Part shown: one piece after another, positions 1 to 64,000 of the stretch
How positions within the stretch are numbered: the first letter of the stretch is position 1
Layout of the letters: every line of letters begins with the position of its first letter
NCBI GenBank assembly: GCA_012523775.1
Contig: JAAYTK010000062.1
Location: 1 to 64,000, forward strand
Length of the DNA: 64,000 nt
Origin: Clostridiales bacterium
GTDB lineage: Bacteria > Bacillota > Clostridia > Lachnospirales > Lachnospiraceae
Direction of reading: 5' to 3'
Program-made: the position numbers and the translations under genes
Notes under the pieces: generated by a model
What the model saw: only the letters and a program-made list of their open reading frames with translations
Told to the model about the DNA's origin: nothing
The model's database searches: none

Positions 1-117
1 ATTTGAGCCAACATTGGTGTCTTGATTATCACCGTCTTCCTTGTCCTTGGTTCCACATGCTGTCAAAGTAGCCATTGCCAACACTAAAACCATTAATATT
101 GCTAATATCTTCTTCAT
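1..117 (-). CDS. Partial lipoprotein (N-terminus only; continues off the left edge), probably a substrate-binding lipoprotein
   Basis: Minus-strand translation MKKILAILMVLVLAMATLTACGTKDKEDGDNQDTNVGSN: signal peptide with lipobox LTAC; RBS-like ggaggg upstream. Confidence 0.7.
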   Translation of the reverse strand, partial: MKKILAILMVLVLAMATLTACGTKDKEDGDNQDTNVGSN

Positions 118-212
118 AAAACATCCCTCCGTATAATGTTCGGTAACTTGTACCGTCATCTATATTATACTAAATCTAGTTTATTTTTCAACATAAAACT
201 CAAAGTATTGCA

Positions 213-806
213 TTATTTGGATTCCTGATGGCTTTGTTTTTTTAGCGCTTCTATGAAACACTGATAGCACATGGATGTATATGTATCATTACCTCCAATC
301 AGTATTTGCTCTCCTTCGGTTATAATCTTTCCGTCCTCTCCTTTTCTGACATTTACCGTCGCCTTTTTACCACAGGAGCATATGGTTTTAATTTCTGTAA
401 TGGAATCAGCTATTTCCATTAATCTTTTACTGCCCGGAAACATCTTAGTACGAAAATCGATTCTGAGTCCAAAGCAAAGCACAGGTATATCGTATTCTAT
501 GACTATCATCGAAAGCTGATCGACTTGAGCCTCTGTAAGAAACTGACATTCGTCGACAATTATCACATCCACCTTATTCTTCAGTTCTAAGAAACTTTTA
601 TATACATCCTCATCCGTTGACAGCTCATATGCCCTGGCCTCTAAGCCGATTCTTGACCTAAGCATTCCTTCTTTGTCTCTGTTATCGATGATTGGCTTTA
701 TAAGCCAAACACTCATACCCCGCTCTTCATAATTGAACTTGGTAATTAATGCCTGTGCTGTTTTTGAGCTTCCCATTACGCCATATTTAAAGTAGAGCTT
801 TGCCAT
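213..806 (-). CDS. tdk: Thymidine kinase (type II)
   Basis: GVMGSSKTAQAL P-loop, VDVIIVDECQFL Walker B, C-terminal zinc Cys pairs (CSCG, CYQC). Confidence 0.93.
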   Translation of the reverse strand: MAKLYFKYGVMGSSKTAQALITKFNYEERGMSVWLIKPIIDNRDKEGMLRSRIGLEARAYELSTDEDVYKSFLELKNKVDVIIVDECQFLTEAQVDQLSMIVIEYDIPVLCFGLRIDFRTKMFPGSKRLMEIADSITEIKTICSCGKKATVNVRKGEDGKIITEGEQILIGGNDTYTSMCYQCFIEALKKQSHQESK

Positions 807-825
807 AATACATCATCCTTTATAT

Positions 826-1323
826 TTAATTATTAATAAATTTAGTAAGCCTTTTTAATATTACCGCGGCGAGAATGCCTATAAGCGTTCCGCTGATAAC
901 TCCCGAAACCATTAATACCGGTAAATAATATAGCATTCCCATATTATTAACATATATTATAGCAACAATAATCTGCCCGATATTATGAGCGATTCCTCCA
1001 ATAATGCTGACTCCTACCATACTAAACAGCTTAAGCTTGAGAAAAACAGTCATCATAAGCCAGCTGAGGAATCCTCCTGCAAAGCTGAAAATCAAAGTCG
1101 AGGGATCTCTAAATGTAAATCCCACCAAAAGAATTCGTATCATGGACAGAACGAATGCTTCCTTAACACCGATACCGTATATGACTATGATAACCACCAG
1201 GTTAGCCAATCCCAGCTTTATTCCGGGTACGGGAAACGGTATCGGAAATAAGCTTTCAATATAACTGAATATAAAAGCCAATGCTATGAATAATCCGTAT
1301 AATGCAATTTTTCTTGATTTCAT
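826..1323 (-). CDS. Gx transporter / heptaprenyl diphosphate synthase component I-like membrane protein
   Basis: FIFSYIESLFPIPFPVPGIKLGLANLVVI motif and a hydrophobic profile typical of the family. Confidence 0.85.
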   Translation of the reverse strand: MKSRKIALYGLFIALAFIFSYIESLFPIPFPVPGIKLGLANLVVIIVIYGIGVKEAFVLSMIRILLVGFTFRDPSTLIFSFAGGFLSWLMMTVFLKLKLFSMVGVSIIGGIAHNIGQIIVAIIYVNNMGMLYYLPVLMVSGVISGTLIGILAAVILKRLTKFINN

Positions 1324-1355
1324 TATAACTCCTCTATGTTCATGGGGTTACCCAA

Positions 1356-1721
1356 TCATTCGGCGATAGCATCAAGATCGCTTTCCTCACCGCCAAATAT
1401 CTCAAGAACAACCCCATTAGGAAGGCATGTAATTCTCTCATTGGTATAATGAGCCTTTCCCTGCTTGACACACAGCTTATCGGGACAGCTTGCATCAATC
1501 ATCTTTACATATCCATCCCTTATTTCAAAGGTGTTCCATTCCCCATCATCATGCTCGATCTTATATGTTGTATCTTCATTTAAATAAAAGCTCATATATT
1601 CTTTTCCGTCTATTGTTACAATCAACCTACTGCCCTCGTTTTTGAATAACTGCATCAAAAGAAAACCGACGGCAATGAGTATAATTATAGAGCCCAGTAA
1701 ATAAAAATCGTTTTTTTTCAT
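1356..1721 (-). CDS. NusG domain II-containing protein
   Basis: One N-terminal TM helix and the CPDKLCVKQG...ITCLPNGVVLEI pattern of extracytoplasmic NusG-II proteins. Confidence 0.85.
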   Translation of the reverse strand: MKKNDFYLLGSIIILIAVGFLLMQLFKNEGSRLIVTIDGKEYMSFYLNEDTTYKIEHDDGEWNTFEIRDGYVKMIDASCPDKLCVKQGKAHYTNERITCLPNGVVLEIFGGEESDLDAIAE

Positions 1722-1816
1722 AATTCATACCTTAATATTATAAGGAGCAAGTGTTTTTATAGCTATGGTTCATTAGCTACACTTGCCCATTGTTAAGTAG
1801 TAATGATTCATTTTTA

Positions 1817-2599
1817 TCAGAACATTGAAAGAATCATATATATTATACCTACTGATACCAGTTCTACAGGCAGATTCTTAATTTCCCTGCTTATTCTTGA
1901 AAATATAAGGTATCTACGTATCGAAATATATAGTATAAGGACTATTGCTATGGTTATAACCATACTCACAGTAGGACTTATACTGTCGATTATAAAAGGC
2001 TGTATAACCAGGACCACCGGCAGAATAGTAATCAAACCGTCTGTATTCACAGCGTTTACATTTAAATCCTTATAGTAGATTCTGTTCAGAATGGCTATAC
2101 CTATGCCCGCCAGCAGAAACCCCATAACAGCCTCGGAGAAGCCATAAGAAAAATAATCCGATTCTGCTATCTTAAATCCGTATATAGCACCTGTGGCCAT
2201 AAACTCTCTTATAATTGATATTATTAGAAGTATAGCATATGCACCCGCTCCCTCAAAGAGAAAACGGCTATAATCCATATCATCTTCCGCATAAATAATA
2301 TGCTTTGATATTAATATTCCAAGGAAGACATGAAGTATATAAGTAGTGGTTTCGACCTTTAGGTTTAATACCGTAATTAAAACTATCTGAAATATAGAAT
2401 AAGTAAGGGATACCATAAGTATGATAATACATGCATTCCTGCTCCACTTAGGTATCATGTTTCTGAATATGCTGTCCAGCACAAGTCCAAGGGTAGTTAA
2501 GAGCATGATAAGAATACCCGTTATCAGGGCTTCTCTCATGTTCTGTGAAAAAACCACCATAGCCAGTGCAAATGCCTCCAGCGGATATCTTACCTTCAT
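1817..2599 (-). CDS. Divergent RnfA/RnfE (NqrD/NqrE)-like integral membrane protein
   Basis: Follows rnfG; IIREFMATGAIYG resembles the RnfE AIRE.LG.G.L.G motif; about 6 or more TM segments; a single Cys in the whole protein. Confidence 0.65.
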   Translation of the reverse strand: MKVRYPLEAFALAMVVFSQNMREALITGILIMLLTTLGLVLDSIFRNMIPKWSRNACIIILMVSLTYSIFQIVLITVLNLKVETTTYILHVFLGILISKHIIYAEDDMDYSRFLFEGAGAYAILLIISIIREFMATGAIYGFKIAESDYFSYGFSEAVMGFLLAGIGIAILNRIYYKDLNVNAVNTDGLITILPVVLVIQPFIIDSISPTVSMVITIAIVLILYISIRRYLIFSRISREIKNLPVELVSVGIIYMILSMF

Positions 2600-2623
2600 A
2601 TACTCTTCCTTTCTGAGAACTAA

Positions 2624-3142
2624 TTACTCCCCTGCATATGCGCTAATGAATTCGTATGCATTATTTACAAGCTTACGTATGGCATCGGTGGTTACCGTCG
2701 CACCGGAGATACCGTCGATTTCACTACTGTCAGCCCCTGACATTCCCTTAAACTGCTCCAGGTAGCTTTCATCTTCCATGTTTGCTCCATAACCGGGAGT
2801 CTCGGCATGGCTAACAACCTTAACCTCTTTAATAGTCTTTGCGTCACTTTCAAAAATAATTTCCCATGTTACAGGCTTATTCGGAGGAGCAAATCCCTTT
2901 GCTTCAGCTACTACAGAATATCCTGTGACGTTACCGCTGTCGTCAGTAAGTTCTCTGGCGGATGCAATTCCTTCAGCATCTGCTACATCTATAGCTCCGG
3001 GTAATTCCTCTGCAACCTGTTCTTTGTCCGCATTGTTATCGGCTCCATCCTTGGTTAAAATCTTGCTCCCATAAATAACTCCAAATGCAAGAACAGTTAC
3101 AACTGCTAAAGCAATAATACCTTTTAATCTACTATCCTTCAT
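2624..3142 (-). CDS. rnfG: Rnf complex subunit RnfG-like (FMN-binding domain)
   Basis: N-terminal TM, FMN-binding domain with DGISGATVTTDAIRKLV (SGAT flavinylation motif). Confidence 0.88.
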   Translation of the reverse strand: MKDSRLKGIIALAVVTVLAFGVIYGSKILTKDGADNNADKEQVAEELPGAIDVADAEGIASARELTDDSGNVTGYSVVAEAKGFAPPNKPVTWEIIFESDAKTIKEVKVVSHAETPGYGANMEDESYLEQFKGMSGADSSEIDGISGATVTTDAIRKLVNNAYEFISAYAGE

Positions 3143-3178
3143 AATATTTTCCTCTCTTTTTTATAATATTTTATACAA

Positions 3179-4147
3179 CTATCTTTTGTTATTTTTTAAA
3201 CCAACACCGTATATATGAGGTCTAATTATTGTATCGATCAGACCGGATAAGCAGTTTGCAACCAGAATTCCATAGCTTACGCCCTCAGGCAGTCTGCCCC
3301 AAATCCTGATTCCTGCTGTAACCACTCCGGCTATGATTGATAAGACCACCTTAACCCTTGGAGCAACCGAAGCATAATCGGTCATCATAAAGCAGGCTCC
3401 GAGAATTAATCCACCCGACATTAAATTAGTCAGTATATCTCCCTTAAACATTCCATCCTTTGCAAACACAAAGGTTATAAGCAAAACTGTCAGAACATAA
3501 GTACCCGCAGCCGCCAAATTAACAACTCTTCGATAACATAAATAAGCAAATCCAATTAACAACAGGAGTACACTGGTCTCTCCTATGCAACCCGGAATAT
3601 TGCCTATGAACATGTCCCATTTTGTGAACTGTGCGGTATCTGAGCCGGCCTTATACAATCCCAGAACCGTCGCTGAGCTTATAGCATCCGCACCGTTATG
3701 GTATGTCGTTACATAGTTGGATATTGATGCTGGCCACAGAAACATTAACAGAGCCCTACCCATTAATGCCGGGTTGGCAAAATTACTTCCTATTCCACCA
3801 AAGAATTGCTTTACTACCACAATAGCAAAGACGGAAGCCACCATTACTGCCCATATGGGTGTCGTAGAAGGAACATTAAACGCTATCAGCATACCGGTTA
3901 CAACTGCACTCCAATCACTGACAGTCAACTGCTCCCTTCTTATCTTCTGCCATATATACTCAGATAACAGACAGGTTGTGACACTGGCTAAAGTAAGAAT
4001 AAGCGAGTTGATTCCGAAGAAATATATGCCTCCCAATAAGGCCGGCAGCATTGCCAGAACAACATCCTGCATTATTTCCTTTGTTGATCTGTTCATGGTG
4101 ATATGTGGGCTTACATCATGTAATTGCTCGGCTACCTTTAGCTTCAT
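3179..4147 (-). CDS. rnfD: Rnf complex subunit RnfD-like
   Basis: SPHITMNRSTKEIMQDVVLAMLPALLGGIYFFG, GGIGSNFANPALMGRALL, and ADAISSATVLG (FMN attachment region). Confidence 0.92.
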   Translation of the reverse strand: MKLKVAEQLHDVSPHITMNRSTKEIMQDVVLAMLPALLGGIYFFGINSLILTLASVTTCLLSEYIWQKIRREQLTVSDWSAVVTGMLIAFNVPSTTPIWAVMVASVFAIVVVKQFFGGIGSNFANPALMGRALLMFLWPASISNYVTTYHNGADAISSATVLGLYKAGSDTAQFTKWDMFIGNIPGCIGETSVLLLLIGFAYLCYRRVVNLAAAGTYVLTVLLITFVFAKDGMFKGDILTNLMSGGLILGACFMMTDYASVAPRVKVVLSIIAGVVTAGIRIWGRLPEGVSYGILVANCLSGLIDTIIRPHIYGVGLKNNKR

Positions 4148-5496
4148 GATTTACTACTCCTCTCTTGTCTTTGCCTGAAAACCTCTGTCTTAGCCTCCGT
4201 AATACGATATGCTAATTCCCTCTTTGCAGGACAGACATAGGAACAGCAGCCACAGCTGATACATTCTGTTGCATAAAGCTTTTCACATAATACAATGTCA
4301 TTCTCTATGGCCGCATAATCAATTTTGAAAGGAGCAAGTCCTGCCGGACATACTCTCTCACATTCACCACAACGGATACAAGGGGACTCGACTTTTGTGA
4401 AATCCTCCAATACAAGCAGTCCTGAGGTGGTTTTAGTAACACTAAGCATTAAATCCTCTTTAGTGCCTCCAATCTGAATACAATGACCGGTCATAGGTCC
4501 CCCATCAATAACCCTGCTTGTCTTTGCTTTAAAATCTCCGGATAAATCAATCAATTCACTGAATCTGGTTCCGATAGGGACCAGATAATTACACGGCTCC
4601 TTCACTTTACCTGTAACCGTCACTACTCTGGTTATAAGCGGCTCATTGCCCAATACAATATCCGATAAAGCCTTCGCCGTTGCCACGTTATTGATAATCA
4701 CCCCGATACTGGCAGGTAGCTTACCTGCAGGCACTTCCATACCCATAACGGCTTCCACCAGCTGGCGTTCACCGCCCTGTGGATATCTCGTTGGCAAAAC
4801 TCTAATCTCTATAGGTAGGTCGTTCTTAAGTATAATATACTCAAAATCCTTGGCTACATCCTGTTTATTATCCTCGAAGCACAATATGGCTTTTTTTGCG
4901 GAAGCAGCCTTAATAAACAGGAGTATACCATTAATTATTGAATATCCATACTCCTTCATAAGAACATGGTCGCATGTCAGATAAGGCTCGCATTCGGCAG
5001 CGTTAATAAGAACATATTGAATATCTTCCTCAGTCTCATATTTTACATGGGTAGGAAAACCTGCTCCACCCATACCAATAATACCGCCTTCGACCATTTT
5101 AGATATAATGGTTTCTACGGTATATGAAGATATGTCTACCAGTCCCTGTTCATAATCGTTAGAAGCCCTTTTTGTATCTGCTTCTTTATCGTCGGCTTCA
5201 ATAACGATAATTTCTATATCTCTGCCCCAATCGTCCCTTATTGTCTTAATGTCATTAACCGTTCCGCTTATGCTGGCATGGATATTTGCCGAACCGAAGG
5301 ACACAGATTTACCTATTAAATCTCCTCTTGAAACCTTGTCTTTTACCTTAACAATTGCCTCGCAGACACTGTTAGGTGACTGCTTCATAGAAATCTCCAC
5401 TGATTTAGGTGTATACATACGTATCGGTACCTGATTACTTAACAGCTTATCAGTACCGTCAGCCGGATGAATACCGCCATGAAAATAGTGCCTCAA
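4144..5496 (-). CDS. rnfC: Rnf complex subunit RnfC-like
   Basis: GGIHP N-terminus, GMGGAGFPTHVK, two 4Fe-4S motifs (CIRCGECERVCP, CISCGCCSYVCP). Confidence 0.94.
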   Translation of the reverse strand: MRHYFHGGIHPADGTDKLLSNQVPIRMYTPKSVEISMKQSPNSVCEAIVKVKDKVSRGDLIGKSVSFGSANIHASISGTVNDIKTIRDDWGRDIEIIVIEADDKEADTKRASNDYEQGLVDISSYTVETIISKMVEGGIIGMGGAGFPTHVKYETEEDIQYVLINAAECEPYLTCDHVLMKEYGYSIINGILLFIKAASAKKAILCFEDNKQDVAKDFEYIILKNDLPIEIRVLPTRYPQGGERQLVEAVMGMEVPAGKLPASIGVIINNVATAKALSDIVLGNEPLITRVVTVTGKVKEPCNYLVPIGTRFSELIDLSGDFKAKTSRVIDGGPMTGHCIQIGGTKEDLMLSVTKTTSGLLVLEDFTKVESPCIRCGECERVCPAGLAPFKIDYAAIENDIVLCEKLYATECISCGCCSYVCPAKRELAYRITEAKTEVFRQRQERSSKS

Positions 5497-5765
5497 GCAT
5501 TAGTCCTCCTACATTCTGGTAGTTTTATATATCTAAATTATCATAATACGCGTATTATTAAATGTCAAGCAGTAGCATACAAATTAGTATCATTTAAGCC
5601 CATATATCTTTACTCCAAATACTCTCTATTAATATGCTCATAATTATTAAGTCACATTCAATTTAATCTTTTTTCTTCAAAATATTCCAATATTTTCTCT
5701 TATCTTTAACAAAAGACTCCTTACCCGAATATTATAATATATAGATTTCTGAAAGGAGTAACATT

Positions 5766-6818
5766 ATGTATCTTCTATTTTCTGCATTTTCAGTAGAATT
5801 TATTAAAGCTTCAATTCTATGGAGCTTATATATAGAGAATAAAGTCCTGGCCATAGTCTGTCTGTCAATGCTTTTATGTATTACTGCAGTTATAACCGGA
5901 CTACGTAGAAAAAAGATTAAAAAAGGAAAAGAAAAACCGGTTGTACGCCCTATAACAGATGTAATCGGAACCGATCCAAAAGTCGTGGAAGAACTGAATC
6001 AGGATTTAAGTACTTTTGGTTTCGCCTATGATATCTCGCAAGATATTTTCTATTCTCTTCTGAACTGCTGGCAAAGAAAATTCGGATATTTCAGATTATA
6101 TGATGAGGCAAGCGCTACTTTTAGTATGATAATCGACTGCGAGCCTATTTACTTTGAATACAACGGAATAAAATGGTTAATCGAATTTTGGAAGGGTCAA
6201 TACGGTATGACTACCGGCGGAGAGGTAGGAATCTACTATACCAAGGGTCCGGATCTTAACATCCCAGGTGTGTTTAACGGGACATTTTATTATTGTGTCA
6301 AGGATGAGGATATGATTAATATGTCCTTTGCCTTTAGAAAAAACGGCAATCTTTTATTTACTAGAAGTGATTACCATTGGTGGATTACCGGATTTAAACT
6401 TGCTGAGTTTTCACAACCTTCGGAACTCACAATGGACATTATCCTTGATTTATATGACCGACCGATGGCTGAAGCTTTTGTCAATGGCCTGAAAAAAGCC
6501 GGCTATACTGATGGCGAATATGCGATTCGGGGAAGAAGGGTCTATGTTCACTTTGATAAACCTCATACCCAACAACCATATACGCGTAATCCTCTAACCG
6601 TCCACCTTATGCAGCGTAATAATAGGTCGTATTGCGATGCCTATAATTATCTGACACAGGCATATTCTACTACAGTAGATAAGTTAATGTTCTTAAAATA
6701 TCGGTCACCGGAAATGTATAATCAGATATTAGCGATGGGTAAGCCCATTCAGGTATTTGAATCATATAACAAAATTAAGGATTTCCTTGATAATCGGTAT
6801 GAAGAACAGGGGGGATAA
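5766..6818 (+). CDS. DUF4474-like protein with N-terminal TM segment
   Basis: 350-aa ORF; WLIEFWKGQYGMTTGGEVGIYY and GFKLAEFSQPSELTMDI motifs; 1 nt from the next gene. Confidence 0.6.
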   Translation: MYLLFSAFSVEFIKASILWSLYIENKVLAIVCLSMLLCITAVITGLRRKKIKKGKEKPVVRPITDVIGTDPKVVEELNQDLSTFGFAYDISQDIFYSLLNCWQRKFGYFRLYDEASATFSMIIDCEPIYFEYNGIKWLIEFWKGQYGMTTGGEVGIYYTKGPDLNIPGVFNGTFYYCVKDEDMINMSFAFRKNGNLLFTRSDYHWWITGFKLAEFSQPSELTMDIILDLYDRPMAEAFVNGLKKAGYTDGEYAIRGRRVYVHFDKPHTQQPYTRNPLTVHLMQRNNRSYCDAYNYLTQAYSTTVDKLMFLKYRSPEMYNQILAMGKPIQVFESYNKIKDFLDNRYEEQGG

Positions 6819-6819
6819 T

Positions 6820-7731
6820 ATGCGGGTAAATAAAAGATTATCTCAGGTATTATCCTCTTCTCCCAAAATACCCTTTAATGATTATTCCAGAATTATAATA
6901 ATGAGTGATTGTCACAGAGGCGACGGAGGCTTTTCGGATAATTTTTCGGTTAATCAAAATATTTTTTTTGCTGCACTTAAATTTTACTACGAAAGAGATT
7001 TTACTTATATAGAATTGGGAGACGGCGATGAACTTTGGGAGAACAGGAAAATCGAAAGGATTATCAGCACCCATAGTGATGCTTTTTGGCTTTTATCACA
7101 ATTCTATAGAGAAGGCAGGTTTCACATGATTTTTGGAAACCACGACATAATAAAGAAGGATCCAAAATACTCAAAAACAAGCTGCAAATCCTTCTTCTGT
7201 GACAGTATAAATGCCGAGCTGCCACTTTTTCCCGAAATCAGAATACATGAAGGATTAATACTTGACTACTTACATGCTCCTATACAAATATTCCTTACAC
7301 ACGGACATCAGGCTGATATTCTAAATGATGCTTTTTGGAAATTATCGAGGTTCATGGTCCGCTATATATGGAGACCTTTAGAGCTAATCGGTATAAGAGA
7401 CCCTACCAGTGCTGCAAAAAACAATGAACGTAAGAGCAAGGTGGAAAAAAGGCTGGCAGACTGGTCCGCCAAGAATAATCAGATGATTATAACAGGCCAT
7501 ACCCATAGACCTGTCTTTCCACAGCCGGGGGAAGGTCTGTATTTCAATGATGGAAGTTGTGTTCATCCAAGATGTATTACGGGTATCGAGATTCAGAACG
7601 GAAGCCTTGCATTAATTAAATGGGCAATAATGACCAGGAATGACCGTTCTCTTTATGTAGGACGGGAGCTTCTTGAGGGTCCTGTCATGATAGAGGACTA
7701 TTTTCATATAATACAAAAAAGTGCTATGTGA
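6820..7731 (+). CDS. Metallophosphoesterase (calcineurin-like)
   Basis: SDCHRGDG, GDGDELWE, FGNHD and TGHTHRP motifs. Start trimmed to ATG 6820 from the track ORF at 6757. Confidence 0.88.
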   Translation: MRVNKRLSQVLSSSPKIPFNDYSRIIIMSDCHRGDGGFSDNFSVNQNIFFAALKFYYERDFTYIELGDGDELWENRKIERIISTHSDAFWLLSQFYREGRFHMIFGNHDIIKKDPKYSKTSCKSFFCDSINAELPLFPEIRIHEGLILDYLHAPIQIFLTHGHQADILNDAFWKLSRFMVRYIWRPLELIGIRDPTSAAKNNERKSKVEKRLADWSAKNNQMIITGHTHRPVFPQPGEGLYFNDGSCVHPRCITGIEIQNGSLALIKWAIMTRNDRSLYVGRELLEGPVMIEDYFHIIQKSAM

Positions 7732-7797
7732 TGATGCATGGGCAGTTATATACCTAAATATAGCTGCACCGTGCATCATTGTCATACAAGTCATATA

Positions 7798-7989
7798 CTA
7801 TTCCCGTAAATCTATTACACTGGTCGGACAACCGTCTCTTGCTTCTTCTGCTCTTTCCAGGCATTCCTTTGGTATATCATCCTCAATGGCCTCGGAAACT
7901 CCATCCTCATTATAGCTAAACACCTCCGGACAGACATCAATACATAATCCACAGCTAATACATCCGTCCTGATCAACGTATGCCTTCAT
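7798..7989 (-). CDS. Ferredoxin ([4Fe-4S], 63 aa)
   Basis: CISCGLCIDVCPEVF plus a distal C in DGCPTSVI. Confidence 0.9.
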   Translation of the reverse strand: MKAYVDQDGCISCGLCIDVCPEVFSYNEDGVSEAIEDDIPKECLERAEEARDGCPTSVIDLRE

Positions 7990-8134
7990 ATACAGACTCC
8001 TTTCCTGTTACTTATATTAATAATATTATTAAGGTTATTATGTTTAATTGAATTACAATTATTCCTATATAAATAATATTTCTTAATTTGTAAATTATAA
8101 GAATATGTACTCTATATAGCAACAGGAGGGGAAT

Positions 8135-8845
8135 ATGGAAATAGGAAAGGTTGTAATTTCATCCTTAGTGTCTTTAGGAGCATTATTTATTCTGACGAAA
8201 ATGATGGGTAACAGAGAAATGGCTCAGCTTAGTATGTTCGACTATATCAGCAGTATAGCCATAGGTTCAATTGCAGGCGAGATGGCTGCCATGTCTACTG
8301 AAAATCTAATCGAGCCTTTATTATCAATGACAATACTTTCATTATTTACCTTAACTATAAACTACTTAACATGTAAATCAATTATTCTCAGAAGGTTCTT
8401 TCAGGGTCAGGCGTTATTGCTTTATCAGAACGGACAAATTTATGAGAAAAATCTGTTATATGCCAAGCTAGATATAGGTGAATTATTGGCAGAATGCAGG
8501 GTTCAAGGCTATTTTAATTTAGAGGATATCCACACCATATTATTGGAAAGCAACGGTAAGCTCAGTATTCTTCCGGTATCGATAACCAGGCCGCTTACTC
8601 CTAATGATATCAATATATCTCCTGAACAAGACATGCCCATGGCAAATATAATCATCGATGGTAAAATCATGTCCGGTAATTTAAAATATACCGGAAAAAA
8701 TGAAGCATGGTTAAAAAAAAGACTGACACAGAAGGGAGTTTCCGATATTAAAGAAATAATTCTTGCCACATTTGACAATACCAAGGATGATATTAATGTC
8801 TACTTAAAGAATCATAAGAAATATAAAAATGACATTTTTGAATAA
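8135..8845 (+). CDS. DUF421 (YetF-like) membrane protein
   Basis: N-terminal TMs and MGNREMAQLSMFDYISSIAIGSIAGEMA motif. Confidence 0.88.
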   Translation: MEIGKVVISSLVSLGALFILTKMMGNREMAQLSMFDYISSIAIGSIAGEMAAMSTENLIEPLLSMTILSLFTLTINYLTCKSIILRRFFQGQALLLYQNGQIYEKNLLYAKLDIGELLAECRVQGYFNLEDIHTILLESNGKLSILPVSITRPLTPNDINISPEQDMPMANIIIDGKIMSGNLKYTGKNEAWLKKRLTQKGVSDIKEIILATFDNTKDDINVYLKNHKKYKNDIFE

Positions 8846-8902
8846 AGGAATGAAAGCCGCTAACAAAACATAAGATATTACGAGCTTTATGTTAGGGATG
8901 GC

Positions 8903-10012
8903 TTGTCTATGATGTCAAAGTATAAGGCCAAGCATATTATTATTTTTGAATTAATATTACTGCTTATTCTTTCATCGGCTCTGATTAAACAGGGTCTGGA
9001 TCAGGAGGCCGCCATGTATGCCTCCATGTATGATGGCGAAAAGAAATTTATTAAATGGGTCAGTTTTGATGTGAGTCATAAGGCCCTTGACAGGGCATAT
9101 CGTTATGACGTTGAAACCATAGAAGGCGAAGTACATCTGAACTGGATCGAGCTATTAGCTTATCTCGGTGCCAGATACGGTGGCGATTTTTCAAAGTATA
9201 AGGAAAAACATATGACCGATATAGCCAAAAAACTATTATCAGGAGAAAGTATAGATGACCTTACCAAGGATATGAAATACTACAATTATTATTATGAAGC
9301 ATATTCTGCCGTTCTGGGTGGTATGGTGGGTAAATATCAGATTGAGGTTAAGGACGAATCGGCTCCCGGAGGGAAACGATGGGAAGAAAAATACGGTCTT
9401 AAAGCCTTCCTTCCCATCGCTAAGTATTATCCATACAGTCATTTTGATGATTTCGGCGTATCGAGAAGCTACGGCTTTAGGAGAAAGCATCTCGGTCATG
9501 ATATGATGGGGCAGGTCGGTACTCCGATTATAGCTGTAGAATCCGGATATGTCGAGGCTCTGGGATGGAACCAATATGGGGGATGGAGAATCGGGATTCG
9601 AAGCTTCGATAAAAAAAGATACTATTACTATGCACATCTTCGTAAGAACTTTCCATTTAATAAGTCCTTAAAGGAAGGAAGTGTGGTATTGGCAGGAGAT
9701 GTTATCGGATATCTTGGGCGAACAGGATACAGCAGCAAGGAAAACGCCAATAACATACGAACACCGCACCTTCATTTCGGTATGCAATTAATATTTGATG
9801 AATCACAGAAGGAAAGCGTCAATGAAATCTGGATTGACTGCTACGATTTAATCTTATTCCTATATAATAACCGTTCGGAGACTGTCAAAGACCCTGAGAC
9901 TAAGGAATATCACAGAGTATATAATATGATTGATCCCGTTGCAGATGATTATATAAATCATCAAATCTATGATTATGATGATGAATATATCGATATACAT
10001 ATTTATGAATAG
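8903..10012 (+). CDS. M23 family (LytM/peptidoglycan endopeptidase-like) protein
   Basis: KHLGHDMMG (HxxxD) and PHLHFGMQ zinc-ligand motifs; TTG 8903 or ATG 8909/8912 start possible. Confidence 0.85.
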   Translation: MSMMSKYKAKHIIIFELILLLILSSALIKQGLDQEAAMYASMYDGEKKFIKWVSFDVSHKALDRAYRYDVETIEGEVHLNWIELLAYLGARYGGDFSKYKEKHMTDIAKKLLSGESIDDLTKDMKYYNYYYEAYSAVLGGMVGKYQIEVKDESAPGGKRWEEKYGLKAFLPIAKYYPYSHFDDFGVSRSYGFRRKHLGHDMMGQVGTPIIAVESGYVEALGWNQYGGWRIGIRSFDKKRYYYYAHLRKNFPFNKSLKEGSVVLAGDVIGYLGRTGYSSKENANNIRTPHLHFGMQLIFDESQKESVNEIWIDCYDLILFLYNNRSETVKDPETKEYHRVYNMIDPVADDYINHQIYDYDDEYIDIHIYE

Positions 10013-10023
10013 CTCATATGATA

Positions 10024-11124
10024 TCAATACTGCTGCTTTATATGCTTCCTCTTCAGTATACACAATAAACCAAAGAATACAGGTATAATATACTGAAAGA
10101 CCAGATTAATGTTCAAGATTATAAATCTGAAAAAATAATCGAATTCGAATTGTGTGGAGCTTACAATATAAGAAAGATAATAACTGATTATGGCCAAAGG
10201 CAGAAACAGAAAACCTCTCTCCCTTATCCCGAATAACCACTGAATCAATCGCATAAGAATAATAAACATAATACAGATTGTCACAAAATCCGATAGTATG
10301 CATATTAGTGTTACAAGAACCTCGAAGCGTTCAAATATATTAAAAAATGATATACTCTTTACGGTAATATAAAATGGAAAGGGAAGGTTGGCAGTCAATG
10401 CAGCACCCGTTATTCCATAAGTAAATATGGTTATAACAAAGCTAATAAATATAAAAATTATTGAACCTGACCAAAGCCTTCTTATTTGTTTTTTAGAGAG
10501 TGCTATCCCTAATTTATCGGCAAAGAACAGTATAAGAGTCAGATTGCCTCCAACAGCTATTACAGCCTTTGAAGCCCTGATGGTTGATGGAAAATTAATT
10601 GTTGACATAGGAAAAAGATAATCCGTTCTCAATCTGCCAACAGCACATACGAATAAAACTCCTATTAGAAGAATAATCGGTCCCAAGGCAAATTCCGAGA
10701 ATCTGAAAATCGTTTTGCTTCCCCTAAGAAGCGCATAATAAACCAGAATAAGTATGATCTGCATGAAGAAATCCGACCTGGTCTTTGGCATCAGGGTAAA
10801 CTGTAGTGTAAGAGAGTATATGTTTAGCTTTGCAGAAAGAGAAATTAAAATCCAGAATATATAGAGTAAAGTTATAAACTTCGCAAATACTCTCCCGCTT
10901 AGATGTACCATTATTTCATATAAATTAAGTCCCGGAAAGGACCTGATAAGAAGTAATATTCCAGCTGTAAGAGGCAATATGGCAAATACAGACCAAAATG
11001 GGCTTAAATATCCTCCTCTACCGGCTTCCCTTGCCAGCATAGAAGGTATTTGTCTTAAAACCGGAGAAAGAGATATAAACAGATACATAAATACAACCTG
11101 TCGCATAGTTAACTGCTTATTCAT
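10024..11124 (-). CDS. Spore germination permease, GerAB/GerKB family
   Basis: 10-TM APC-like protein, second partner in a gerA-type operon. Confidence 0.88.
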   Translation of the reverse strand: MNKQLTMRQVVFMYLFISLSPVLRQIPSMLAREAGRGGYLSPFWSVFAILPLTAGILLLIRSFPGLNLYEIMVHLSGRVFAKFITLLYIFWILISLSAKLNIYSLTLQFTLMPKTRSDFFMQIILILVYYALLRGSKTIFRFSEFALGPIILLIGVLFVCAVGRLRTDYLFPMSTINFPSTIRASKAVIAVGGNLTLILFFADKLGIALSKKQIRRLWSGSIIFIFISFVITIFTYGITGAALTANLPFPFYITVKSISFFNIFERFEVLVTLICILSDFVTICIMFIILMRLIQWLFGIRERGFLFLPLAIISYYLSYIVSSTQFEFDYFFRFIILNINLVFQYIIPVFFGLLCILKRKHIKQQY

Positions 11125-11133
11125 ATAGATACC

Positions 11134-11322
11134 TCATTTCATATGTTTTTCCAAAGTATAGACAATGCTTGGAATGTACGGATAAATCATTCGGACAATT
11201 CCTAATGCAAGGCCTATCACAGACAAAAGCAGAAAAAGACAAATATTGCGCTTCTTTTTTAATAATTCATCCTTCTCCTTTATGAACGTTATTAAGAGTA
11301 AGCCTCCAAAGACATATATCAT
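11134..11322 (-). CDS. Small membrane protein in the germination operon (62 aa)
   Basis: Two predicted TM segments; fits between gerC-like and gerB-like genes. Confidence 0.6.
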   Translation of the reverse strand: MIYVFGGLLLITFIKEKDELLKKKRNICLFLLLSVIGLALGIVRMIYPYIPSIVYTLEKHMK

Positions 11323-11344
11323 TTTAACCTCCGTTTAATCTTTA

Positions 11345-12436
11345 CTAGTTTAGAATGAATGATTTTGTAATCTGTGAGTTAACGTTAAATTCATATTCTA
11401 TCTCGGATATTTTATCCTTCCAATTATACTCATACTCACTCCATTTTCTTGTATGCTGATTTTGAATCAATCTGGCTATCTGAAGAATATCTCTGCCTGT
11501 ATTTTTCGAATAGTCTGTGGCCTTTTTCATTATTTCGATTATATAATCATTCTGCATATCAGTGAGACGATTAAGCTCTTCAAAGGTAAATATATCTTCC
11601 CTTATATTAATTTCCTTAATCATTGTTTCAAAATCCAATTTAATGACAATTCTAATACTATTATCCTGTATCTCTGATTTTATATGACTCTTTGAATAGG
11701 ATATGGATAAACCTACATTATCATCTAGATATATTGGATAGGCTCTTATTATATCCTTAATAAAATTAACTCCGGAAGAGGTCTCCATATCAAGATAGTC
11801 CGCCAATATATTATTTTCGAATACCGCATATCCCTGTAATAGGAACGAGCCCTCCTCTGCAACCAGATATGGTATGATTCCGATTGTTATATCATTTTCC
11901 AATTCATTCAATACATTAACTAAGGTGTTATCATTTCTTGTGACAAGCTCCTCCTGCTTTTGCTCAACAGCCTTCATATCTTCATGTATTATCTGGCCTT
12001 TTTCAAGGCTTTGTGCAATAAATTCAGATGCATCCATATCCTTTGTAACAAAGAGTAAGGATTCCATTTTGACTGTCTCATCTCTGGAAAGAAAATCAAT
12101 GCAAATGTCCAACCCCCTTTTAGCTGCCCCCTCACCCAAAAGAAAGAATCCTGTATTTGCTATTGATACAGTCTTTTTGTCCTTCAGTCTAAAGTTTTGA
12201 AAAGCCGCATAAGGAGTGGCACCTGAACCCTTAGATGTTACTTCCTGACCGGCGGAGCCCTTCTCGGTATCTGCTCCCTTTTCTCCGCTGTATAATGCAG
12301 TAATTACATACTCCCCATCTGAAAAATCTATCCCGATGACATGAACCAAATTTATCTCGTCTATTTCTCTGCGGTTCATATCATGACTGCATCCACAGAT
12401 TAAAATGGGAAAAAGCAATATTATCAGCTTTTTCAT
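11345..12436 (-). CDS. Ger(x)C family spore germination lipoprotein
   Basis: Lipobox LICGCSHD, NRREIDEINLVHVIGIDF motif. Confidence 0.9.
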   Translation of the reverse strand: MKKLIILLFPILICGCSHDMNRREIDEINLVHVIGIDFSDGEYVITALYSGEKGADTEKGSAGQEVTSKGSGATPYAAFQNFRLKDKKTVSIANTGFFLLGEGAAKRGLDICIDFLSRDETVKMESLLFVTKDMDASEFIAQSLEKGQIIHEDMKAVEQKQEELVTRNDNTLVNVLNELENDITIGIIPYLVAEEGSFLLQGYAVFENNILADYLDMETSSGVNFIKDIIRAYPIYLDDNVGLSISYSKSHIKSEIQDNSIRIVIKLDFETMIKEINIREDIFTFEELNRLTDMQNDYIIEIMKKATDYSKNTGRDILQIARLIQNQHTRKWSEYEYNWKDKISEIEYEFNVNSQITKSFILN

Positions 12437-13881
12437 AACCTATCCCTCCGCTCACTCTGCATTGACTTACGCTTTTGAAAGTATTTAATCGGGAAACGGA
12501 ATATCGTATCTCTTATATTTCTCTCCTCCACATCAACAAAAGGTGATATATAGGCTATACCGTAATTGTTCAGGCTGCAAAGATGTGTTATGAGTATTAT
12601 TAATCCGATTGCAAGGCCAAAAAAACCGGCCACAGCCGCCAATACCGTAAGTAAAAATCTGGACAACCTTATACCACTGCTTAAGTCCTGGTTAGGCATG
12701 ATAAACCCCGATATCCCTGCCAACGCGACTATTACTACGACCGCCGGTGATATAAGATTTGCCGCAACAGCCGATTGTCCTACCACCAGACCACCGAGAA
12801 TCGACATGGCTGTGCCTACGGCTTTCGGAAGCCTTAAACCTGCTTCTATCAAAATCTCAAATGATATCAATAGCCCCAGCACTTCTGATGCGGAAGAAAA
12901 AGGTACATTTTGCTTGGCTGCCTGTGTCGACAGAGCAAGCTGTACCGGCAGCATCTGAACCTGATAGGTAGTTGCCGCAATATAAAATGCAGGCAAAAAT
13001 AAAGTAACTATCATAGACATATACCTAATGATTCTAAGAGAGGATCCTATAAAGAAATGGTTTGCATAATCGTCCGGAGACTGCATCAGCATGGGAAGCT
13101 GGCATGGCAGAAGGTACGCAAAGGGTATCCCGTCCACCACAAGTGCCACTCTTCCGTCAGATAAATTAGCGGCAACCCGATCAGGTCTTTGCGTATACAT
13201 AATCTGCGGAAAAATACTGTGTTTGTTCTCGACCAGAAACTCCTCTATAAATGCAGGAGTAGATATATTGTCAATATCTATTTCGTTAATGATAGTGCGT
13301 ATTTTGTTCACAGTTGCCGAATCGGCAATACCGTTTATATATATTAAGGCTATGTCGGTTTTTGATATACGACCGGCTGATAACGTTTCTACAACCAAAT
13401 GCTCCGATCTGATTCTTCTTCGGATTAATGCAGTGTTCATACGCATAACTTCAATAAAAGATTCCTTAGAGCCCTTCATCACATTCTCTTCCGAGGGTTC
13501 CTGAATAGATCTTTTCTCAAACATTCTTATGTCATATACAATAGCTTTTTCTTCGGTATCAAATATTAATGCCACCATTCCGCTCAGAACATATTTTAAT
13601 AAGAGCTGATAATCAGCTTCTTCCTTGGTAAACACATGATAGGTACCGCCTTCCAATAAATAATCCATCATAGCCCGCTCTGTCATGCAGCCGCTTAAAT
13701 ATGGGTCAAATTTCAGTGACCTGAATACCGCCTCATCAAATAATGACTGATTTATTAGCCCATCCACACAAAATAAATGTACGGTTATTCCGTTCTGGTT
13801 GATTTTTATCGGTCGGACAATTACGTCTCCACTATTATTAAAGAGCTCCTTAAGCCAAGCCGAATTTATTCTGTTCATCAT
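12433..13881 (-). CDS. Spore germination protein, GerA family
   Basis: DIALIYINGIADSATVNKIR, TQRPDRVAANLSDGRVALVVDGIPFAYLLP motifs. Confidence 0.93.
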   Translation of the reverse strand: MMNRINSAWLKELFNNSGDVIVRPIKINQNGITVHLFCVDGLINQSLFDEAVFRSLKFDPYLSGCMTERAMMDYLLEGGTYHVFTKEEADYQLLLKYVLSGMVALIFDTEEKAIVYDIRMFEKRSIQEPSEENVMKGSKESFIEVMRMNTALIRRRIRSEHLVVETLSAGRISKTDIALIYINGIADSATVNKIRTIINEIDIDNISTPAFIEEFLVENKHSIFPQIMYTQRPDRVAANLSDGRVALVVDGIPFAYLLPCQLPMLMQSPDDYANHFFIGSSLRIIRYMSMIVTLFLPAFYIAATTYQVQMLPVQLALSTQAAKQNVPFSSASEVLGLLISFEILIEAGLRLPKAVGTAMSILGGLVVGQSAVAANLISPAVVVIVALAGISGFIMPNQDLSSGIRLSRFLLTVLAAVAGFFGLAIGLIILITHLCSLNNYGIAYISPFVDVEERNIRDTIFRFPIKYFQKRKSMQSERRDRL

Positions 13882-14043
13882 ATACAGCCCTCACCTTAAC
13901 AAATATAGAGCAAATATCTATATCTATATTTTCCTTATAATACCGAAAATATGCAAAATATCGGAATAAAAATAAGGCTCCTGCATATTATGCAAAAGCC
14001 CATTGTCTGAATTCCTAATAATTTATCTTTAGTTAAAAACGGA

Positions 14044-14304
14044 TTAATAGAAGTAGTCATCTATCATATCCTTAATATGTACCGGAAACACCATTCCCTT
14101 AGCTAATATCTTCAGAAATAATTCTGCTTCACCTTCATCATCTGTAATATTTTCTACATAGCAATAATTATTCGTTTCATTATCATTACTTCCAACTCTT
14201 ATACATTCTAAGCTATAGAGTGCGTTTTTAAAGATTAGATTATAAACAATTTCAATATTCTCATCTTTTGCAGAAGTAGTTATGGTTCTTAATGACTGGC
14301 TCAT
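14044..14304 (-). CDS. Small DUF6514-like protein
   Basis: 86-aa ORF; YSLECIRVGSNDNE...VENITDDEGEAELFLKILA pattern; family call is tentative. Confidence 0.5.
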   Translation of the reverse strand: MSQSLRTITTSAKDENIEIVYNLIFKNALYSLECIRVGSNDNETNNYCYVENITDDEGEAELFLKILAKGMVFPVHIKDMIDDYFY

Positions 14305-14542
14305 AATAACTAGTCCACCCCTTTAGTATAATATTTATAATTAATTATATCAGTTATCTTAAAATAATAATATATGAATTCATGATTTTAATTATGTAAT
14401 TAATAGAACAGAATCCATAATACACCAGTCACTAATACATAAAATGAATATATAGGCAAACTATCTCACTTATAAACAAATTAAGGTTTAAATATATGTA
14501 AGGACAAGATTATGCAGTCAAATAATCCTGTCCTGAAAGTTC

Positions 14543-17500
14543 TTATAATTCAATCGGTTCTACTTCTGCCATTTGCTTATAAACAGAATACCGTTCCTTA
14601 GCCTGCCTTTCGGCCCGTGCAAATAATTCTTCGGCAGCCTCAGGATATGCCTTAGCCAATGAACTATAACGTACCTGTTGCATTATATATTCCCTAAAGC
14701 TTTCCGTTGGCTCCTTTGAATCAAGAATAAACGGATTCTTTCCCTCCTTCCTCAGCATTGGATTATATCTGTAAAGATGCCAATATCCGGCCTGCACCGC
14801 CTTCTTTATATTAGCCATGCTTCTGCCCATGCCTTCCTTGATTCCATGATTTATACAGGGGGAATAGCATATTATAAGCGAGGGACCCTTATAGCTTTCT
14901 GCCTCTCTTAATGCCCTGATAAGCTGTGTATTATCTGCATGTATCCCGACCTGAGCAACATAGACATTTCCGTAGGTCATCATCATCCTTCCCAGATCCT
15001 TTTTCCCCTGCTTTTTCCCGGAGGCGGCAAACTTAGCGATGGCTGCCGTCGGTGTGGACTTGGATGCCTGACCGCCTGTATTTGAGTAAACCTCTGTATC
15101 AAATACAAGCACATTCACATCCTCGCCGGAGGCAAGCACATGATCCAACCCTCCATAGCCTATATCATAGGCCCATCCGTCGCCGCCAACAAGCCAAATC
15201 GACCTTTTTGAAAGATAATCCTTATTATCCTTAATATCATCAACCAGATTCATTATTTCCACATCGGTCGAGGTAAAATCCTCCAGTAAATTCAGTAATT
15301 TTTCACCGGCCTTCGACGAAAGCTTTCCGTCCTCTTTATAGTGAATCCAGTCATGAAACGCTTCCTTTAGCTTATCCTCTATATTCATTCCGTTAAGTTT
15401 TCTCATTGTTTCTTCCAGTTTATTTCGTATTTGCTTTACTCCCAAGTACATGCCAAAGCCATATTCCGCATTATCCTCAAACAGCGAATTAGCCCAGGAA
15501 GGACCCTTACATTCTTCATTTACGGTATAAGCCGTACTTGGAGCGGAGGATGCCCATATGGATGAACAACCGGTGGCATTGGCAATCATCATTCTCTCAC
15601 CGAATAACTGAGTAACAAGCTTAATATATGGGGTCTCACCGCAGCCTGCACAGGCTCCCGAAAATTCAATCAAAGGAGGCATGAATTGACTGTCCTTAAA
15701 CGACTGTCCATATGCCAGATCCTTCTTAAATCGAACCTTGTCGATAGCAAATTCCCAATTGGGTATTTCATTGGGAAGCTGACTTTCAATGGGTTTCATG
15801 ATTAATGCCTTGCCCTTAGCGGGACATATGTCGGCACAATTACCACAGCCTGTACAATCCATAGGACTAATCTGAATTTTATAATGAAGTCCCTCAAAGG
15901 CTTTGCCGGTTGCCTTCTTTGTAACGAAGGTTTCCGGTGCCTGACTCAACTCATCATCGTTTAGTAAAAACGGTCTGATGACAGCATGGGGACATACCAA
16001 TGAGCATTGATTACATTGAATACAGCGCTCGACAATCCATTCAGGAACGTTCACCGCTATGCCTCTCTTTTCATAGGCTGTGGTTCCGGACGGGAAACTA
16101 CCGTCCTCTCTGCCTGAAAATGCACTGACAGGAAGCTCCCCACCCTTCATCTCAGACATTGGACGCATTACTTTTCTAATAAATTCCGGTTCTTTTACTT
16201 TATCCTCGTCATCATCCTTCAAATCTATCCAGTCCGCCGGTATCTCTATCTCCCGTATGGCATTGATACCCTGATCTACGGCTTCATGATTCATCTTTAC
16301 TACCTTTTCACCCTTATTGCCGTACATCTTAACGATGACATCCTTAAGCTCCTTAATATAGACATCTTCAGGCAGTAAATTAGTAAGCTTAAAAAAAGCT
16401 CCCTGCATTACCATGTTAATTCTATTCCCAAGACCTATCTCTTCAGCTATTTTAATTGCGTTGACGGTGTAAAAACGTGCTTTCTTTTTAGCGAGCTTTC
16501 GCTTCATCTTTGAAGGAAGTTGTTTATTGAGCTCCTCCTCATTCCATTGAGTGTTGAGCACAAATATACCTCCCGTTTTTAAGCTCTCCAACAGATCATA
16601 CTTATTGACATATGATGGATTGTGACACGCAACATAATCCGCATTATTGACCAAATACGTCGAGCGTATCGGATGATTGGAGAATCTCAGATGAGATACT
16701 GTTACTCCTCCTGATTTCTTAGAATCATAGTCGAAATATGCCTGCACCTTCATATCTGAATTGTCACCAATAATCTTAATGGCCTGTTTATTGGCTCCGA
16801 CTGTTCCGTCTGATCCAAGCCCCCATATCTGACAAGCCTTCAAATCCTCCGGCTCCACATCTATACCCTCTATAGTTTTTAGAGATGTCTTTGTTACATC
16901 GTCGATTATTCCGATTGTAAATGAATTCTTTGGTTGTGACTGCTTTAAATTTTCATATACTGCAGCGATCTGACCCGGTGTTGTATCCTTGGACGCAAGA
17001 CCGTATCTTCCGCCAACTATCAAGGGCGGATTTGCCACATCCTTATATGCCGAGCATACATCCACATAGAGAGGTTCACCGACTGCACCGGGTTCCTTGG
17101 TTCGGTCCAGAACGGCGATTGCTTTGACGGTTGACGGTATCGCTTCCAACAGATGACTGACAGAAAACGGCCTGTATAAACGGACCTTAATAAGTCCGTA
17201 CTTTTCACCTCTATTATTATAATAATCGATGGTCTGCTCTATTGTCTCGGTTACAGAACCCATGGCAATAATTACATACTCTGAATCTTCGGCACCATAG
17301 TAGTCAAACAGATGATATTGCCTTCCTGTTATCTTCGCCATGCTGTTCATATACTCTTCTACAGTATAGATTAAATCATAGTAAAATTGATTTGAAGCCT
17401 CCCTGCCCTGAAAATATATATCAGAGTTCTGCGCAGTTCCCCTAAAGAAGGGATTATTAGGTGAAAGTGCACGCTCTTTAAATGCTTTAACCGCATCCAT

Positions 17501-18088
17501 ATCCAATAGCTCTGCGTAATCCTTATATTCCATCAAATCTATTTTCTGTACCTCATGAGAGGTGCGAAATCCATCGAAGAAATGTACAAAGGGCAGGCGT
17601 CCTTTTACTGCAGACAGGTGTGCTATCGGAGCTAAATCAGCCACCTCCTGGACAGATCCCGAAGCAAGCATAGCACATCCTGTCTGTCTTACTGCCATCA
17701 CATCCTGATGATCGCCAAAAATACTTAGAGCATGTGTAGCTATAGCCCTGGCACTTACATGAATGACACCGGGAAGAAGCTCTCCTGCTATCTTATAAAT
17801 ATTCGGTATCATAAGCAATAGACCCTGTGAAGCCGTAAAAGTGGTTGATAGTGCCCCTGCCTGCAAAGACCCGTGAAAGGCACCGCTTGCCCCGGCCTCT
17901 GACTGCATCTCCACCACATTCACTGTCTGACCGAATATATTCTTTCTTCCGCCAGCAGCCCATTCATCAGTTGACTCGGCCATACCTGAGGACGGAGTAA
18001 TGGGATATATGGCCGCAACCTCGGTAAAAGCATAGGCTACATAAGCCGCCGCTGTATTACCATCCATAGTCATAGAAAGTTTTGCCAT
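14543..18088 (-). CDS. nifJ: Pyruvate:ferredoxin (flavodoxin) oxidoreductase
   Basis: About 1181-aa single-chain PFOR: AAAYVAYAFTEVAAIYPITPSS, two 4Fe-4S motifs, TPP GDGWAYDIGYGGLDHVLASGEDVNVLVFDTEVYSNTGGQ. Start trimmed to MAKLSMTMDGN. Confidence 0.96.
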   Translation of the reverse strand: MAKLSMTMDGNTAAAYVAYAFTEVAAIYPITPSSGMAESTDEWAAGGRKNIFGQTVNVVEMQSEAGASGAFHGSLQAGALSTTFTASQGLLLMIPNIYKIAGELLPGVIHVSARAIATHALSIFGDHQDVMAVRQTGCAMLASGSVQEVADLAPIAHLSAVKGRLPFVHFFDGFRTSHEVQKIDLMEYKDYAELLDMDAVKAFKERALSPNNPFFRGTAQNSDIYFQGREASNQFYYDLIYTVEEYMNSMAKITGRQYHLFDYYGAEDSEYVIIAMGSVTETIEQTIDYYNNRGEKYGLIKVRLYRPFSVSHLLEAIPSTVKAIAVLDRTKEPGAVGEPLYVDVCSAYKDVANPPLIVGGRYGLASKDTTPGQIAAVYENLKQSQPKNSFTIGIIDDVTKTSLKTIEGIDVEPEDLKACQIWGLGSDGTVGANKQAIKIIGDNSDMKVQAYFDYDSKKSGGVTVSHLRFSNHPIRSTYLVNNADYVACHNPSYVNKYDLLESLKTGGIFVLNTQWNEEELNKQLPSKMKRKLAKKKARFYTVNAIKIAEEIGLGNRINMVMQGAFFKLTNLLPEDVYIKELKDVIVKMYGNKGEKVVKMNHEAVDQGINAIREIEIPADWIDLKDDDEDKVKEPEFIRKVMRPMSEMKGGELPVSAFSGREDGSFPSGTTAYEKRGIAVNVPEWIVERCIQCNQCSLVCPHAVIRPFLLNDDELSQAPETFVTKKATGKAFEGLHYKIQISPMDCTGCGNCADICPAKGKALIMKPIESQLPNEIPNWEFAIDKVRFKKDLAYGQSFKDSQFMPPLIEFSGACAGCGETPYIKLVTQLFGERMMIANATGCSSIWASSAPSTAYTVNEECKGPSWANSLFEDNAEYGFGMYLGVKQIRNKLEETMRKLNGMNIEDKLKEAFHDWIHYKEDGKLSSKAGEKLLNLLEDFTSTDVEIMNLVDDIKDNKDYLSKRSIWLVGGDGWAYDIGYGGLDHVLASGEDVNVLVFDTEVYSNTGGQASKSTPTAAIAKFAASGKKQGKKDLGRMMMTYGNVYVAQVGIHADNTQLIRALREAESYKGPSLIICYSPCINHGIKEGMGRSMANIKKAVQAGYWHLYRYNPMLRKEGKNPFILDSKEPTESFREYIMQQVRYSSLAKAYPEAAEELFARAERQAKERYSVYKQMAEVEPIEL

Positions 18089-18101
18089 CTGATTCTCTCC
18101 T

Positions 18102-18296
18102 TTATAATTTACTTCCGTTATCAACCCATTCTTTTGCATCGATGACAGCCTCTTCACAGGGCTTGCCGACCATATCAACCTTGTAAAAGCCTTCGAAATT
18201 CTGCCACGCCGCCGTGCCCTCCTTATTTGTAGGTTCTATCTTCCCGAGCCTTTTATTCTCCTTACCGTGAAAATTATATTCATCCTTAACGTTCAT
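18102..18296 (-). CDS. Uncharacterised 64-aa soluble protein immediately upstream of PFOR
   Basis: RBS-like aggaggta upstream; 13 nt from the PFOR start on the same strand. Confidence 0.55.
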   Translation of the reverse strand: MNVKDEYNFHGKENKRLGKIEPTNKEGTAAWQNFEGFYKVDMVGKPCEEAVIDAKEWVDNGSKL

Positions 18297-18417
18297 AAAA
18301 TACCTCCTTAATAAATTTAATCTGCAGTTTACTGACTTAGTATGTATACATTGTTTCCCTTTTCACGGCTATCTATTACTAAATTCATTTTTTATTGAAT
18401 AGACGAACCATAAAAAA

Positions 18418-18449
18418 GACTGTTAAATGCTCCGTGTCATTTAACAGTC
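18418..18449 (-). terminator. Rho-independent terminator after degV-like gene
   Basis: Perfect 12-bp stem GACTGTTAAATG/CATTTAACAGTC followed by TTTTTTAT on the minus strand. Confidence 0.85.
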
Positions 18450-18469
18450 AGTATAAATAATACTTATTT

Positions 18470-19321
18470 TTATTTACTTATATACAGAATTCCGAGAGTA
18501 TTGGGCCCGCAGTGACTCGATATAACCCCTCCCGCACGGGTTACCAGAACCTCTTTAAATATTTTCAGTCCCTCCAGATATTGCTTGATTTCATCGACAA
18601 CCTCCTTTGCGCAGCCCGAATGCGTTATAAATACTCTGTCAGACTCCGCATTCAGATATTGCTCCTTTCTATCCTGGGCATATTTTAGAAGCACTGATTT
18701 GATATTTCCTCTGTACTTCTTTCCTACGACCATCTTACCGTCATTAACAACTATCTCCGGCTTAAGCCTCAATGTATTGGCAAGTAACGCCGCCACCCCG
18801 GAGCATCTTCCGCCACGGTGAAGGAATGTCAGTGTATTTACTACAAAGCTTGCCCTAACCTTTGAATTGATTTCACTGTTATCCTTAAGAATATCTTCGA
18901 CAGACGCTCCGTTCTTTGCCATTATTGCCGCTCGAAGAACCTGTAGACCGATTCCTGTAGAAAGACTCTTTGAATCTACGACAAAAATTCTGTCATAACC
19001 CATGTTCTGTGCTGCTAGTCTAATTACATTACAGGTTGCCGACATCAGTTCTGATATTCCAAAGAATATGATATCTAATCCCTTTTTAACAAAAGGCTCT
19101 AAAAATGCAATCGCATCGCCTATAGTTGGAGCAGCTGTTTTCGGTGTCTGACCTGTTTCATCGGACCAACTATATATTTCATCCGGGGAAATCTCAACTC
19201 CGTCCTTCTTGGTTTTGTCTCCCAAGGAAATCATTAACGGAATTATACTAATATCATACTTTTCCAGTAAATCACTTGATAAATCACAGGTACTGTCTGA
19301 AACAACTTTGATATTACTCAT
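18470..19321 (-). CDS. DegV family (fatty-acid-binding) protein
   Basis: VSDSTCDLSSDLLEKYDISIIPLMI, GRCSGVAALLANTLRLKPEI. Confidence 0.93.
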   Translation of the reverse strand: MSNIKVVSDSTCDLSSDLLEKYDISIIPLMISLGDKTKKDGVEISPDEIYSWSDETGQTPKTAAPTIGDAIAFLEPFVKKGLDIIFFGISELMSATCNVIRLAAQNMGYDRIFVVDSKSLSTGIGLQVLRAAIMAKNGASVEDILKDNSEINSKVRASFVVNTLTFLHRGGRCSGVAALLANTLRLKPEIVVNDGKMVVGKKYRGNIKSVLLKYAQDRKEQYLNAESDRVFITHSGCAKEVVDEIKQYLEGLKIFKEVLVTRAGGVISSHCGPNTLGILYISK

Positions 19322-19442
19322 CAGCTTCTCTCCTTATCTAATCCGTGAAGGCTCTGATGAATCTTTACGGATACTATAGACTTATCATAGTGCGAAAATA
19401 TAACCTTGTCAACTCAAATCAAATCTTCCTTATAAGGATTTT

Positions 19443-20669
19443 CTATTCCGAAAGCAGTCTCTTTTCGCCCTCAATCGCCTGAAGCGGTGCGATATTTTGT
19501 GTAAATTCCAAGGTTCCTATATAATTGCCCTCATTATCTCTCACTGCAAGATAACGTATCATAATATATCTGTCACCCATTTTAATCCAAAAATCCTCAT
19601 GGTCCTTCTTTCCTGACATTAAATCCTCAACGATTTGCTCGACGATATGGACACTGGCAGGAGGATGACAGTTAGTAACCTTTCTGCCTATGACGGACTT
19701 GGCTCTTGGGAAAATACGCTCTGTACCATGTGAAAAATATTTTACAATACCGTCCTTATCTACAAATGTAACATCGACAGGCAGGGTATTCAGCATAGCT
19801 TCCAATTCCTTTTGGGTAAGAATCCCTGTCTCAAAAGTAATATAACCCGGTCCGGCAGGAACTTCACCCTCCTGTCTTTCCTTCTCTTCAACATTGACTC
19901 TTACAGGTTTCCATTCTCTTTTCGGCTCATATATACAGAATCCCAAGTCATGGCTTTCCCTGGCTATCTTTAACCATTCATCTTCATTTAGAGTATCTAA
20001 GGCCATAGGGAATAAGATGTTTTCCTCTTTAAAAATCATCTCATGAACCCGCTCTATAGACTCGGCTGCTTTTGTCGACAGATCCTTTGCGCTGCCTGAA
20101 TCTTCAATGAGTTTAATTACATTCTTAAGATCGGCTCTAATCTCGTCATCTACGCCCCACATCACCTTAGGAGGAGCAGTAATTCCGTATTTTTCAAGGT
20201 AGGGGAACAAAAGGTTTTCTTTTCTTATATAATGCTTATCGATTTCATATAATTTTGTGAATTCATCCTTCAGCCTTTGACGTATATCCGGGTTGTCATT
20301 CTCTAAAAGCTCTGAAATCAAAGGCTTTATCGTTTTATCCATCAGACGCTCCAGGGCTCGGTTTTCCATCTTAAATGTATGAACCGGATGTCCTGGAATT
20401 TCAGCAGGATTGTCGGGCATATGAATTTCCTCAATCGACCCCTTAAAAACAGCCGCATGAACATCGCAAAGCCTTTGGACTTCCTCTACAGGCATTCCTT
20501 CCTTAATCAGTTGATTTTCCATCATCGATATCTCGGTTGCAGACACCCCTTCAATAAGCTTGGCAAACCTTTCCTTAACCTCGTCAACGGTTTTTCCGTT
20601 ATGAAGCTCCATAATAAGCTCTTTTAATACCTTCTGACGATATTCTCTGTTGTTGATATGTTCGCTCAT
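19443..20669 (-). CDS. DUF438 domain protein with hemerythrin HHE-like and PAS regions
   Basis: KRQKVLKELIMELHNG-type N-terminus, HHE His/Glu pattern (ENLLFPYLEKYG, ENILFPMAL), C-terminal PAS (VTFVDKDGIVKYFS). Confidence 0.88.
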   Translation of the reverse strand: MSEHINNREYRQKVLKELIMELHNGKTVDEVKERFAKLIEGVSATEISMMENQLIKEGMPVEEVQRLCDVHAAVFKGSIEEIHMPDNPAEIPGHPVHTFKMENRALERLMDKTIKPLISELLENDNPDIRQRLKDEFTKLYEIDKHYIRKENLLFPYLEKYGITAPPKVMWGVDDEIRADLKNVIKLIEDSGSAKDLSTKAAESIERVHEMIFKEENILFPMALDTLNEDEWLKIARESHDLGFCIYEPKREWKPVRVNVEEKERQEGEVPAGPGYITFETGILTQKELEAMLNTLPVDVTFVDKDGIVKYFSHGTERIFPRAKSVIGRKVTNCHPPASVHIVEQIVEDLMSGKKDHEDFWIKMGDRYIMIRYLAVRDNEGNYIGTLEFTQNIAPLQAIEGEKRLLSE

Positions 20670-20700
20670 ATTTCTCCTCCTTCTGTGTGTGATTATTGTA

Positions 20701-21351
20701 TTATTTTATAAGATAAGCCCTAACCGGTGCAGCTTCTGCTCCGGGAATCAGTATCGGCGCCGCATGAAGAAGATATTCCCCTTCCTCTACATTTCTCAGC
20801 ATTAATCCTTCAAGTATCATGATATTTGCGTTGAACAAACTTATATGCGTCTCATGGTAGGGCTGGTTTCTCTCAATACCAAGAGAGTCTATGCCCACTC
20901 CCTTGATTTTAAGTCTGGCCAGATAATCCGCACCATCACTACTTACATAGATAAAATCAGACTCCAGAATATCCTCAAATGAGTTTCTTGTCTTAAGAAG
21001 TATAAAATCCCCTTCCTTTATATCCAGTCCTGCCAGATCTTTCTCGGTAATCTTATCCTTTACGGACGTAAGATCAAACACCTTACATTCCGTAACTACA
21101 TTGGCCAACTTTAGTTCCTCTAGAGTATATCCGTCGGGAATCATATGCTTGGGAGTATCTAAATGAGTTCCCGTATGAAGATTAAGCTCGAGCCTTGTTT
21201 CAAAGGTCGAGCCTGAATCAAAATCACTATCTATGCTGATTATAGGCCTCTTAGACTCCCTTCCCTTATATACCGGCATCCTATATGAAATTGGCATCGA
21301 TATATCAAATATTTGAAGCTCTTTTGTATTTATAATCATATGTTCCACCAC
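20701..21351 (-). CDS. Cyclase family protein (kynurenine formamidase-like)
   Basis: ISMPISYRMPVYKG, LNLHTGTHLDTPKHM (HxGTHxDxPxH). Confidence 0.88.
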   Translation of the reverse strand: MVEHMIINTKELQIFDISMPISYRMPVYKGRESKRPIISIDSDFDSGSTFETRLELNLHTGTHLDTPKHMIPDGYTLEELKLANVVTECKVFDLTSVKDKITEKDLAGLDIKEGDFILLKTRNSFEDILESDFIYVSSDGADYLARLKIKGVGIDSLGIERNQPYHETHISLFNANIMILEGLMLRNVEEGEYLLHAAPILIPGAEAAPVRAYLIK

Positions 21352-22871
21352 CTTCTGCCATCCTTAGCCATAAGTTCGAATGCTCTCTCTGGTCCCATTG
21401 AACCAGCAGCATAATTAGGAAGTTCGATTTTACATTGTTCACGATATCGTATTATTTTATCGGCCACATTCCAGGCGGCCTCAACCTCATCCCATCGGGA
21501 GAACAGGGTCGAATCGCCTCTAAGAATATCATATATCAGTCTCTCATAAGCCTCAGGTGTATTCCCTTGGGTGGGACTTACATAGCTGGTATCCATCTTG
21601 GTCGTTACAATATCATGATGTGTACTGAAATCCTTTGTATTAAACTGAAAGAACACACCCACATTCGGTTGAATTCTTATAACAAGGATATTAGGCTCCT
21701 GATTACGATCCTTAAAATATAAGATATTCGGCAAATCCTTGAATTGAATTACTATTTCTGCCCCGTATCTTCCGAGCCTTTTGCCGGTTCTGATATAAAA
21801 CGGTGTGCCTGCCCAGCGGAAATTATTGATATGAAGCTTAAGAGCGACAAATGTCTCCGTCTTGGAATTCTCAGGTATATTGTCCTCCTCACGGTAGCCA
21901 ACTACCGGAACATCGTCGATGATACCATTTCCATATTGTCCGAATACAACATTGTTTTTCAGAAATTCCTGGTTAATATCCTCTATGGCTTCAATCACCT
22001 TAAGCTTCTCTGAACGGATAGAATCGGTTTTTAAATTCACAGGAGGTTCCATGGCTACCAGGGAAAGAATCTGCATTATATGACTCTGTATCATGTCCCG
22101 CATAGCACCGGAATGTTCGTAATATCCTCCTCTCGTACCTACACCTAATTTTTCTGTCAAGGATATCTGGACATTGTCGATAAATTTATTGTTCCAGATG
22201 GATTCGAATATTGAGTTACTGAATCTAAGAACCATTATATTCTGTATCATTTCTTTGCCAAGATAATGATCTATCCGATAAATGTCTTTCTCATCGAACA
22301 CCTCAAGGAGCTTTTGATTCAGCTCTCTGGCTGTAGTCAAATCCTTCCCAAAGGGCTTCTCTATAACAAGGCGACGCCAGGAGCTTTTTGACTTAGCCAT
22401 ATCCGCTCTATGCAATCCCACCACTATAGTTTCAAAGTATTCCGGAGCGACTGCCAGATAGTAAATACGATTACCCAAGGTACCGGCATTATCATCGATG
22501 CCATCAAGATACTCTTTGAGCTCATTATATTTGTCAAGCTCTCTGAAATCAAAGCGATAATACCTAATCATATCATTAAGTCTTGCCCATATTTTCTCGT
22601 CCACCTTGTTCCTTGAGTATTTCTCCATAGATATGCGTATTTCATTTCTATACTCCTCTTCGGTTTTGTCCCTTCTGCCTATGGATACCACCTGAAAATT
22701 CTCAGGAACCAATCCATCCAGCAGCATATTATATAAGGCCGGCATCAGTTTTCTGTGGGTTAGATCACCGGTGCCTCCAAAAATCACTAAAACAGCAGAC
22801 AAATCCTTATCTCCACCAATCAAATTTTTATTTTTCATCATAGGTATCTTCCTTTCGGCAATGCTTACCAC
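21336..22871 (-). CDS. zwf: Glucose-6-phosphate 1-dehydrogenase
   Basis: LVIFGGTGDLTHRKLMPALYNM, RIDHYLGKEMIQNIMVLRF. Start may be an internal Met. Confidence 0.95.
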   Translation of the reverse strand: MVSIAERKIPMMKNKNLIGGDKDLSAVLVIFGGTGDLTHRKLMPALYNMLLDGLVPENFQVVSIGRRDKTEEEYRNEIRISMEKYSRNKVDEKIWARLNDMIRYYRFDFRELDKYNELKEYLDGIDDNAGTLGNRIYYLAVAPEYFETIVVGLHRADMAKSKSSWRRLVIEKPFGKDLTTARELNQKLLEVFDEKDIYRIDHYLGKEMIQNIMVLRFSNSIFESIWNNKFIDNVQISLTEKLGVGTRGGYYEHSGAMRDMIQSHIMQILSLVAMEPPVNLKTDSIRSEKLKVIEAIEDINQEFLKNNVVFGQYGNGIIDDVPVVGYREEDNIPENSKTETFVALKLHINNFRWAGTPFYIRTGKRLGRYGAEIVIQFKDLPNILYFKDRNQEPNILVIRIQPNVGVFFQFNTKDFSTHHDIVTTKMDTSYVSPTQGNTPEAYERLIYDILRGDSTLFSRWDEVEAAWNVADKIIRYREQCKIELPNYAAGSMGPERAFELMAKDGRRWWNI

Positions 22872-24274
22872 TGTGTATGGAATATTCCTTCCTTGTCTGT
22901 TCGCATATAGGTATGGGCTCCAAAATAATCTCTTTGAGCCTGTAAAAGATTCATGGGTAGTTCACTACTGCGATAGCTGTCATAATAAGCCAAAGCACTG
23001 GAGAAAGCCGGAATCGATATTCCATATGATACGGCTGTATTTATTACCATTCTCCAATCCCCCTGATATTCACCGGTAATATCATTGAAATAGTCAGCCA
23101 GAAGCAGATTCACCAAATCCTTCTTCTTATCATAGGCCTCCATAATGTGATTTAAAAATTGTGCTCTTATTATACATCCACCACGGAATATCCGGGCAAT
23201 ATCACCAAGGTTTAAACCCCAGTCATATTGCATGGATGCCGCACGCATCAGGCTAAAACCCTGTGCATAAGCACATATTTTACTGGCATATAATGCTCTT
23301 CTCACAGCCTCAATAAATTTTTCCTTATCATATTTAATAGTCTGGTTATCCTGCTCAGGTCCCCTAAGAACCTTAGCTGCGATTACACGTTCTTCCTTCA
23401 TGGAGGAAATATATCTCTCGTAGACAGCGGTTGTTATTGTAGGTGTCGGTACCCCAAGCTCAAGAGATATCTGACCCGTCCATTTGCCTGTGCCCTTCTG
23501 TCCGGCCACATCCAATATCATATCTACCAAATAATTACCGGTCTCGGGGTCCTTCTTTTTGAAAACATCTGCTGTAATTTCGATAAGGTAGCTGTTAAGC
23601 TCACCCTTGTTCCATTCGGTAAAAATCTCATGGAAGTCAGGAGGAGTAATCCCTAATATCCGCTTTAATATTGCATATGCTTCGACTATTAGCTGCATAT
23701 CAGCATACTCAATTCCATTATGGACCATCTTGACGAAATGTCCTGCACCGTCCTTGCCGATATAGGTACTACAGGCATCGCCTCCAACCTTTGCGGCTAT
23801 ATCCGTCAGTATCTTCTGCATCATCTCATAAGCCTCCGGACTTCCGCCGGGCATTATAGCCGGACCGTTACGTGCTCCTTCTTCACCACCAGAAATACCG
23901 GTACCAAGATAGTATATATTCTCAGCCTCCAGTCTTTTACTTCTTTCCATGGTATCAATATAATTGGAGTTCCCACCGTCCATCAGTAAATCCCCGGATG
24001 AGATTAAGGGAAGCAGCTGTGAAATCATTTCATCGACTGCTTTGCCTGCCTTTACCATCAGTATTATCTTTCTGGGTTTCTCTAATGAATTAACAAGCTC
24101 CTCTAACGAATACATACCGCCTATATTCTTATCTCGTGCTTCTTCCAACAGACTGTCTGTCTTTTCTCTGGAACGGTTATATACCGCTACCGAATATCCA
24201 TGATCGGCAATATTGAGAGCCAGATTCTTACCCATAACCGCCAAGCCGATTAAACCAACCGAGTATTTTGCCAT
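22865..24274 (-). CDS. gnd: 6-phosphogluconate dehydrogenase (decarboxylating)
   Basis: VGLIGLAVMGKNLALNIADHGY, GGEEGARNGPAIMPGG, GTGKWTGQ. Confidence 0.96.
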   Translation of the reverse strand: MAKYSVGLIGLAVMGKNLALNIADHGYSVAVYNRSREKTDSLLEEARDKNIGGMYSLEELVNSLEKPRKIILMVKAGKAVDEMISQLLPLISSGDLLMDGGNSNYIDTMERSKRLEAENIYYLGTGISGGEEGARNGPAIMPGGSPEAYEMMQKILTDIAAKVGGDACSTYIGKDGAGHFVKMVHNGIEYADMQLIVEAYAILKRILGITPPDFHEIFTEWNKGELNSYLIEITADVFKKKDPETGNYLVDMILDVAGQKGTGKWTGQISLELGVPTPTITTAVYERYISSMKEERVIAAKVLRGPEQDNQTIKYDKEKFIEAVRRALYASKICAYAQGFSLMRAASMQYDWGLNLGDIARIFRGGCIIRAQFLNHIMEAYDKKKDLVNLLLADYFNDITGEYQGDWRMVINTAVSYGISIPAFSSALAYYDSYRSSELPMNLLQAQRDYFGAHTYMRTDKEGIFHTQW

Positions 24275-24343
24275 TTAATTTCCTCCTATTCATAATAAAC
24301 CTTGATGTAAAATCAAGGTTTCATTATAATTAATTACTTTATT

Positions 24344-24589
24344 CTAGTCATTTACTACATATCCTGATTGATTAAGAGCTTCTTTGATTACCTCCAGGCT
24401 TATCTTTTTCATGATCGCTCCCCTTTTAATAGTCATAAATCTGCCTACGGTATTAAGCATTCCCGGCTTAACAATATCCACAAAGCCTAAATCATATAGT
24501 ATATCAGTTAATTCCTTATACTCATTACATAAGTCATAAACACTTCTGTTTAAATCTATTATTTTCTTATCCAAATCACATCTCCCCAA
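24344..24589 (-). CDS. DUF1858 domain protein
   Basis: 81 aa; KIIDLNRSVYDLCNEYKELTDILYDLGFVDI..PGMLNTVGRFMTI pattern. Confidence 0.8.
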   Translation of the reverse strand: MGRCDLDKKIIDLNRSVYDLCNEYKELTDILYDLGFVDIVKPGMLNTVGRFMTIKRGAIMKKISLEVIKEALNQSGYVVND

Positions 24590-24648
24590 GCAATAAAATT
24601 ATAAACAGTATTGATGGTAAGAGTATGCAATATAATGGAATTTTATTC

Positions 24649-24664
24649 TGTGACTTAAATCACA
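24649..24664. promoter_or_regulatory. CRP-like inverted repeat TGTGA-N6-TCACA
   Basis: Sequence TGTGACTTAAATCACA, about 60 nt upstream of the DUF1858 gene. Confidence 0.55.
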
Positions 24665-24739
24665 TTGAATATGATGTGTTGATGCTTATTAGATATATTA
24701 TATATATCATCATATATAAACACAATATTTTATTATGCC

Positions 24740-25795
24740 TTAATAAAAAAGCTCTTTAAATATCCCCTTTACGGTTGTCATTTTATTTAGCCGATACGCA
24801 TTTTCACCGCAAAATATCAGGCCGTCATCAATATTGCCGTTAACGGCATTAACCAGTGATTTTGTAATACAGTATGGCGTATCCATAGGATTACAGTGTT
24901 GTAAGCATCTAAAGCACTTATCAACGGGAAGTCTTCCATCCTTAGTTTTAGCTATAAAAGGATTATGAATTGCCCTACCGGGCATTCCAACCGGACTTGT
25001 AACGATCTCAATGTCATCCCTCTTAACATCAATATATGCTTTTTTAAATTCCTCGTTCGCATCACATTCCTCAGTTACAACAAATCTTGTTGCCATCTGT
25101 ACCCCGTCTGCTCCTAAGGATAAGACATGCTCAATATCCTCACGGTCGAATATTCCTCCGGCGACTATCACAGGAATGTTTCTTTGATACTTATGTTCAT
25201 ATTCCTTAACACAACCTATTACTTCTCTGATTATATTATCGAAATCAGATTCCGTGATACCTGCAATCTGTTCCTTGGTAAAGGCCAGATGACCTCCAGC
25301 CTTTGGACCTTCTATAACAATAAAGTCTGCCGTTCTGTTATATTTTCTGTCCCACATCTTTAGAATTACCTGAGCAGCCTTTAAGCTGGATACTATGGGA
25401 GCAATTTTTACTGAATAACCGTTCGTTAGCTCTGGAAGTGTTATTGGCAGTCCGGCTCCTGATATAATAACATCTGCTCCGGCCTCACAGGCAGCCTTAA
25501 CATAACTATCATATTGCTTTGTAGCAACCATGATATTTACACCGACTATGCCTCCCTCTGCAATATCCCTTGCCATATCCATATGCTTTTTTATTGCCTT
25601 TAAATTTGTTGAAATCTGCTGTCTCTCAAATTCGGGCTCGTCGTATCCGATCTGGGCTGTGGAAATAATTCCGATTCCGCCCTCTCTTGCAACCGATCCC
25701 GCCAATCTCCATCTACTGACTCCTACCCCCATTCCACCCTGAATTATCGGGAATCTGGCCTTTAAATTACCTATTATCAAGGGATTCATATCCAT
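24740..25795 (-). CDS. Nitronate monooxygenase / FabK-like flavoprotein
   Basis: FPIIQGGMGVGVS, IVIEGPKAGGHL, PVIVAGGIFDREDIEHVLSLGADGVQMATRF. Confidence 0.88.
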   Translation of the reverse strand: MDMNPLIIGNLKARFPIIQGGMGVGVSRWRLAGSVAREGGIGIISTAQIGYDEPEFERQQISTNLKAIKKHMDMARDIAEGGIVGVNIMVATKQYDSYVKAACEAGADVIISGAGLPITLPELTNGYSVKIAPIVSSLKAAQVILKMWDRKYNRTADFIVIEGPKAGGHLAFTKEQIAGITESDFDNIIREVIGCVKEYEHKYQRNIPVIVAGGIFDREDIEHVLSLGADGVQMATRFVVTEECDANEEFKKAYIDVKRDDIEIVTSPVGMPGRAIHNPFIAKTKDGRLPVDKCFRCLQHCNPMDTPYCITKSLVNAVNGNIDDGLIFCGENAYRLNKMTTVKGIFKELFY

Positions 25796-25813
25796 TACTT
25801 TCCTCCGTATTTT

Positions 25814-25830
25814 ACTTTGATAGTCAAACT
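25814..25830. promoter_or_regulatory. FabT/FabR-like operator palindrome
   Basis: ACTTTGATAGTCAAACT, close to the FabT consensus (ANTTTGATTATCAAATT), just upstream of the NMO/FabK-like gene. Confidence 0.5.
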
Positions 25831-26035
25831 ATTGTTTATTCGAACCGTTGTCATAATCATTATAATCACACGGGGATTTGTTGTCAATATCTTATGGTAT
25901 TAATTTCTTTTTCATATAGTTTTTATTACTACATATCTTGCATGTTTATTATTCATAGTTATTATTGTGTTGTTTTACGGATAATATTCCCATGTTTTAT
26001 TATTAATAGTACGAACTATCCATTTCAATAATAAA

Positions 26036-26082
26036 AGGTGCATATATTCCTAATGCCTTATGATGTAAGGTATTAAGATATA
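26036..26082 (-). terminator. Terminator-like hairpin after rubrerythrin
   Basis: AGGTGTATATAT...ATATATGCACCT followed by TTTTATTATT on the minus strand. Confidence 0.65.
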
Positions 26083-26105
26083 TACACCTGTTTATAATCC
26101 TATAC

Positions 26106-26699
26106 TTAGTGAAATGGTGCCAGTTCCAGCCTTATAAAGTAACCTCTGTCATGGTGACAGACAGGACATTCCTTTAATGCCTCCTTACCCCAGTGTATAT
26201 GGCCGCAATTTAAGCACATCCAGCCTATTTCTGTGTCAGAAACATAGAGTTTATTCTCCTCCAGCAGTTCGGCAAATCTTCCGAACCTGTCGCCGTGTAT
26301 TTTCTCAATCTTGGAAATCATATGGAAAGAGGCTGCAACCTTATCGAAGCCCTCTTCCTTAGCTATATCGCCAAATTTTTTATATACAGGATCGTATTCT
26401 TCATATTCGTTATGCTGAGCCATTCGTAACAGCTTGGCTACATTATCGGCAATATCCACCGGATACGAACCGTCTACATGGATATTTTCTCCGGCTAGCT
26501 CCTTAAGATGCTCATAGAAGATCTCGGCATGCTCCTTCTCCTGATTGGCTGTGAATCTGAATATAGCCTCGATAGCATGATGGTGCTCCTTCTTTGCCTG
26601 TGATGCTGCAAAGGTATAACGGTTTCTGGCTTGACTCTCGCCTGCAAATGCTCTCATTAGATTATCTTTAGTCTGACTCGTTTTGAAATCAACTGCCAC
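26106..26699 (-). CDS. Rubrerythrin
   Basis: N-terminal ferritin-like diiron ExxH pattern and C-terminal rubredoxin-like CLNCG...CPVCHHDRGYF. Confidence 0.95.
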   Translation of the reverse strand: MAVDFKTSQTKDNLMRAFAGESQARNRYTFAASQAKKEHHHAIEAIFRFTANQEKEHAEIFYEHLKELAGENIHVDGSYPVDIADNVAKLLRMAQHNEYEEYDPVYKKFGDIAKEEGFDKVAASFHMISKIEKIHGDRFGRFAELLEENKLYVSDTEIGWMCLNCGHIHWGKEALKECPVCHHDRGYFIRLELAPFH

Positions 26700-26779
26700 G
26701 GAATTAACCTCCTTAAAATCATTATAAATAATAATGTCATATAGGAGTATTCCCGTTACTTTTTGTCATATTCAAAAAA

Positions 26780-27499
26780 TCAGTTAATACCTGCTATTGC
26801 CTCAATTTTATCCAAATCGGGTATCAAAATCTCTTTATTACTAAGTGAGCGAATAAGTCCGTCATTCTCCATCTGACTGAATTTTCTGCTAACGGTCTCC
26901 CTGGCAACACCAAGATAGTTGGCTATACCTTCTCTGCTTAAGGGCAACTGAATTATGATTCCCTCCTCATCCTTGATGCCATATTTTTCAGCAAATTCAA
27001 TAAGAATACTGCCGATTCTGTTGTCTACATTTCGTACCCCAATACTCTGAAGGGCGTTTTCCAGCCTGTTCATACGGTTACCCAGTTCATCGATAATCTT
27101 AACTGCAATCTCCGGAAAGCTATATAACAGCTCCTGAAACTGCTTCCTAGAAAGATTACATGTCTTAACAGCTTGAAGCGCCTCAACCGTGTAGGTTGCA
27201 GTCTGATTTCTGAAAAGGTTTTGTTCGCCGAAGAAATCACCCTCAGAAAACACATAAAGAATCTGTTCACGGCCATCGGAGGTATTCTTATATGCCTTAA
27301 CGCTACCCTCGTTTATAATTACAACAGAATCCATCGTATCTCCGACAAATACGAGAGTATCCCCCTTATTATACTCCTTATGATGGATTAAACCCATGAT
27401 TTTCTTAAGGTCCTCAATATCCAGTGACGATAGAATCGGAACCTTATGCATACACAGTCTATCCATGCATTTTTTACATTTAAAGCGGGGTGTCGTCAT
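26780..27499 (-). CDS. Crp/Fnr family transcriptional regulator
   Basis: cNMP fold, C-terminal HTH LSREGIANYLGVARETVSRKFSQMENDGLI; N-terminal CKKCMDRLC. Confidence 0.92.
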   Translation of the reverse strand: MTTPRFKCKKCMDRLCMHKVPILSSLDIEDLKKIMGLIHHKEYNKGDTLVFVGDTMDSVVIINEGSVKAYKNTSDGREQILYVFSEGDFFGEQNLFRNQTATYTVEALQAVKTCNLSRKQFQELLYSFPEIAVKIIDELGNRMNRLENALQSIGVRNVDNRIGSILIEFAEKYGIKDEEGIIIQLPLSREGIANYLGVARETVSRKFSQMENDGLIRSLSNKEILIPDLDKIEAIAGIN

Positions 27500-27567
27500 G
27501 TATACTCCTCCTTATGTATGTGGAATGTGGAATGTGGAATATGGTGATAATAATGTGGTAAAAAATT

Positions 27568-27596
27568 GCAGTATAATAATAAGCTTATTATACTGC
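27568..27596 (-). terminator. Terminator of the V-type ATPase operon
   Basis: 12-bp perfect stem GCAGTATAATAA/TTATTATACTGC followed on the minus strand by AATTTTTT. Confidence 0.8.
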
Positions 27597-27620
27597 ATAT
27601 TTTTATTGTTATCCACTTGT

Positions 27621-28289
27621 TTATTCACCGTAAAGTTTTTCACTATAATGATGAGCGGCCTCAAGCATCATATCCTTGACCTTCATCAGTCGGATTTGTG
27701 TGCTTCGCTCATTTTCATCAAGCTTCATAACTATATATTTTATTTTTTGCTGCATATCCGGAATCATAACATGCTCGAGGGCATTGACTCGGCGTCTGGT
27801 TTTTTCAATCTCGGCTGCCATAAGCTGACATGATTTTTCCACCTCAGCCAGTTTAAGCATATCAGGAAGAATATCTGCAAGGCTCTTTACCGCATCGTCC
27901 AAATCACTGGAGGTGAATGCATAACCATATGGATATATATCATTCTCATCCGGTGTCTTTGTCTTATATTCAAATTCAGGAATTTCTACGCTCATAACAT
28001 TTTTTATATTGGTATCCAGATAAACCTCTTGTCTTGGAGCCATTAATGAAACATTGAGTATTTCATCAGTCATTACAGATCTTGCCAATACAAAATTCTT
28101 GTTTGCAGCGTGTATTCCGGCCTCAACTTTTTCACGCAAGGCTTTATTCTCCCGAACCATATCAAGAAATCTTCTCATAAGCTCGTCTCTTTTATCCTTA
28201 AGTAGCTTATGCCCTCTGGTTGCAGTGGCCAGCTTCTTCTTAAGCCTTGTTAATTCCATACGGGTCGGATTTACTTGTGTATTTGCCAT
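27621..28289 (-). CDS. atpD: V/A-type ATP synthase subunit D
   Basis: NPTRMELTRLKKKLATATRGHKLLKDKRDELMRRF. Confidence 0.94.
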   Translation of the reverse strand: MANTQVNPTRMELTRLKKKLATATRGHKLLKDKRDELMRRFLDMVRENKALREKVEAGIHAANKNFVLARSVMTDEILNVSLMAPRQEVYLDTNIKNVMSVEIPEFEYKTKTPDENDIYPYGYAFTSSDLDDAVKSLADILPDMLKLAEVEKSCQLMAAEIEKTRRRVNALEHVMIPDMQQKIKYIVMKLDENERSTQIRLMKVKDMMLEAAHHYSEKLYGE

Positions 28290-28290
28290 A

Positions 28291-29667
28291 TTACTCTCCT
28301 TTGCCGTAGTATTCGTCCAGCAACTCGTCCTTTATTCTCTTAAGCTCTGCTCTGGGCAGCATATTAAGAAGCTTCCATCCTAAGTCTAATGTTTCCTCTA
28401 TATTACGGTTTGTTACATAGCCCTGTGATACATATTCTCTCTCAAATGCATCAGCAAACTCTGCATACAGCTTATCAATATCCGTTAAGGCGGCCTCACC
28501 AAGAACAACCATCAGTTCCTTAGCTTCCTTACCTCTCGCATAAGCCGCAAATATCTGGTTCATGGTATTGGCATGATCTTTTCTGGTCTTTCCTTCACCA
28601 ATACCCTTATCCTTCAGACGTGAGAGTGACGGTAATACGTCAATCGGAGGCTCTATGCCCTGACGATGAAGCTCACGACTAAGTATTATCTGTCCCTCGG
28701 TAATATATCCTGTAAGGTCGGGTATAGGATGAGTCTTATCATCCTCGGGCATTGTCAATATAGGTATCATCGTAATGCTTCCTACTTTACCCTTTTTACG
28801 TCCTGCTCTTTCATAGAGGGACGCTAGATCAGTATACATATATCCTGGGTATCCACGACGGCCTGGTACTTCCTTTCGTGCAGCCGATACTTCTCTTAGA
28901 GAATCAGCATAGTTTGTTATGTCGGTAAGGATTACAAGCACATGCATATCCTTTTCAAATGCCAGATACTCGGCGGCAGTTAGTGCCATACGAGGTGTTG
29001 ATATACGCTCTATGGCAGGGTCATTAGCCAGATTTACAAACATAACCGTTCTGTCTATGGCACCGGTCTCACGGAAGGATTCCGTAAAGAAATTTGCCTC
29101 CTCAAAGGTAATACCCATGGCTGCAAATACAACAGCAAAGGGCTCCGAAGTACCGCGTACCTTAGCCTGACGGGCTATCTGGGCCGCAAGATTAGCATGT
29201 GGAAGACCGCTTGCCGAGAATATAGGAAGCTTCTGTCCACGAACCAATGTATTTAATCCGTCGATTGCGGATACTCCTGTCTGAATAAACTCCTGAGGAT
29301 AATTTCTTGCCGCAGGATTCATGGGAAGTCCGTTAATATCCAGTCTTTGCTCAGGTAAAATATCAGGTCCGTTGTCAATGGGGCGTCCCAAGCCGTCAAA
29401 TACACGGCTTAGCATATCCTCCGATACCCCAAGCTCCATGCTTCTGCCTAGAAAACGAACCTTACTACTGGCCAGATTTATTCCGGTAGAGCTTTCAAAT
29501 AATTGGACAAGTGCATTACCGCCGTCAATTTCCAGAACTCTGCAACGGCGTTTTTCACCGTTAACCAGCTCAATTTCAGCAAGCTCGTCAAATGCTACTC
29601 CTTCTACACCCTTTACCAGCATAAGAGGACCTGCTACCTCTTGAATTGTTCTATATTCCTTTGGCAT
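28291..29667 (-). CDS. atpB: V/A-type ATP synthase subunit B
   Basis: [24 protein letters not shown]..., catalytic-like fold, operon context. Confidence 0.95.
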
Positions 29668-31427
29668 TAGGCTCCCTCCTTCTGTACCAGTTGATTAATT
29701 TCTGTTTTTAGTTGCATCAGGACCTCATCATATTCCTGTTTGATTTTATCCACTTTAACATATTTAAAACGACCGATTCTTTCTCTGACAGGAAGCTTAA
29801 CCAAGTCATCTATGGACAGATTGCTTAAGTTCTCCAGAGAAATATCATAGAATTTTAAAACAAGCTCCATCATCATATATTGCTTCTCTAGGTTTGTGTA
29901 GGTATCATCCTCATGGAAGGCATCCTGATGCAGATAGTCCTCACGGATGGACCTTGCGGCTTCAAGCTTAAGACGGTCCGGAGCTGACAAAGCATCCATA
30001 CCTACAAGTTTAACTATCTCGTCCAACTCTGCCTCATCGTTTAGCAGCTTCATGATTCGTGCCTTTAACTCACTCCATCTGTCATTAACATTGGCATTGA
30101 ACCATTTGCCCATATCATATAGAGAATAGCTGGTTAGCCAATTGATAGCAGGAAAATGTCTTCTGTAAGCCAGATTGGCATCCAAACTCCAGAACACCTT
30201 AACAATACGCAGTGTTGCCTGGGATACCGGCTCTGAAATATCACCACCGGGAGGCGATACGGCACCTATTGCCGACAACGCACCCTCTCTGCCATCCTTT
30301 CCAAGACTGATAACTCTTCCTGCCCTCTCGTAAAACTGTGCCAGACGGCTGGCAAGATAAGCCGGATAACCTTCTTCACCGGGCATTTCCTCGAGACGTC
30401 CCGACATCTCACGAAGCGCCTCGGCCCAACGGGATGTGGAGTCGGCCATCAATGCTACTGAATAACCCATATCGCGGAAATATTCCGCTATTGTAATACC
30501 TACATATATAGATGCTTCACGGGCAGCAACCGGCATGTCTGAGGTATTGGCGATTAATACCGTACGCTCCATGAGTGACTTTCCTGTCTTAGGATCCTTA
30601 AGCTCAGGGAACTCATTAAGAACGTCCGTCATCTCATTACCACGCTCGCCGCAGCCAATATATACTACTATATCAGCCTCCGCCCATTTAGCCAGCTGAT
30701 GCTGTACTACAGTTTTGCCACTACCGAAGGGTCCGGGAATAGCAGCGACTCCTCCCTTAGCAATAGGGAAAAGTGTATCTATAATTCTTTGTCCTGTAAC
30801 CATAGGCTTATCGGGAGATAATTTTTGCTTATAAGGCCTACCCTGACGAACAGGCCATTTCTGCATTAATGTAAGATTCTCTTTTGTCTTATCGTCTTTT
30901 TCCAATACTGCGACGGTATCGACTACCGTATAATCACCTTCGCTAATGGATACAATCTTACCCTTCATATTATAGGGAACCATGATTTTCTGTATGACGA
31001 TATCGGTTTCCTTTACAGTCCCGATGATATCTCCTGCTTCAACCTCAGTTCCGACAGTGACACTCGGTACAAAATGCCACTTCGCTTCTCTGTTAAGAGA
31101 AGGTATCTCAACACCACGTTTTAGATTTGTTCCGGTCGTCTCCATAATGTCAACTAAAGGGCGCTGAATTCCATCGAATATACTGCCGATAAGTCCAGGA
31201 CCTAATTCAACACTTAAGGGTGATCCGGTTGATTCCACAGGCTCACCGGGTCCTAGTCCCGCTGTTTCCTCGTAAACCTGAATGGAGGCCTGGTCGCCAT
31301 GTATCTCGATTATCTCGCCGATTAGGCGTTGCTTACTTACACGCACAACGTCAAACATATTGGCATCGCGCATGCCTTCTGCAACAACCAAGGGACCGGC
31401 TACTTTTTTAATGGTGCCATCGCTCAT
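29667..31427 (-). CDS. atpA: V/A-type ATP synthase subunit A
   Basis: [17 protein letters not shown] Walker A; A-type insert; start set at ATG after aggtga RBS. Confidence 0.95.
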
Positions 31428-31467
31428 ATTCTTCACCTGCTTTACATAATAGATTTATCATCTTATA

Positions 31468-31788
31468 TTATTCGTTATTAAATATAATGTCGGAGCCTAC
31501 CGCACGCTCCACGGATTTCTTAACATTTCTCATTCCTTTTCCGGTATTACCGGACACACCGGGAATCGGTATAATTGCAGGAAGCTGTGAGGTCGTATAA
31601 TTATCTATCTCTGCTTCCAGCTCTGCCTGAAGGCTTTCGGTTATATATATAACAGCATATTGTCCATCAGCCAGGTCCTTCAACTGCTTTGATGCCTCTG
31701 CGGCATTCTCTACAGGAAAGGTCTCTATGCCAATCGCGGCAAATCCATATATGCTGTCACGGTCACCTAATACAGCTACCTTATACAT
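31468..31788 (-). CDS. atpF: V/A-type ATP synthase subunit F
   Basis: YKVAVLGDRDSIYGFAAIGIETFPVE...IYITESL...IPIPG. Confidence 0.92.
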   Translation of the reverse strand: MYKVAVLGDRDSIYGFAAIGIETFPVENAAEASKQLKDLADGQYAVIYITESLQAELEAEIDNYTTSQLPAIIPIPGVSGNTGKGMRNVKKSVERAVGSDIIFNNE

Positions 31789-32794
31789 ACATCTCCCTCA
31801 ATCTTTCCCGGATAATATCATCCGATATGTCGTTTCTCTTACCAGACAGCAAAATTCTTACTGTCTTAATTTCGTTTTCCCTGGCTAATAAATATGCAGC
31901 CAGCGGTGACAGTGTAAACGGATTATATTTCTGTGGTCTTATAAATTCTATAATCCGGTTATCACACCAACGTTCGAAGGCCTGTGATGATTTCTTTAGT
32001 TCCTGAACTCCGTCGGCATAAACCGTGGTTTCCAGATAATCATATATAGCATCCATGCCCTCTAACGCACATTTAATCAGTTTATTTATGTCCAAGCTTT
32101 CACATTCGCAGAGTGCTCTCCTAAGAAAGTCTTCATCCTTCTTTGTTCTTAAACTTCGGATTGCGATATTAATATCAGCAGCTGCAACCTTTAACTCAAC
32201 ATATTGTGATAAAAGCTCATTTTCTGAGGCTTTTCCATGGGAATACATTCTGTCGAGAGCAGCTTTATCCAATACTATATCGCAAAGCTGGCTATCACCG
32301 GTACGAAGCTGTATCTGATATGCCTCCTCTGCCACCTCTCTCATATAATCAGGAAGTAGTGAAAAATCATGCTCGGAAACAGCCTTAATAATAACCTCCG
32401 GTTCGACAGTACCATTTGAGAGAAACAGATTGGGTGTCGTATCTCCTTTATATGTCTGTTTTATAGCCGCCTTTAAATTGTGATAATCATTTCCATAACG
32501 AAATGTATTAAAGACGGATATATCCTCTACCAACTCATTAAGAAGCTCCCATGTCTTTTCTCTTTCTGATACCAAAATCTGCTCCGAGGTCTGTGAGCTT
32601 TCATCGCCCCATCCCTTATCGTTCAAATAACGCAGACATTCAGCTTCAGTTCTGCAATTCATTAGCTGGTCAATATCTGACCTACTGAATAAACCCAGCT
32701 CTTTAGAACGAATACGGGCAACGGAATATAAATATAGCTTGTCAGTCATCTCATTCTTATCTGCTGAGAATCCGAGCTTTGTTTTTTTCTGCAA
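31781..32794 (-). CDS. atpC: V/A-type ATP synthase subunit C
   Basis: YLYSVARIRSKELGLFSRSDIDQLMNC...; operon position. Confidence 0.88.
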   Translation of the reverse strand: MQKKTKLGFSADKNEMTDKLYLYSVARIRSKELGLFSRSDIDQLMNCRTEAECLRYLNDKGWGDESSQTSEQILVSEREKTWELLNELVEDISVFNTFRYGNDYHNLKAAIKQTYKGDTTPNLFLSNGTVEPEVIIKAVSEHDFSLLPDYMREVAEEAYQIQLRTGDSQLCDIVLDKAALDRMYSHGKASENELLSQYVELKVAAADINIAIRSLRTKKDEDFLRRALCECESLDINKLIKCALEGMDAIYDYLETTVYADGVQELKKSSQAFERWCDNRIIEFIRPQKYNPFTLSPLAAYLLARENEIKTVRILLSGKRNDISDDIIRERLREMYV

Positions 32795-32820
32795 ACCGCT
32801 TCACCTTCTTTCCGGTCCTT

Positions 32821-33417
32821 CTATTCGAATAAAAACGCATTTACTTTATCCTGTAACTCTTCCTTTGCCTCATTAAATAAGGCATCAAAGGAACAGTTTT
32901 CTTCTATATCTCCATATACGAGTATAAAACCACCATTAATCATAGCACATTCCTTAGATATGGTAAGGGATGCGTTGGGAATCTCCTTAATGGCTGAATC
33001 CAAGCTTTTCTCAAATTTCTTAGGCATACGATCTAAATCAGCTTTGGAAAACTTAATTATACCCTGCTGTGTATGGGCATGTTTCTTAACGAGTTGAAGG
33101 ATTATTTCGAAATATTCAGTATCCGGAAGACTGGTAAGCTTATTCTTGGCTTTACAGATGATATCGCTAATAGCCTGTTGCTTCGCATCCAAAATCATCT
33201 GCCTTTTTATGAGTTTAGCACCTGATTCTGCTCGGCTTATAATAGCCTTCGCCTCGAGTGCGGGCTTTTCGGCAATCTTAGCGCACTCCTGCTTAGCCTC
33301 TTCTTCAGCTATAGACAGAATCTTTCCGGCCTCTTCCTTAGCCTCGGCAATAATTTTATCCACGCTTGCCTGGGCTTCTGCCTCAATTGCCTTAATAATT
33401 TTTTCTAATCCAGTCAT
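32821..33417 (-). CDS. atpE: V/A-type ATP synthase subunit E
   Basis: Coiled-coil KIIAEAKEEAGKILSIAEEEAKQE; operon position. Confidence 0.85.
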   Translation of the reverse strand: MTGLEKIIKAIEAEAQASVDKIIAEAKEEAGKILSIAEEEAKQECAKIAEKPALEAKAIISRAESGAKLIKRQMILDAKQQAISDIICKAKNKLTSLPDTEYFEIILQLVKKHAHTQQGIIKFSKADLDRMPKKFEKSLDSAIKEIPNASLTISKECAMINGGFILVYGDIEENCSFDALFNEAKEELQDKVNAFLFE

Positions 33418-33469
33418 TTAAACCTCCATCTGCCGTTTATAGACAAATAAATACTTTTTTAAAAGCATG

Positions 33470-35981
<2,512 letters not shown>

Positions 35982-36016
35982 TACACCTCCTTTACCTGGT
36001 TCTTCTTTGTCTTATA

Positions 36017-36325
36017 TTATACGACATTGGATACTACCAGGTCTATTGCTGCCTGTTCTTTTCCCTTCGCCAATTCTATAAGAAGCTGAACCTCTTTTTC
36101 CGCTTTCTTTTTTGCCTCCTCCAATATATGATTACTTCGAAGTACAGCATCTTTTATTTCTTTCTCTGCGTTCATTTGTGTTTCCTTAAGCATCGAAGCC
36201 GATAATTCTTTAGCCTTTTGAGTGGCCTCGGATATAATAGCTTCTTTCTTCGAAAGAGCTTCCTTGACCATCCTTTCGGCATTGACCTCAGCCTTACGGA
36301 CAGCTTGTACTGTTTCTTTTGCCAT
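36017..36325 (-). CDS. V/A-type ATP synthase subunit G/H-like peripheral stalk protein
   Basis: 102-aa coiled coil, first gene of the operon. Confidence 0.75.
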   Translation of the reverse strand: MAKETVQAVRKAEVNAERMVKEALSKKEAIISEATQKAKELSASMLKETQMNAEKEIKDAVLRSNHILEEAKKKAEKEVQLLIELAKGKEQAAIDLVVSNVV

Positions 36326-36504
36326 TGACTCACCTCACTATTTCCATTTTAGACAAAATAAACGCCTTAAGTATTATAGCTTATTTAATGATTTAATTCA
36401 ACTGAAATTGGCATATCCTTTCAACTATTATCATAAAGTTTTACCAATTATTAATATAAAATGTATATTTCTTTCGTCAATATTGACAAATAAATAACAA
36501 TCTT

Positions 36505-36668
36505 AACAAATAAAGAAGCTGTACATGAGTTTATGCTCATGATCAGCTTCTTCATAAAATTCATATGGTGCAAATCCGTTGCCATTCATTAAACTCTCCC
36601 CAGGTTCTCTGAGGGCAACCGATATTGCTAGGAGGAAAAATAATATAGACACCTGCCATTTTACGCCA
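36505..36668 (-). ncRNA. Candidate small structured RNA (or small ORF mRNA) between lacI and the V-ATPase operon
   Basis: TATAAT-like -10 (36672-36677 on minus), nested complementary arms (TAAAAT/ATTTTA; GGTGT/GCACC; ATCGGTTGCC/GGCAACGGAT with 1 mismatch), intrinsic terminator at the 3' end. Confidence 0.4.
36515..36550 (-). terminator. Intrinsic terminator
   Basis: GAAGCTG..CATGAG/CTCATG..CAGCTTC hairpin followed by TTTATTTGTT on the minus strand. Confidence 0.75.
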
Positions 36669-36741
36669 TGTATTATATGTTAAAACTCCCCTACATCGTT
36701 TCACATAATGAGACCATATCATAAAATGACCGGAAAATCTC

Positions 36742-37752
36742 TTAGTTAATATCTTTTACGGATTCACCGGGTATTAAACTTCCTTCAACAACAACCCTTT
36801 CAATAATATTAGCCTTTGGATTCTCAATCAATGCTATAAGCTTTTCTGCTGCATTCTTCCCTAAAGCTTTAGTATCCTGCTTAAGAGTAGTTAACTTCGG
36901 ATCCAGAACCTGTGACAGCAGTACACCGTCATAGCCTGCGATTGAAATATCCTCCGGAATTGACAGACCATAATCCTTTATTGCATTAATACCACCGACA
37001 CAGGAGAAGTCATCAGGAAATATTATGCATGTGGGACGATCCTTTAACTCCAATATATCCTTGGTTAGACGATATGTCGTTTCAGCATCATGATAAATTC
37101 CGCTTTTGACATATTCGTCCGGGATATCGATTCCCAATTCATTAAGTGTTTTATAGAAGCTGCCTACACGGTTTTTGGTTACCGAGGAATCGGCTCCGTG
37201 AATAAAGGATATCTTCCTGTGTCCTTTCTCATATATATATAAGATTAAATCTCTCATACCCTTAACATTGTCAGATACTATGGCTGTACGGTTGTCAAAA
37301 ACATGATCGATGGTTACGACAGGCAAATCACTATGAATTAGCTCTATAACGTCGGGATCTGAAAAATCAATACAGGCAATAACTACGCCGTCAACACCTC
37401 TGTATTTACTATGCTCATAATAGGACATAGTCTTAAGTCCAATATGCTTATTGATGAAGGTGATATCATAACCATGGCTTTCTGCCTCTACCTTAAAGCT
37501 GTCCAGCACATTAGCAAAATACTCATGGGTAAGTCCGCTCTGTGCCTCATCTACAAACAATACTCCGATATTATAGGTACGGTTTGTTTTCAACGCTCTG
37601 GCAAATAAATTAGGATAATACCCCATTTCTTTTGCAACATTTAATATATTTCTTTTTGTAACCTCCGAAATATCACTATGATTATTTAATGCTTTACTTA
37701 CAGTAGCCACCGACACGCCACATCTGATTGATATATCCTTAATCGAAACCAT
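36742..37752 (-). CDS. LacI family transcriptional regulator
   Basis: VSIKDISIRCGVSVATVSKALNNHSDISEVTKRNIL HTH and periplasmic-binding-like domain. Confidence 0.94.
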   Translation of the reverse strand: MVSIKDISIRCGVSVATVSKALNNHSDISEVTKRNILNVAKEMGYYPNLFARALKTNRTYNIGVLFVDEAQSGLTHEYFANVLDSFKVEAESHGYDITFINKHIGLKTMSYYEHSKYRGVDGVVIACIDFSDPDVIELIHSDLPVVTIDHVFDNRTAIVSDNVKGMRDLILYIYEKGHRKISFIHGADSSVTKNRVGSFYKTLNELGIDIPDEYVKSGIYHDAETTYRLTKDILELKDRPTCIIFPDDFSCVGGINAIKDYGLSIPEDISIAGYDGVLLSQVLDPKLTTLKQDTKALGKNAAEKLIALIENPKANIIERVVVEGSLIPGESVKDIN

Positions 37753-37784
37753 TCGGATCCCCTATCGTTTATACTAATTTATCA

Positions 37785-37798
37785 ACTTAATCGTTTTC
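37785..37798. promoter_or_regulatory. Candidate LacI-family operator copy 1
   Basis: ACTTAATCGTTTTC (CG-centred), upstream of lacI-like gene; identical 14-mer at 37937. Confidence 0.4.
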
Positions 37799-37936
37799 TG
37801 TAATCAGTTTTGTGCATTTTGTATAAATTATTCTTAATTTACTAACAATTCTTAAAACTAATGACAAATTAATATCATTAATACACTCATATAATAACCC
37901 TTTTCTGCGTTTATTGCAAGTATTATTTTGAAATTT

Positions 37937-37950
37937 ACTTAATCGTTTTC
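37937..37950. promoter_or_regulatory. Candidate LacI-family operator copy 2
   Basis: Exact second copy of ACTTAATCGTTTTC. Confidence 0.4.
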
Positions 37951-38029
37951 GGAAAAGCTGCTAATACTTAATTTTTTCTTATAAAATAATGAGAATTAGG
38001 AATAAAAAATGATTTTTATGAAATAATAA

Positions 38030-38345
38030 TTTACAGATACGGGCTAATGCTCTGTAGCATCATGTGTAACTGGATTATAGAGCCGTCTGTATCTACTGAT
38101 AGAGAGATATGTTTGTGATTTAGTCTCAGAATTGCAAACGGTGGTTGACTCAGAAAATGAGGTGGTAGCGTTGAAAAGTCTGGTTTTAACAAACGAGGCA
38201 TTATACTTTCAAGCTTCCGGGCAGGAATACTAACCTGGATTGGTATAAGTTCTTGTAGTTCTCATTGTCGAGGTTATACCAACAACTGAATATTGAGACA
38301 CCAGATGGCAGTAAGCAGGGATTTATCCCTGCTTACTGTCATTTA
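38030..38345. other. Unexplained structured intergenic region (candidate ncRNA or mobile-element remnant)
   Basis: Several complementary arms, a 14-bp perfect hairpin at 38309-38338, and short overlapping ORFs on both strands without a recognisable family. Confidence 0.35.
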
Positions 38346-38377
38346 TGAATAATTCTATTATATAGAAAACATACAGT

Positions 38378-39655
38378 CTATGATCTCAGTTTATTCGCGT
38401 GGAGGTCATAGCCTGAGGGAGACTGGAAGATTCTTAATCCGAACTCTCCCGCTACAGCATATATGTGATCAAATATATCGGATTGAACACCCTCATAATT
38501 AATCCATGCAGTATCCCTTGTAAACGCATATATTTCCATCGGAATACCGGTTTCCCCTGGAGCCAGCTGACGTACCATCATAATCTTATTTTGATCAATG
38601 CCGGGATGGTTGGCAAGATAACTCTTTAGATAGGCGCGGAATGTCCCGATATTAGTCATTCGCCTTCCATTGATCTTCTGCTCGGTATCAATTTTATTCT
38701 CAATATTATATGCCTCAAGCTCCATCTCTTTATCTTTGATATAATCCTTAAGATAATGTACCTTCTTTAATTTTTCAATCATTTCATCCGAACAGAAGGT
38801 AACCGAGTTGACATCTATATAAATGGACCTCTTTATTCTCCTTCCTCCAAACTGAAACATGCCTCTCCAGTTCTTAAAGGAATCCGAAATAAGCGCATAG
38901 GCCGGTATGGTTACATAGGTTTTGTCCCAGTTTTGAACCTTCACGGTATTGAGAGTTATGTCGATGACATCACCGTCCGCACCGTATTTAGGCATTTCTA
39001 TCCAATCCCCGATTCTAAGCATATCATTTGATGTTAACTGTATACCTGCTATAAACCCAAGTATGGAATCTTTAAATACAAAAGAAAACACTGCCGCCAA
39101 AGCACCGATACTGCTTAACAGGATTATCGGACTCTGGTCTAATAGCGTTGCTATTATAACAATACCGATTATTATAAAGACTACAATTTTTACGACCTGC
39201 AAAAGTCCCTTTATCGGTCTTACATTTGAAATTGGCTTCATTCGATATATGTCGTCGATGGAATCCAGAAGCGCGCTTACTACGAAGGTAAGTACGATTA
39301 ATACATAGATGGTCGTTATACGCTGTAATATTTCCGCTAACTCCGGATTCTCATATAAGACTGTCAGGCTATAGAACAATACCCCCGGAATTATTAAAAA
39401 GATTCTGTTAATAACCTTATGCTCCAGTAAGATATCATCCCATTTTAATTTGTTTCTTTTGATTATTTTAATTATTATTTTTAACAGTACTTTTTTTAGA
39501 ATTATATATACAAGAATGCAGACGACTAATATTGCAACTGTTATTGCAAGAGATGTCAGTAATTTTGCCATACCGCCGTCTGCTCCGTTATTCTTGAAGA
39601 AATCCATCAGTAAATCCTTCATATCCTTTGAAACCTCCCATAAAATTCTCTTCAT
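38378..39655 (-). CDS. Mechanosensitive ion channel family protein (MscS/YbdG-like)
   Basis: SSIGALAAVFSFVFKDSILGFIAGIQLTSNDMLRIGDWIEMPKYGADGDVIDITLNTVKVQNWD. Confidence 0.92.
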   Translation of the reverse strand: MKRILWEVSKDMKDLLMDFFKNNGADGGMAKLLTSLAITVAILVVCILVYIILKKVLLKIIIKIIKRNKLKWDDILLEHKVINRIFLIIPGVLFYSLTVLYENPELAEILQRITTIYVLIVLTFVVSALLDSIDDIYRMKPISNVRPIKGLLQVVKIVVFIIIGIVIIATLLDQSPIILLSSIGALAAVFSFVFKDSILGFIAGIQLTSNDMLRIGDWIEMPKYGADGDVIDITLNTVKVQNWDKTYVTIPAYALISDSFKNWRGMFQFGGRRIKRSIYIDVNSVTFCSDEMIEKLKKVHYLKDYIKDKEMELEAYNIENKIDTEQKINGRRMTNIGTFRAYLKSYLANHPGIDQNKIMMVRQLAPGETGIPMEIYAFTRDTAWINYEGVQSDIFDHIYAVAGEFGLRIFQSPSGYDLHANKLRS

Positions 39656-39863
39656 ATCTTATATCCTTTTAATTTGCTCTATTTATATTCTCTATGTTAT
39701 GGGAAAATATTTCAAGTCCTTATTTGAATTCTTAATAGATTTTAATGATTATTAGTATTCATTTTGGTATAATAAGTTATCAAAGCTAAATAATTTATCA
39801 TGTTTTTCGATAATATAATATAGACTGACATAGCTCGTCCGAGTCGTGTCAAGGGCTAATTAA

Positions 39864-42554
39864 TTGATAAGAGGTGCTATTATGTGGGCTGCAAAATCAC
39901 AGGAAGAAATCTTTAATGAACTTAATGTCGATCCTAAAACTGGTCTGTCTATGGATGAGGCAGGTAAAAGACTCGAGCTTTATGGAATGAATAAATTAAA
40001 GGGTAAGTCTAAGAAAAGCGTGTTTATTCTTTTTTTATCCCAGCTTAAGGATATGCTTATTTATGTTTTATTGGGAGCCGCGGCTATTACCTTGGTAATA
40101 GGCGAATATACGGATGCCATTATCATATTGTTAGTAGTGGCATTAAATGCGATAATCGGTGTTGCACAGGAATATAAGGCGGAAAAGGCGGTTGAAGCCC
40201 TGCAAAAACTAACCACTCCTAAATCCTTGGTTCGAAGAGACAGTGAGATTATAGAGATAAATTCCGAGGAGGTTGTACCCGGTGACATCATAATACTTGA
40301 TGCAGGAAGGTTCATTCCTGCGGACATAAGACTTACCGAGTCCGCCAATCTTCAGATAGAGGAATCCGCATTAACCGGAGAATCCGTTCCGACTGACAAA
40401 AATGCTTCTGCGGTCATATCGGATCCCAAAACATCTCTTGGAGACAAGGTTAACATGGCATTTATGTCTACCCTTGTCACCTATGGCAGAGGCGAGGGAA
40501 TCGTCGTAGCCACCGGCATGAATACTGAAATAGGTAAGATAGCCAAGATACTTGATGAGGATTCAAATGAAATGACTCCCCTGCAAAAAAAGCTGGATGA
40601 GCTTGGACGTATTCTTGGCATTCTGGCTATTGGAATCTGTGTAATTATATTTGTTATAGCATTGTTTCAGAAAAGGGATATTATGGAGATGTTCCTAACT
40701 GCCATAAGTCTTGCCGTAGCTGCCATTCCGGAGGGCTTAGCAGCCATTGTAGCGGTGGTGTTAGCCCTGGGTGTAACCAGAATGTCTAAAATAAATGCCA
40801 TAGTTAAAAAGCTTCCTGCCGTTGAAACTCTTGGTTCAGTCAATATCATATGTTCTGATAAAACAGGTACTCTGACACAGAATAAGATGACGGTTGTTAA
40901 ACAATATACACATGGTCTGCTTACTGAAGTAGGACAATCCTCTTCCAATCTGACAGGAACTATAGAGGAAAGTGAGATGATTAAGACTCTTGTTTTATGC
41001 TCTGATGCGACCTATGAAAACGAACAGGGAACAGGCGACCCAACTGAAATAGCCCTTATTATTCTGGGTAATAAGTATAATATGACTAAGAATATCTTAA
41101 ACAAGCAGCATAAAAGAGTCTCTGAGTTTCCGTTTGATTCCGACAGAAAGCTTATGTCCACCCTAAATGAAGAAGGTGATGTGTATAGAGTTAATACAAA
41201 AGGAGCAATAGATAATCTGCTTAAAATATGTTCCCATGCACTGATAGACGGAGAAGTCGTACCCCTAACCGACGATATCAAGGATGATTATCTTAGGGTT
41301 ACTGAGGAAATGTCAGATTCCGCTCTTCGTGTTCTTGGGGCAGCCTATAAGATAACCCCTTCAATTCTTGAGCCGGAGGAAATGGAGAAGGATTTGATTA
41401 TTGCCGGTCTTGTAGGAATGATCGATCCCCCAAGACTTGAGGTAAAGGACTCCATTCGTGAGGCTAAGAATGCCGGAATCACACCCATAATGATAACAGG
41501 CGACCATAAGAATACAGCGGTTGCCATAGCAAAAGAGCTTGAGATAGCCGAAGGATTGGAACAAAGCATAACCGGTGTCGAGATAGATGCAATGTCAGAT
41601 GAGGAGTTTTCTAATCAAATAAATAAATACAGAGTATTTGCCAGAGTATCTCCCGAACATAAGGTTAAAATAGTCAGAGCATTTAAAGCCCATGGTAATA
41701 TCGTGTCTATGACAGGCGACGGCGTTAATGATGCTCCGTCCTTAAAATATGCCGATATCGGAGTCGCCATGGGAATAACCGGTACGGATGTTGCAAAGGG
41801 TGCCAGCGACATGATTCTTACTGATGATAATTTTACAACAATTGTCCATGCCATAGAAGAAGGAAGAAACATTTATAATAATATAAAAAAGACGGTTATA
41901 TTCCTACTTTCCTGCAATTTAGGAGAGGTTATAACCATCTTCATATCAATACTTTTAAACTGGCCCGTTCCTTTACTTGCGACACATCTTCTTTGGATAA
42001 ACCTTATCACAGACTCTCTTCCAGCTATATCATTGGGTATAGACCCCGGGGACCATGATGTCATGAGGCAAAAACCGAGAAACCCGAAGGAAAGCTTCTT
42101 TGCCAGAGGTGCCGGTGTTCGTGCCATATTAGGCGGTGTTCTTATAGGTCTGCTTACTTTGGCTGCATTCTACTGCGGATTATGGGAGCATAATTATCCT
42201 CTCGGCGTAATCATTACAGATTTAGACAACCCACAATATGCGAACGTATTAACCTATTCAAGAACAATGGCATTCGTAGTTTTGGCGGCTTCTCAGCTGT
42301 TCTACTCACTGTCGATGAGAAGCGAAACAAAATCCATCTTCCAGGTAGGAGTATTCAAGAATAAATACCTAATAGGTTCTATAATAGTCGGCCTCTTACT
42401 ACAATTAGCGGTAATCTCTGTTCCTTTTCTCGCAAAAGGATTCCAGGTACAGAATCTGTCACTAAAGGATTGGGGCTTCGTAATGGTATTTGCCATCATT
42501 CCCTTATTGGTAAACGAGATAATTAAGCTGTTCATTCGATTATTAAGCGATTAA
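39864..42554 (+). CDS. Cation-translocating P-type ATPase (Ca2+ / SERCA-PMCA-like)
   Basis: SDKTGTLTQNKMTVVK, TGDGVNDAPSLKYADIGVAMG, PEGLAAIVAVVLALG; start could be at M-WAAKSQEE. Confidence 0.94.
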   Translation: MIRGAIMWAAKSQEEIFNELNVDPKTGLSMDEAGKRLELYGMNKLKGKSKKSVFILFLSQLKDMLIYVLLGAAAITLVIGEYTDAIIILLVVALNAIIGVAQEYKAEKAVEALQKLTTPKSLVRRDSEIIEINSEEVVPGDIIILDAGRFIPADIRLTESANLQIEESALTGESVPTDKNASAVISDPKTSLGDKVNMAFMSTLVTYGRGEGIVVATGMNTEIGKIAKILDEDSNEMTPLQKKLDELGRILGILAIGICVIIFVIALFQKRDIMEMFLTAISLAVAAIPEGLAAIVAVVLALGVTRMSKINAIVKKLPAVETLGSVNIICSDKTGTLTQNKMTVVKQYTHGLLTEVGQSSSNLTGTIEESEMIKTLVLCSDATYENEQGTGDPTEIALIILGNKYNMTKNILNKQHKRVSEFPFDSDRKLMSTLNEEGDVYRVNTKGAIDNLLKICSHALIDGEVVPLTDDIKDDYLRVTEEMSDSALRVLGAAYKITPSILEPEEMEKDLIIAGLVGMIDPPRLEVKDSIREAKNAGITPIMITGDHKNTAVAIAKELEIAEGLEQSITGVEIDAMSDEEFSNQINKYRVFARVSPEHKVKIVRAFKAHGNIVSMTGDGVNDAPSLKYADIGVAMGITGTDVAKGASDMILTDDNFTTIVHAIEEGRNIYNNIKKTVIFLLSCNLGEVITIFISILLNWPVPLLATHLLWINLITDSLPAISLGIDPGDHDVMRQKPRNPKESFFARGAGVRAILGGVLIGLLTLAAFYCGLWEHNYPLGVIITDLDNPQYANVLTYSRTMAFVVLAASQLFYSLSMRSETKSIFQVGVFKNKYLIGSIIVGLLLQLAVISVPFLAKGFQVQNLSLKDWGFVMVFAIIPLLVNEIIKLFIRLLSD

Positions 42555-42555
42555 A

Positions 42556-42604
42556 TCGGTACCAAATCGGTACCTGGTACCGAAACGAAACGGTACCAGG
42601 TACC
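42556..42604. repeat. GGTACC-palindrome repeat locus 1 (terminator-like hairpin between convergent genes)
   Basis: Five GGTACC sites; perfect 14-bp inverted repeat GGTACCTGGTACCG/CGGTACCAGGTACC with 8-nt loop, then TTTT. Confidence 0.85.
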
Positions 42605-42606
42605 TT

Positions 42607-43212
42607 TTATGCAATCTGAAATCTTTTTCTATGGGTCCTGTACTGTGACAGCTTACCCTCATATCTCAACTCGAGGTTAGGATTGATCCTTATATCTTTA
42701 GGCTTTACAAGAGCTATATTCTTATTAAATATATGTATACCACTTTGATACAGCACATAGGCAACAAACTGCGAGCAAAAATACCTTTGCTTCGAACGTA
42801 TCGGTATGTTAAAGGCTGCCGCTATCAAGCCCAGGTAATTATATGAATAGCTATGCCTATTCTCGTTGAATACTTCTATCACTCTTCTCAGTTCATTATA
42901 TTGCTGCACAGTTATCCTGAGACTATATATTCTGCAATCCGTGGATTCAAACCGCCCAAACACACCCTTATCAATATACTCTCTGATAAAACCGGCATTG
43001 AAAGGATTATAAATTCCTCTTCTGGCGAAGCTGTACATTTCCATTAGTTCCTCATCAAATGCTATAGATGCATGGGCATATGGCTCATGGGTGTAAAGCC
43101 GAATGGCCCTGGACGGTAATGTACTCGTCTGAGTCAATACTATATATATCTCTTTAGTCCTTTTTGTCTCGTTTTCTAAAATAAGATTATTAAACGTCTT
43201 ATGGTTTCTCAT
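42607..43212 (-). CDS. NlpC/P60- or YiiX-like papain-fold protein (uncharacterised)
   Basis: THEPYAHASIAFDEEL and RYFCSQFVAYVLYQSGI catalytic-type His and Cys contexts. Confidence 0.65.
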   Translation of the reverse strand: MRNHKTFNNLILENETKRTKEIYIVLTQTSTLPSRAIRLYTHEPYAHASIAFDEELMEMYSFARRGIYNPFNAGFIREYIDKGVFGRFESTDCRIYSLRITVQQYNELRRVIEVFNENRHSYSYNYLGLIAAAFNIPIRSKQRYFCSQFVAYVLYQSGIHIFNKNIALVKPKDIRINPNLELRYEGKLSQYRTHRKRFQIA

Positions 43213-43340
43213 TAATTTAACCTACTTTGTTATAATAATTTTATTTTCTTTATAAAATTTTAATATCTGAGACATATTATATTATATGAGGATAAATTAA
43301 TCAACGAAAAAATACCGTTATAGGAGCATATATTTTCGTC

Positions 43341-44105
43341 TTACTGTTTAATACCGGTATAAATTAATATTGCATCCCTTAGAAATTCTGCCATACCGGG
43401 CTTTCTTTTGTCATAATAAGCAGTAAACCGTTCATCATCCACATACATCTGAGCCAATCCTGCGTGAGCTTCCTTACTGTAATCCTTCCATGTAAATGTC
43501 AGCCATTTCTTATGCAGTTCACAGGCTTTTTGTGCTAAGTCACCAGCAGGATCCTTTGTTTCCATAGCAGCCTCTAAAGTATCAAGAACCTCGATACTCA
43601 GTTTTTCAAATTCCTCATATTGCTCCTTGGTCATCTTCATAAACTTATCATTGGATGCTTTTACCGTTTCTTCACCATATTTCTCACGTACTTCCTTACC
43701 ATACTTACGTTCATTTTCATCTAATAGATTTCTTTTAAAACCTTCAAATTTTTCATTATCCTTCATCTTTAATCTCCCTTCCTTAGCCTGTATTGACCTC
43801 TCAACATTATTGATCAGCAAATCAAGTTGCTTCCTCTTATTCAGAAGCTGCTCCCTGTGAGTTGTTAATGCCCTCAATTCATCAAAGTCAGTGGAATCTA
43901 AAATTTCCTTTATCTTATCAATACTAAAATCCAGCTCTCTATAGAAAAGAATCTGCTGTAAACGGTCGACTTCTTTGCTGCCATAGATTCTATAACCTGA
44001 CGAATTAATCCTAGCCGGCTGTAAAATTCCCACCTCATCATAATACCTAAGAGTTCTGGTACTGACCCCAGCCATCTTTGCCAGCTTCAAAATTGTATAT
44101 TCCAC
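43341..44105 (-). CDS. MerR family regulator with TipAS-type effector domain
   Basis: KLAKMAGVSTRTLRYYDEVGILQPARINSSGYRIY; C-terminal TipAS-like. Confidence 0.92.
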   Translation of the reverse strand: MEYTILKLAKMAGVSTRTLRYYDEVGILQPARINSSGYRIYGSKEVDRLQQILFYRELDFSIDKIKEILDSTDFDELRALTTHREQLLNKRKQLDLLINNVERSIQAKEGRLKMKDNEKFEGFKRNLLDENERKYGKEVREKYGEETVKASNDKFMKMTKEQYEEFEKLSIEVLDTLEAAMETKDPAGDLAQKACELHKKWLTFTWKDYSKEAHAGLAQMYVDDERFTAYYDKRKPGMAEFLRDAILIYTGIKQ

Positions 44106-44127
44106 GAATTCACCTCCTCACAGATAC

Positions 44128-44158
44128 ATAATAAACCTTAACGTTACGTCAATGTCAA
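44128..44158 (-). promoter_or_regulatory. MerR-type promoter with 19-bp spacer
   Basis: TTGACA-N19-TATTAT with near-perfect dyad TTGACGT-A-ACGTTAA in the spacer, 22 nt upstream of the MerR gene. Confidence 0.75.
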
Positions 44159-44192
44159 GATAAAAAATAGTTTCTTATCTATTCAAAAAAAA

Positions 44193-44211
44193 GGGATGTT
44201 TAAAACATCCC
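44193..44211 (-). terminator. Intrinsic terminator after the GGDEF/HD-GYP gene
   Basis: GGGATGTTT/AAACATCCC hairpin followed by TTTTTTTT on the minus strand. Confidence 0.85.
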
Positions 44212-44220
44212 ACTCTAATA

Positions 44221-46296
44221 TTATAAATCATTTGCGATTTCATTAAGAAATAATTCTGCTAATACAGGGTCGAACTGAGTACCTGCATTTTTTCTAATCT
44301 CCTCCAGGGCTTCTACCTTGGTCATTGCTTTACGGTACGGTCTGTCCGAGGTCATAGCATCATAAGCATCGGCAATCAAAATAATACGGGATAATAGAGG
44401 TATTTCTTCGCCCTTTCTTCCATACGGATAACCGTTGCCGTCCCACCACTCATGATGGTTCAAAATATAATCGGCAATCTGTTTTAACTCAGGAGTAGAC
44501 ATTGCTATACGATAGCCCACCTCAGGATGCTTCTTCATTTCTTTCCATTCTTCATCGGTAAGCTTACCCGGCTTATTTAAAATATTATCCGTTATTCCTA
44601 TTTTACCGATATCATGAAGCGTTGATAAAAGCTCAAGATCGGTCAACTGTTCCTTCACAAGATTAAGCTTTTTACCAAATGCCTTAGAGATCTCTATTAG
44701 CCTCAGCGCGTGCTCTTCTGTCTCTTGGCTTTTCTCGTATAAGGAATTCTTCATCGATGATATGATAGCACTGTGTAAACTCTTATTTTGAAGCAGCTTT
44801 TGGCGGAACATACTGTCTTCTGCCATCTTTATTATCTCATTCATCGATTGGGTTTTATCTTTCTTCGTAGCCAATCCCAGCGAAAAGCTTAAATGGTATT
44901 CTGCCTTCTCAGCTGAAAAAGCTTCACATTTATTACTGATATCAGTTAATATCTCATTGGCTCTCTCATAGGTTGTATTGGGCATAAGAATACTGAATTC
45001 ATCACCGCCGATTCTTGACAATACATCGGTTTTCCTGATACATGACCTTAAAATATCAGCAACCCTAAGTATTAATTTATCACCAACCCCATGTCCTAAG
45101 GCTGAGTTAATCAGCTTCAAACCATTAATGTCTCCGATAATCACCGATAGAGGATAATATTTCTCCTCGTCAAAAGAATACTTAATATCCTCATAATATC
45201 TTCTGTTATAAAGGCCGGTCATAACATCATGATATGTTAGATAAAGTATTTCCTCTTCTCTGTTCTTTTGCAACGAAATATCTATAATCAGGCCTTCAAG
45301 CTCTATCACATTCCCGTTATTGTCATAGATACCACGGCCTTGTTCATATACCCATTTCTTCTTTCCATTGGCAGTACATATCTCATATTCCTCCTGAAAG
45401 ATATCCCTCTTGCTAAGCGCATTATTCCATTTATTCCATAGCATTTCCCTATACTCAGGTAAAATGATTTCATTAAAGGAAATATCCTTATTAAATAACA
45501 GGCTGTCGGCATTGTATCCGGTAAGGTCAAAACATCCCTCGGATACGTACTTCATTGTCCAATTACGGTCGAAGCTACACCGGTAAGCCATTCCGGGTAA
45601 ATTCGAAAGCAACATTGTCATGCTTCGCTCGCTTTCATTTAAGCTGTTCTCCGCCTCAATTTTACTCGTGATGTCTTCAATAATGCAGATATTACACAAA
45701 TCCGGACGGCTTTCAATCTTTAAGGGTGCAACCGTTAAATTCACCCAGACTATTGAATTATCAGGCCTTATATATCTTTTCCTAATGGAATATCCATTCG
45801 ATTGAATCTCCATTAGCTTATGAAACAATTCACGGTCCTTTTCTATATCTTCAGGATGGGTTATATCAGACCATTTAAGCTTTAATAATTCCTCTCTCGT
45901 CCTTCCTACAATCTTTTCAAACATATTATTGACATCTATTATATCTTCATAAATATTTCCAAAGGTTATACCAAATGGCGATTGTTCAAATAAAGTTCTA
46001 AACACTTCTTCCTTTTCGGCAAGCTTTAAATTGAACTGCGTAAGCTTGTTCTTCTCCGACAGAAATGCTTTGTTATTTTTAACTGCCAAATAAGCCGTTA
46101 TCGAAAGCATAACAAGCATAATTAGATTTAATATGAGTTGAAAGATTATAAATGGATTTGTTAACTGAAAATCTGTAAAGAATAGCAACCATATATATGC
46201 CAAACCAAAGCAGGTTATGACAATAGAATAAATTATAATATAAATTTTTTTATTAGATACATCCATGCAAATCCCTCCGGGGGAAAATCGGGTCAA
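44221..46296 (-). CDS. Membrane PAS-PAS-GGDEF-HD-GYP-type signalling protein
   Basis: RIGGDEFSILMP, LLSTLHDIGKIGITDNILNKPGKL, NHHEWWDGNGYPYG. Confidence 0.93.
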   Translation of the reverse strand: MTRFSPGGICMDVSNKKIYIIIYSIVITCFGLAYIWLLFFTDFQLTNPFIIFQLILNLIMLVMLSITAYLAVKNNKAFLSEKNKLTQFNLKLAEKEEVFRTLFEQSPFGITFGNIYEDIIDVNNMFEKIVGRTREELLKLKWSDITHPEDIEKDRELFHKLMEIQSNGYSIRKRYIRPDNSIVWVNLTVAPLKIESRPDLCNICIIEDITSKIEAENSLNESERSMTMLLSNLPGMAYRCSFDRNWTMKYVSEGCFDLTGYNADSLLFNKDISFNEIILPEYREMLWNKWNNALSKRDIFQEEYEICTANGKKKWVYEQGRGIYDNNGNVIELEGLIIDISLQKNREEEILYLTYHDVMTGLYNRRYYEDIKYSFDEEKYYPLSVIIGDINGLKLINSALGHGVGDKLILRVADILRSCIRKTDVLSRIGGDEFSILMPNTTYERANEILTDISNKCEAFSAEKAEYHLSFSLGLATKKDKTQSMNEIIKMAEDSMFRQKLLQNKSLHSAIISSMKNSLYEKSQETEEHALRLIEISKAFGKKLNLVKEQLTDLELLSTLHDIGKIGITDNILNKPGKLTDEEWKEMKKHPEVGYRIAMSTPELKQIADYILNHHEWWDGNGYPYGRKGEEIPLLSRIILIADAYDAMTSDRPYRKAMTKVEALEEIRKNAGTQFDPVLAELFLNEIANDL

Positions 46297-46397
46297 TTAA
46301 CAAGACTATTAGAACTCTTATTTATTAATTTATAGTATTATAGCAAATTCTAACATCCAAAGCAATGTATTGTCGAATCATGTTGCCTTTTATTTTA

Positions 46398-46426
46398 TTG
46401 ACACAGCAGTAATAATAGGATATATT
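46398..46426 (+). promoter_or_regulatory. Sigma-A-type promoter of purE
   Basis: TTGACA-N17-TATATT. Confidence 0.7.
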
Positions 46427-46506
46427 ATAGAAACTAAAGGAAGTAAATACATATTAATAAATATTTCTGTTGTTAAAATATAAATCTACATTTTAAGGAG
46501 GCTTCG

Positions 46507-46998
46507 ATGAGGAAAAAAGTAGCTGTATTAATGGGGAGCGATTCAGATTTACCTGTTCTAAAGGGAGCGATTAATACACTTAAGGAGTTTGGTATTAATA
46601 CTGAGGCTCATATTATGAGTGCACATCGTACGCCGTCGCAGGCCATAAAATTTGCTTCCGATGCCAAATCAAACGGTTTTGGTGTAATAATATGTGCAGC
46701 CGGAAAAGCAGCACATCTGGCAGGGGTTGTAGCCGCTCATACCACATTACCCGTTATTGGAATTCCAATGAACTCGGGCGCATTAGATGGTCTGGATGCA
46801 CTTCTTTCTACGGTTCAGATGCCAAAAGGTATTCCCGTTGCCACGGTTGCCATAGACGGTGCAGCAAATGCAGCCTTGCTTGCAGTTCAGATTCTTGCGG
46901 TTTATGATGAGGAACTGGCGGCAAAGCTTCAGGAGAAAAGGGCTAATATGACCAATGAAGTATTGGAAAAGGATATGAAGCTGCAGACAGAGTTATAA
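46507..46998 (+). CDS. purE: 5-(carboxyamino)imidazole ribonucleotide mutase
   Basis: VLMGSDSDLPVLKGAI, SAHRTP, AAGKAAHLAGVVAAHTTLPVIGIPMNSGALDGLDALLSTVQMP. Confidence 0.95.
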   Translation: MRKKVAVLMGSDSDLPVLKGAINTLKEFGINTEAHIMSAHRTPSQAIKFASDAKSNGFGVIICAAGKAAHLAGVVAAHTTLPVIGIPMNSGALDGLDALLSTVQMPKGIPVATVAIDGAANAALLAVQILAVYDEELAAKLQEKRANMTNEVLEKDMKLQTEL

Positions 46999-47077
46999 TT
47001 TTCCTATTCAATAACAATGAGGTTGCCCTTAGGCATTACAGCCAAAGACATCCTCATTTTTTGTATGTTTAATCCGG

Positions 47078-48202
47078 TTATATCAGCTTATTCGGCAGCT
47101 TTATAGGCCTTATGGCTATCGCAGAATTTTCAGGTATATCAAATCTCATGATTTCTTCTCTAGTATCATGGTTTGGTGATTCTTCACCGCGTCCGGTTTT
47201 ATCAACGGTAGTCATATAAATACTTGTTCCCGCAGTCAGCCTCGAAAAATCTATTAACACATCCGCTTTTTCTCCCGGTGCCAAATGTAATTTGCTTTGG
47301 TTAATGGACGATGTCAGCATACCCTTACCTCTTCCTATCACGGTAAATTTAATATCATTTGACAGCATCAGGTTATAGTATCTTGAAGAAGAGCCATTTA
47401 AAATAATGAATCTGTATTGTCTTCGCTCAACATCCAGACTGGGCCAAACCTTACCGTTTACCATAACGGCATCACCGTAGCTTTGTGTAAAGTCAAAAGA
47501 GCCATCCTTATAAAAGGAGCAATCCTGTATAATAATAGGATATTCATATTTTGCAGCCGGTAAGTCCATCATGTTTAAAGCAAATCTGTTATATTTCTTA
47601 TCCTCATTTATAATATATAGACTATTTAGACCCACCGAACTATTCTGATCATAGTACCGATACATGGCAGGCTCCCGATTGTTTAAGTATAAATGATACA
47701 CCTCTTTATTTCGGTTATCTGATTCGTATAATATATCGGGATAAGAATTTCTTCCTGTATGAATACACATATTTACAGGAGTATCAGTCTTATTCCTCCA
47801 TATCATATGTGTAGGAATACCTCTTATTTCTTCAAATATTCCACCGGGATATGATCTTAAATATTTAGTACCGCCCCCTTCAGATACTTTTACCAGACTT
47901 CTATATCCTATAACAGAAGTCTTCGGAAAACCCTCAGGGAGAATTTGATGCTTAAATCTACATATGTCTATAAAATAAATTCTCTCATATTCCGTTGATG
48001 GAGTCCCTGTCAGTATCGGTTGATATATATAAGGCTTAATCAACTTGTTTTTATATTTTGGTATAACCTTCGGATTAAGATGTTCCTTTACTCCAAAATA
48101 GCTATTACTCCATTGCTTTCCTAAACCCATAATGTTTTTTACAGAAATCTCAGCATAATAAAGCAATACTTTAGAACGATATCGTAACATATGACACCTC
48201 AA
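47078..48202 (-). CDS. Truncated CotA/multicopper-oxidase-like protein lacking most copper ligands
   Basis: VNGKVWPSLDVERRQYRFIILNGSSSRYYNL and LAPGEKADVLIDFS match CotA-type cupredoxin domains; no HCH T1 motif, and the HxH motifs are replaced. Confidence 0.7.
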   Translation of the reverse strand: MRCHMLRYRSKVLLYYAEISVKNIMGLGKQWSNSYFGVKEHLNPKVIPKYKNKLIKPYIYQPILTGTPSTEYERIYFIDICRFKHQILPEGFPKTSVIGYRSLVKVSEGGGTKYLRSYPGGIFEEIRGIPTHMIWRNKTDTPVNMCIHTGRNSYPDILYESDNRNKEVYHLYLNNREPAMYRYYDQNSSVGLNSLYIINEDKKYNRFALNMMDLPAAKYEYPIIIQDCSFYKDGSFDFTQSYGDAVMVNGKVWPSLDVERRQYRFIILNGSSSRYYNLMLSNDIKFTVIGRGKGMLTSSINQSKLHLAPGEKADVLIDFSRLTAGTSIYMTTVDKTGRGEESPNHDTREEIMRFDIPENSAIAIRPIKLPNKLI

Positions 48203-48330
48203 TTCGTATAATGATAGCTATATTATTGTATGTGTTTGTTACAAAAAAGTTCTTATTTCGACAATTGCTCTTTATTTTAAATGTTTAAAATAAATAACTC
48301 TGTCAATACTTCTATCATGGAGGTGACAAT

Positions 48331-48687
48331 GTGATTGCTTTTATAAGAGCTCATAATCTAATAAACATAAGAAAAAAACTGATAATTCTATATCTTCTAA
48401 ATGTATCAGACTTAATATTTACTTTAGCTCTGCTTCAAACAGGATATTTTGAGGAAATGAATATATTAATGGTTAACGTGGTACAAAACCCGGTTCTTAG
48501 CATTATACTGAAGGTTATATTCCCTGCAGGCATGCTTTATTATCTATATAATAGGATTTGCGACTCGGACATTAAACAGCTGAAATTTGCGAATATAGGT
48601 CTCCTCATATCACTGTCATTATACTCCCTGGTTAATCTTTCACATATAATATGGGTTATGTTGCTTCCCGTATATTGTCATATGTAA
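48331..48687 (+). CDS. DUF5658-like small membrane protein
   Basis: LNVSDLIFTLALLQTGYFEEMNILM pattern, three TM segments, GTG start. Confidence 0.6.
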   Translation: MIAFIRAHNLINIRKKLIILYLLNVSDLIFTLALLQTGYFEEMNILMVNVVQNPVLSIILKVIFPAGMLYYLYNRICDSDIKQLKFANIGLLISLSLYSLVNLSHIIWVMLLPVYCHM

Positions 48688-48792
48688 TGAAGATTCTCTG
48701 TTCATTCTGCTATTATTTAATATAAGGCAACTCGATTCATATCTTTATCAGGACATCATATATTATAAAGAAGACCCGGGAGCGATACTTAT

Positions 48793-49083
48793 ATGCAGGA
48801 GAACAAAGACAGACAAATTAAGATGAATACCTTGACAGTCACAGGATTTGGAAGTGTTACAGCCATACCGGATATGGCAATAATTAGACTCGGTGTTTAT
48901 ACCACCGGAGATAATCTAAGTACAGTACAAAATGAGAACGCAAGAATAAGCCAAATGATCTTGGAAGGCTTAAGTCAAATGAACATAGATGATATTTCTA
49001 CCTATCAATATAATATTGATAAGCTATACGATTTTGATAACGGCAGGAGAATTGACCGTGGTTATTTTGTACTTCAACTATAA
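48793..49083 (+). pseudogene. SIMPL (DUF541) domain protein, truncated
   Basis: LTVTGFGSVTAIPDMAIIRLGVYTTGDNLSTVQNENA is the SIMPL N-terminus but the ORF stops after 96 aa. Confidence 0.6.
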
Positions 49084-49127
49084 AGGAGCAGTTATAAACC
49101 CCTTATATGTGGTTTTATAACAGCTCC
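49084..49127. terminator. Bidirectional terminator hairpin
   Basis: GGAGCAGTTATAAACCCC...GGTTTTATAACAGCTCC followed by ATTTTATTTT. Confidence 0.65.
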
Positions 49128-50710
49128 ATTTTATTTTGATATAACTGCAGTTGCTTAGGAACGTGGTCCTCCTTCAGGGGTTTGCTAAGCAGAAATCCCT
49201 GAATATAATCACAGCCAATTTCTTTTAAGAATCTAAGCTGTTCTTCATGCTCGACTCCCTCAGCCACGACCTCAGCACCGAGCTGATGAGCCAGATTAAT
49301 TATATAAGTCAGTATCTGATTCATAGATTCTTCTTTATTAATTTTATCTATAAAGGATTTATCTATTTTGAGAATATTAATTGGCAGCATATGAAGATAG
49401 TTCAATGAAGCATAACCCGTTCCAAAATCGTCCAATGCTATCCTAATACCCATGGCCTTTAGTTGACCTATTATTTCAATAATATGCTCTGGATAAGATA
49501 TTAATACGGATTCAGTTATTTCTAATTCGAGATATCTGCTGTCAAATCCTGTTTCCTCGAGAGTATCCTTTATCATCTGTACGAATGAGGGTTCAATCAT
49601 CTGTACTATTGATATGTTAATTGATACAATAGTTCTTACTCGGTATTTACGCTGAATCTCCATGAACTTAGTCAATACCGTACTGATTATCCATTTACCT
49701 ATATCTACCAACAAACCCGTTTCCTCAGCAATGGGAATAAATTGAGCAGGACTGATATGTCCGATACCCGGAAATTCCCATCTTGCTAAGGCTTCAAATC
49801 CATAAAGGGCCATAGTATTACAATGATATATGGGCTGATATACCATATATAGCTCATTATTTCTTATGGAATGCAGAAGGCCGTTCTCTATCTGAAGTCT
49901 CTTTAAAATGTTCAGCTGCATATCATATGTATAAAACTGAATGAAATTTTTACCCAACTTCTTAGCAGTATTCATTGCGATAAACGATCCCTTAAGTAGC
50001 TCTATTGCGTCCAGACCATCATCCGGATACTCTGAGACACCAAAACTGGCGCTTATAAAATACTCCTTACCGTTGATGACTATGGGGTTGTCAAGAATCG
50101 TTCTGAACTCTTCGATGTATTTCAGTAAGCTCTGCCTGTCAATATCCCGCTTAATCAATAAGGAGAACTCGTCCCCACCCATATGTCCAAGAATATCCTT
50201 GTCGTTCTTTATACCGCTCCACTTGTCAGAGACATATCGAAGAACTTCATCTCCAATATTATATCCCGCCGTCTCATTAATCTTTCTAAAATCATCCATA
50301 TCGAAATATATAAGGTAAAACTTATTTATATAACCCTCTTTTAAGATATTTTCAACCTCATTGAGAATCATCTTTCTGTTGGGAAGACCCGTCAGGCTGT
50401 CATAATATACAAGCTGATTAAGAGTCTCTTCATTCTTCTCACAGGTCTTTGTATACTCATATATATTTTTCAATTGTTTTCTGATACTCATGGTATACCA
50501 AAACACCAGTAAAATATTAACTATTGAACTGATAGGGAATATAATGAACCATTTATTAACATGGTGATAAAATAATCCTAACAAAATACCATTTACAAAA
50601 AATATAGCTAAACATACAAACAAACCAATCCGATGAATTGGTTTGCCAAACAGCATATTTTTTAATATTTTTGAGCTCTGAAACTTATTGTCATTATTCT
50701 TCAGTAACAT
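49115..50710 (-). CDS. GGDEF-EAL domain membrane protein
   Basis: HMGGDEFSLLIK; GFEALARWEFP; LDDFGTGYASLNYL. Confidence 0.95.
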   Translation of the reverse strand: MLLKNNDNKFQSSKILKNMLFGKPIHRIGLFVCLAIFFVNGILLGLFYHHVNKWFIIFPISSIVNILLVFWYTMSIRKQLKNIYEYTKTCEKNEETLNQLVYYDSLTGLPNRKMILNEVENILKEGYINKFYLIYFDMDDFRKINETAGYNIGDEVLRYVSDKWSGIKNDKDILGHMGGDEFSLLIKRDIDRQSLLKYIEEFRTILDNPIVINGKEYFISASFGVSEYPDDGLDAIELLKGSFIAMNTAKKLGKNFIQFYTYDMQLNILKRLQIENGLLHSIRNNELYMVYQPIYHCNTMALYGFEALARWEFPGIGHISPAQFIPIAEETGLLVDIGKWIISTVLTKFMEIQRKYRVRTIVSINISIVQMIEPSFVQMIKDTLEETGFDSRYLELEITESVLISYPEHIIEIIGQLKAMGIRIALDDFGTGYASLNYLHMLPINILKIDKSFIDKINKEESMNQILTYIINLAHQLGAEVVAEGVEHEEQLRFLKEIGCDYIQGFLLSKPLKEDHVPKQLQLYQNKMELL

Positions 50711-50813
50711 AGGTTGTCCTCATCTTAAAAGTAGTATGCTATTATATAACAAAATAATAGCATACTACCTCGTAATTGTCTATCCTTTTGACACAATTCT
50801 GTATCCTTTTAAT

Positions 50814-51467
50814 TTATTCTTCTGCACCTAATGCAACTTCACTTTCAACAACAGCATCATCTTCTTCTTCTGTTTCCTCAACAGCTACCTTTGCCTCACC
50901 GATTGAAGCAACAAGCTGCGTCGGGTCGATATCAGTGGAAATTCCCTTACCAAGATCTAGATCACTTACAAATATACTATATCCGCCTTCCTTGTCAGAC
51001 ACATCAACCTCGATAAAATCGGGAATATCCTGAGGGAATCCGGATACCTGAATAGAATCCATCTGTCTGTTTAATATTAATCTCTTTGCCTTTAAGAGGT
51101 CTCTTCCGATAAACTTCAGTGCCACATCCACCTTAATTTCCTCGGTAAGTGATACCTTTTGAAAATCCACATGATGGTACTCATATTTCAATGGAGAATA
51201 TTCGATCGTCTTAACCATTACATCATAGCTGTTCTTATCTGAATCCTGAAGATTGATAATCGCATTTCTTCCATTTTCTTTTAATACTCTTCTAAACTCA
51301 TCTCTCTTAACGGCGATAGGTACTGAGTCCATACCCTTCTGGTTAATAACTCCGATTATATAACCATTATTCAGAAGTCGTTTGTTTTCTCGTTTATTAA
51401 CTTCCTTTCTTATTTCCATTTTTAGTGTTGCAGTTGCCATAATATGTTCCTCCTTAATTTGTCTCAT
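50814..51467 (-). CDS. rplY: 50S ribosomal protein L25/general stress protein Ctc
   Basis: KRENKRLLNNGYIIGVI, YHHVDFQKVSLTEEIKVDVALKFIG, acidic C-terminal tail. Confidence 0.9.
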   Translation of the reverse strand: MRQIKEEHIMATATLKMEIRKEVNKRENKRLLNNGYIIGVINQKGMDSVPIAVKRDEFRRVLKENGRNAIINLQDSDKNSYDVMVKTIEYSPLKYEYHHVDFQKVSLTEEIKVDVALKFIGRDLLKAKRLILNRQMDSIQVSGFPQDIPDFIEVDVSDKEGGYSIFVSDLDLGKGISTDIDPTQLVASIGEAKVAVEETEEEDDAVVESEVALGAEE

Positions 51468-51677
51468 ATATAGTTGCTTATTTGCATGTATGCTATATTT
51501 AAATACTTCTTAGTTTACTGCTCTCAGATTATTTCACATATCTGCCTTTTGTATATACAATTGGCACCTCTAAATCAAAATAGCAAATAAGCATATATTC
51601 TTATTTTATATAAATATATACAAATGTCAAGTTATTAGCCTTTTTTGTATTGAAAACTAAAAAAAGCATGACAAAAA

Positions 51678-51705
51678 GGAACCATTGATATATATCAACG
51701 GTTCC
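51678..51705 (-). terminator. Terminator of the sugar ABC operon
   Basis: GGAACCGTTGATATATATCAATGGTTCC then TTTTTG on the minus strand. Confidence 0.8.
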
Positions 51706-51729
51706 TTCTAATTCTCTATTTAGTATAAT

Positions 51730-52578
51730 TTATTCTTTTACGCCACCTAAGGCAACACCCGCAATAATATACTTAGATAATGCGAAATATACTAAGAACA
51801 ATGGCAGTACCGTAAGTGTCAGTCCAAGATATACTGCACCGTATTCCGTCTTATAGATATCACCCTTAAGTTGGCTTATCATAATCGGCATAGTGTATTT
51901 TGATTTGTTTGTCAATAAAATCGATGGCATAAAGTAATTGTTCCAGCTTGCAACAAATGCGAAAATAGCCTGTGTAGCAATAGCCGGCTTCATAATAGGT
52001 AAAATAATCCTATTAAATATGTGGAATTCGCCTGCTCCATCGATTCTTCCGGAATTCACGATATCAAGAGATAGGGTTCCTATCAGATATTGACGCATGA
52101 AGAAGACTGTCATAGGAGCGGCTATCGCCGGAAGTATAAGCGGCAGATAACTGTTGGTCCATCCAATACGATACATAAACTGATAAAAACCAACACTCAG
52201 TAACTGGCCAGGTACCATCATAACGGCCATTATAAATGTGAAGAATGCCTGACGCAGCTTCCAATTATAAGCTACTAATGCATATGCTGTCAGTGATGAA
52301 AAGTATACTGATAGTACTGTAGCACCTGTAGATATAATAAACGAATTATAAAATCCTACAAAAGGATTAAAGCTCTTTCCCTCGAATACCTTATAGTTAC
52401 TTGAAAGGAATTTTGAAGGAATTAATGAAATTGCATTTGATTGTATTTCATATGTACCACGGGTTGCATTTACGATCATTATATAAAACGGTATAATACT
52501 TAATATTGCCAATAAAATACATGATACATAGATGATTACCTTGTATATTTTTTGAGGTATGGTCGTTTCATGTCTCAT
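51730..52578 (-). CDS. Carbohydrate ABC transporter permease (MalG-type)
   Basis: EAA-loop region DGAGEFHIFNRIILPIMKPAIATQAIFAFVASWNNY. Confidence 0.93.
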   Translation of the reverse strand: MRHETTIPQKIYKVIIYVSCILLAILSIIPFYIMIVNATRGTYEIQSNAISLIPSKFLSSNYKVFEGKSFNPFVGFYNSFIISTGATVLSVYFSSLTAYALVAYNWKLRQAFFTFIMAVMMVPGQLLSVGFYQFMYRIGWTNSYLPLILPAIAAPMTVFFMRQYLIGTLSLDIVNSGRIDGAGEFHIFNRIILPIMKPAIATQAIFAFVASWNNYFMPSILLTNKSKYTMPIMISQLKGDIYKTEYGAVYLGLTLTVLPLFLVYFALSKYIIAGVALGGVKE

Positions 52579-53555
52579 TTTCCCATCCTCCTTGTTTCTT
52601 TTTCAGCCTTTTTAAGGCTCTTAATCAACTTTCTTTCCTGCTTTCTAAGCTTGGCAGCATCCCTATCATACATAATCAGGAATAGAGTAGCCGAACAAAT
52701 TGAGATTATAACAAACATTATTAAGCTCGCAGCAGAAGCTCTGTTATACAGATAACTTCCTGAGAAAGCCTGATTATATATAAACGTAGCTGCTGTTAAT
52801 GTAGCACTATCAGGTCCACCTGCCTGGAACAACTTTGGTACGTCGAACATGTTCAATCCACCGATTAAGCTTGTAACCAGTGTAAACAGCATTATCGTTC
52901 TTAGGTTAGGTAATGTAATCTTAAAGAATGCCTGTCTGCTGGTCGCACCGTCTATTTCAGCAGCCTCGAACAACTCAGGATTGATACCGAGTACACCTGA
53001 AATAAATATAATCATAGTATAACCGTACCACATCCAGAATTGAATAAACGATACAATTCCTCTGGCAAGTGTTTTGTTTAACAGTAAATATATCGGTGCA
53101 TCGATAAAACCTAAACTCTGTAATAACGAGTTAACCGGTCCTGTCGGATATGCAAATAGCGTACTAAACAAAATAGCTATAGTAGCCTGTGTTATTATAT
53201 TAGGCATATAAAATACTACTTTAAAAAATCCCTGACCCTTAATCTTGCGACGATTATTGGTGAACCAAGCCGTAAGTAAAAGAGCCAACAGAATCTGAGG
53301 AATAAAGTTAACAATCCACATTCCAACCGTATTACCCAATGATTTTTGGAAGGATGGATTCTTTATAACTGATTTAAAATTAGCAAATATATCTTCTAAG
53401 AATTTGAAATCTGTTCTTCCAATTCCTTTAAAATCCGTAAAACCAATTATAGTAGTAAACAGTAACGGATATAATTGGAAGACAATATAAGCTAATACAA
53501 ATGGAATACTGAATATATATCCATATTTAGCGTAACTAACGCCCTTGCGTCGCAT
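52575..53555 (-). CDS. Carbohydrate ABC transporter permease (MalF-type)
   Basis: EAAEIDGATSRQAFFKITLPNLR EAA loop. Confidence 0.93.
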   Translation of the reverse strand: MRRKGVSYAKYGYIFSIPFVLAYIVFQLYPLLFTTIIGFTDFKGIGRTDFKFLEDIFANFKSVIKNPSFQKSLGNTVGMWIVNFIPQILLALLLTAWFTNNRRKIKGQGFFKVVFYMPNIITQATIAILFSTLFAYPTGPVNSLLQSLGFIDAPIYLLLNKTLARGIVSFIQFWMWYGYTMIIFISGVLGINPELFEAAEIDGATSRQAFFKITLPNLRTIMLFTLVTSLIGGLNMFDVPKLFQAGGPDSATLTAATFIYNQAFSGSYLYNRASAASLIMFVIISICSATLFLIMYDRDAAKLRKQERKLIKSLKKAEKETRRMGK

Positions 53556-53596
53556 AATGTATCACCTCCGGTATGCTTATAACCCCTCTTTGATAT

Positions 53597-53636
53597 AATT
53601 TTAGGGCGGTCGAAAGGCTTCGCCGCCCCAAAATTT
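53597..53636. terminator. Intercistronic GC-rich hairpin between binding-protein and permease genes
   Basis: AATTTTAGGGCGG tCGAA AGGC TTCG CCGCCCCAAAATT. Confidence 0.6.
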
Positions 53637-53645
53637 TAATCTAGA

Positions 53646-55073
53646 TTAATTATCTAAATCTACTTCAACATCAAGGTTATCTGCTACAAGCTGTTTGAAA
53701 TCAGCAAGAGCCTGTTCACGGGTCTTGTTTCCAGCAGTGTACTCACGTACCTGTCCACGGAAATGTCCATTGATTGTCTCGTCATACTGTGTTAAGTTCT
53801 TACCATTTGCGAACTCACCAGCAGGAACGAAAGCATCAAACATGTTCTGACCGTTCAGGAAATCGATTTCGCCGTTAGAAATCTTCATAACAGCACCGGA
53901 TGCAACAGTATCCTTGGTACCACTTTCAGGATCAAATGTTCCGTTAGCCCACATATACTGTAATCCGTTCTCACTGTAATCAAGTGTAATCCACTCAATA
54001 ATCTTTCCTACAGTCTTAGGAATCTTGGTATCCTTGTTAGCAAGTACCCATGATCCACCCCAGAAGAAACCTACAGGAGGCTCACATACTGCCCAATCGC
54101 CGTATGTACCTTCACCGATCTTCTCACCACCGGAGTTACCAGCCATAACGTAGTTAATTAACCAAGCAGGTCCGAAGAAACCAAATACAGGCTTCTCACC
54201 AACGCCCTTCATATCTGCATACCAAGCGTCTGTCCAGTCCTGAGTATCATTGTGATAACCATTATCTTTAAGCTTCTTGGAGAGATCTAAGAACTCTTCA
54301 CGCTTAGGATCGATTGTAAGCTTACCGTCTACAACCCAACCCTGGTCGGAGCTGTTCTCAACAGCGTGCCAGATATCTCCGTCACCGGATACGATAGCAT
54401 AACCCTTAGCCTTTAACTCCTCAGCTGCTTCAAAGAACTTATCCCAGCCAGGACCAATCTTACCTTTGATTACTTCAGGATCATCTGTTCCCCAAGTATC
54501 CTTAGCAAGTGAACGACGATAGATGAAAGCACCGCCGGTTGCCTGATAGCCAAGTCCTACTAACTTACCATCGGGATTGGTTCCAATCTCAACAGTGTAA
54601 GGTGCAATCTCAGCTTCCTCTAACAGTCTGTCTACATCGATACCAAGGTCAGCATAAGGTGCAGCATACTGATAAGCATCACCCTGACAATACTTGAGAA
54701 CGAAAGCCGCCTCAACTACATAGATATCAGGTGCATCTGCGCCACCGCCTGCAAGAGCCTGGTCAAGAGCCGGCTGATAGAGACCGTCGGTAGTAGCAAT
54801 AATTGTCTCGTTGATCTCGTAAGGAAAATCAGGATTGAGTTCCTTATACTTCTGAAGCATCTTAGGAACCTCATCCGTAAATGCATAGATGTTAAGTGTC
54901 TTTACACTCGGATCATCCTCTACTTCCTTTGCAACTTCCTCAACTTTTTTTGGAGGCTGCTGTGTGTCATCTGTCTTATTTGAGCCTTCCTTTGTGTCAT
55001 CTTTCTTACAGCCTGTCAATGCTAATGACATTAACAATAAGCTGGCAAGAAGTAGTGCTAAAAATCGTTTCAT
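53646..55073 (-). CDS. Carbohydrate ABC transporter substrate-binding lipoprotein
   Basis: Lipobox SLALTGCKK; extracellular solute-binding fold; adjacent to permeases. Confidence 0.92.
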   Translation of the reverse strand: MKRFLALLLASLLLMSLALTGCKKDDTKEGSNKTDDTQQPPKKVEEVAKEVEDDPSVKTLNIYAFTDEVPKMLQKYKELNPDFPYEINETIIATTDGLYQPALDQALAGGGADAPDIYVVEAAFVLKYCQGDAYQYAAPYADLGIDVDRLLEEAEIAPYTVEIGTNPDGKLVGLGYQATGGAFIYRRSLAKDTWGTDDPEVIKGKIGPGWDKFFEAAEELKAKGYAIVSGDGDIWHAVENSSDQGWVVDGKLTIDPKREEFLDLSKKLKDNGYHNDTQDWTDAWYADMKGVGEKPVFGFFGPAWLINYVMAGNSGGEKIGEGTYGDWAVCEPPVGFFWGGSWVLANKDTKIPKTVGKIIEWITLDYSENGLQYMWANGTFDPESGTKDTVASGAVMKISNGEIDFLNGQNMFDAFVPAGEFANGKNLTQYDETINGHFRGQVREYTAGNKTREQALADFKQLVADNLDVEVDLDN

Positions 55074-55246
55074 GTTATACCCTCCTCTTATATTTTGTAT
55101 TCAAAAAAATACAAATGTATTATAACAAATTAAAATATGACAAGCTTCTCAAATATTGCTATCTTAATCTCATATATTGCTATTTTTGTGCAATATTTAT
55201 ATATTTAGTCCTAATACATCTGTATTTATTGACGTATTTAATTGGT

Positions 55247-57367
55247 CTAGGACTTGTTAATCTTGAATATTTTAATAGCTTCCTCTAGTTTTTTAGCATC
55301 TTTTTCTAATGTTATTGCCGCCTCTTTCATTTGTTCAACTGATTCATTTTGAATAATTGCGGTTGCATTCATCTCCTCCGCGGAGGCGGCTGTCTGCTGT
55401 GTAACGGCAGAAATATTTGAAATTGAATTCAATGTTTCCTCTTTTACTGTTTCAATATTATTAAGTCTGACAATAATACCGCTGAAATTCTCCGCCAGCT
55501 TATTTACATGATTGCTGATGTCATCAAAGGCATCGATTGTTCTGTTTAATGCCTCAATTTGTGATTCTACAATATCCTCAGCCTTTTTGGCCGTTGCAAC
55601 AGTTTCGTTATTCTGTACAGCAATATCTGCTACGGTCTTCTGTATCTGGTTAGCCGCCTCCATACTCTGGTCGGCTAATTTTCTTATTTCTTCTGCTACA
55701 ACAGCAAAGCCTTTACCTGCATCTCCCGCTCTGGCGGCTTCTATTGAAGCATTTAGTGATAACAGATTAGTCTGGGCAGCAATTTCATTTATGATGTTAA
55801 CAAAGCTTTCAATTTTCTTTGACTGCTTCTCGAATTCCTGTATTTTTCTGATAACATCCTGTGTAATTTCCGAGGTTGCTTTAGACTTATTATTTAATTC
55901 CTCAATAATATGAATACCATCGTCGGTTACGGATTGAGTATCATTGGCAATCTTCTTATTATCGTTAGTGTTTTCATAGAGTTGATTGATTTGCTCGGCA
56001 AGCTCCGACATTTGAGTGAGACAATGCTCAGCATCTTCTGCCTGATGGATAATTCCCCCACCGATATCATCAATTGTTGCGGTTATTCCCTTAGTCGCCT
56101 CCAGTAGCTCTCTCGATGTAAACGATAATCGTTTGGCCGAATTACTTACTGTTGCGCTTACTCCCTGAACATCTCCGATTAATTTACTCATATTATTTAT
56201 CATATCCGAAATTCCGATGGCAAGAGTCTGGAATTCATCCTTTCGCTTAATGTCAAAGTCTACGGTCAAATCACCCCTTGCCGCCTTGGATATGGATTTA
56301 TTAATATCGTTAATTGATCTTGTAATACCCCTTGTTATGATTAATACTATGGCAATCGCCACAATACATGCCACCGTAACAAATGCGACACTTATTGCTC
56401 TGATGCCACTAACCTCTTTTAAAATTGTACTCTTGGGAATCAGTGAGCAAATTATTCCCGGAATCATATCAAACTTACTATATATAAATAAGTAGTCCTT
56501 ACCATTAAATTTCTCATAGGAGTATCCGCTTTTTTCTTCTGATTCCAATGCTTCATGGTAATAACTCAAATCAGAGAACACACTGGTAGCATATGTATTT
56601 ACCAAGGTTTCTCTTCCATCCTCGGTAATATAGCCCTGAATGCTCCCTTCTCCCATATCAAAATCGAAAAACATATCTCTGATACTGTCGGCAGATATAT
56701 CAAAAATTATATATCCGCGACTGTCACTGAATTTTCTTATAAGACTTATAGCATAACTGTCAGTATTATATTCTTTGTTTTGCAGTAAAATATCATCTAA
56801 TTCTTTATGCTCACCAATCCATATATGTTGAGTCTTTTTCTCTTTAAACGTGGTTCCAATATGTGAATTAAGTATTTGTTCATATAAATAGTTATTTATA
56901 CCCGTAGTCGTAGAGATACCCACTCCGTTTGCGCTTATAATATGAATATTTGATACAAAGTAATTTGACCTTGCATTCATATTAATTCTATCCTGTAAAT
57001 CATCATAGGATTTTACACTGGCCATGGCATCCTCATAACTCAGCTCAAAAAACTTCTTAAAATTGATATCTCCTATTATCTCCATAGAAGATCTTTCCGC
57101 AATGCTAAGTCCTAAATTCATATATCTTTTCATGGCATTAGTTGTGTCTAAAGCGCTGACCTCGAAGTTATGGATAATTGCGTCTTCAGATTTTTTGTAA
57201 GAAACCACACCATAAATAGCCAAAAATAATATGGGTATTAGAAGTCCTATGGCAAGCCTTACCTTAATACTCTTCCATAAATATCTCAAAAAGAGTAATT
57301 TTTGAAGCCTATCTTTAATACCTGATATGAATGGTTTTAAGCGCTTCTTCATTTGTAGTCCCCCCAA
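55247..57367 (-). CDS. Methyl-accepting chemotaxis protein (dCache-HAMP-MA)
   Basis: Two TMs, HAMP and [47 protein letters not shown]. Confidence 0.95.
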
Positions 57368-57480
57368 TAAGTGTAATAATTCATACTTTTTTCCTATATA
57401 TCTATAATATAGCAGTAAACCATATGAAAATCAACGTATTTTGACAGATTTAATTATTAATAATCAATTATTGTATTTTT

Positions 57481-57558
57481 ACCTGGTACCAAATTGGACT
57501 GTACCAGGTACCGATTTGGGCTGTACCAGGTACCGTACCGGGTACCGTACCGGGTACC
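57481..57558. repeat. GGTACC-palindrome repeat locus 2 (tandem modular form)
   Basis: Repeated GTACC(A/G)GGTACC units separated by AAATTGGACT / GATTTGGGCT spacers, directly upstream of the marR promoter. Confidence 0.85.
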
Positions 57559-57568
57559 ATTATTTTCC

Positions 57569-57597
57569 TTGACAACATTTTGATATTGTTTTATATT
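57569..57597 (+). promoter_or_regulatory. Sigma-A promoter of marR gene
   Basis: TTGACA-N17-TATATT. Confidence 0.8.
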
Positions 57598-57617
57598 CTA
57601 ATTAGATATCTAATTAG
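57598..57617. promoter_or_regulatory. MarR operator palindrome
   Basis: Perfect 20-bp palindrome CTAATTAGATATCTAATTAG immediately after the -10 box. Confidence 0.8.
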
Positions 57618-57636
57618 ATGGCTAAGGAGAAAGATT

Positions 57637-59198
<1,562 letters not shown>

Positions 59199-59214
59199 TT
59201 AAACGGAGAAGAGT

Positions 59215-60753
59215 ATGCTAAGAAGAATATTGATTAAGAACGGATGGATTGAAGGACTTCCGGCATCAGACCCTCGGATTACTGCATTTAATGGAATTCC
59301 CTTTGCAATGCCCCCAGTTAAGTCCTTACGCTTTCGGGCACCTGTTCCGGCTTCTAATTGGGTAGGAACCATGAAGACATATAGCTTCAAACCGATTTCA
59401 ATGCAACCTGTACCGGGTCTTGATACGGACAATATTTATACCAGGGAATGGCATGTCGACCCTGATATTCCAATGAGCGAGGACTGTCTATATTTAAATG
59501 TTTGGACGCCGGCAAAACGGGATGATGAGAAGCTCCCGGTATTTGTTTGGTTTTTCGGTGGCGGCTGGCAGGTTGGGTATACATCGGAAATGGAATTTGA
59601 CGGCGAACGCTTTGCCAGACGCGGTATCGTTTTTGTCAGTATTAATTACAGATTAAATGTCTTTGGTTTTCTCTCTCACCCGGAAATCACAGATGAAAAT
59701 CCGACACAGCCGGGAAATTTCGGACTGCTGGATCAACAGCTTGGTTTAAAATGGGTAAAGGAAAACATTGCAGCCTTTGGCGGCGACCCGGATAATATAA
59801 CAATCGGCGGTCAGTCCGCAGGCGGCGGCAGTACATTGATGCAGATAGTCAGCGAGCAAAACGAAGGACTGTTCCAAAAGGCTATTATTCAGAGTGGTGT
59901 GTTAATGAATCCCTATGAGGAGATGTTACCCAGACGCACCCTATCGGAAGCCGAAAATATCGGCATTGAATTCTTTGATTTTTTAGGAGTTAAGAGCCTC
60001 GAGGAGGCAAGAGCCCTCCCTGCATCTTTTATCATGCAGAAGTGGGAAGAATACGGAGGCTTTTTCACCTCAATGAAATATTGGATGCCAATACAGGACG
60101 GTTATTTCTTAAAGGATAATCCAATGAAGCTTTTCCTGGATGGCAAGTACAGCAAACTTCCATTGCTACTCGGACATACCGAAAATGAATTTAAGGCTAG
60201 TCTGAATGTACAAACTAAAGAGGAAATAAATATAAAGGCAAAAGAATTATTCGGTGACAATGCCGATGAGTTCTTGAAACTGATAGGCTGGCCCGATGAT
60301 ACTATAGATAATATAAAGAAATCGGCTGAGGTTCATGCTATCGAATATGCGATTCGAATTTTATGTGATGATGATAATGATGCAAATTCGGGTATAAATA
60401 AATACTATTATGAATTTAATCCCGAAATACCGGGATGGGACAATCCGGGGTCGTTTCATTCATCGGAATTATGGTTTACTTTCGAAACATTGGCAAAATG
60501 CTGGCGTCCATTCACAGGCAAGCATTATGATTTGGCGAGACAGATGTGTAATTTTTGGTCTAATTTTATTAAAACCGGTGATCCTAACGGAAATGACCAT
60601 ACAGGGGAACCAATGCCCGAATGGAAGCCTTATACAAAGGAAAACCCTAACAAAATGTTATTTACCGATGTTCCCCATCCTACCGTTTGTCAACCTTCGT
60701 CGATTATGTCCTTTCTGGTTCGCGATTATATTAAGCGAAGCAGACCTATCTGA
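59215..60753 (+). CDS. Type-B carboxylesterase
   Basis: SEDCLYLNVWTP, FGGDPDNITIGGQSAGGGS. Confidence 0.93.
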   Translation: MLRRILIKNGWIEGLPASDPRITAFNGIPFAMPPVKSLRFRAPVPASNWVGTMKTYSFKPISMQPVPGLDTDNIYTREWHVDPDIPMSEDCLYLNVWTPAKRDDEKLPVFVWFFGGGWQVGYTSEMEFDGERFARRGIVFVSINYRLNVFGFLSHPEITDENPTQPGNFGLLDQQLGLKWVKENIAAFGGDPDNITIGGQSAGGGSTLMQIVSEQNEGLFQKAIIQSGVLMNPYEEMLPRRTLSEAENIGIEFFDFLGVKSLEEARALPASFIMQKWEEYGGFFTSMKYWMPIQDGYFLKDNPMKLFLDGKYSKLPLLLGHTENEFKASLNVQTKEEINIKAKELFGDNADEFLKLIGWPDDTIDNIKKSAEVHAIEYAIRILCDDDNDANSGINKYYYEFNPEIPGWDNPGSFHSSELWFTFETLAKCWRPFTGKHYDLARQMCNFWSNFIKTGDPNGNDHTGEPMPEWKPYTKENPNKMLFTDVPHPTVCQPSSIMSFLVRDYIKRSRPI

Positions 60754-60775
60754 TAAAATTACTCCTTTTAATTTT

Positions 60776-60803
60776 AGAAAGGGCTGTTTACACAGCCCTT
60801 TCT
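60776..60803. terminator. Terminator between convergent genes
   Basis: AGAAAGGGCTGT/ACAGCCCTTTCT 12-bp stem followed by GCATTTTTATT. Confidence 0.85.
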
Positions 60804-60809
60804 GCATTT

Positions 60810-62219
60810 TTATTCTAATGTAAAGGAAGCCAGACTGGCACCTCCGTTTCCGGTATAAGTAAAATATAAGGCCTGAACTCCGTCGGGAATTGCAATATTC
60901 CCCTCATATTCTGTCCATACATTGGTAAAGTCCACAGGAATCCTGCCAAGAGCCGGACCGTTCCATGATGTTTTAATCTCAAAAGCCCCGCGACAATATC
61001 CCCTCACCTTTATTTTAACCTTTCTTATATTCTTACAATCAAAGTATTTAAAACCGGCGGTAGCGGTGTTTCTCATATTTGCTATATACCCAATTTCTTC
61101 GTCACCGTCCCTGCCATCCTGTGTAATCTTTGGAAATCTTCCGTCCATCCACGGGTCCCCCGTATATATGGCGTCATCCTTACAAAACAGATTACATGCG
61201 ATATATGCAGGATACTCACCATGGCCTCTTAAAGGACCGTTGTTGGAGCCACAGGAGGACATTTCCACCTGAGGAATGCTGCCGTCGCTTAATATTTTGA
61301 TTTCCTCCATGCATCCCTGTCGGCAAAAATTCGTTCCATTGGTATGTCTATGATAGAAAATATACCATTTACCGTTAATCTCAGCCATTCCACCGTGGTT
61401 ATTGCCTCCGTAATACATTGGCTTATCCGCAGGCTTATAGGAATCGATATGAAGGTCATTATTACTTACAATAACTCCCTGATATTCGAAGCCCTTCGTG
61501 GGGTATAGGCTCGTGGCATAGCAGAGCTCGTGCATGACAACCGAAGAATATACGAAATAATATACGTCTCCGACTTTTCTGATAGACGGAGCCTCGAAAA
61601 ACTCATGCCCTTCGTATCCACTGCCTTTACTATATGGCTCACTGGGAGCAATAAATACAGGCTCCTCAATAATTGTCAGCATATCGGAATCAAGAACCGT
61701 AGCCATGGGTCCCTTTCTGGATTTGTCTCCTTTAGCACAGAATCCGGTATAAAGATATGTTCTGTCATTTTCCGTCAACACGGCAGGATCGAACTGAGGC
61801 TGGTCTCCTTTTCTTTCTCCAAGACGGGTCCCATCAGCATAATGTACATATCCATAGAATTCATACTTCCCTGCCGGCGTGTCACAGACCGCTACGGATA
61901 CCACAGAAACCTTATCAAGAACATAATATAAATAATAGCGACCGTCCGGCCCTCTGGTAACGTCAGGAGCATATAGACACATAGCTCCGTCCGGATTTAA
62001 CGGATCGTCTGTTTTTCCGTATATAATTCCCTCATATTTCCACTCCCGTAAATTATATATAGATGCAGAATAACAGACATAGTCATTCAGGCAAAACACA
62101 TGACCATTGAACCGGTCATGAGAGCCGTAGACATATACTCTGTCCCCATATACATGGGGTTCACCGTCCGGTATATACTCCCAGGACGGCAGATATGGAT
62201 TATAACCCTGTTTAGTCAT
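60810..62219 (-). CDS. Glycoside hydrolase family 43 protein with C-terminal carbohydrate-binding-like domain
   Basis: NPYLPSWEYIPDGEPHVYGDRVYVYGSHDRF, YAPDVTRGPDGRYYLYYV. Start trimmed to MTKQGYNPYLP; upstream track extension reads through a repeat. Confidence 0.9.
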   Translation of the reverse strand: MTKQGYNPYLPSWEYIPDGEPHVYGDRVYVYGSHDRFNGHVFCLNDYVCYSASIYNLREWKYEGIIYGKTDDPLNPDGAMCLYAPDVTRGPDGRYYLYYVLDKVSVVSVAVCDTPAGKYEFYGYVHYADGTRLGERKGDQPQFDPAVLTENDRTYLYTGFCAKGDKSRKGPMATVLDSDMLTIIEEPVFIAPSEPYSKGSGYEGHEFFEAPSIRKVGDVYYFVYSSVVMHELCYATSLYPTKGFEYQGVIVSNNDLHIDSYKPADKPMYYGGNNHGGMAEINGKWYIFYHRHTNGTNFCRQGCMEEIKILSDGSIPQVEMSSCGSNNGPLRGHGEYPAYIACNLFCKDDAIYTGDPWMDGRFPKITQDGRDGDEEIGYIANMRNTATAGFKYFDCKNIRKVKIKVRGYCRGAFEIKTSWNGPALGRIPVDFTNVWTEYEGNIAIPDGVQALYFTYTGNGGASLASFTLE

Positions 62220-62251
62220 ACTCATCTTCTCCTTTTTCGGTGCCCATTTTC

Positions 62252-62288
62252 GGTACCAGGTACGGTACCAGGTACCGTACCTGGTACC
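62252..62288. repeat. GGTACC-palindrome repeat locus 3
   Basis: 37-bp structure: perfect 18-bp arms GGTACCAGGTACGGTACC / GGTACCGTACCTGGTACC around a single A. Confidence 0.88.
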
Positions 62289-62305
62289 TATTTTATCATA
62301 TTTCA

Positions 62306-62855
62306 TTATGAACCGGTAGACTTATAATGTTTGACACCGAATTTCCAGAACATAAGGCTAGGTATAAAAAACAAACAGACCACCAAGGGCAAAAACATAT
62401 ACAATTTATTATCGTTTCTTCCTACGGTACCACCCAATATCATCAGAAGCATCGTAAGAATCTTATCCCAACTCCACGGAATTTCAGATATATTAATTAT
62501 ATGTCTCTAAGAAGCTCAAAGGAGTCGAAAACAGGTACATCCCACCATAGCTGGGACCTCTGTCCAAATACAACTCCTATCTCACTGACATGTTCTTTTC
62601 TTTCTTTCCAAGGAATTCTCCCATTGATAGTACAGCTTCCGCTATCCGGCGTTAATATACCGCTTAACACCTTTATGGTACTGCTCTTACCTGCTCCATT
62701 GGGACCGATATACCCGACCATATCCCCCTCATCGATTGTAAAGGAAATATCATCAAGTGCTTTGATACATTCATACTCCCTATGAAATAGAGCCTTGAAT
62801 GCCTCCAAAAAACCGGCATTTCGCCGGCTAACCTTAAAGGTCTTAGAAATGTGTT
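62306..62855 (-). pseudogene. Remnant of an ABC-2-type transporter: ATPase N-terminus joined to permease C-terminus by internal deletion
   Basis: ISKTFKVSRRNAGFLEAFKALFHREYECIKALDDISFTIDEGDMVGYIGPNGAGKSSTIKVL...DSFELLRDI, then a frame change to ISEIPWSWDKILTMLLMILGGTVGRNDNKLYMFLPLVVCLFFIPSLMFWKFGVKHYKSTGS*. Confidence 0.75.
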
Positions 62856-62938
62856 CATAAATTCACTCAACAGTCTATACCATACAATATTATTTGATCA
62901 AAATTATGTCATATAAACTACCAGCTATAAACATTTTA

Positions 62939-64000
62939 TCATCTGAATACTTTCATAAATCTTCTGGCAATTTTTAACCCGGTATTAAAAAGCGGGCCCT
63001 CCATCTCCTTCTTTATTCTTTTCAGCTCCTCCCTTATCTCTATTCCCTGAGGACAATGCTTCTCGCATTTTCCGCAGTTTTTGCATATTGAAGCATAGGC
63101 AGGCTGGTTTGACAATCCTCCTAAAGTACGTATATATATGATTTTATTACGCTTTTCTTTCAGCAAATATTTGTCGTTATAGACGGAAAAGCATCCCGGT
63201 ATATTAACGCCAAAAGGACAAGGCATACAATATCCACAGCCCGTACAGGGTATCTTGGTCTTCTCATGAATAATTTTCATTACCCTTTCATATACCTCAA
63301 GCTCATTATCGGTTAAAGAATCGGCTTGCATTTCACCTGCAATGCGCGAATTCTCCTCAAGCTGTGCTTCGTCACTCATTCCTGATAGAACAACAGTTAT
63401 CTCGGGATGATTCCATAACCATCGCAAAGCCCATTCTACAGGTGTCGTATTCCTATTATAGGCATGGAACTCCTGTATAACCTCTGATGGCAGACGGTCT
63501 GCCAATCTGCCTCCTCTAAGGGGTTCCATAACAATAACCGGAATTCCCAATGAATGAGCAAGCATAAGTCCGGATCTTCCGGCCTGATTATTAACATCTA
63601 GATAATTATATTGTATCTGGCAAAAATCCCATGGATATGCCGTAATCAGTTGTTCGAAATCTATGCCAGACCCATGAAAAGAGAATCCAATATTTCTAAT
63701 GACGCCCTGTTCCTTTAGCTCCTCCAGCCAACCGATAACACCCATATCCTTCATTTTGTCAAATACACTCATATCTGACAGCATATGAAGAAGATAATAA
63801 TCTATATAATCCGTCATAAGTCTGCTAAGCTGAGTGGATAAAATCTTCTTCGCACCGGACAAACTGCTAACCATAAAGGGAGGAAGCTTTGTAGCTACCT
63901 TTACCATCTCTCTGCGTCCATCGGATAAAGCCTTCCCCAGAATAGACTCACTTTTACCGCCATTATAAAAATAAGCAGTATCAAAGTAATTAATGCCCTT
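62939..64000 (-). CDS. Aldo/keto reductase with C-terminal ferredoxin-like region (5' end beyond window)
   Basis: Frame stays open to the window edge (KGINYFDTAYFYNGGKSESILGKALSDGRREMVKVATK); CTGCGYCMPCPFGVNIPG and CKNCGKCEKHCPQGI. Confidence 0.92.
   Translation of the reverse strand, partial: KGINYFDTAYFYNGGKSESILGKALSDGRREMVKVATKLPPFMVSSLSGAKKILSTQLSRLMTDYIDYYLLHMLSDMSVFDKMKDMGVIGWLEELKEQGVIRNIGFSFHGSGIDFEQLITAYPWDFCQIQYNYLDVNNQAGRSGLMLAHSLGIPVIVMEPLRGGRLADRLPSEVIQEFHAYNRNTTPVEWALRWLWNHPEITVVLSGMSDEAQLEENSRIAGEMQADSLTDNELEVYERVMKIIHEKTKIPCTGCGYCMPCPFGVNIPGCFSVYNDKYLLKEKRNKIIYIRTLGGLSNQPAYASICKNCGKCEKHCPQGIEIREELKRIKKEMEGPLFNTGLKIARRFMKVFR

Follow-up and report, generated by a model that had tools for sequence, protein, structure and literature searches.

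Gene content of the locus

The window, a stretch of 64,000 nucleotides from a Clostridiales bacterium of the Lachnospiraceae (NCBI GenBank assembly GCA_012523775.1, contig JAAYTK010000062.1), carries six same-strand ORFs between positions 826 and 5496 (minus strand) in the order rnfC, rnfD, rnfG, RnfE-like, NusG_II and Gx, followed by tdk. This order agrees with a preliminary description of the DNA, and all ORFs were recovered on the minus strand. The features are:

5540 to 5568, minus strand: promoter-like TTGACA-17-TATGAT upstream of rnfC2, a consensus match only
4144 to 5496, minus strand: rnfC2, NADH/FMN-binding RnfC of 450 aa (TIGR01945 rnfC, 8e-123), with a TTG start and AGGAGG at 5505-5510
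4345-4380 and 4228-4263, minus strand: the two 4Fe-4S motifs of rnfC2
3179 to 4147, minus strand: rnfD2, RnfD/NqrB membrane flavoprotein (TIGR01946 rnfD, 4e-80)
3668-3679, minus strand: SSAT flavinylation-type motif of rnfD2
2624 to 3142, minus strand: rnfG2, extracytosolic FMN_bind protein (FMN_bind, 7e-16)
2696-2707, minus strand: SGAT, predicted flavinylation site of rnfG2
1817 to 2599, minus strand: RnfE-like protein of 260 aa that has no [2Fe-2S] cysteines, with an RnfE/NqrD-like part and C-terminal helices; its single Cys lies at 2429-2431 and the RE..G...G motif at 2174-2212
1356 to 1721, minus strand: membrane-anchored protein with NusG_II domain, EetA-type (PF07009, 1e-26)
1470-1487, minus strand: CPDKLC of the NusG_II protein
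826 to 1323, minus strand: Gx / PF07456 protein, EetB-type ECF substrate-binding subunit (Hpre_diP_synt_I, 3e-41)
213-806: tdk, after Gx

The intergenic gaps between adjacent genes range from -4 to +95 bp, so that a single transcription unit for the six genes is plausible. Promoter-like sites across the region are overall not above chance, and an Rfam search of positions 1-20000 of the window gave no match. Neither the ORFs nor the family profile search of the cluster (826-5496) contained rnfA or rnfB, and with one RnfE-like subunit only, the earlier observation that rnfB and one of the paired A/E subunits are missing holds.

The EetA/EetB pair is present, as the gene for the PF07456 ECF-S protein adjoins that of the NusG_II protein, which we take to be EetA. 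Both genes had earlier been described as EetA/EetB-type; the Gx part stands, since PF07456 is EetB, an FAD exporter (PMC9973259), and the colocalisation of eetB with Rnf is already published for 572 Clostridia genomes. NusG_II occurs in 28 of 29 genomes, in almost all of them as a single copy, beside the canonical rnf operon in many of them and beside the reduced module in others. Its coupling with Gx was rejected as a novel, module-specific feature because the pair sits beside either Rnf operon in relatives and the link is published.

Distribution and relation to canonical Rnf

The rnfCDG module without rnfB is recurrent: scanning a public genome collection yielded it in 36 contigs, mostly of Lachnospiraceae, together with about ten more diverged loci. 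The literature searched, which took in few subscription papers, holds no description of it. RnfB-like neighbours (L105, L129 and the Blautia loci L040 and L069) were rejected as RnfB, being an EFR1 ferrodoxin or a short ferredoxin.

A complete rnfCDGEAB with its own C, D and G genes lies elsewhere in the genome of the window, so the cluster described here is a second system. The module apparently has one origin, because 31 module RnfD sequences fall in one clade (support 100/100), which has a long stem and stands apart from canonical RnfD. One alternative is that the module supplies accessory or duplicated subunits which rely on the RnfA, RnfE and RnfB of the cell's own canonical complex. The canonical RnfA/E pair is indeed found in 25 of the 29 module genomes, and L132, L134 and L136 have the canonical operon immediately upstream of the module. 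However, the module encodes an E-fold subunit itself, its RnfD is a separate clade, and three genomes (G303, G309 and G316; Lachnoclostridium An131 and An138 and Merdimonas BRZ_AC, two isolates and one MAG) carry it without a canonical RnfA/E pair. The module is autonomous from canonical RnfA/E, and these three genomes also speak against the assembly of a normal six-subunit Rnf complex. We therefore rejected a split operon or borrowed subunits as the main reading, given the complete canonical operon elsewhere and these three genomes, and consider borrowing very improbable.

A quinone route for the module appears unlikely because UbiA (PF01040) is absent from the genome of the window and from 16 of the 19 other module genomes, three of the 20 having one. 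The controls of this search were positive in all 14 cases.

Cofactor motifs of RnfC and RnfD

All eight 4Fe-4S ligand cysteines are kept in module RnfC (32/32). In module RnfD the flavinylation Thr is kept in 33 of 33 proteins and the NxxNPA (NPA) and TDY motifs are intact; where the canonical flavinylation motif has Gly, module RnfD usually has Ser, Gln or Ala. The earlier claim that the cofactor motifs are kept is thus right for the 4Fe-4S motifs of RnfC and the SGAT of RnfG, and needs qualifying for RnfD, in which SSAT is a drifted form of the canonical [ST]GAT with the Thr preserved.

The RnfE-like subunit

By sequence, the assignment of the fourth subunit to RnfA/E is weak (Pfam Rnf-Nqr E=0.01, below the cut-off; NqrD 1e-5). 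It is nevertheless predicted to be RnfE/NqrD-like rather than RnfA-like, because the best nine PDB matches of its AlphaFold2 model are all NqrD/RnfE (probability 1.00). The RE..G...G motif is common to the E-like proteins and RnfE, and the subunit is retained in every case alongside the core quartet. Class-level matches (L107-L113) were rejected as further E-like relatives, those opened being ordinary RnfE with cysteines, beside canonical RnfD or inside canonical operons.

Canonical RnfE (42/42) and RnfA (16/16) have Cys at both [2Fe-2S] positions without exception, and the module E-like proteins have it at neither (0 of 36). In A. woodii these ligands are needed for ferredoxin-dependent NAD+ reduction (PMC11889175). 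A homodimeric [2Fe-2S] cluster through other cysteines was rejected, as the single Cys in the whole window protein is too few. With these ligands lost and the RnfC, RnfD and RnfG motifs kept, the module has given up the inward part of Rnf and retained the part on the NADH side.

The conduit proposed below might still pump Na+ or H+, with the non-redox E-like protein as the ion-translocating partner of RnfD and with ion export driven by the downhill flow of electrons from NADH to an acceptor outside, e.g. fumarate. The constant retention of the subunit and its RnfE motif would fit this, Na+ has been proposed to pass through RnfA/E in A. woodii (PMC11889175), and on general bioenergetic reasoning uncompensated outward electron movement would cost membrane potential. 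However, the [2Fe-2S] cluster whose reduction is the proposed gate cannot be assembled here, and canonical transport uses an A/E heterodimer, of which only one subunit is present. Pumping is therefore rather unlikely in our view. Equally doubtful is the related proposal of a new respiratory enzyme class, a quinone-free, Rnf-derived NADH:extracytosolic-acceptor reductase whose [2Fe-2S]-free RnfE-like subunit would couple outward flow to ion export.

RnfG, its output domains and apbE

The flavinylation motifs of RnfG are kept across the module, with one to four where found. The genome of the window has the traits of an ApbE-flavinylated system, namely the SGAT motif on the FMN_bind protein RnfG and one ApbE. 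This ApbE lies on another contig and none is found beside the window module; apbE adjoins the module in 24 of 36 loci, and also in the congener. The lipoprotein beside the ApbE, on C103, has a weak PplA match (HMM E=0.09) and was not confirmed as PplA.

In many relatives PplA-like (extracellular-electron-transfer) repeats are inserted in RnfG, and the NCBIfam PplA model matches RnfG2 of Blautia sp. An81 with 5.6e-28. In an alignment with the congener and others, the window RnfG2 is without this insert. Furthermore, the RnfG of L134 has three FMN_bind domains in tandem, and that of L130 combines FMN_bind with a flavocytochrome c3-type fumarate reductase (PDB 1qo8, 1.5e-122; TIGR01813 flavo_cyto_c), a single case in one draft genome.

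These domains bear on the direction of electron flow, which is not readable from sequence and could in principle be reversed. An extracytosolic donor would then be oxidised via RnfG and NAD+ reduced at RnfC, and canonical Rnf does run RnfG-RnfD-RnfC in that order (PMC12174285). However, the fusions and inserts are terminal reductase and PplA-type output proteins, and no extracytosolic dehydrogenase linked to the module was seen, which makes electron uptake quite improbable.

The reduced gene set, and the window species being without the adjacent apbE and the RnfG insert, unlike its congener, could also point to a decaying, functionless remnant of an Rnf duplication. Against this, the frames are intact in dozens of genomes, the cofactor ligands are invariant, and substitutions are third-position-biased with dN far below dS. 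For the E-like gene, dN of 0.27 and dS of 1.9 against the congener indicate purifying selection. A remnant is hardly credible and is in large part refuted by this sequence constraint.

Comparison with known systems

Canonical Rnf (RnfCDGEAB, a ferredoxin:NAD+ oxidoreductase) and the module have homologous RnfC, RnfD and RnfG with their cofactor motifs, and the product of the fourth gene is RnfE/NqrD-like in its fold. In contrast to canonical Rnf, the module is without RnfB, RnfA and the [2Fe-2S] cysteines, its RnfG carries EET-type output domains in relatives, and it usually coexists with a complete Rnf.

The NQR/RNF-like systems of Meheust et al. 2021 (PMC8238504) and a 2024 follow-up (PMC10979944), proposed to move electrons one way from NAD(P)H to extracytosolic FMN, likewise combine a partial Nqr/Rnf set with an FMN_bind partner. 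They consist of two subunits, an NAD-binding domain of the NqrF type being fused onto NqrB/RnfD, and occur mainly in Actinobacteria and CPR. Their RnfD flavinylation site is not conserved, whereas the module keeps the RnfD Thr, has a true RnfC as its NADH side and adds the RnfE-fold subunit. The PF00175 NAD-binding fusion that is their hallmark is absent from the window RnfD (322 aa), where PF03116 is the only domain above threshold.

With the Gram-positive flavin EET pathway (Ndh2-DMK-PplA-EetA/EetB-FmnB; Listeria, Lactiplantibacillus) the module shares PplA-like domains, in the RnfG of relatives, as well as apbE and NusG_II/Gx. Since module genomes mostly have no UbiA, a demethylmenaquinone route is not expected, and RnfC/RnfD would stand in for Ndh2 and quinone. 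Flavinylated extracytosolic fumarate reductase-like enzymes (FMN_bind and PF00890) resemble the L130 RnfG; the characterised ones receive electrons from components encoded elsewhere, whereas the L130 reductase stands in the place of rnfG within the conduit operon.

Proposed mechanism

We propose, with a probability of roughly 0.7, that this second, reduced Rnf paralogue is a quinone-independent NADH:extracytosolic-flavin electron conduit. RnfC would oxidise NADH, first with FMN and then through its two 4Fe-4S clusters, and pass electrons to the riboflavin and covalent FMN of RnfD. These would carry them across the membrane to the covalent FMN of extracytosolic RnfG, from which an acceptor at the surface would receive them; in relatives this would be a multi-FMN or PplA-like relay, or else the fused fumarate reductase. 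The conduit would correspond to the exit half of canonical Rnf operated in reverse. It lacks RnfB, where ferredoxin electrons enter canonical Rnf, and the [2Fe-2S] relay buried in RnfA/RnfE. The diverged RnfE-fold protein, unable to ligate a cluster, would most likely be a structural scaffold for RnfD and RnfG, and NusG_II/Gx may provide FAD outside the membrane for ApbE.

The preliminary description had suggested an Rnf-derived membrane conduit that moves electrons outward to a flavoprotein rather than a canonical Fd:NAD+ pump. The lost [2Fe-2S] ligands and kept motifs support this, as do the PplA-like and fumarate reductase domains in relatives' RnfG and the adjacency of apbE. Points against the conduit are the insert-free RnfG and non-adjacent apbE of the window, the weak PplA match of the lipoprotein beside the ApbE, the frequent replacement of the RnfD motif Gly and the single occurrence of the reductase fusion.

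Implications

Among the dominant fermenters of the gut are Lachnospiraceae such as Blautia, which are thought to depend on fermentation and one Rnf pump. If the conduit operates as proposed, some of them could use extracellular acceptors as an electron sink and need neither quinones nor cytochromes for it; ion coupling, if true, would amount to respiration with fumarate or other acceptors at the surface. The module would also be a natural dissection of Rnf, with the entry arm removed and the exit arm kept, which makes the idea of modular halves in Rnf/Nqr testable, and its surviving E-like subunit can reveal any role of the RnfE fold besides holding a cluster. Most likely, a set of gut bacteria uses a stripped-down second copy of Rnf to deliver electrons from NADH across the membrane to flavoproteins at the cell surface.

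Gene content of the module

The preliminary description placed six genes in this cluster, and all six were confirmed at their places, on one strand and with intergenic gaps of -4 to +95 bp.

826-5496, minus strand, reduced Rnf module: rnfC, rnfD, rnfG, E-like gene, NusG_II gene and Gx gene, without rnfB and rnfA

Family membership is clear for RnfC, RnfD, the FMN_bind protein RnfG, NusG_II and PF07456 (Gx). The RnfA/E-like (E-like) protein is strongly diverged, with a match to Pfam Rnf-Nqr (E=0.01) under the cut-off and an NqrD match of 1e-5. An AlphaFold2 model from an input alignment of 31 sequences (pLDDT 85) had NqrD or RnfE chains as its best nine PDB matches (probability 1.00), with TM-scores on target of 0.57-0.61. 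Since BLAST in the same genome also found RnfE (5e-4) and not RnfA, we assign the protein to the RnfE type, with additional C-terminal helices.

PF07456 corresponds to EetB, which is of the ECF type and exports FAD for use by ApbE (PMC9973259). NusG_II is mostly single copy in module genomes, where it adjoins either Rnf. NusG_II and Gx are flavin supply genes, and their association with Rnf in Clostridia has already been published.

The module is not a broken first Rnf: contig C78 of the same genome carries a complete rnfC-D-G-E-A-B, making the module a second system. Each of the two Rnf systems contains one FMN_bind protein, and the genome has no others; its single ApbE is on contig C103.

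Cofactor sites

In canonical RnfA/RnfE two cysteines per subunit ligate a buried [2Fe-2S] cluster (PMC11889175). These cysteines are invariant in RnfE (n=42) and RnfA (n=16) and missing from all 36 E-like proteins. Module RnfC keeps all eight 4Fe-4S cysteines (32/32), the flavinylation site of RnfG is retained, and the flavinylation Thr of RnfD is present in 33/33, its [ST]GAT motif having drifted mostly to SSAT. Module RnfD also retains NxxNPA and TDY, which by our own residue matching probably hold the Asn and Asp given as riboflavin ligands in PMC11889175. Compared with the canonical electron path, Fd-RnfB-[2Fe-2S]AE-RnfG-RnfD-RnfC-NAD+ (PMC12174285), only the RnfG-RnfD-RnfC leg remains.

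Distribution and origin

Scanning a collection with one genome per species, we found the E-like family on 36 contigs, mainly of Blautia, Lachnoclostridium, Mediterraneibacter, Merdimonas and unnamed Lachnospiraceae. The order rnfC-rnfD-rnfG-E-like holds wherever the contig is sufficiently long, and by our count a full-length apbE adjoins the module in 24 of the 36 loci. The module occurs in 14/299 genomes (13/298 genera) of a family-wide sample; in a phylum-wide sample the sole match was the genome studied here, and strong matches are confined to its order. Module RnfD (n=31) forms a single clade with a long stem (support 100/100), and canonical RnfD from those genomes falls outside it.

At L132, L134 and L136 a canonical rnf operon lies immediately upstream of the reduced module, an arrangement which suggests origin by tandem duplication. 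In one Lachnospiraceae genome module RnfC and RnfD are fused into a single 886-aa protein (L135 10677-13337). Orphan rnfC-rnfD pairs without rnfG/E/A/B (L102 11033-13315, L103 4387-6668, L106 5081-7349) have a degraded RnfD flavinylation motif, and their host genomes lack canonical RnfA/E. In a Blautia genome (L040) the gene immediately upstream of the module encodes an EFR1-family ferrodoxin (L105 6838-7596), and a similar RnfB-like match lies upstream at L069.

Three genomes, Lachnoclostridium An131, Lachnoclostridium An138 and a Merdimonas MAG, carry the module without a canonical RnfA/E pair, so the module need not borrow these subunits. A fourth genome lacking the pair, G315, was left uncounted: this MAG is fragmented, and its canonical RnfD sits at the end of a contig. 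UbiA was found neither in the genome studied here nor in 16 of 19 other module genomes, and was present in 14/14 controls; its absence argues against a quinone-dependent Gram-positive route.

Comparison with a congener

The single-contig genome of a same-genus relative (L129) shares the DUF4474 and phosphoesterase-like flank, with apbE between this flank and rnfC and a PplA-like unit within RnfG. Both are absent from the syntenic place in the window. Loss in the window species is the simpler reading, because the insert is present in more distant relatives. The window module is evidently under constraint (E-like gene against congener: dN 0.27, dS 1.9). At L009 (6227-11023) the genome's sole apbE adjoins a gene for a weakly PplA-like lipoprotein, which consists of two units and contains the motif SSVT. 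Close by are genes identified by eye as a CcdA-TlpA-type fusion and an HxlR-type regulator, and the locus may encode a DsbD-type flavinylation system.

Output domains and direction

The RnfG slot is variable among relatives, most having one to three PplA-like units (Blautia sp. An81 against NF041941 PplA: E=5.6e-28). It holds three FMN_bind domains at L134, and at L130 (1268-3115) a membrane-anchored protein of 615 aa that combines FMN_bind with a flavocytochrome c3-type fumarate reductase. Such output modules point outward: in Listeria and Lactiplantibacillus, PplA is the flavoprotein that carries electrons during extracellular electron transfer (PMC9973259, PMC9888254), and the characterised reductases of that type are extracytosolic (PMC8238504). 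For the module itself, outward flow is our inference, as are any ion coupling, the acceptor and what the E-like protein does.

We found no description of the module in the open-access papers searched; one may exist elsewhere. Its logic is similar to that of the two-subunit NQR/RNF-like systems described by Meheust et al., but the module is a different assembly. The earlier reading, an Rnf-derived conduit moving electrons outward to a flavoprotein, is upheld, with new support from E-like ligand loss, RnfG output domains and independent occurrence.
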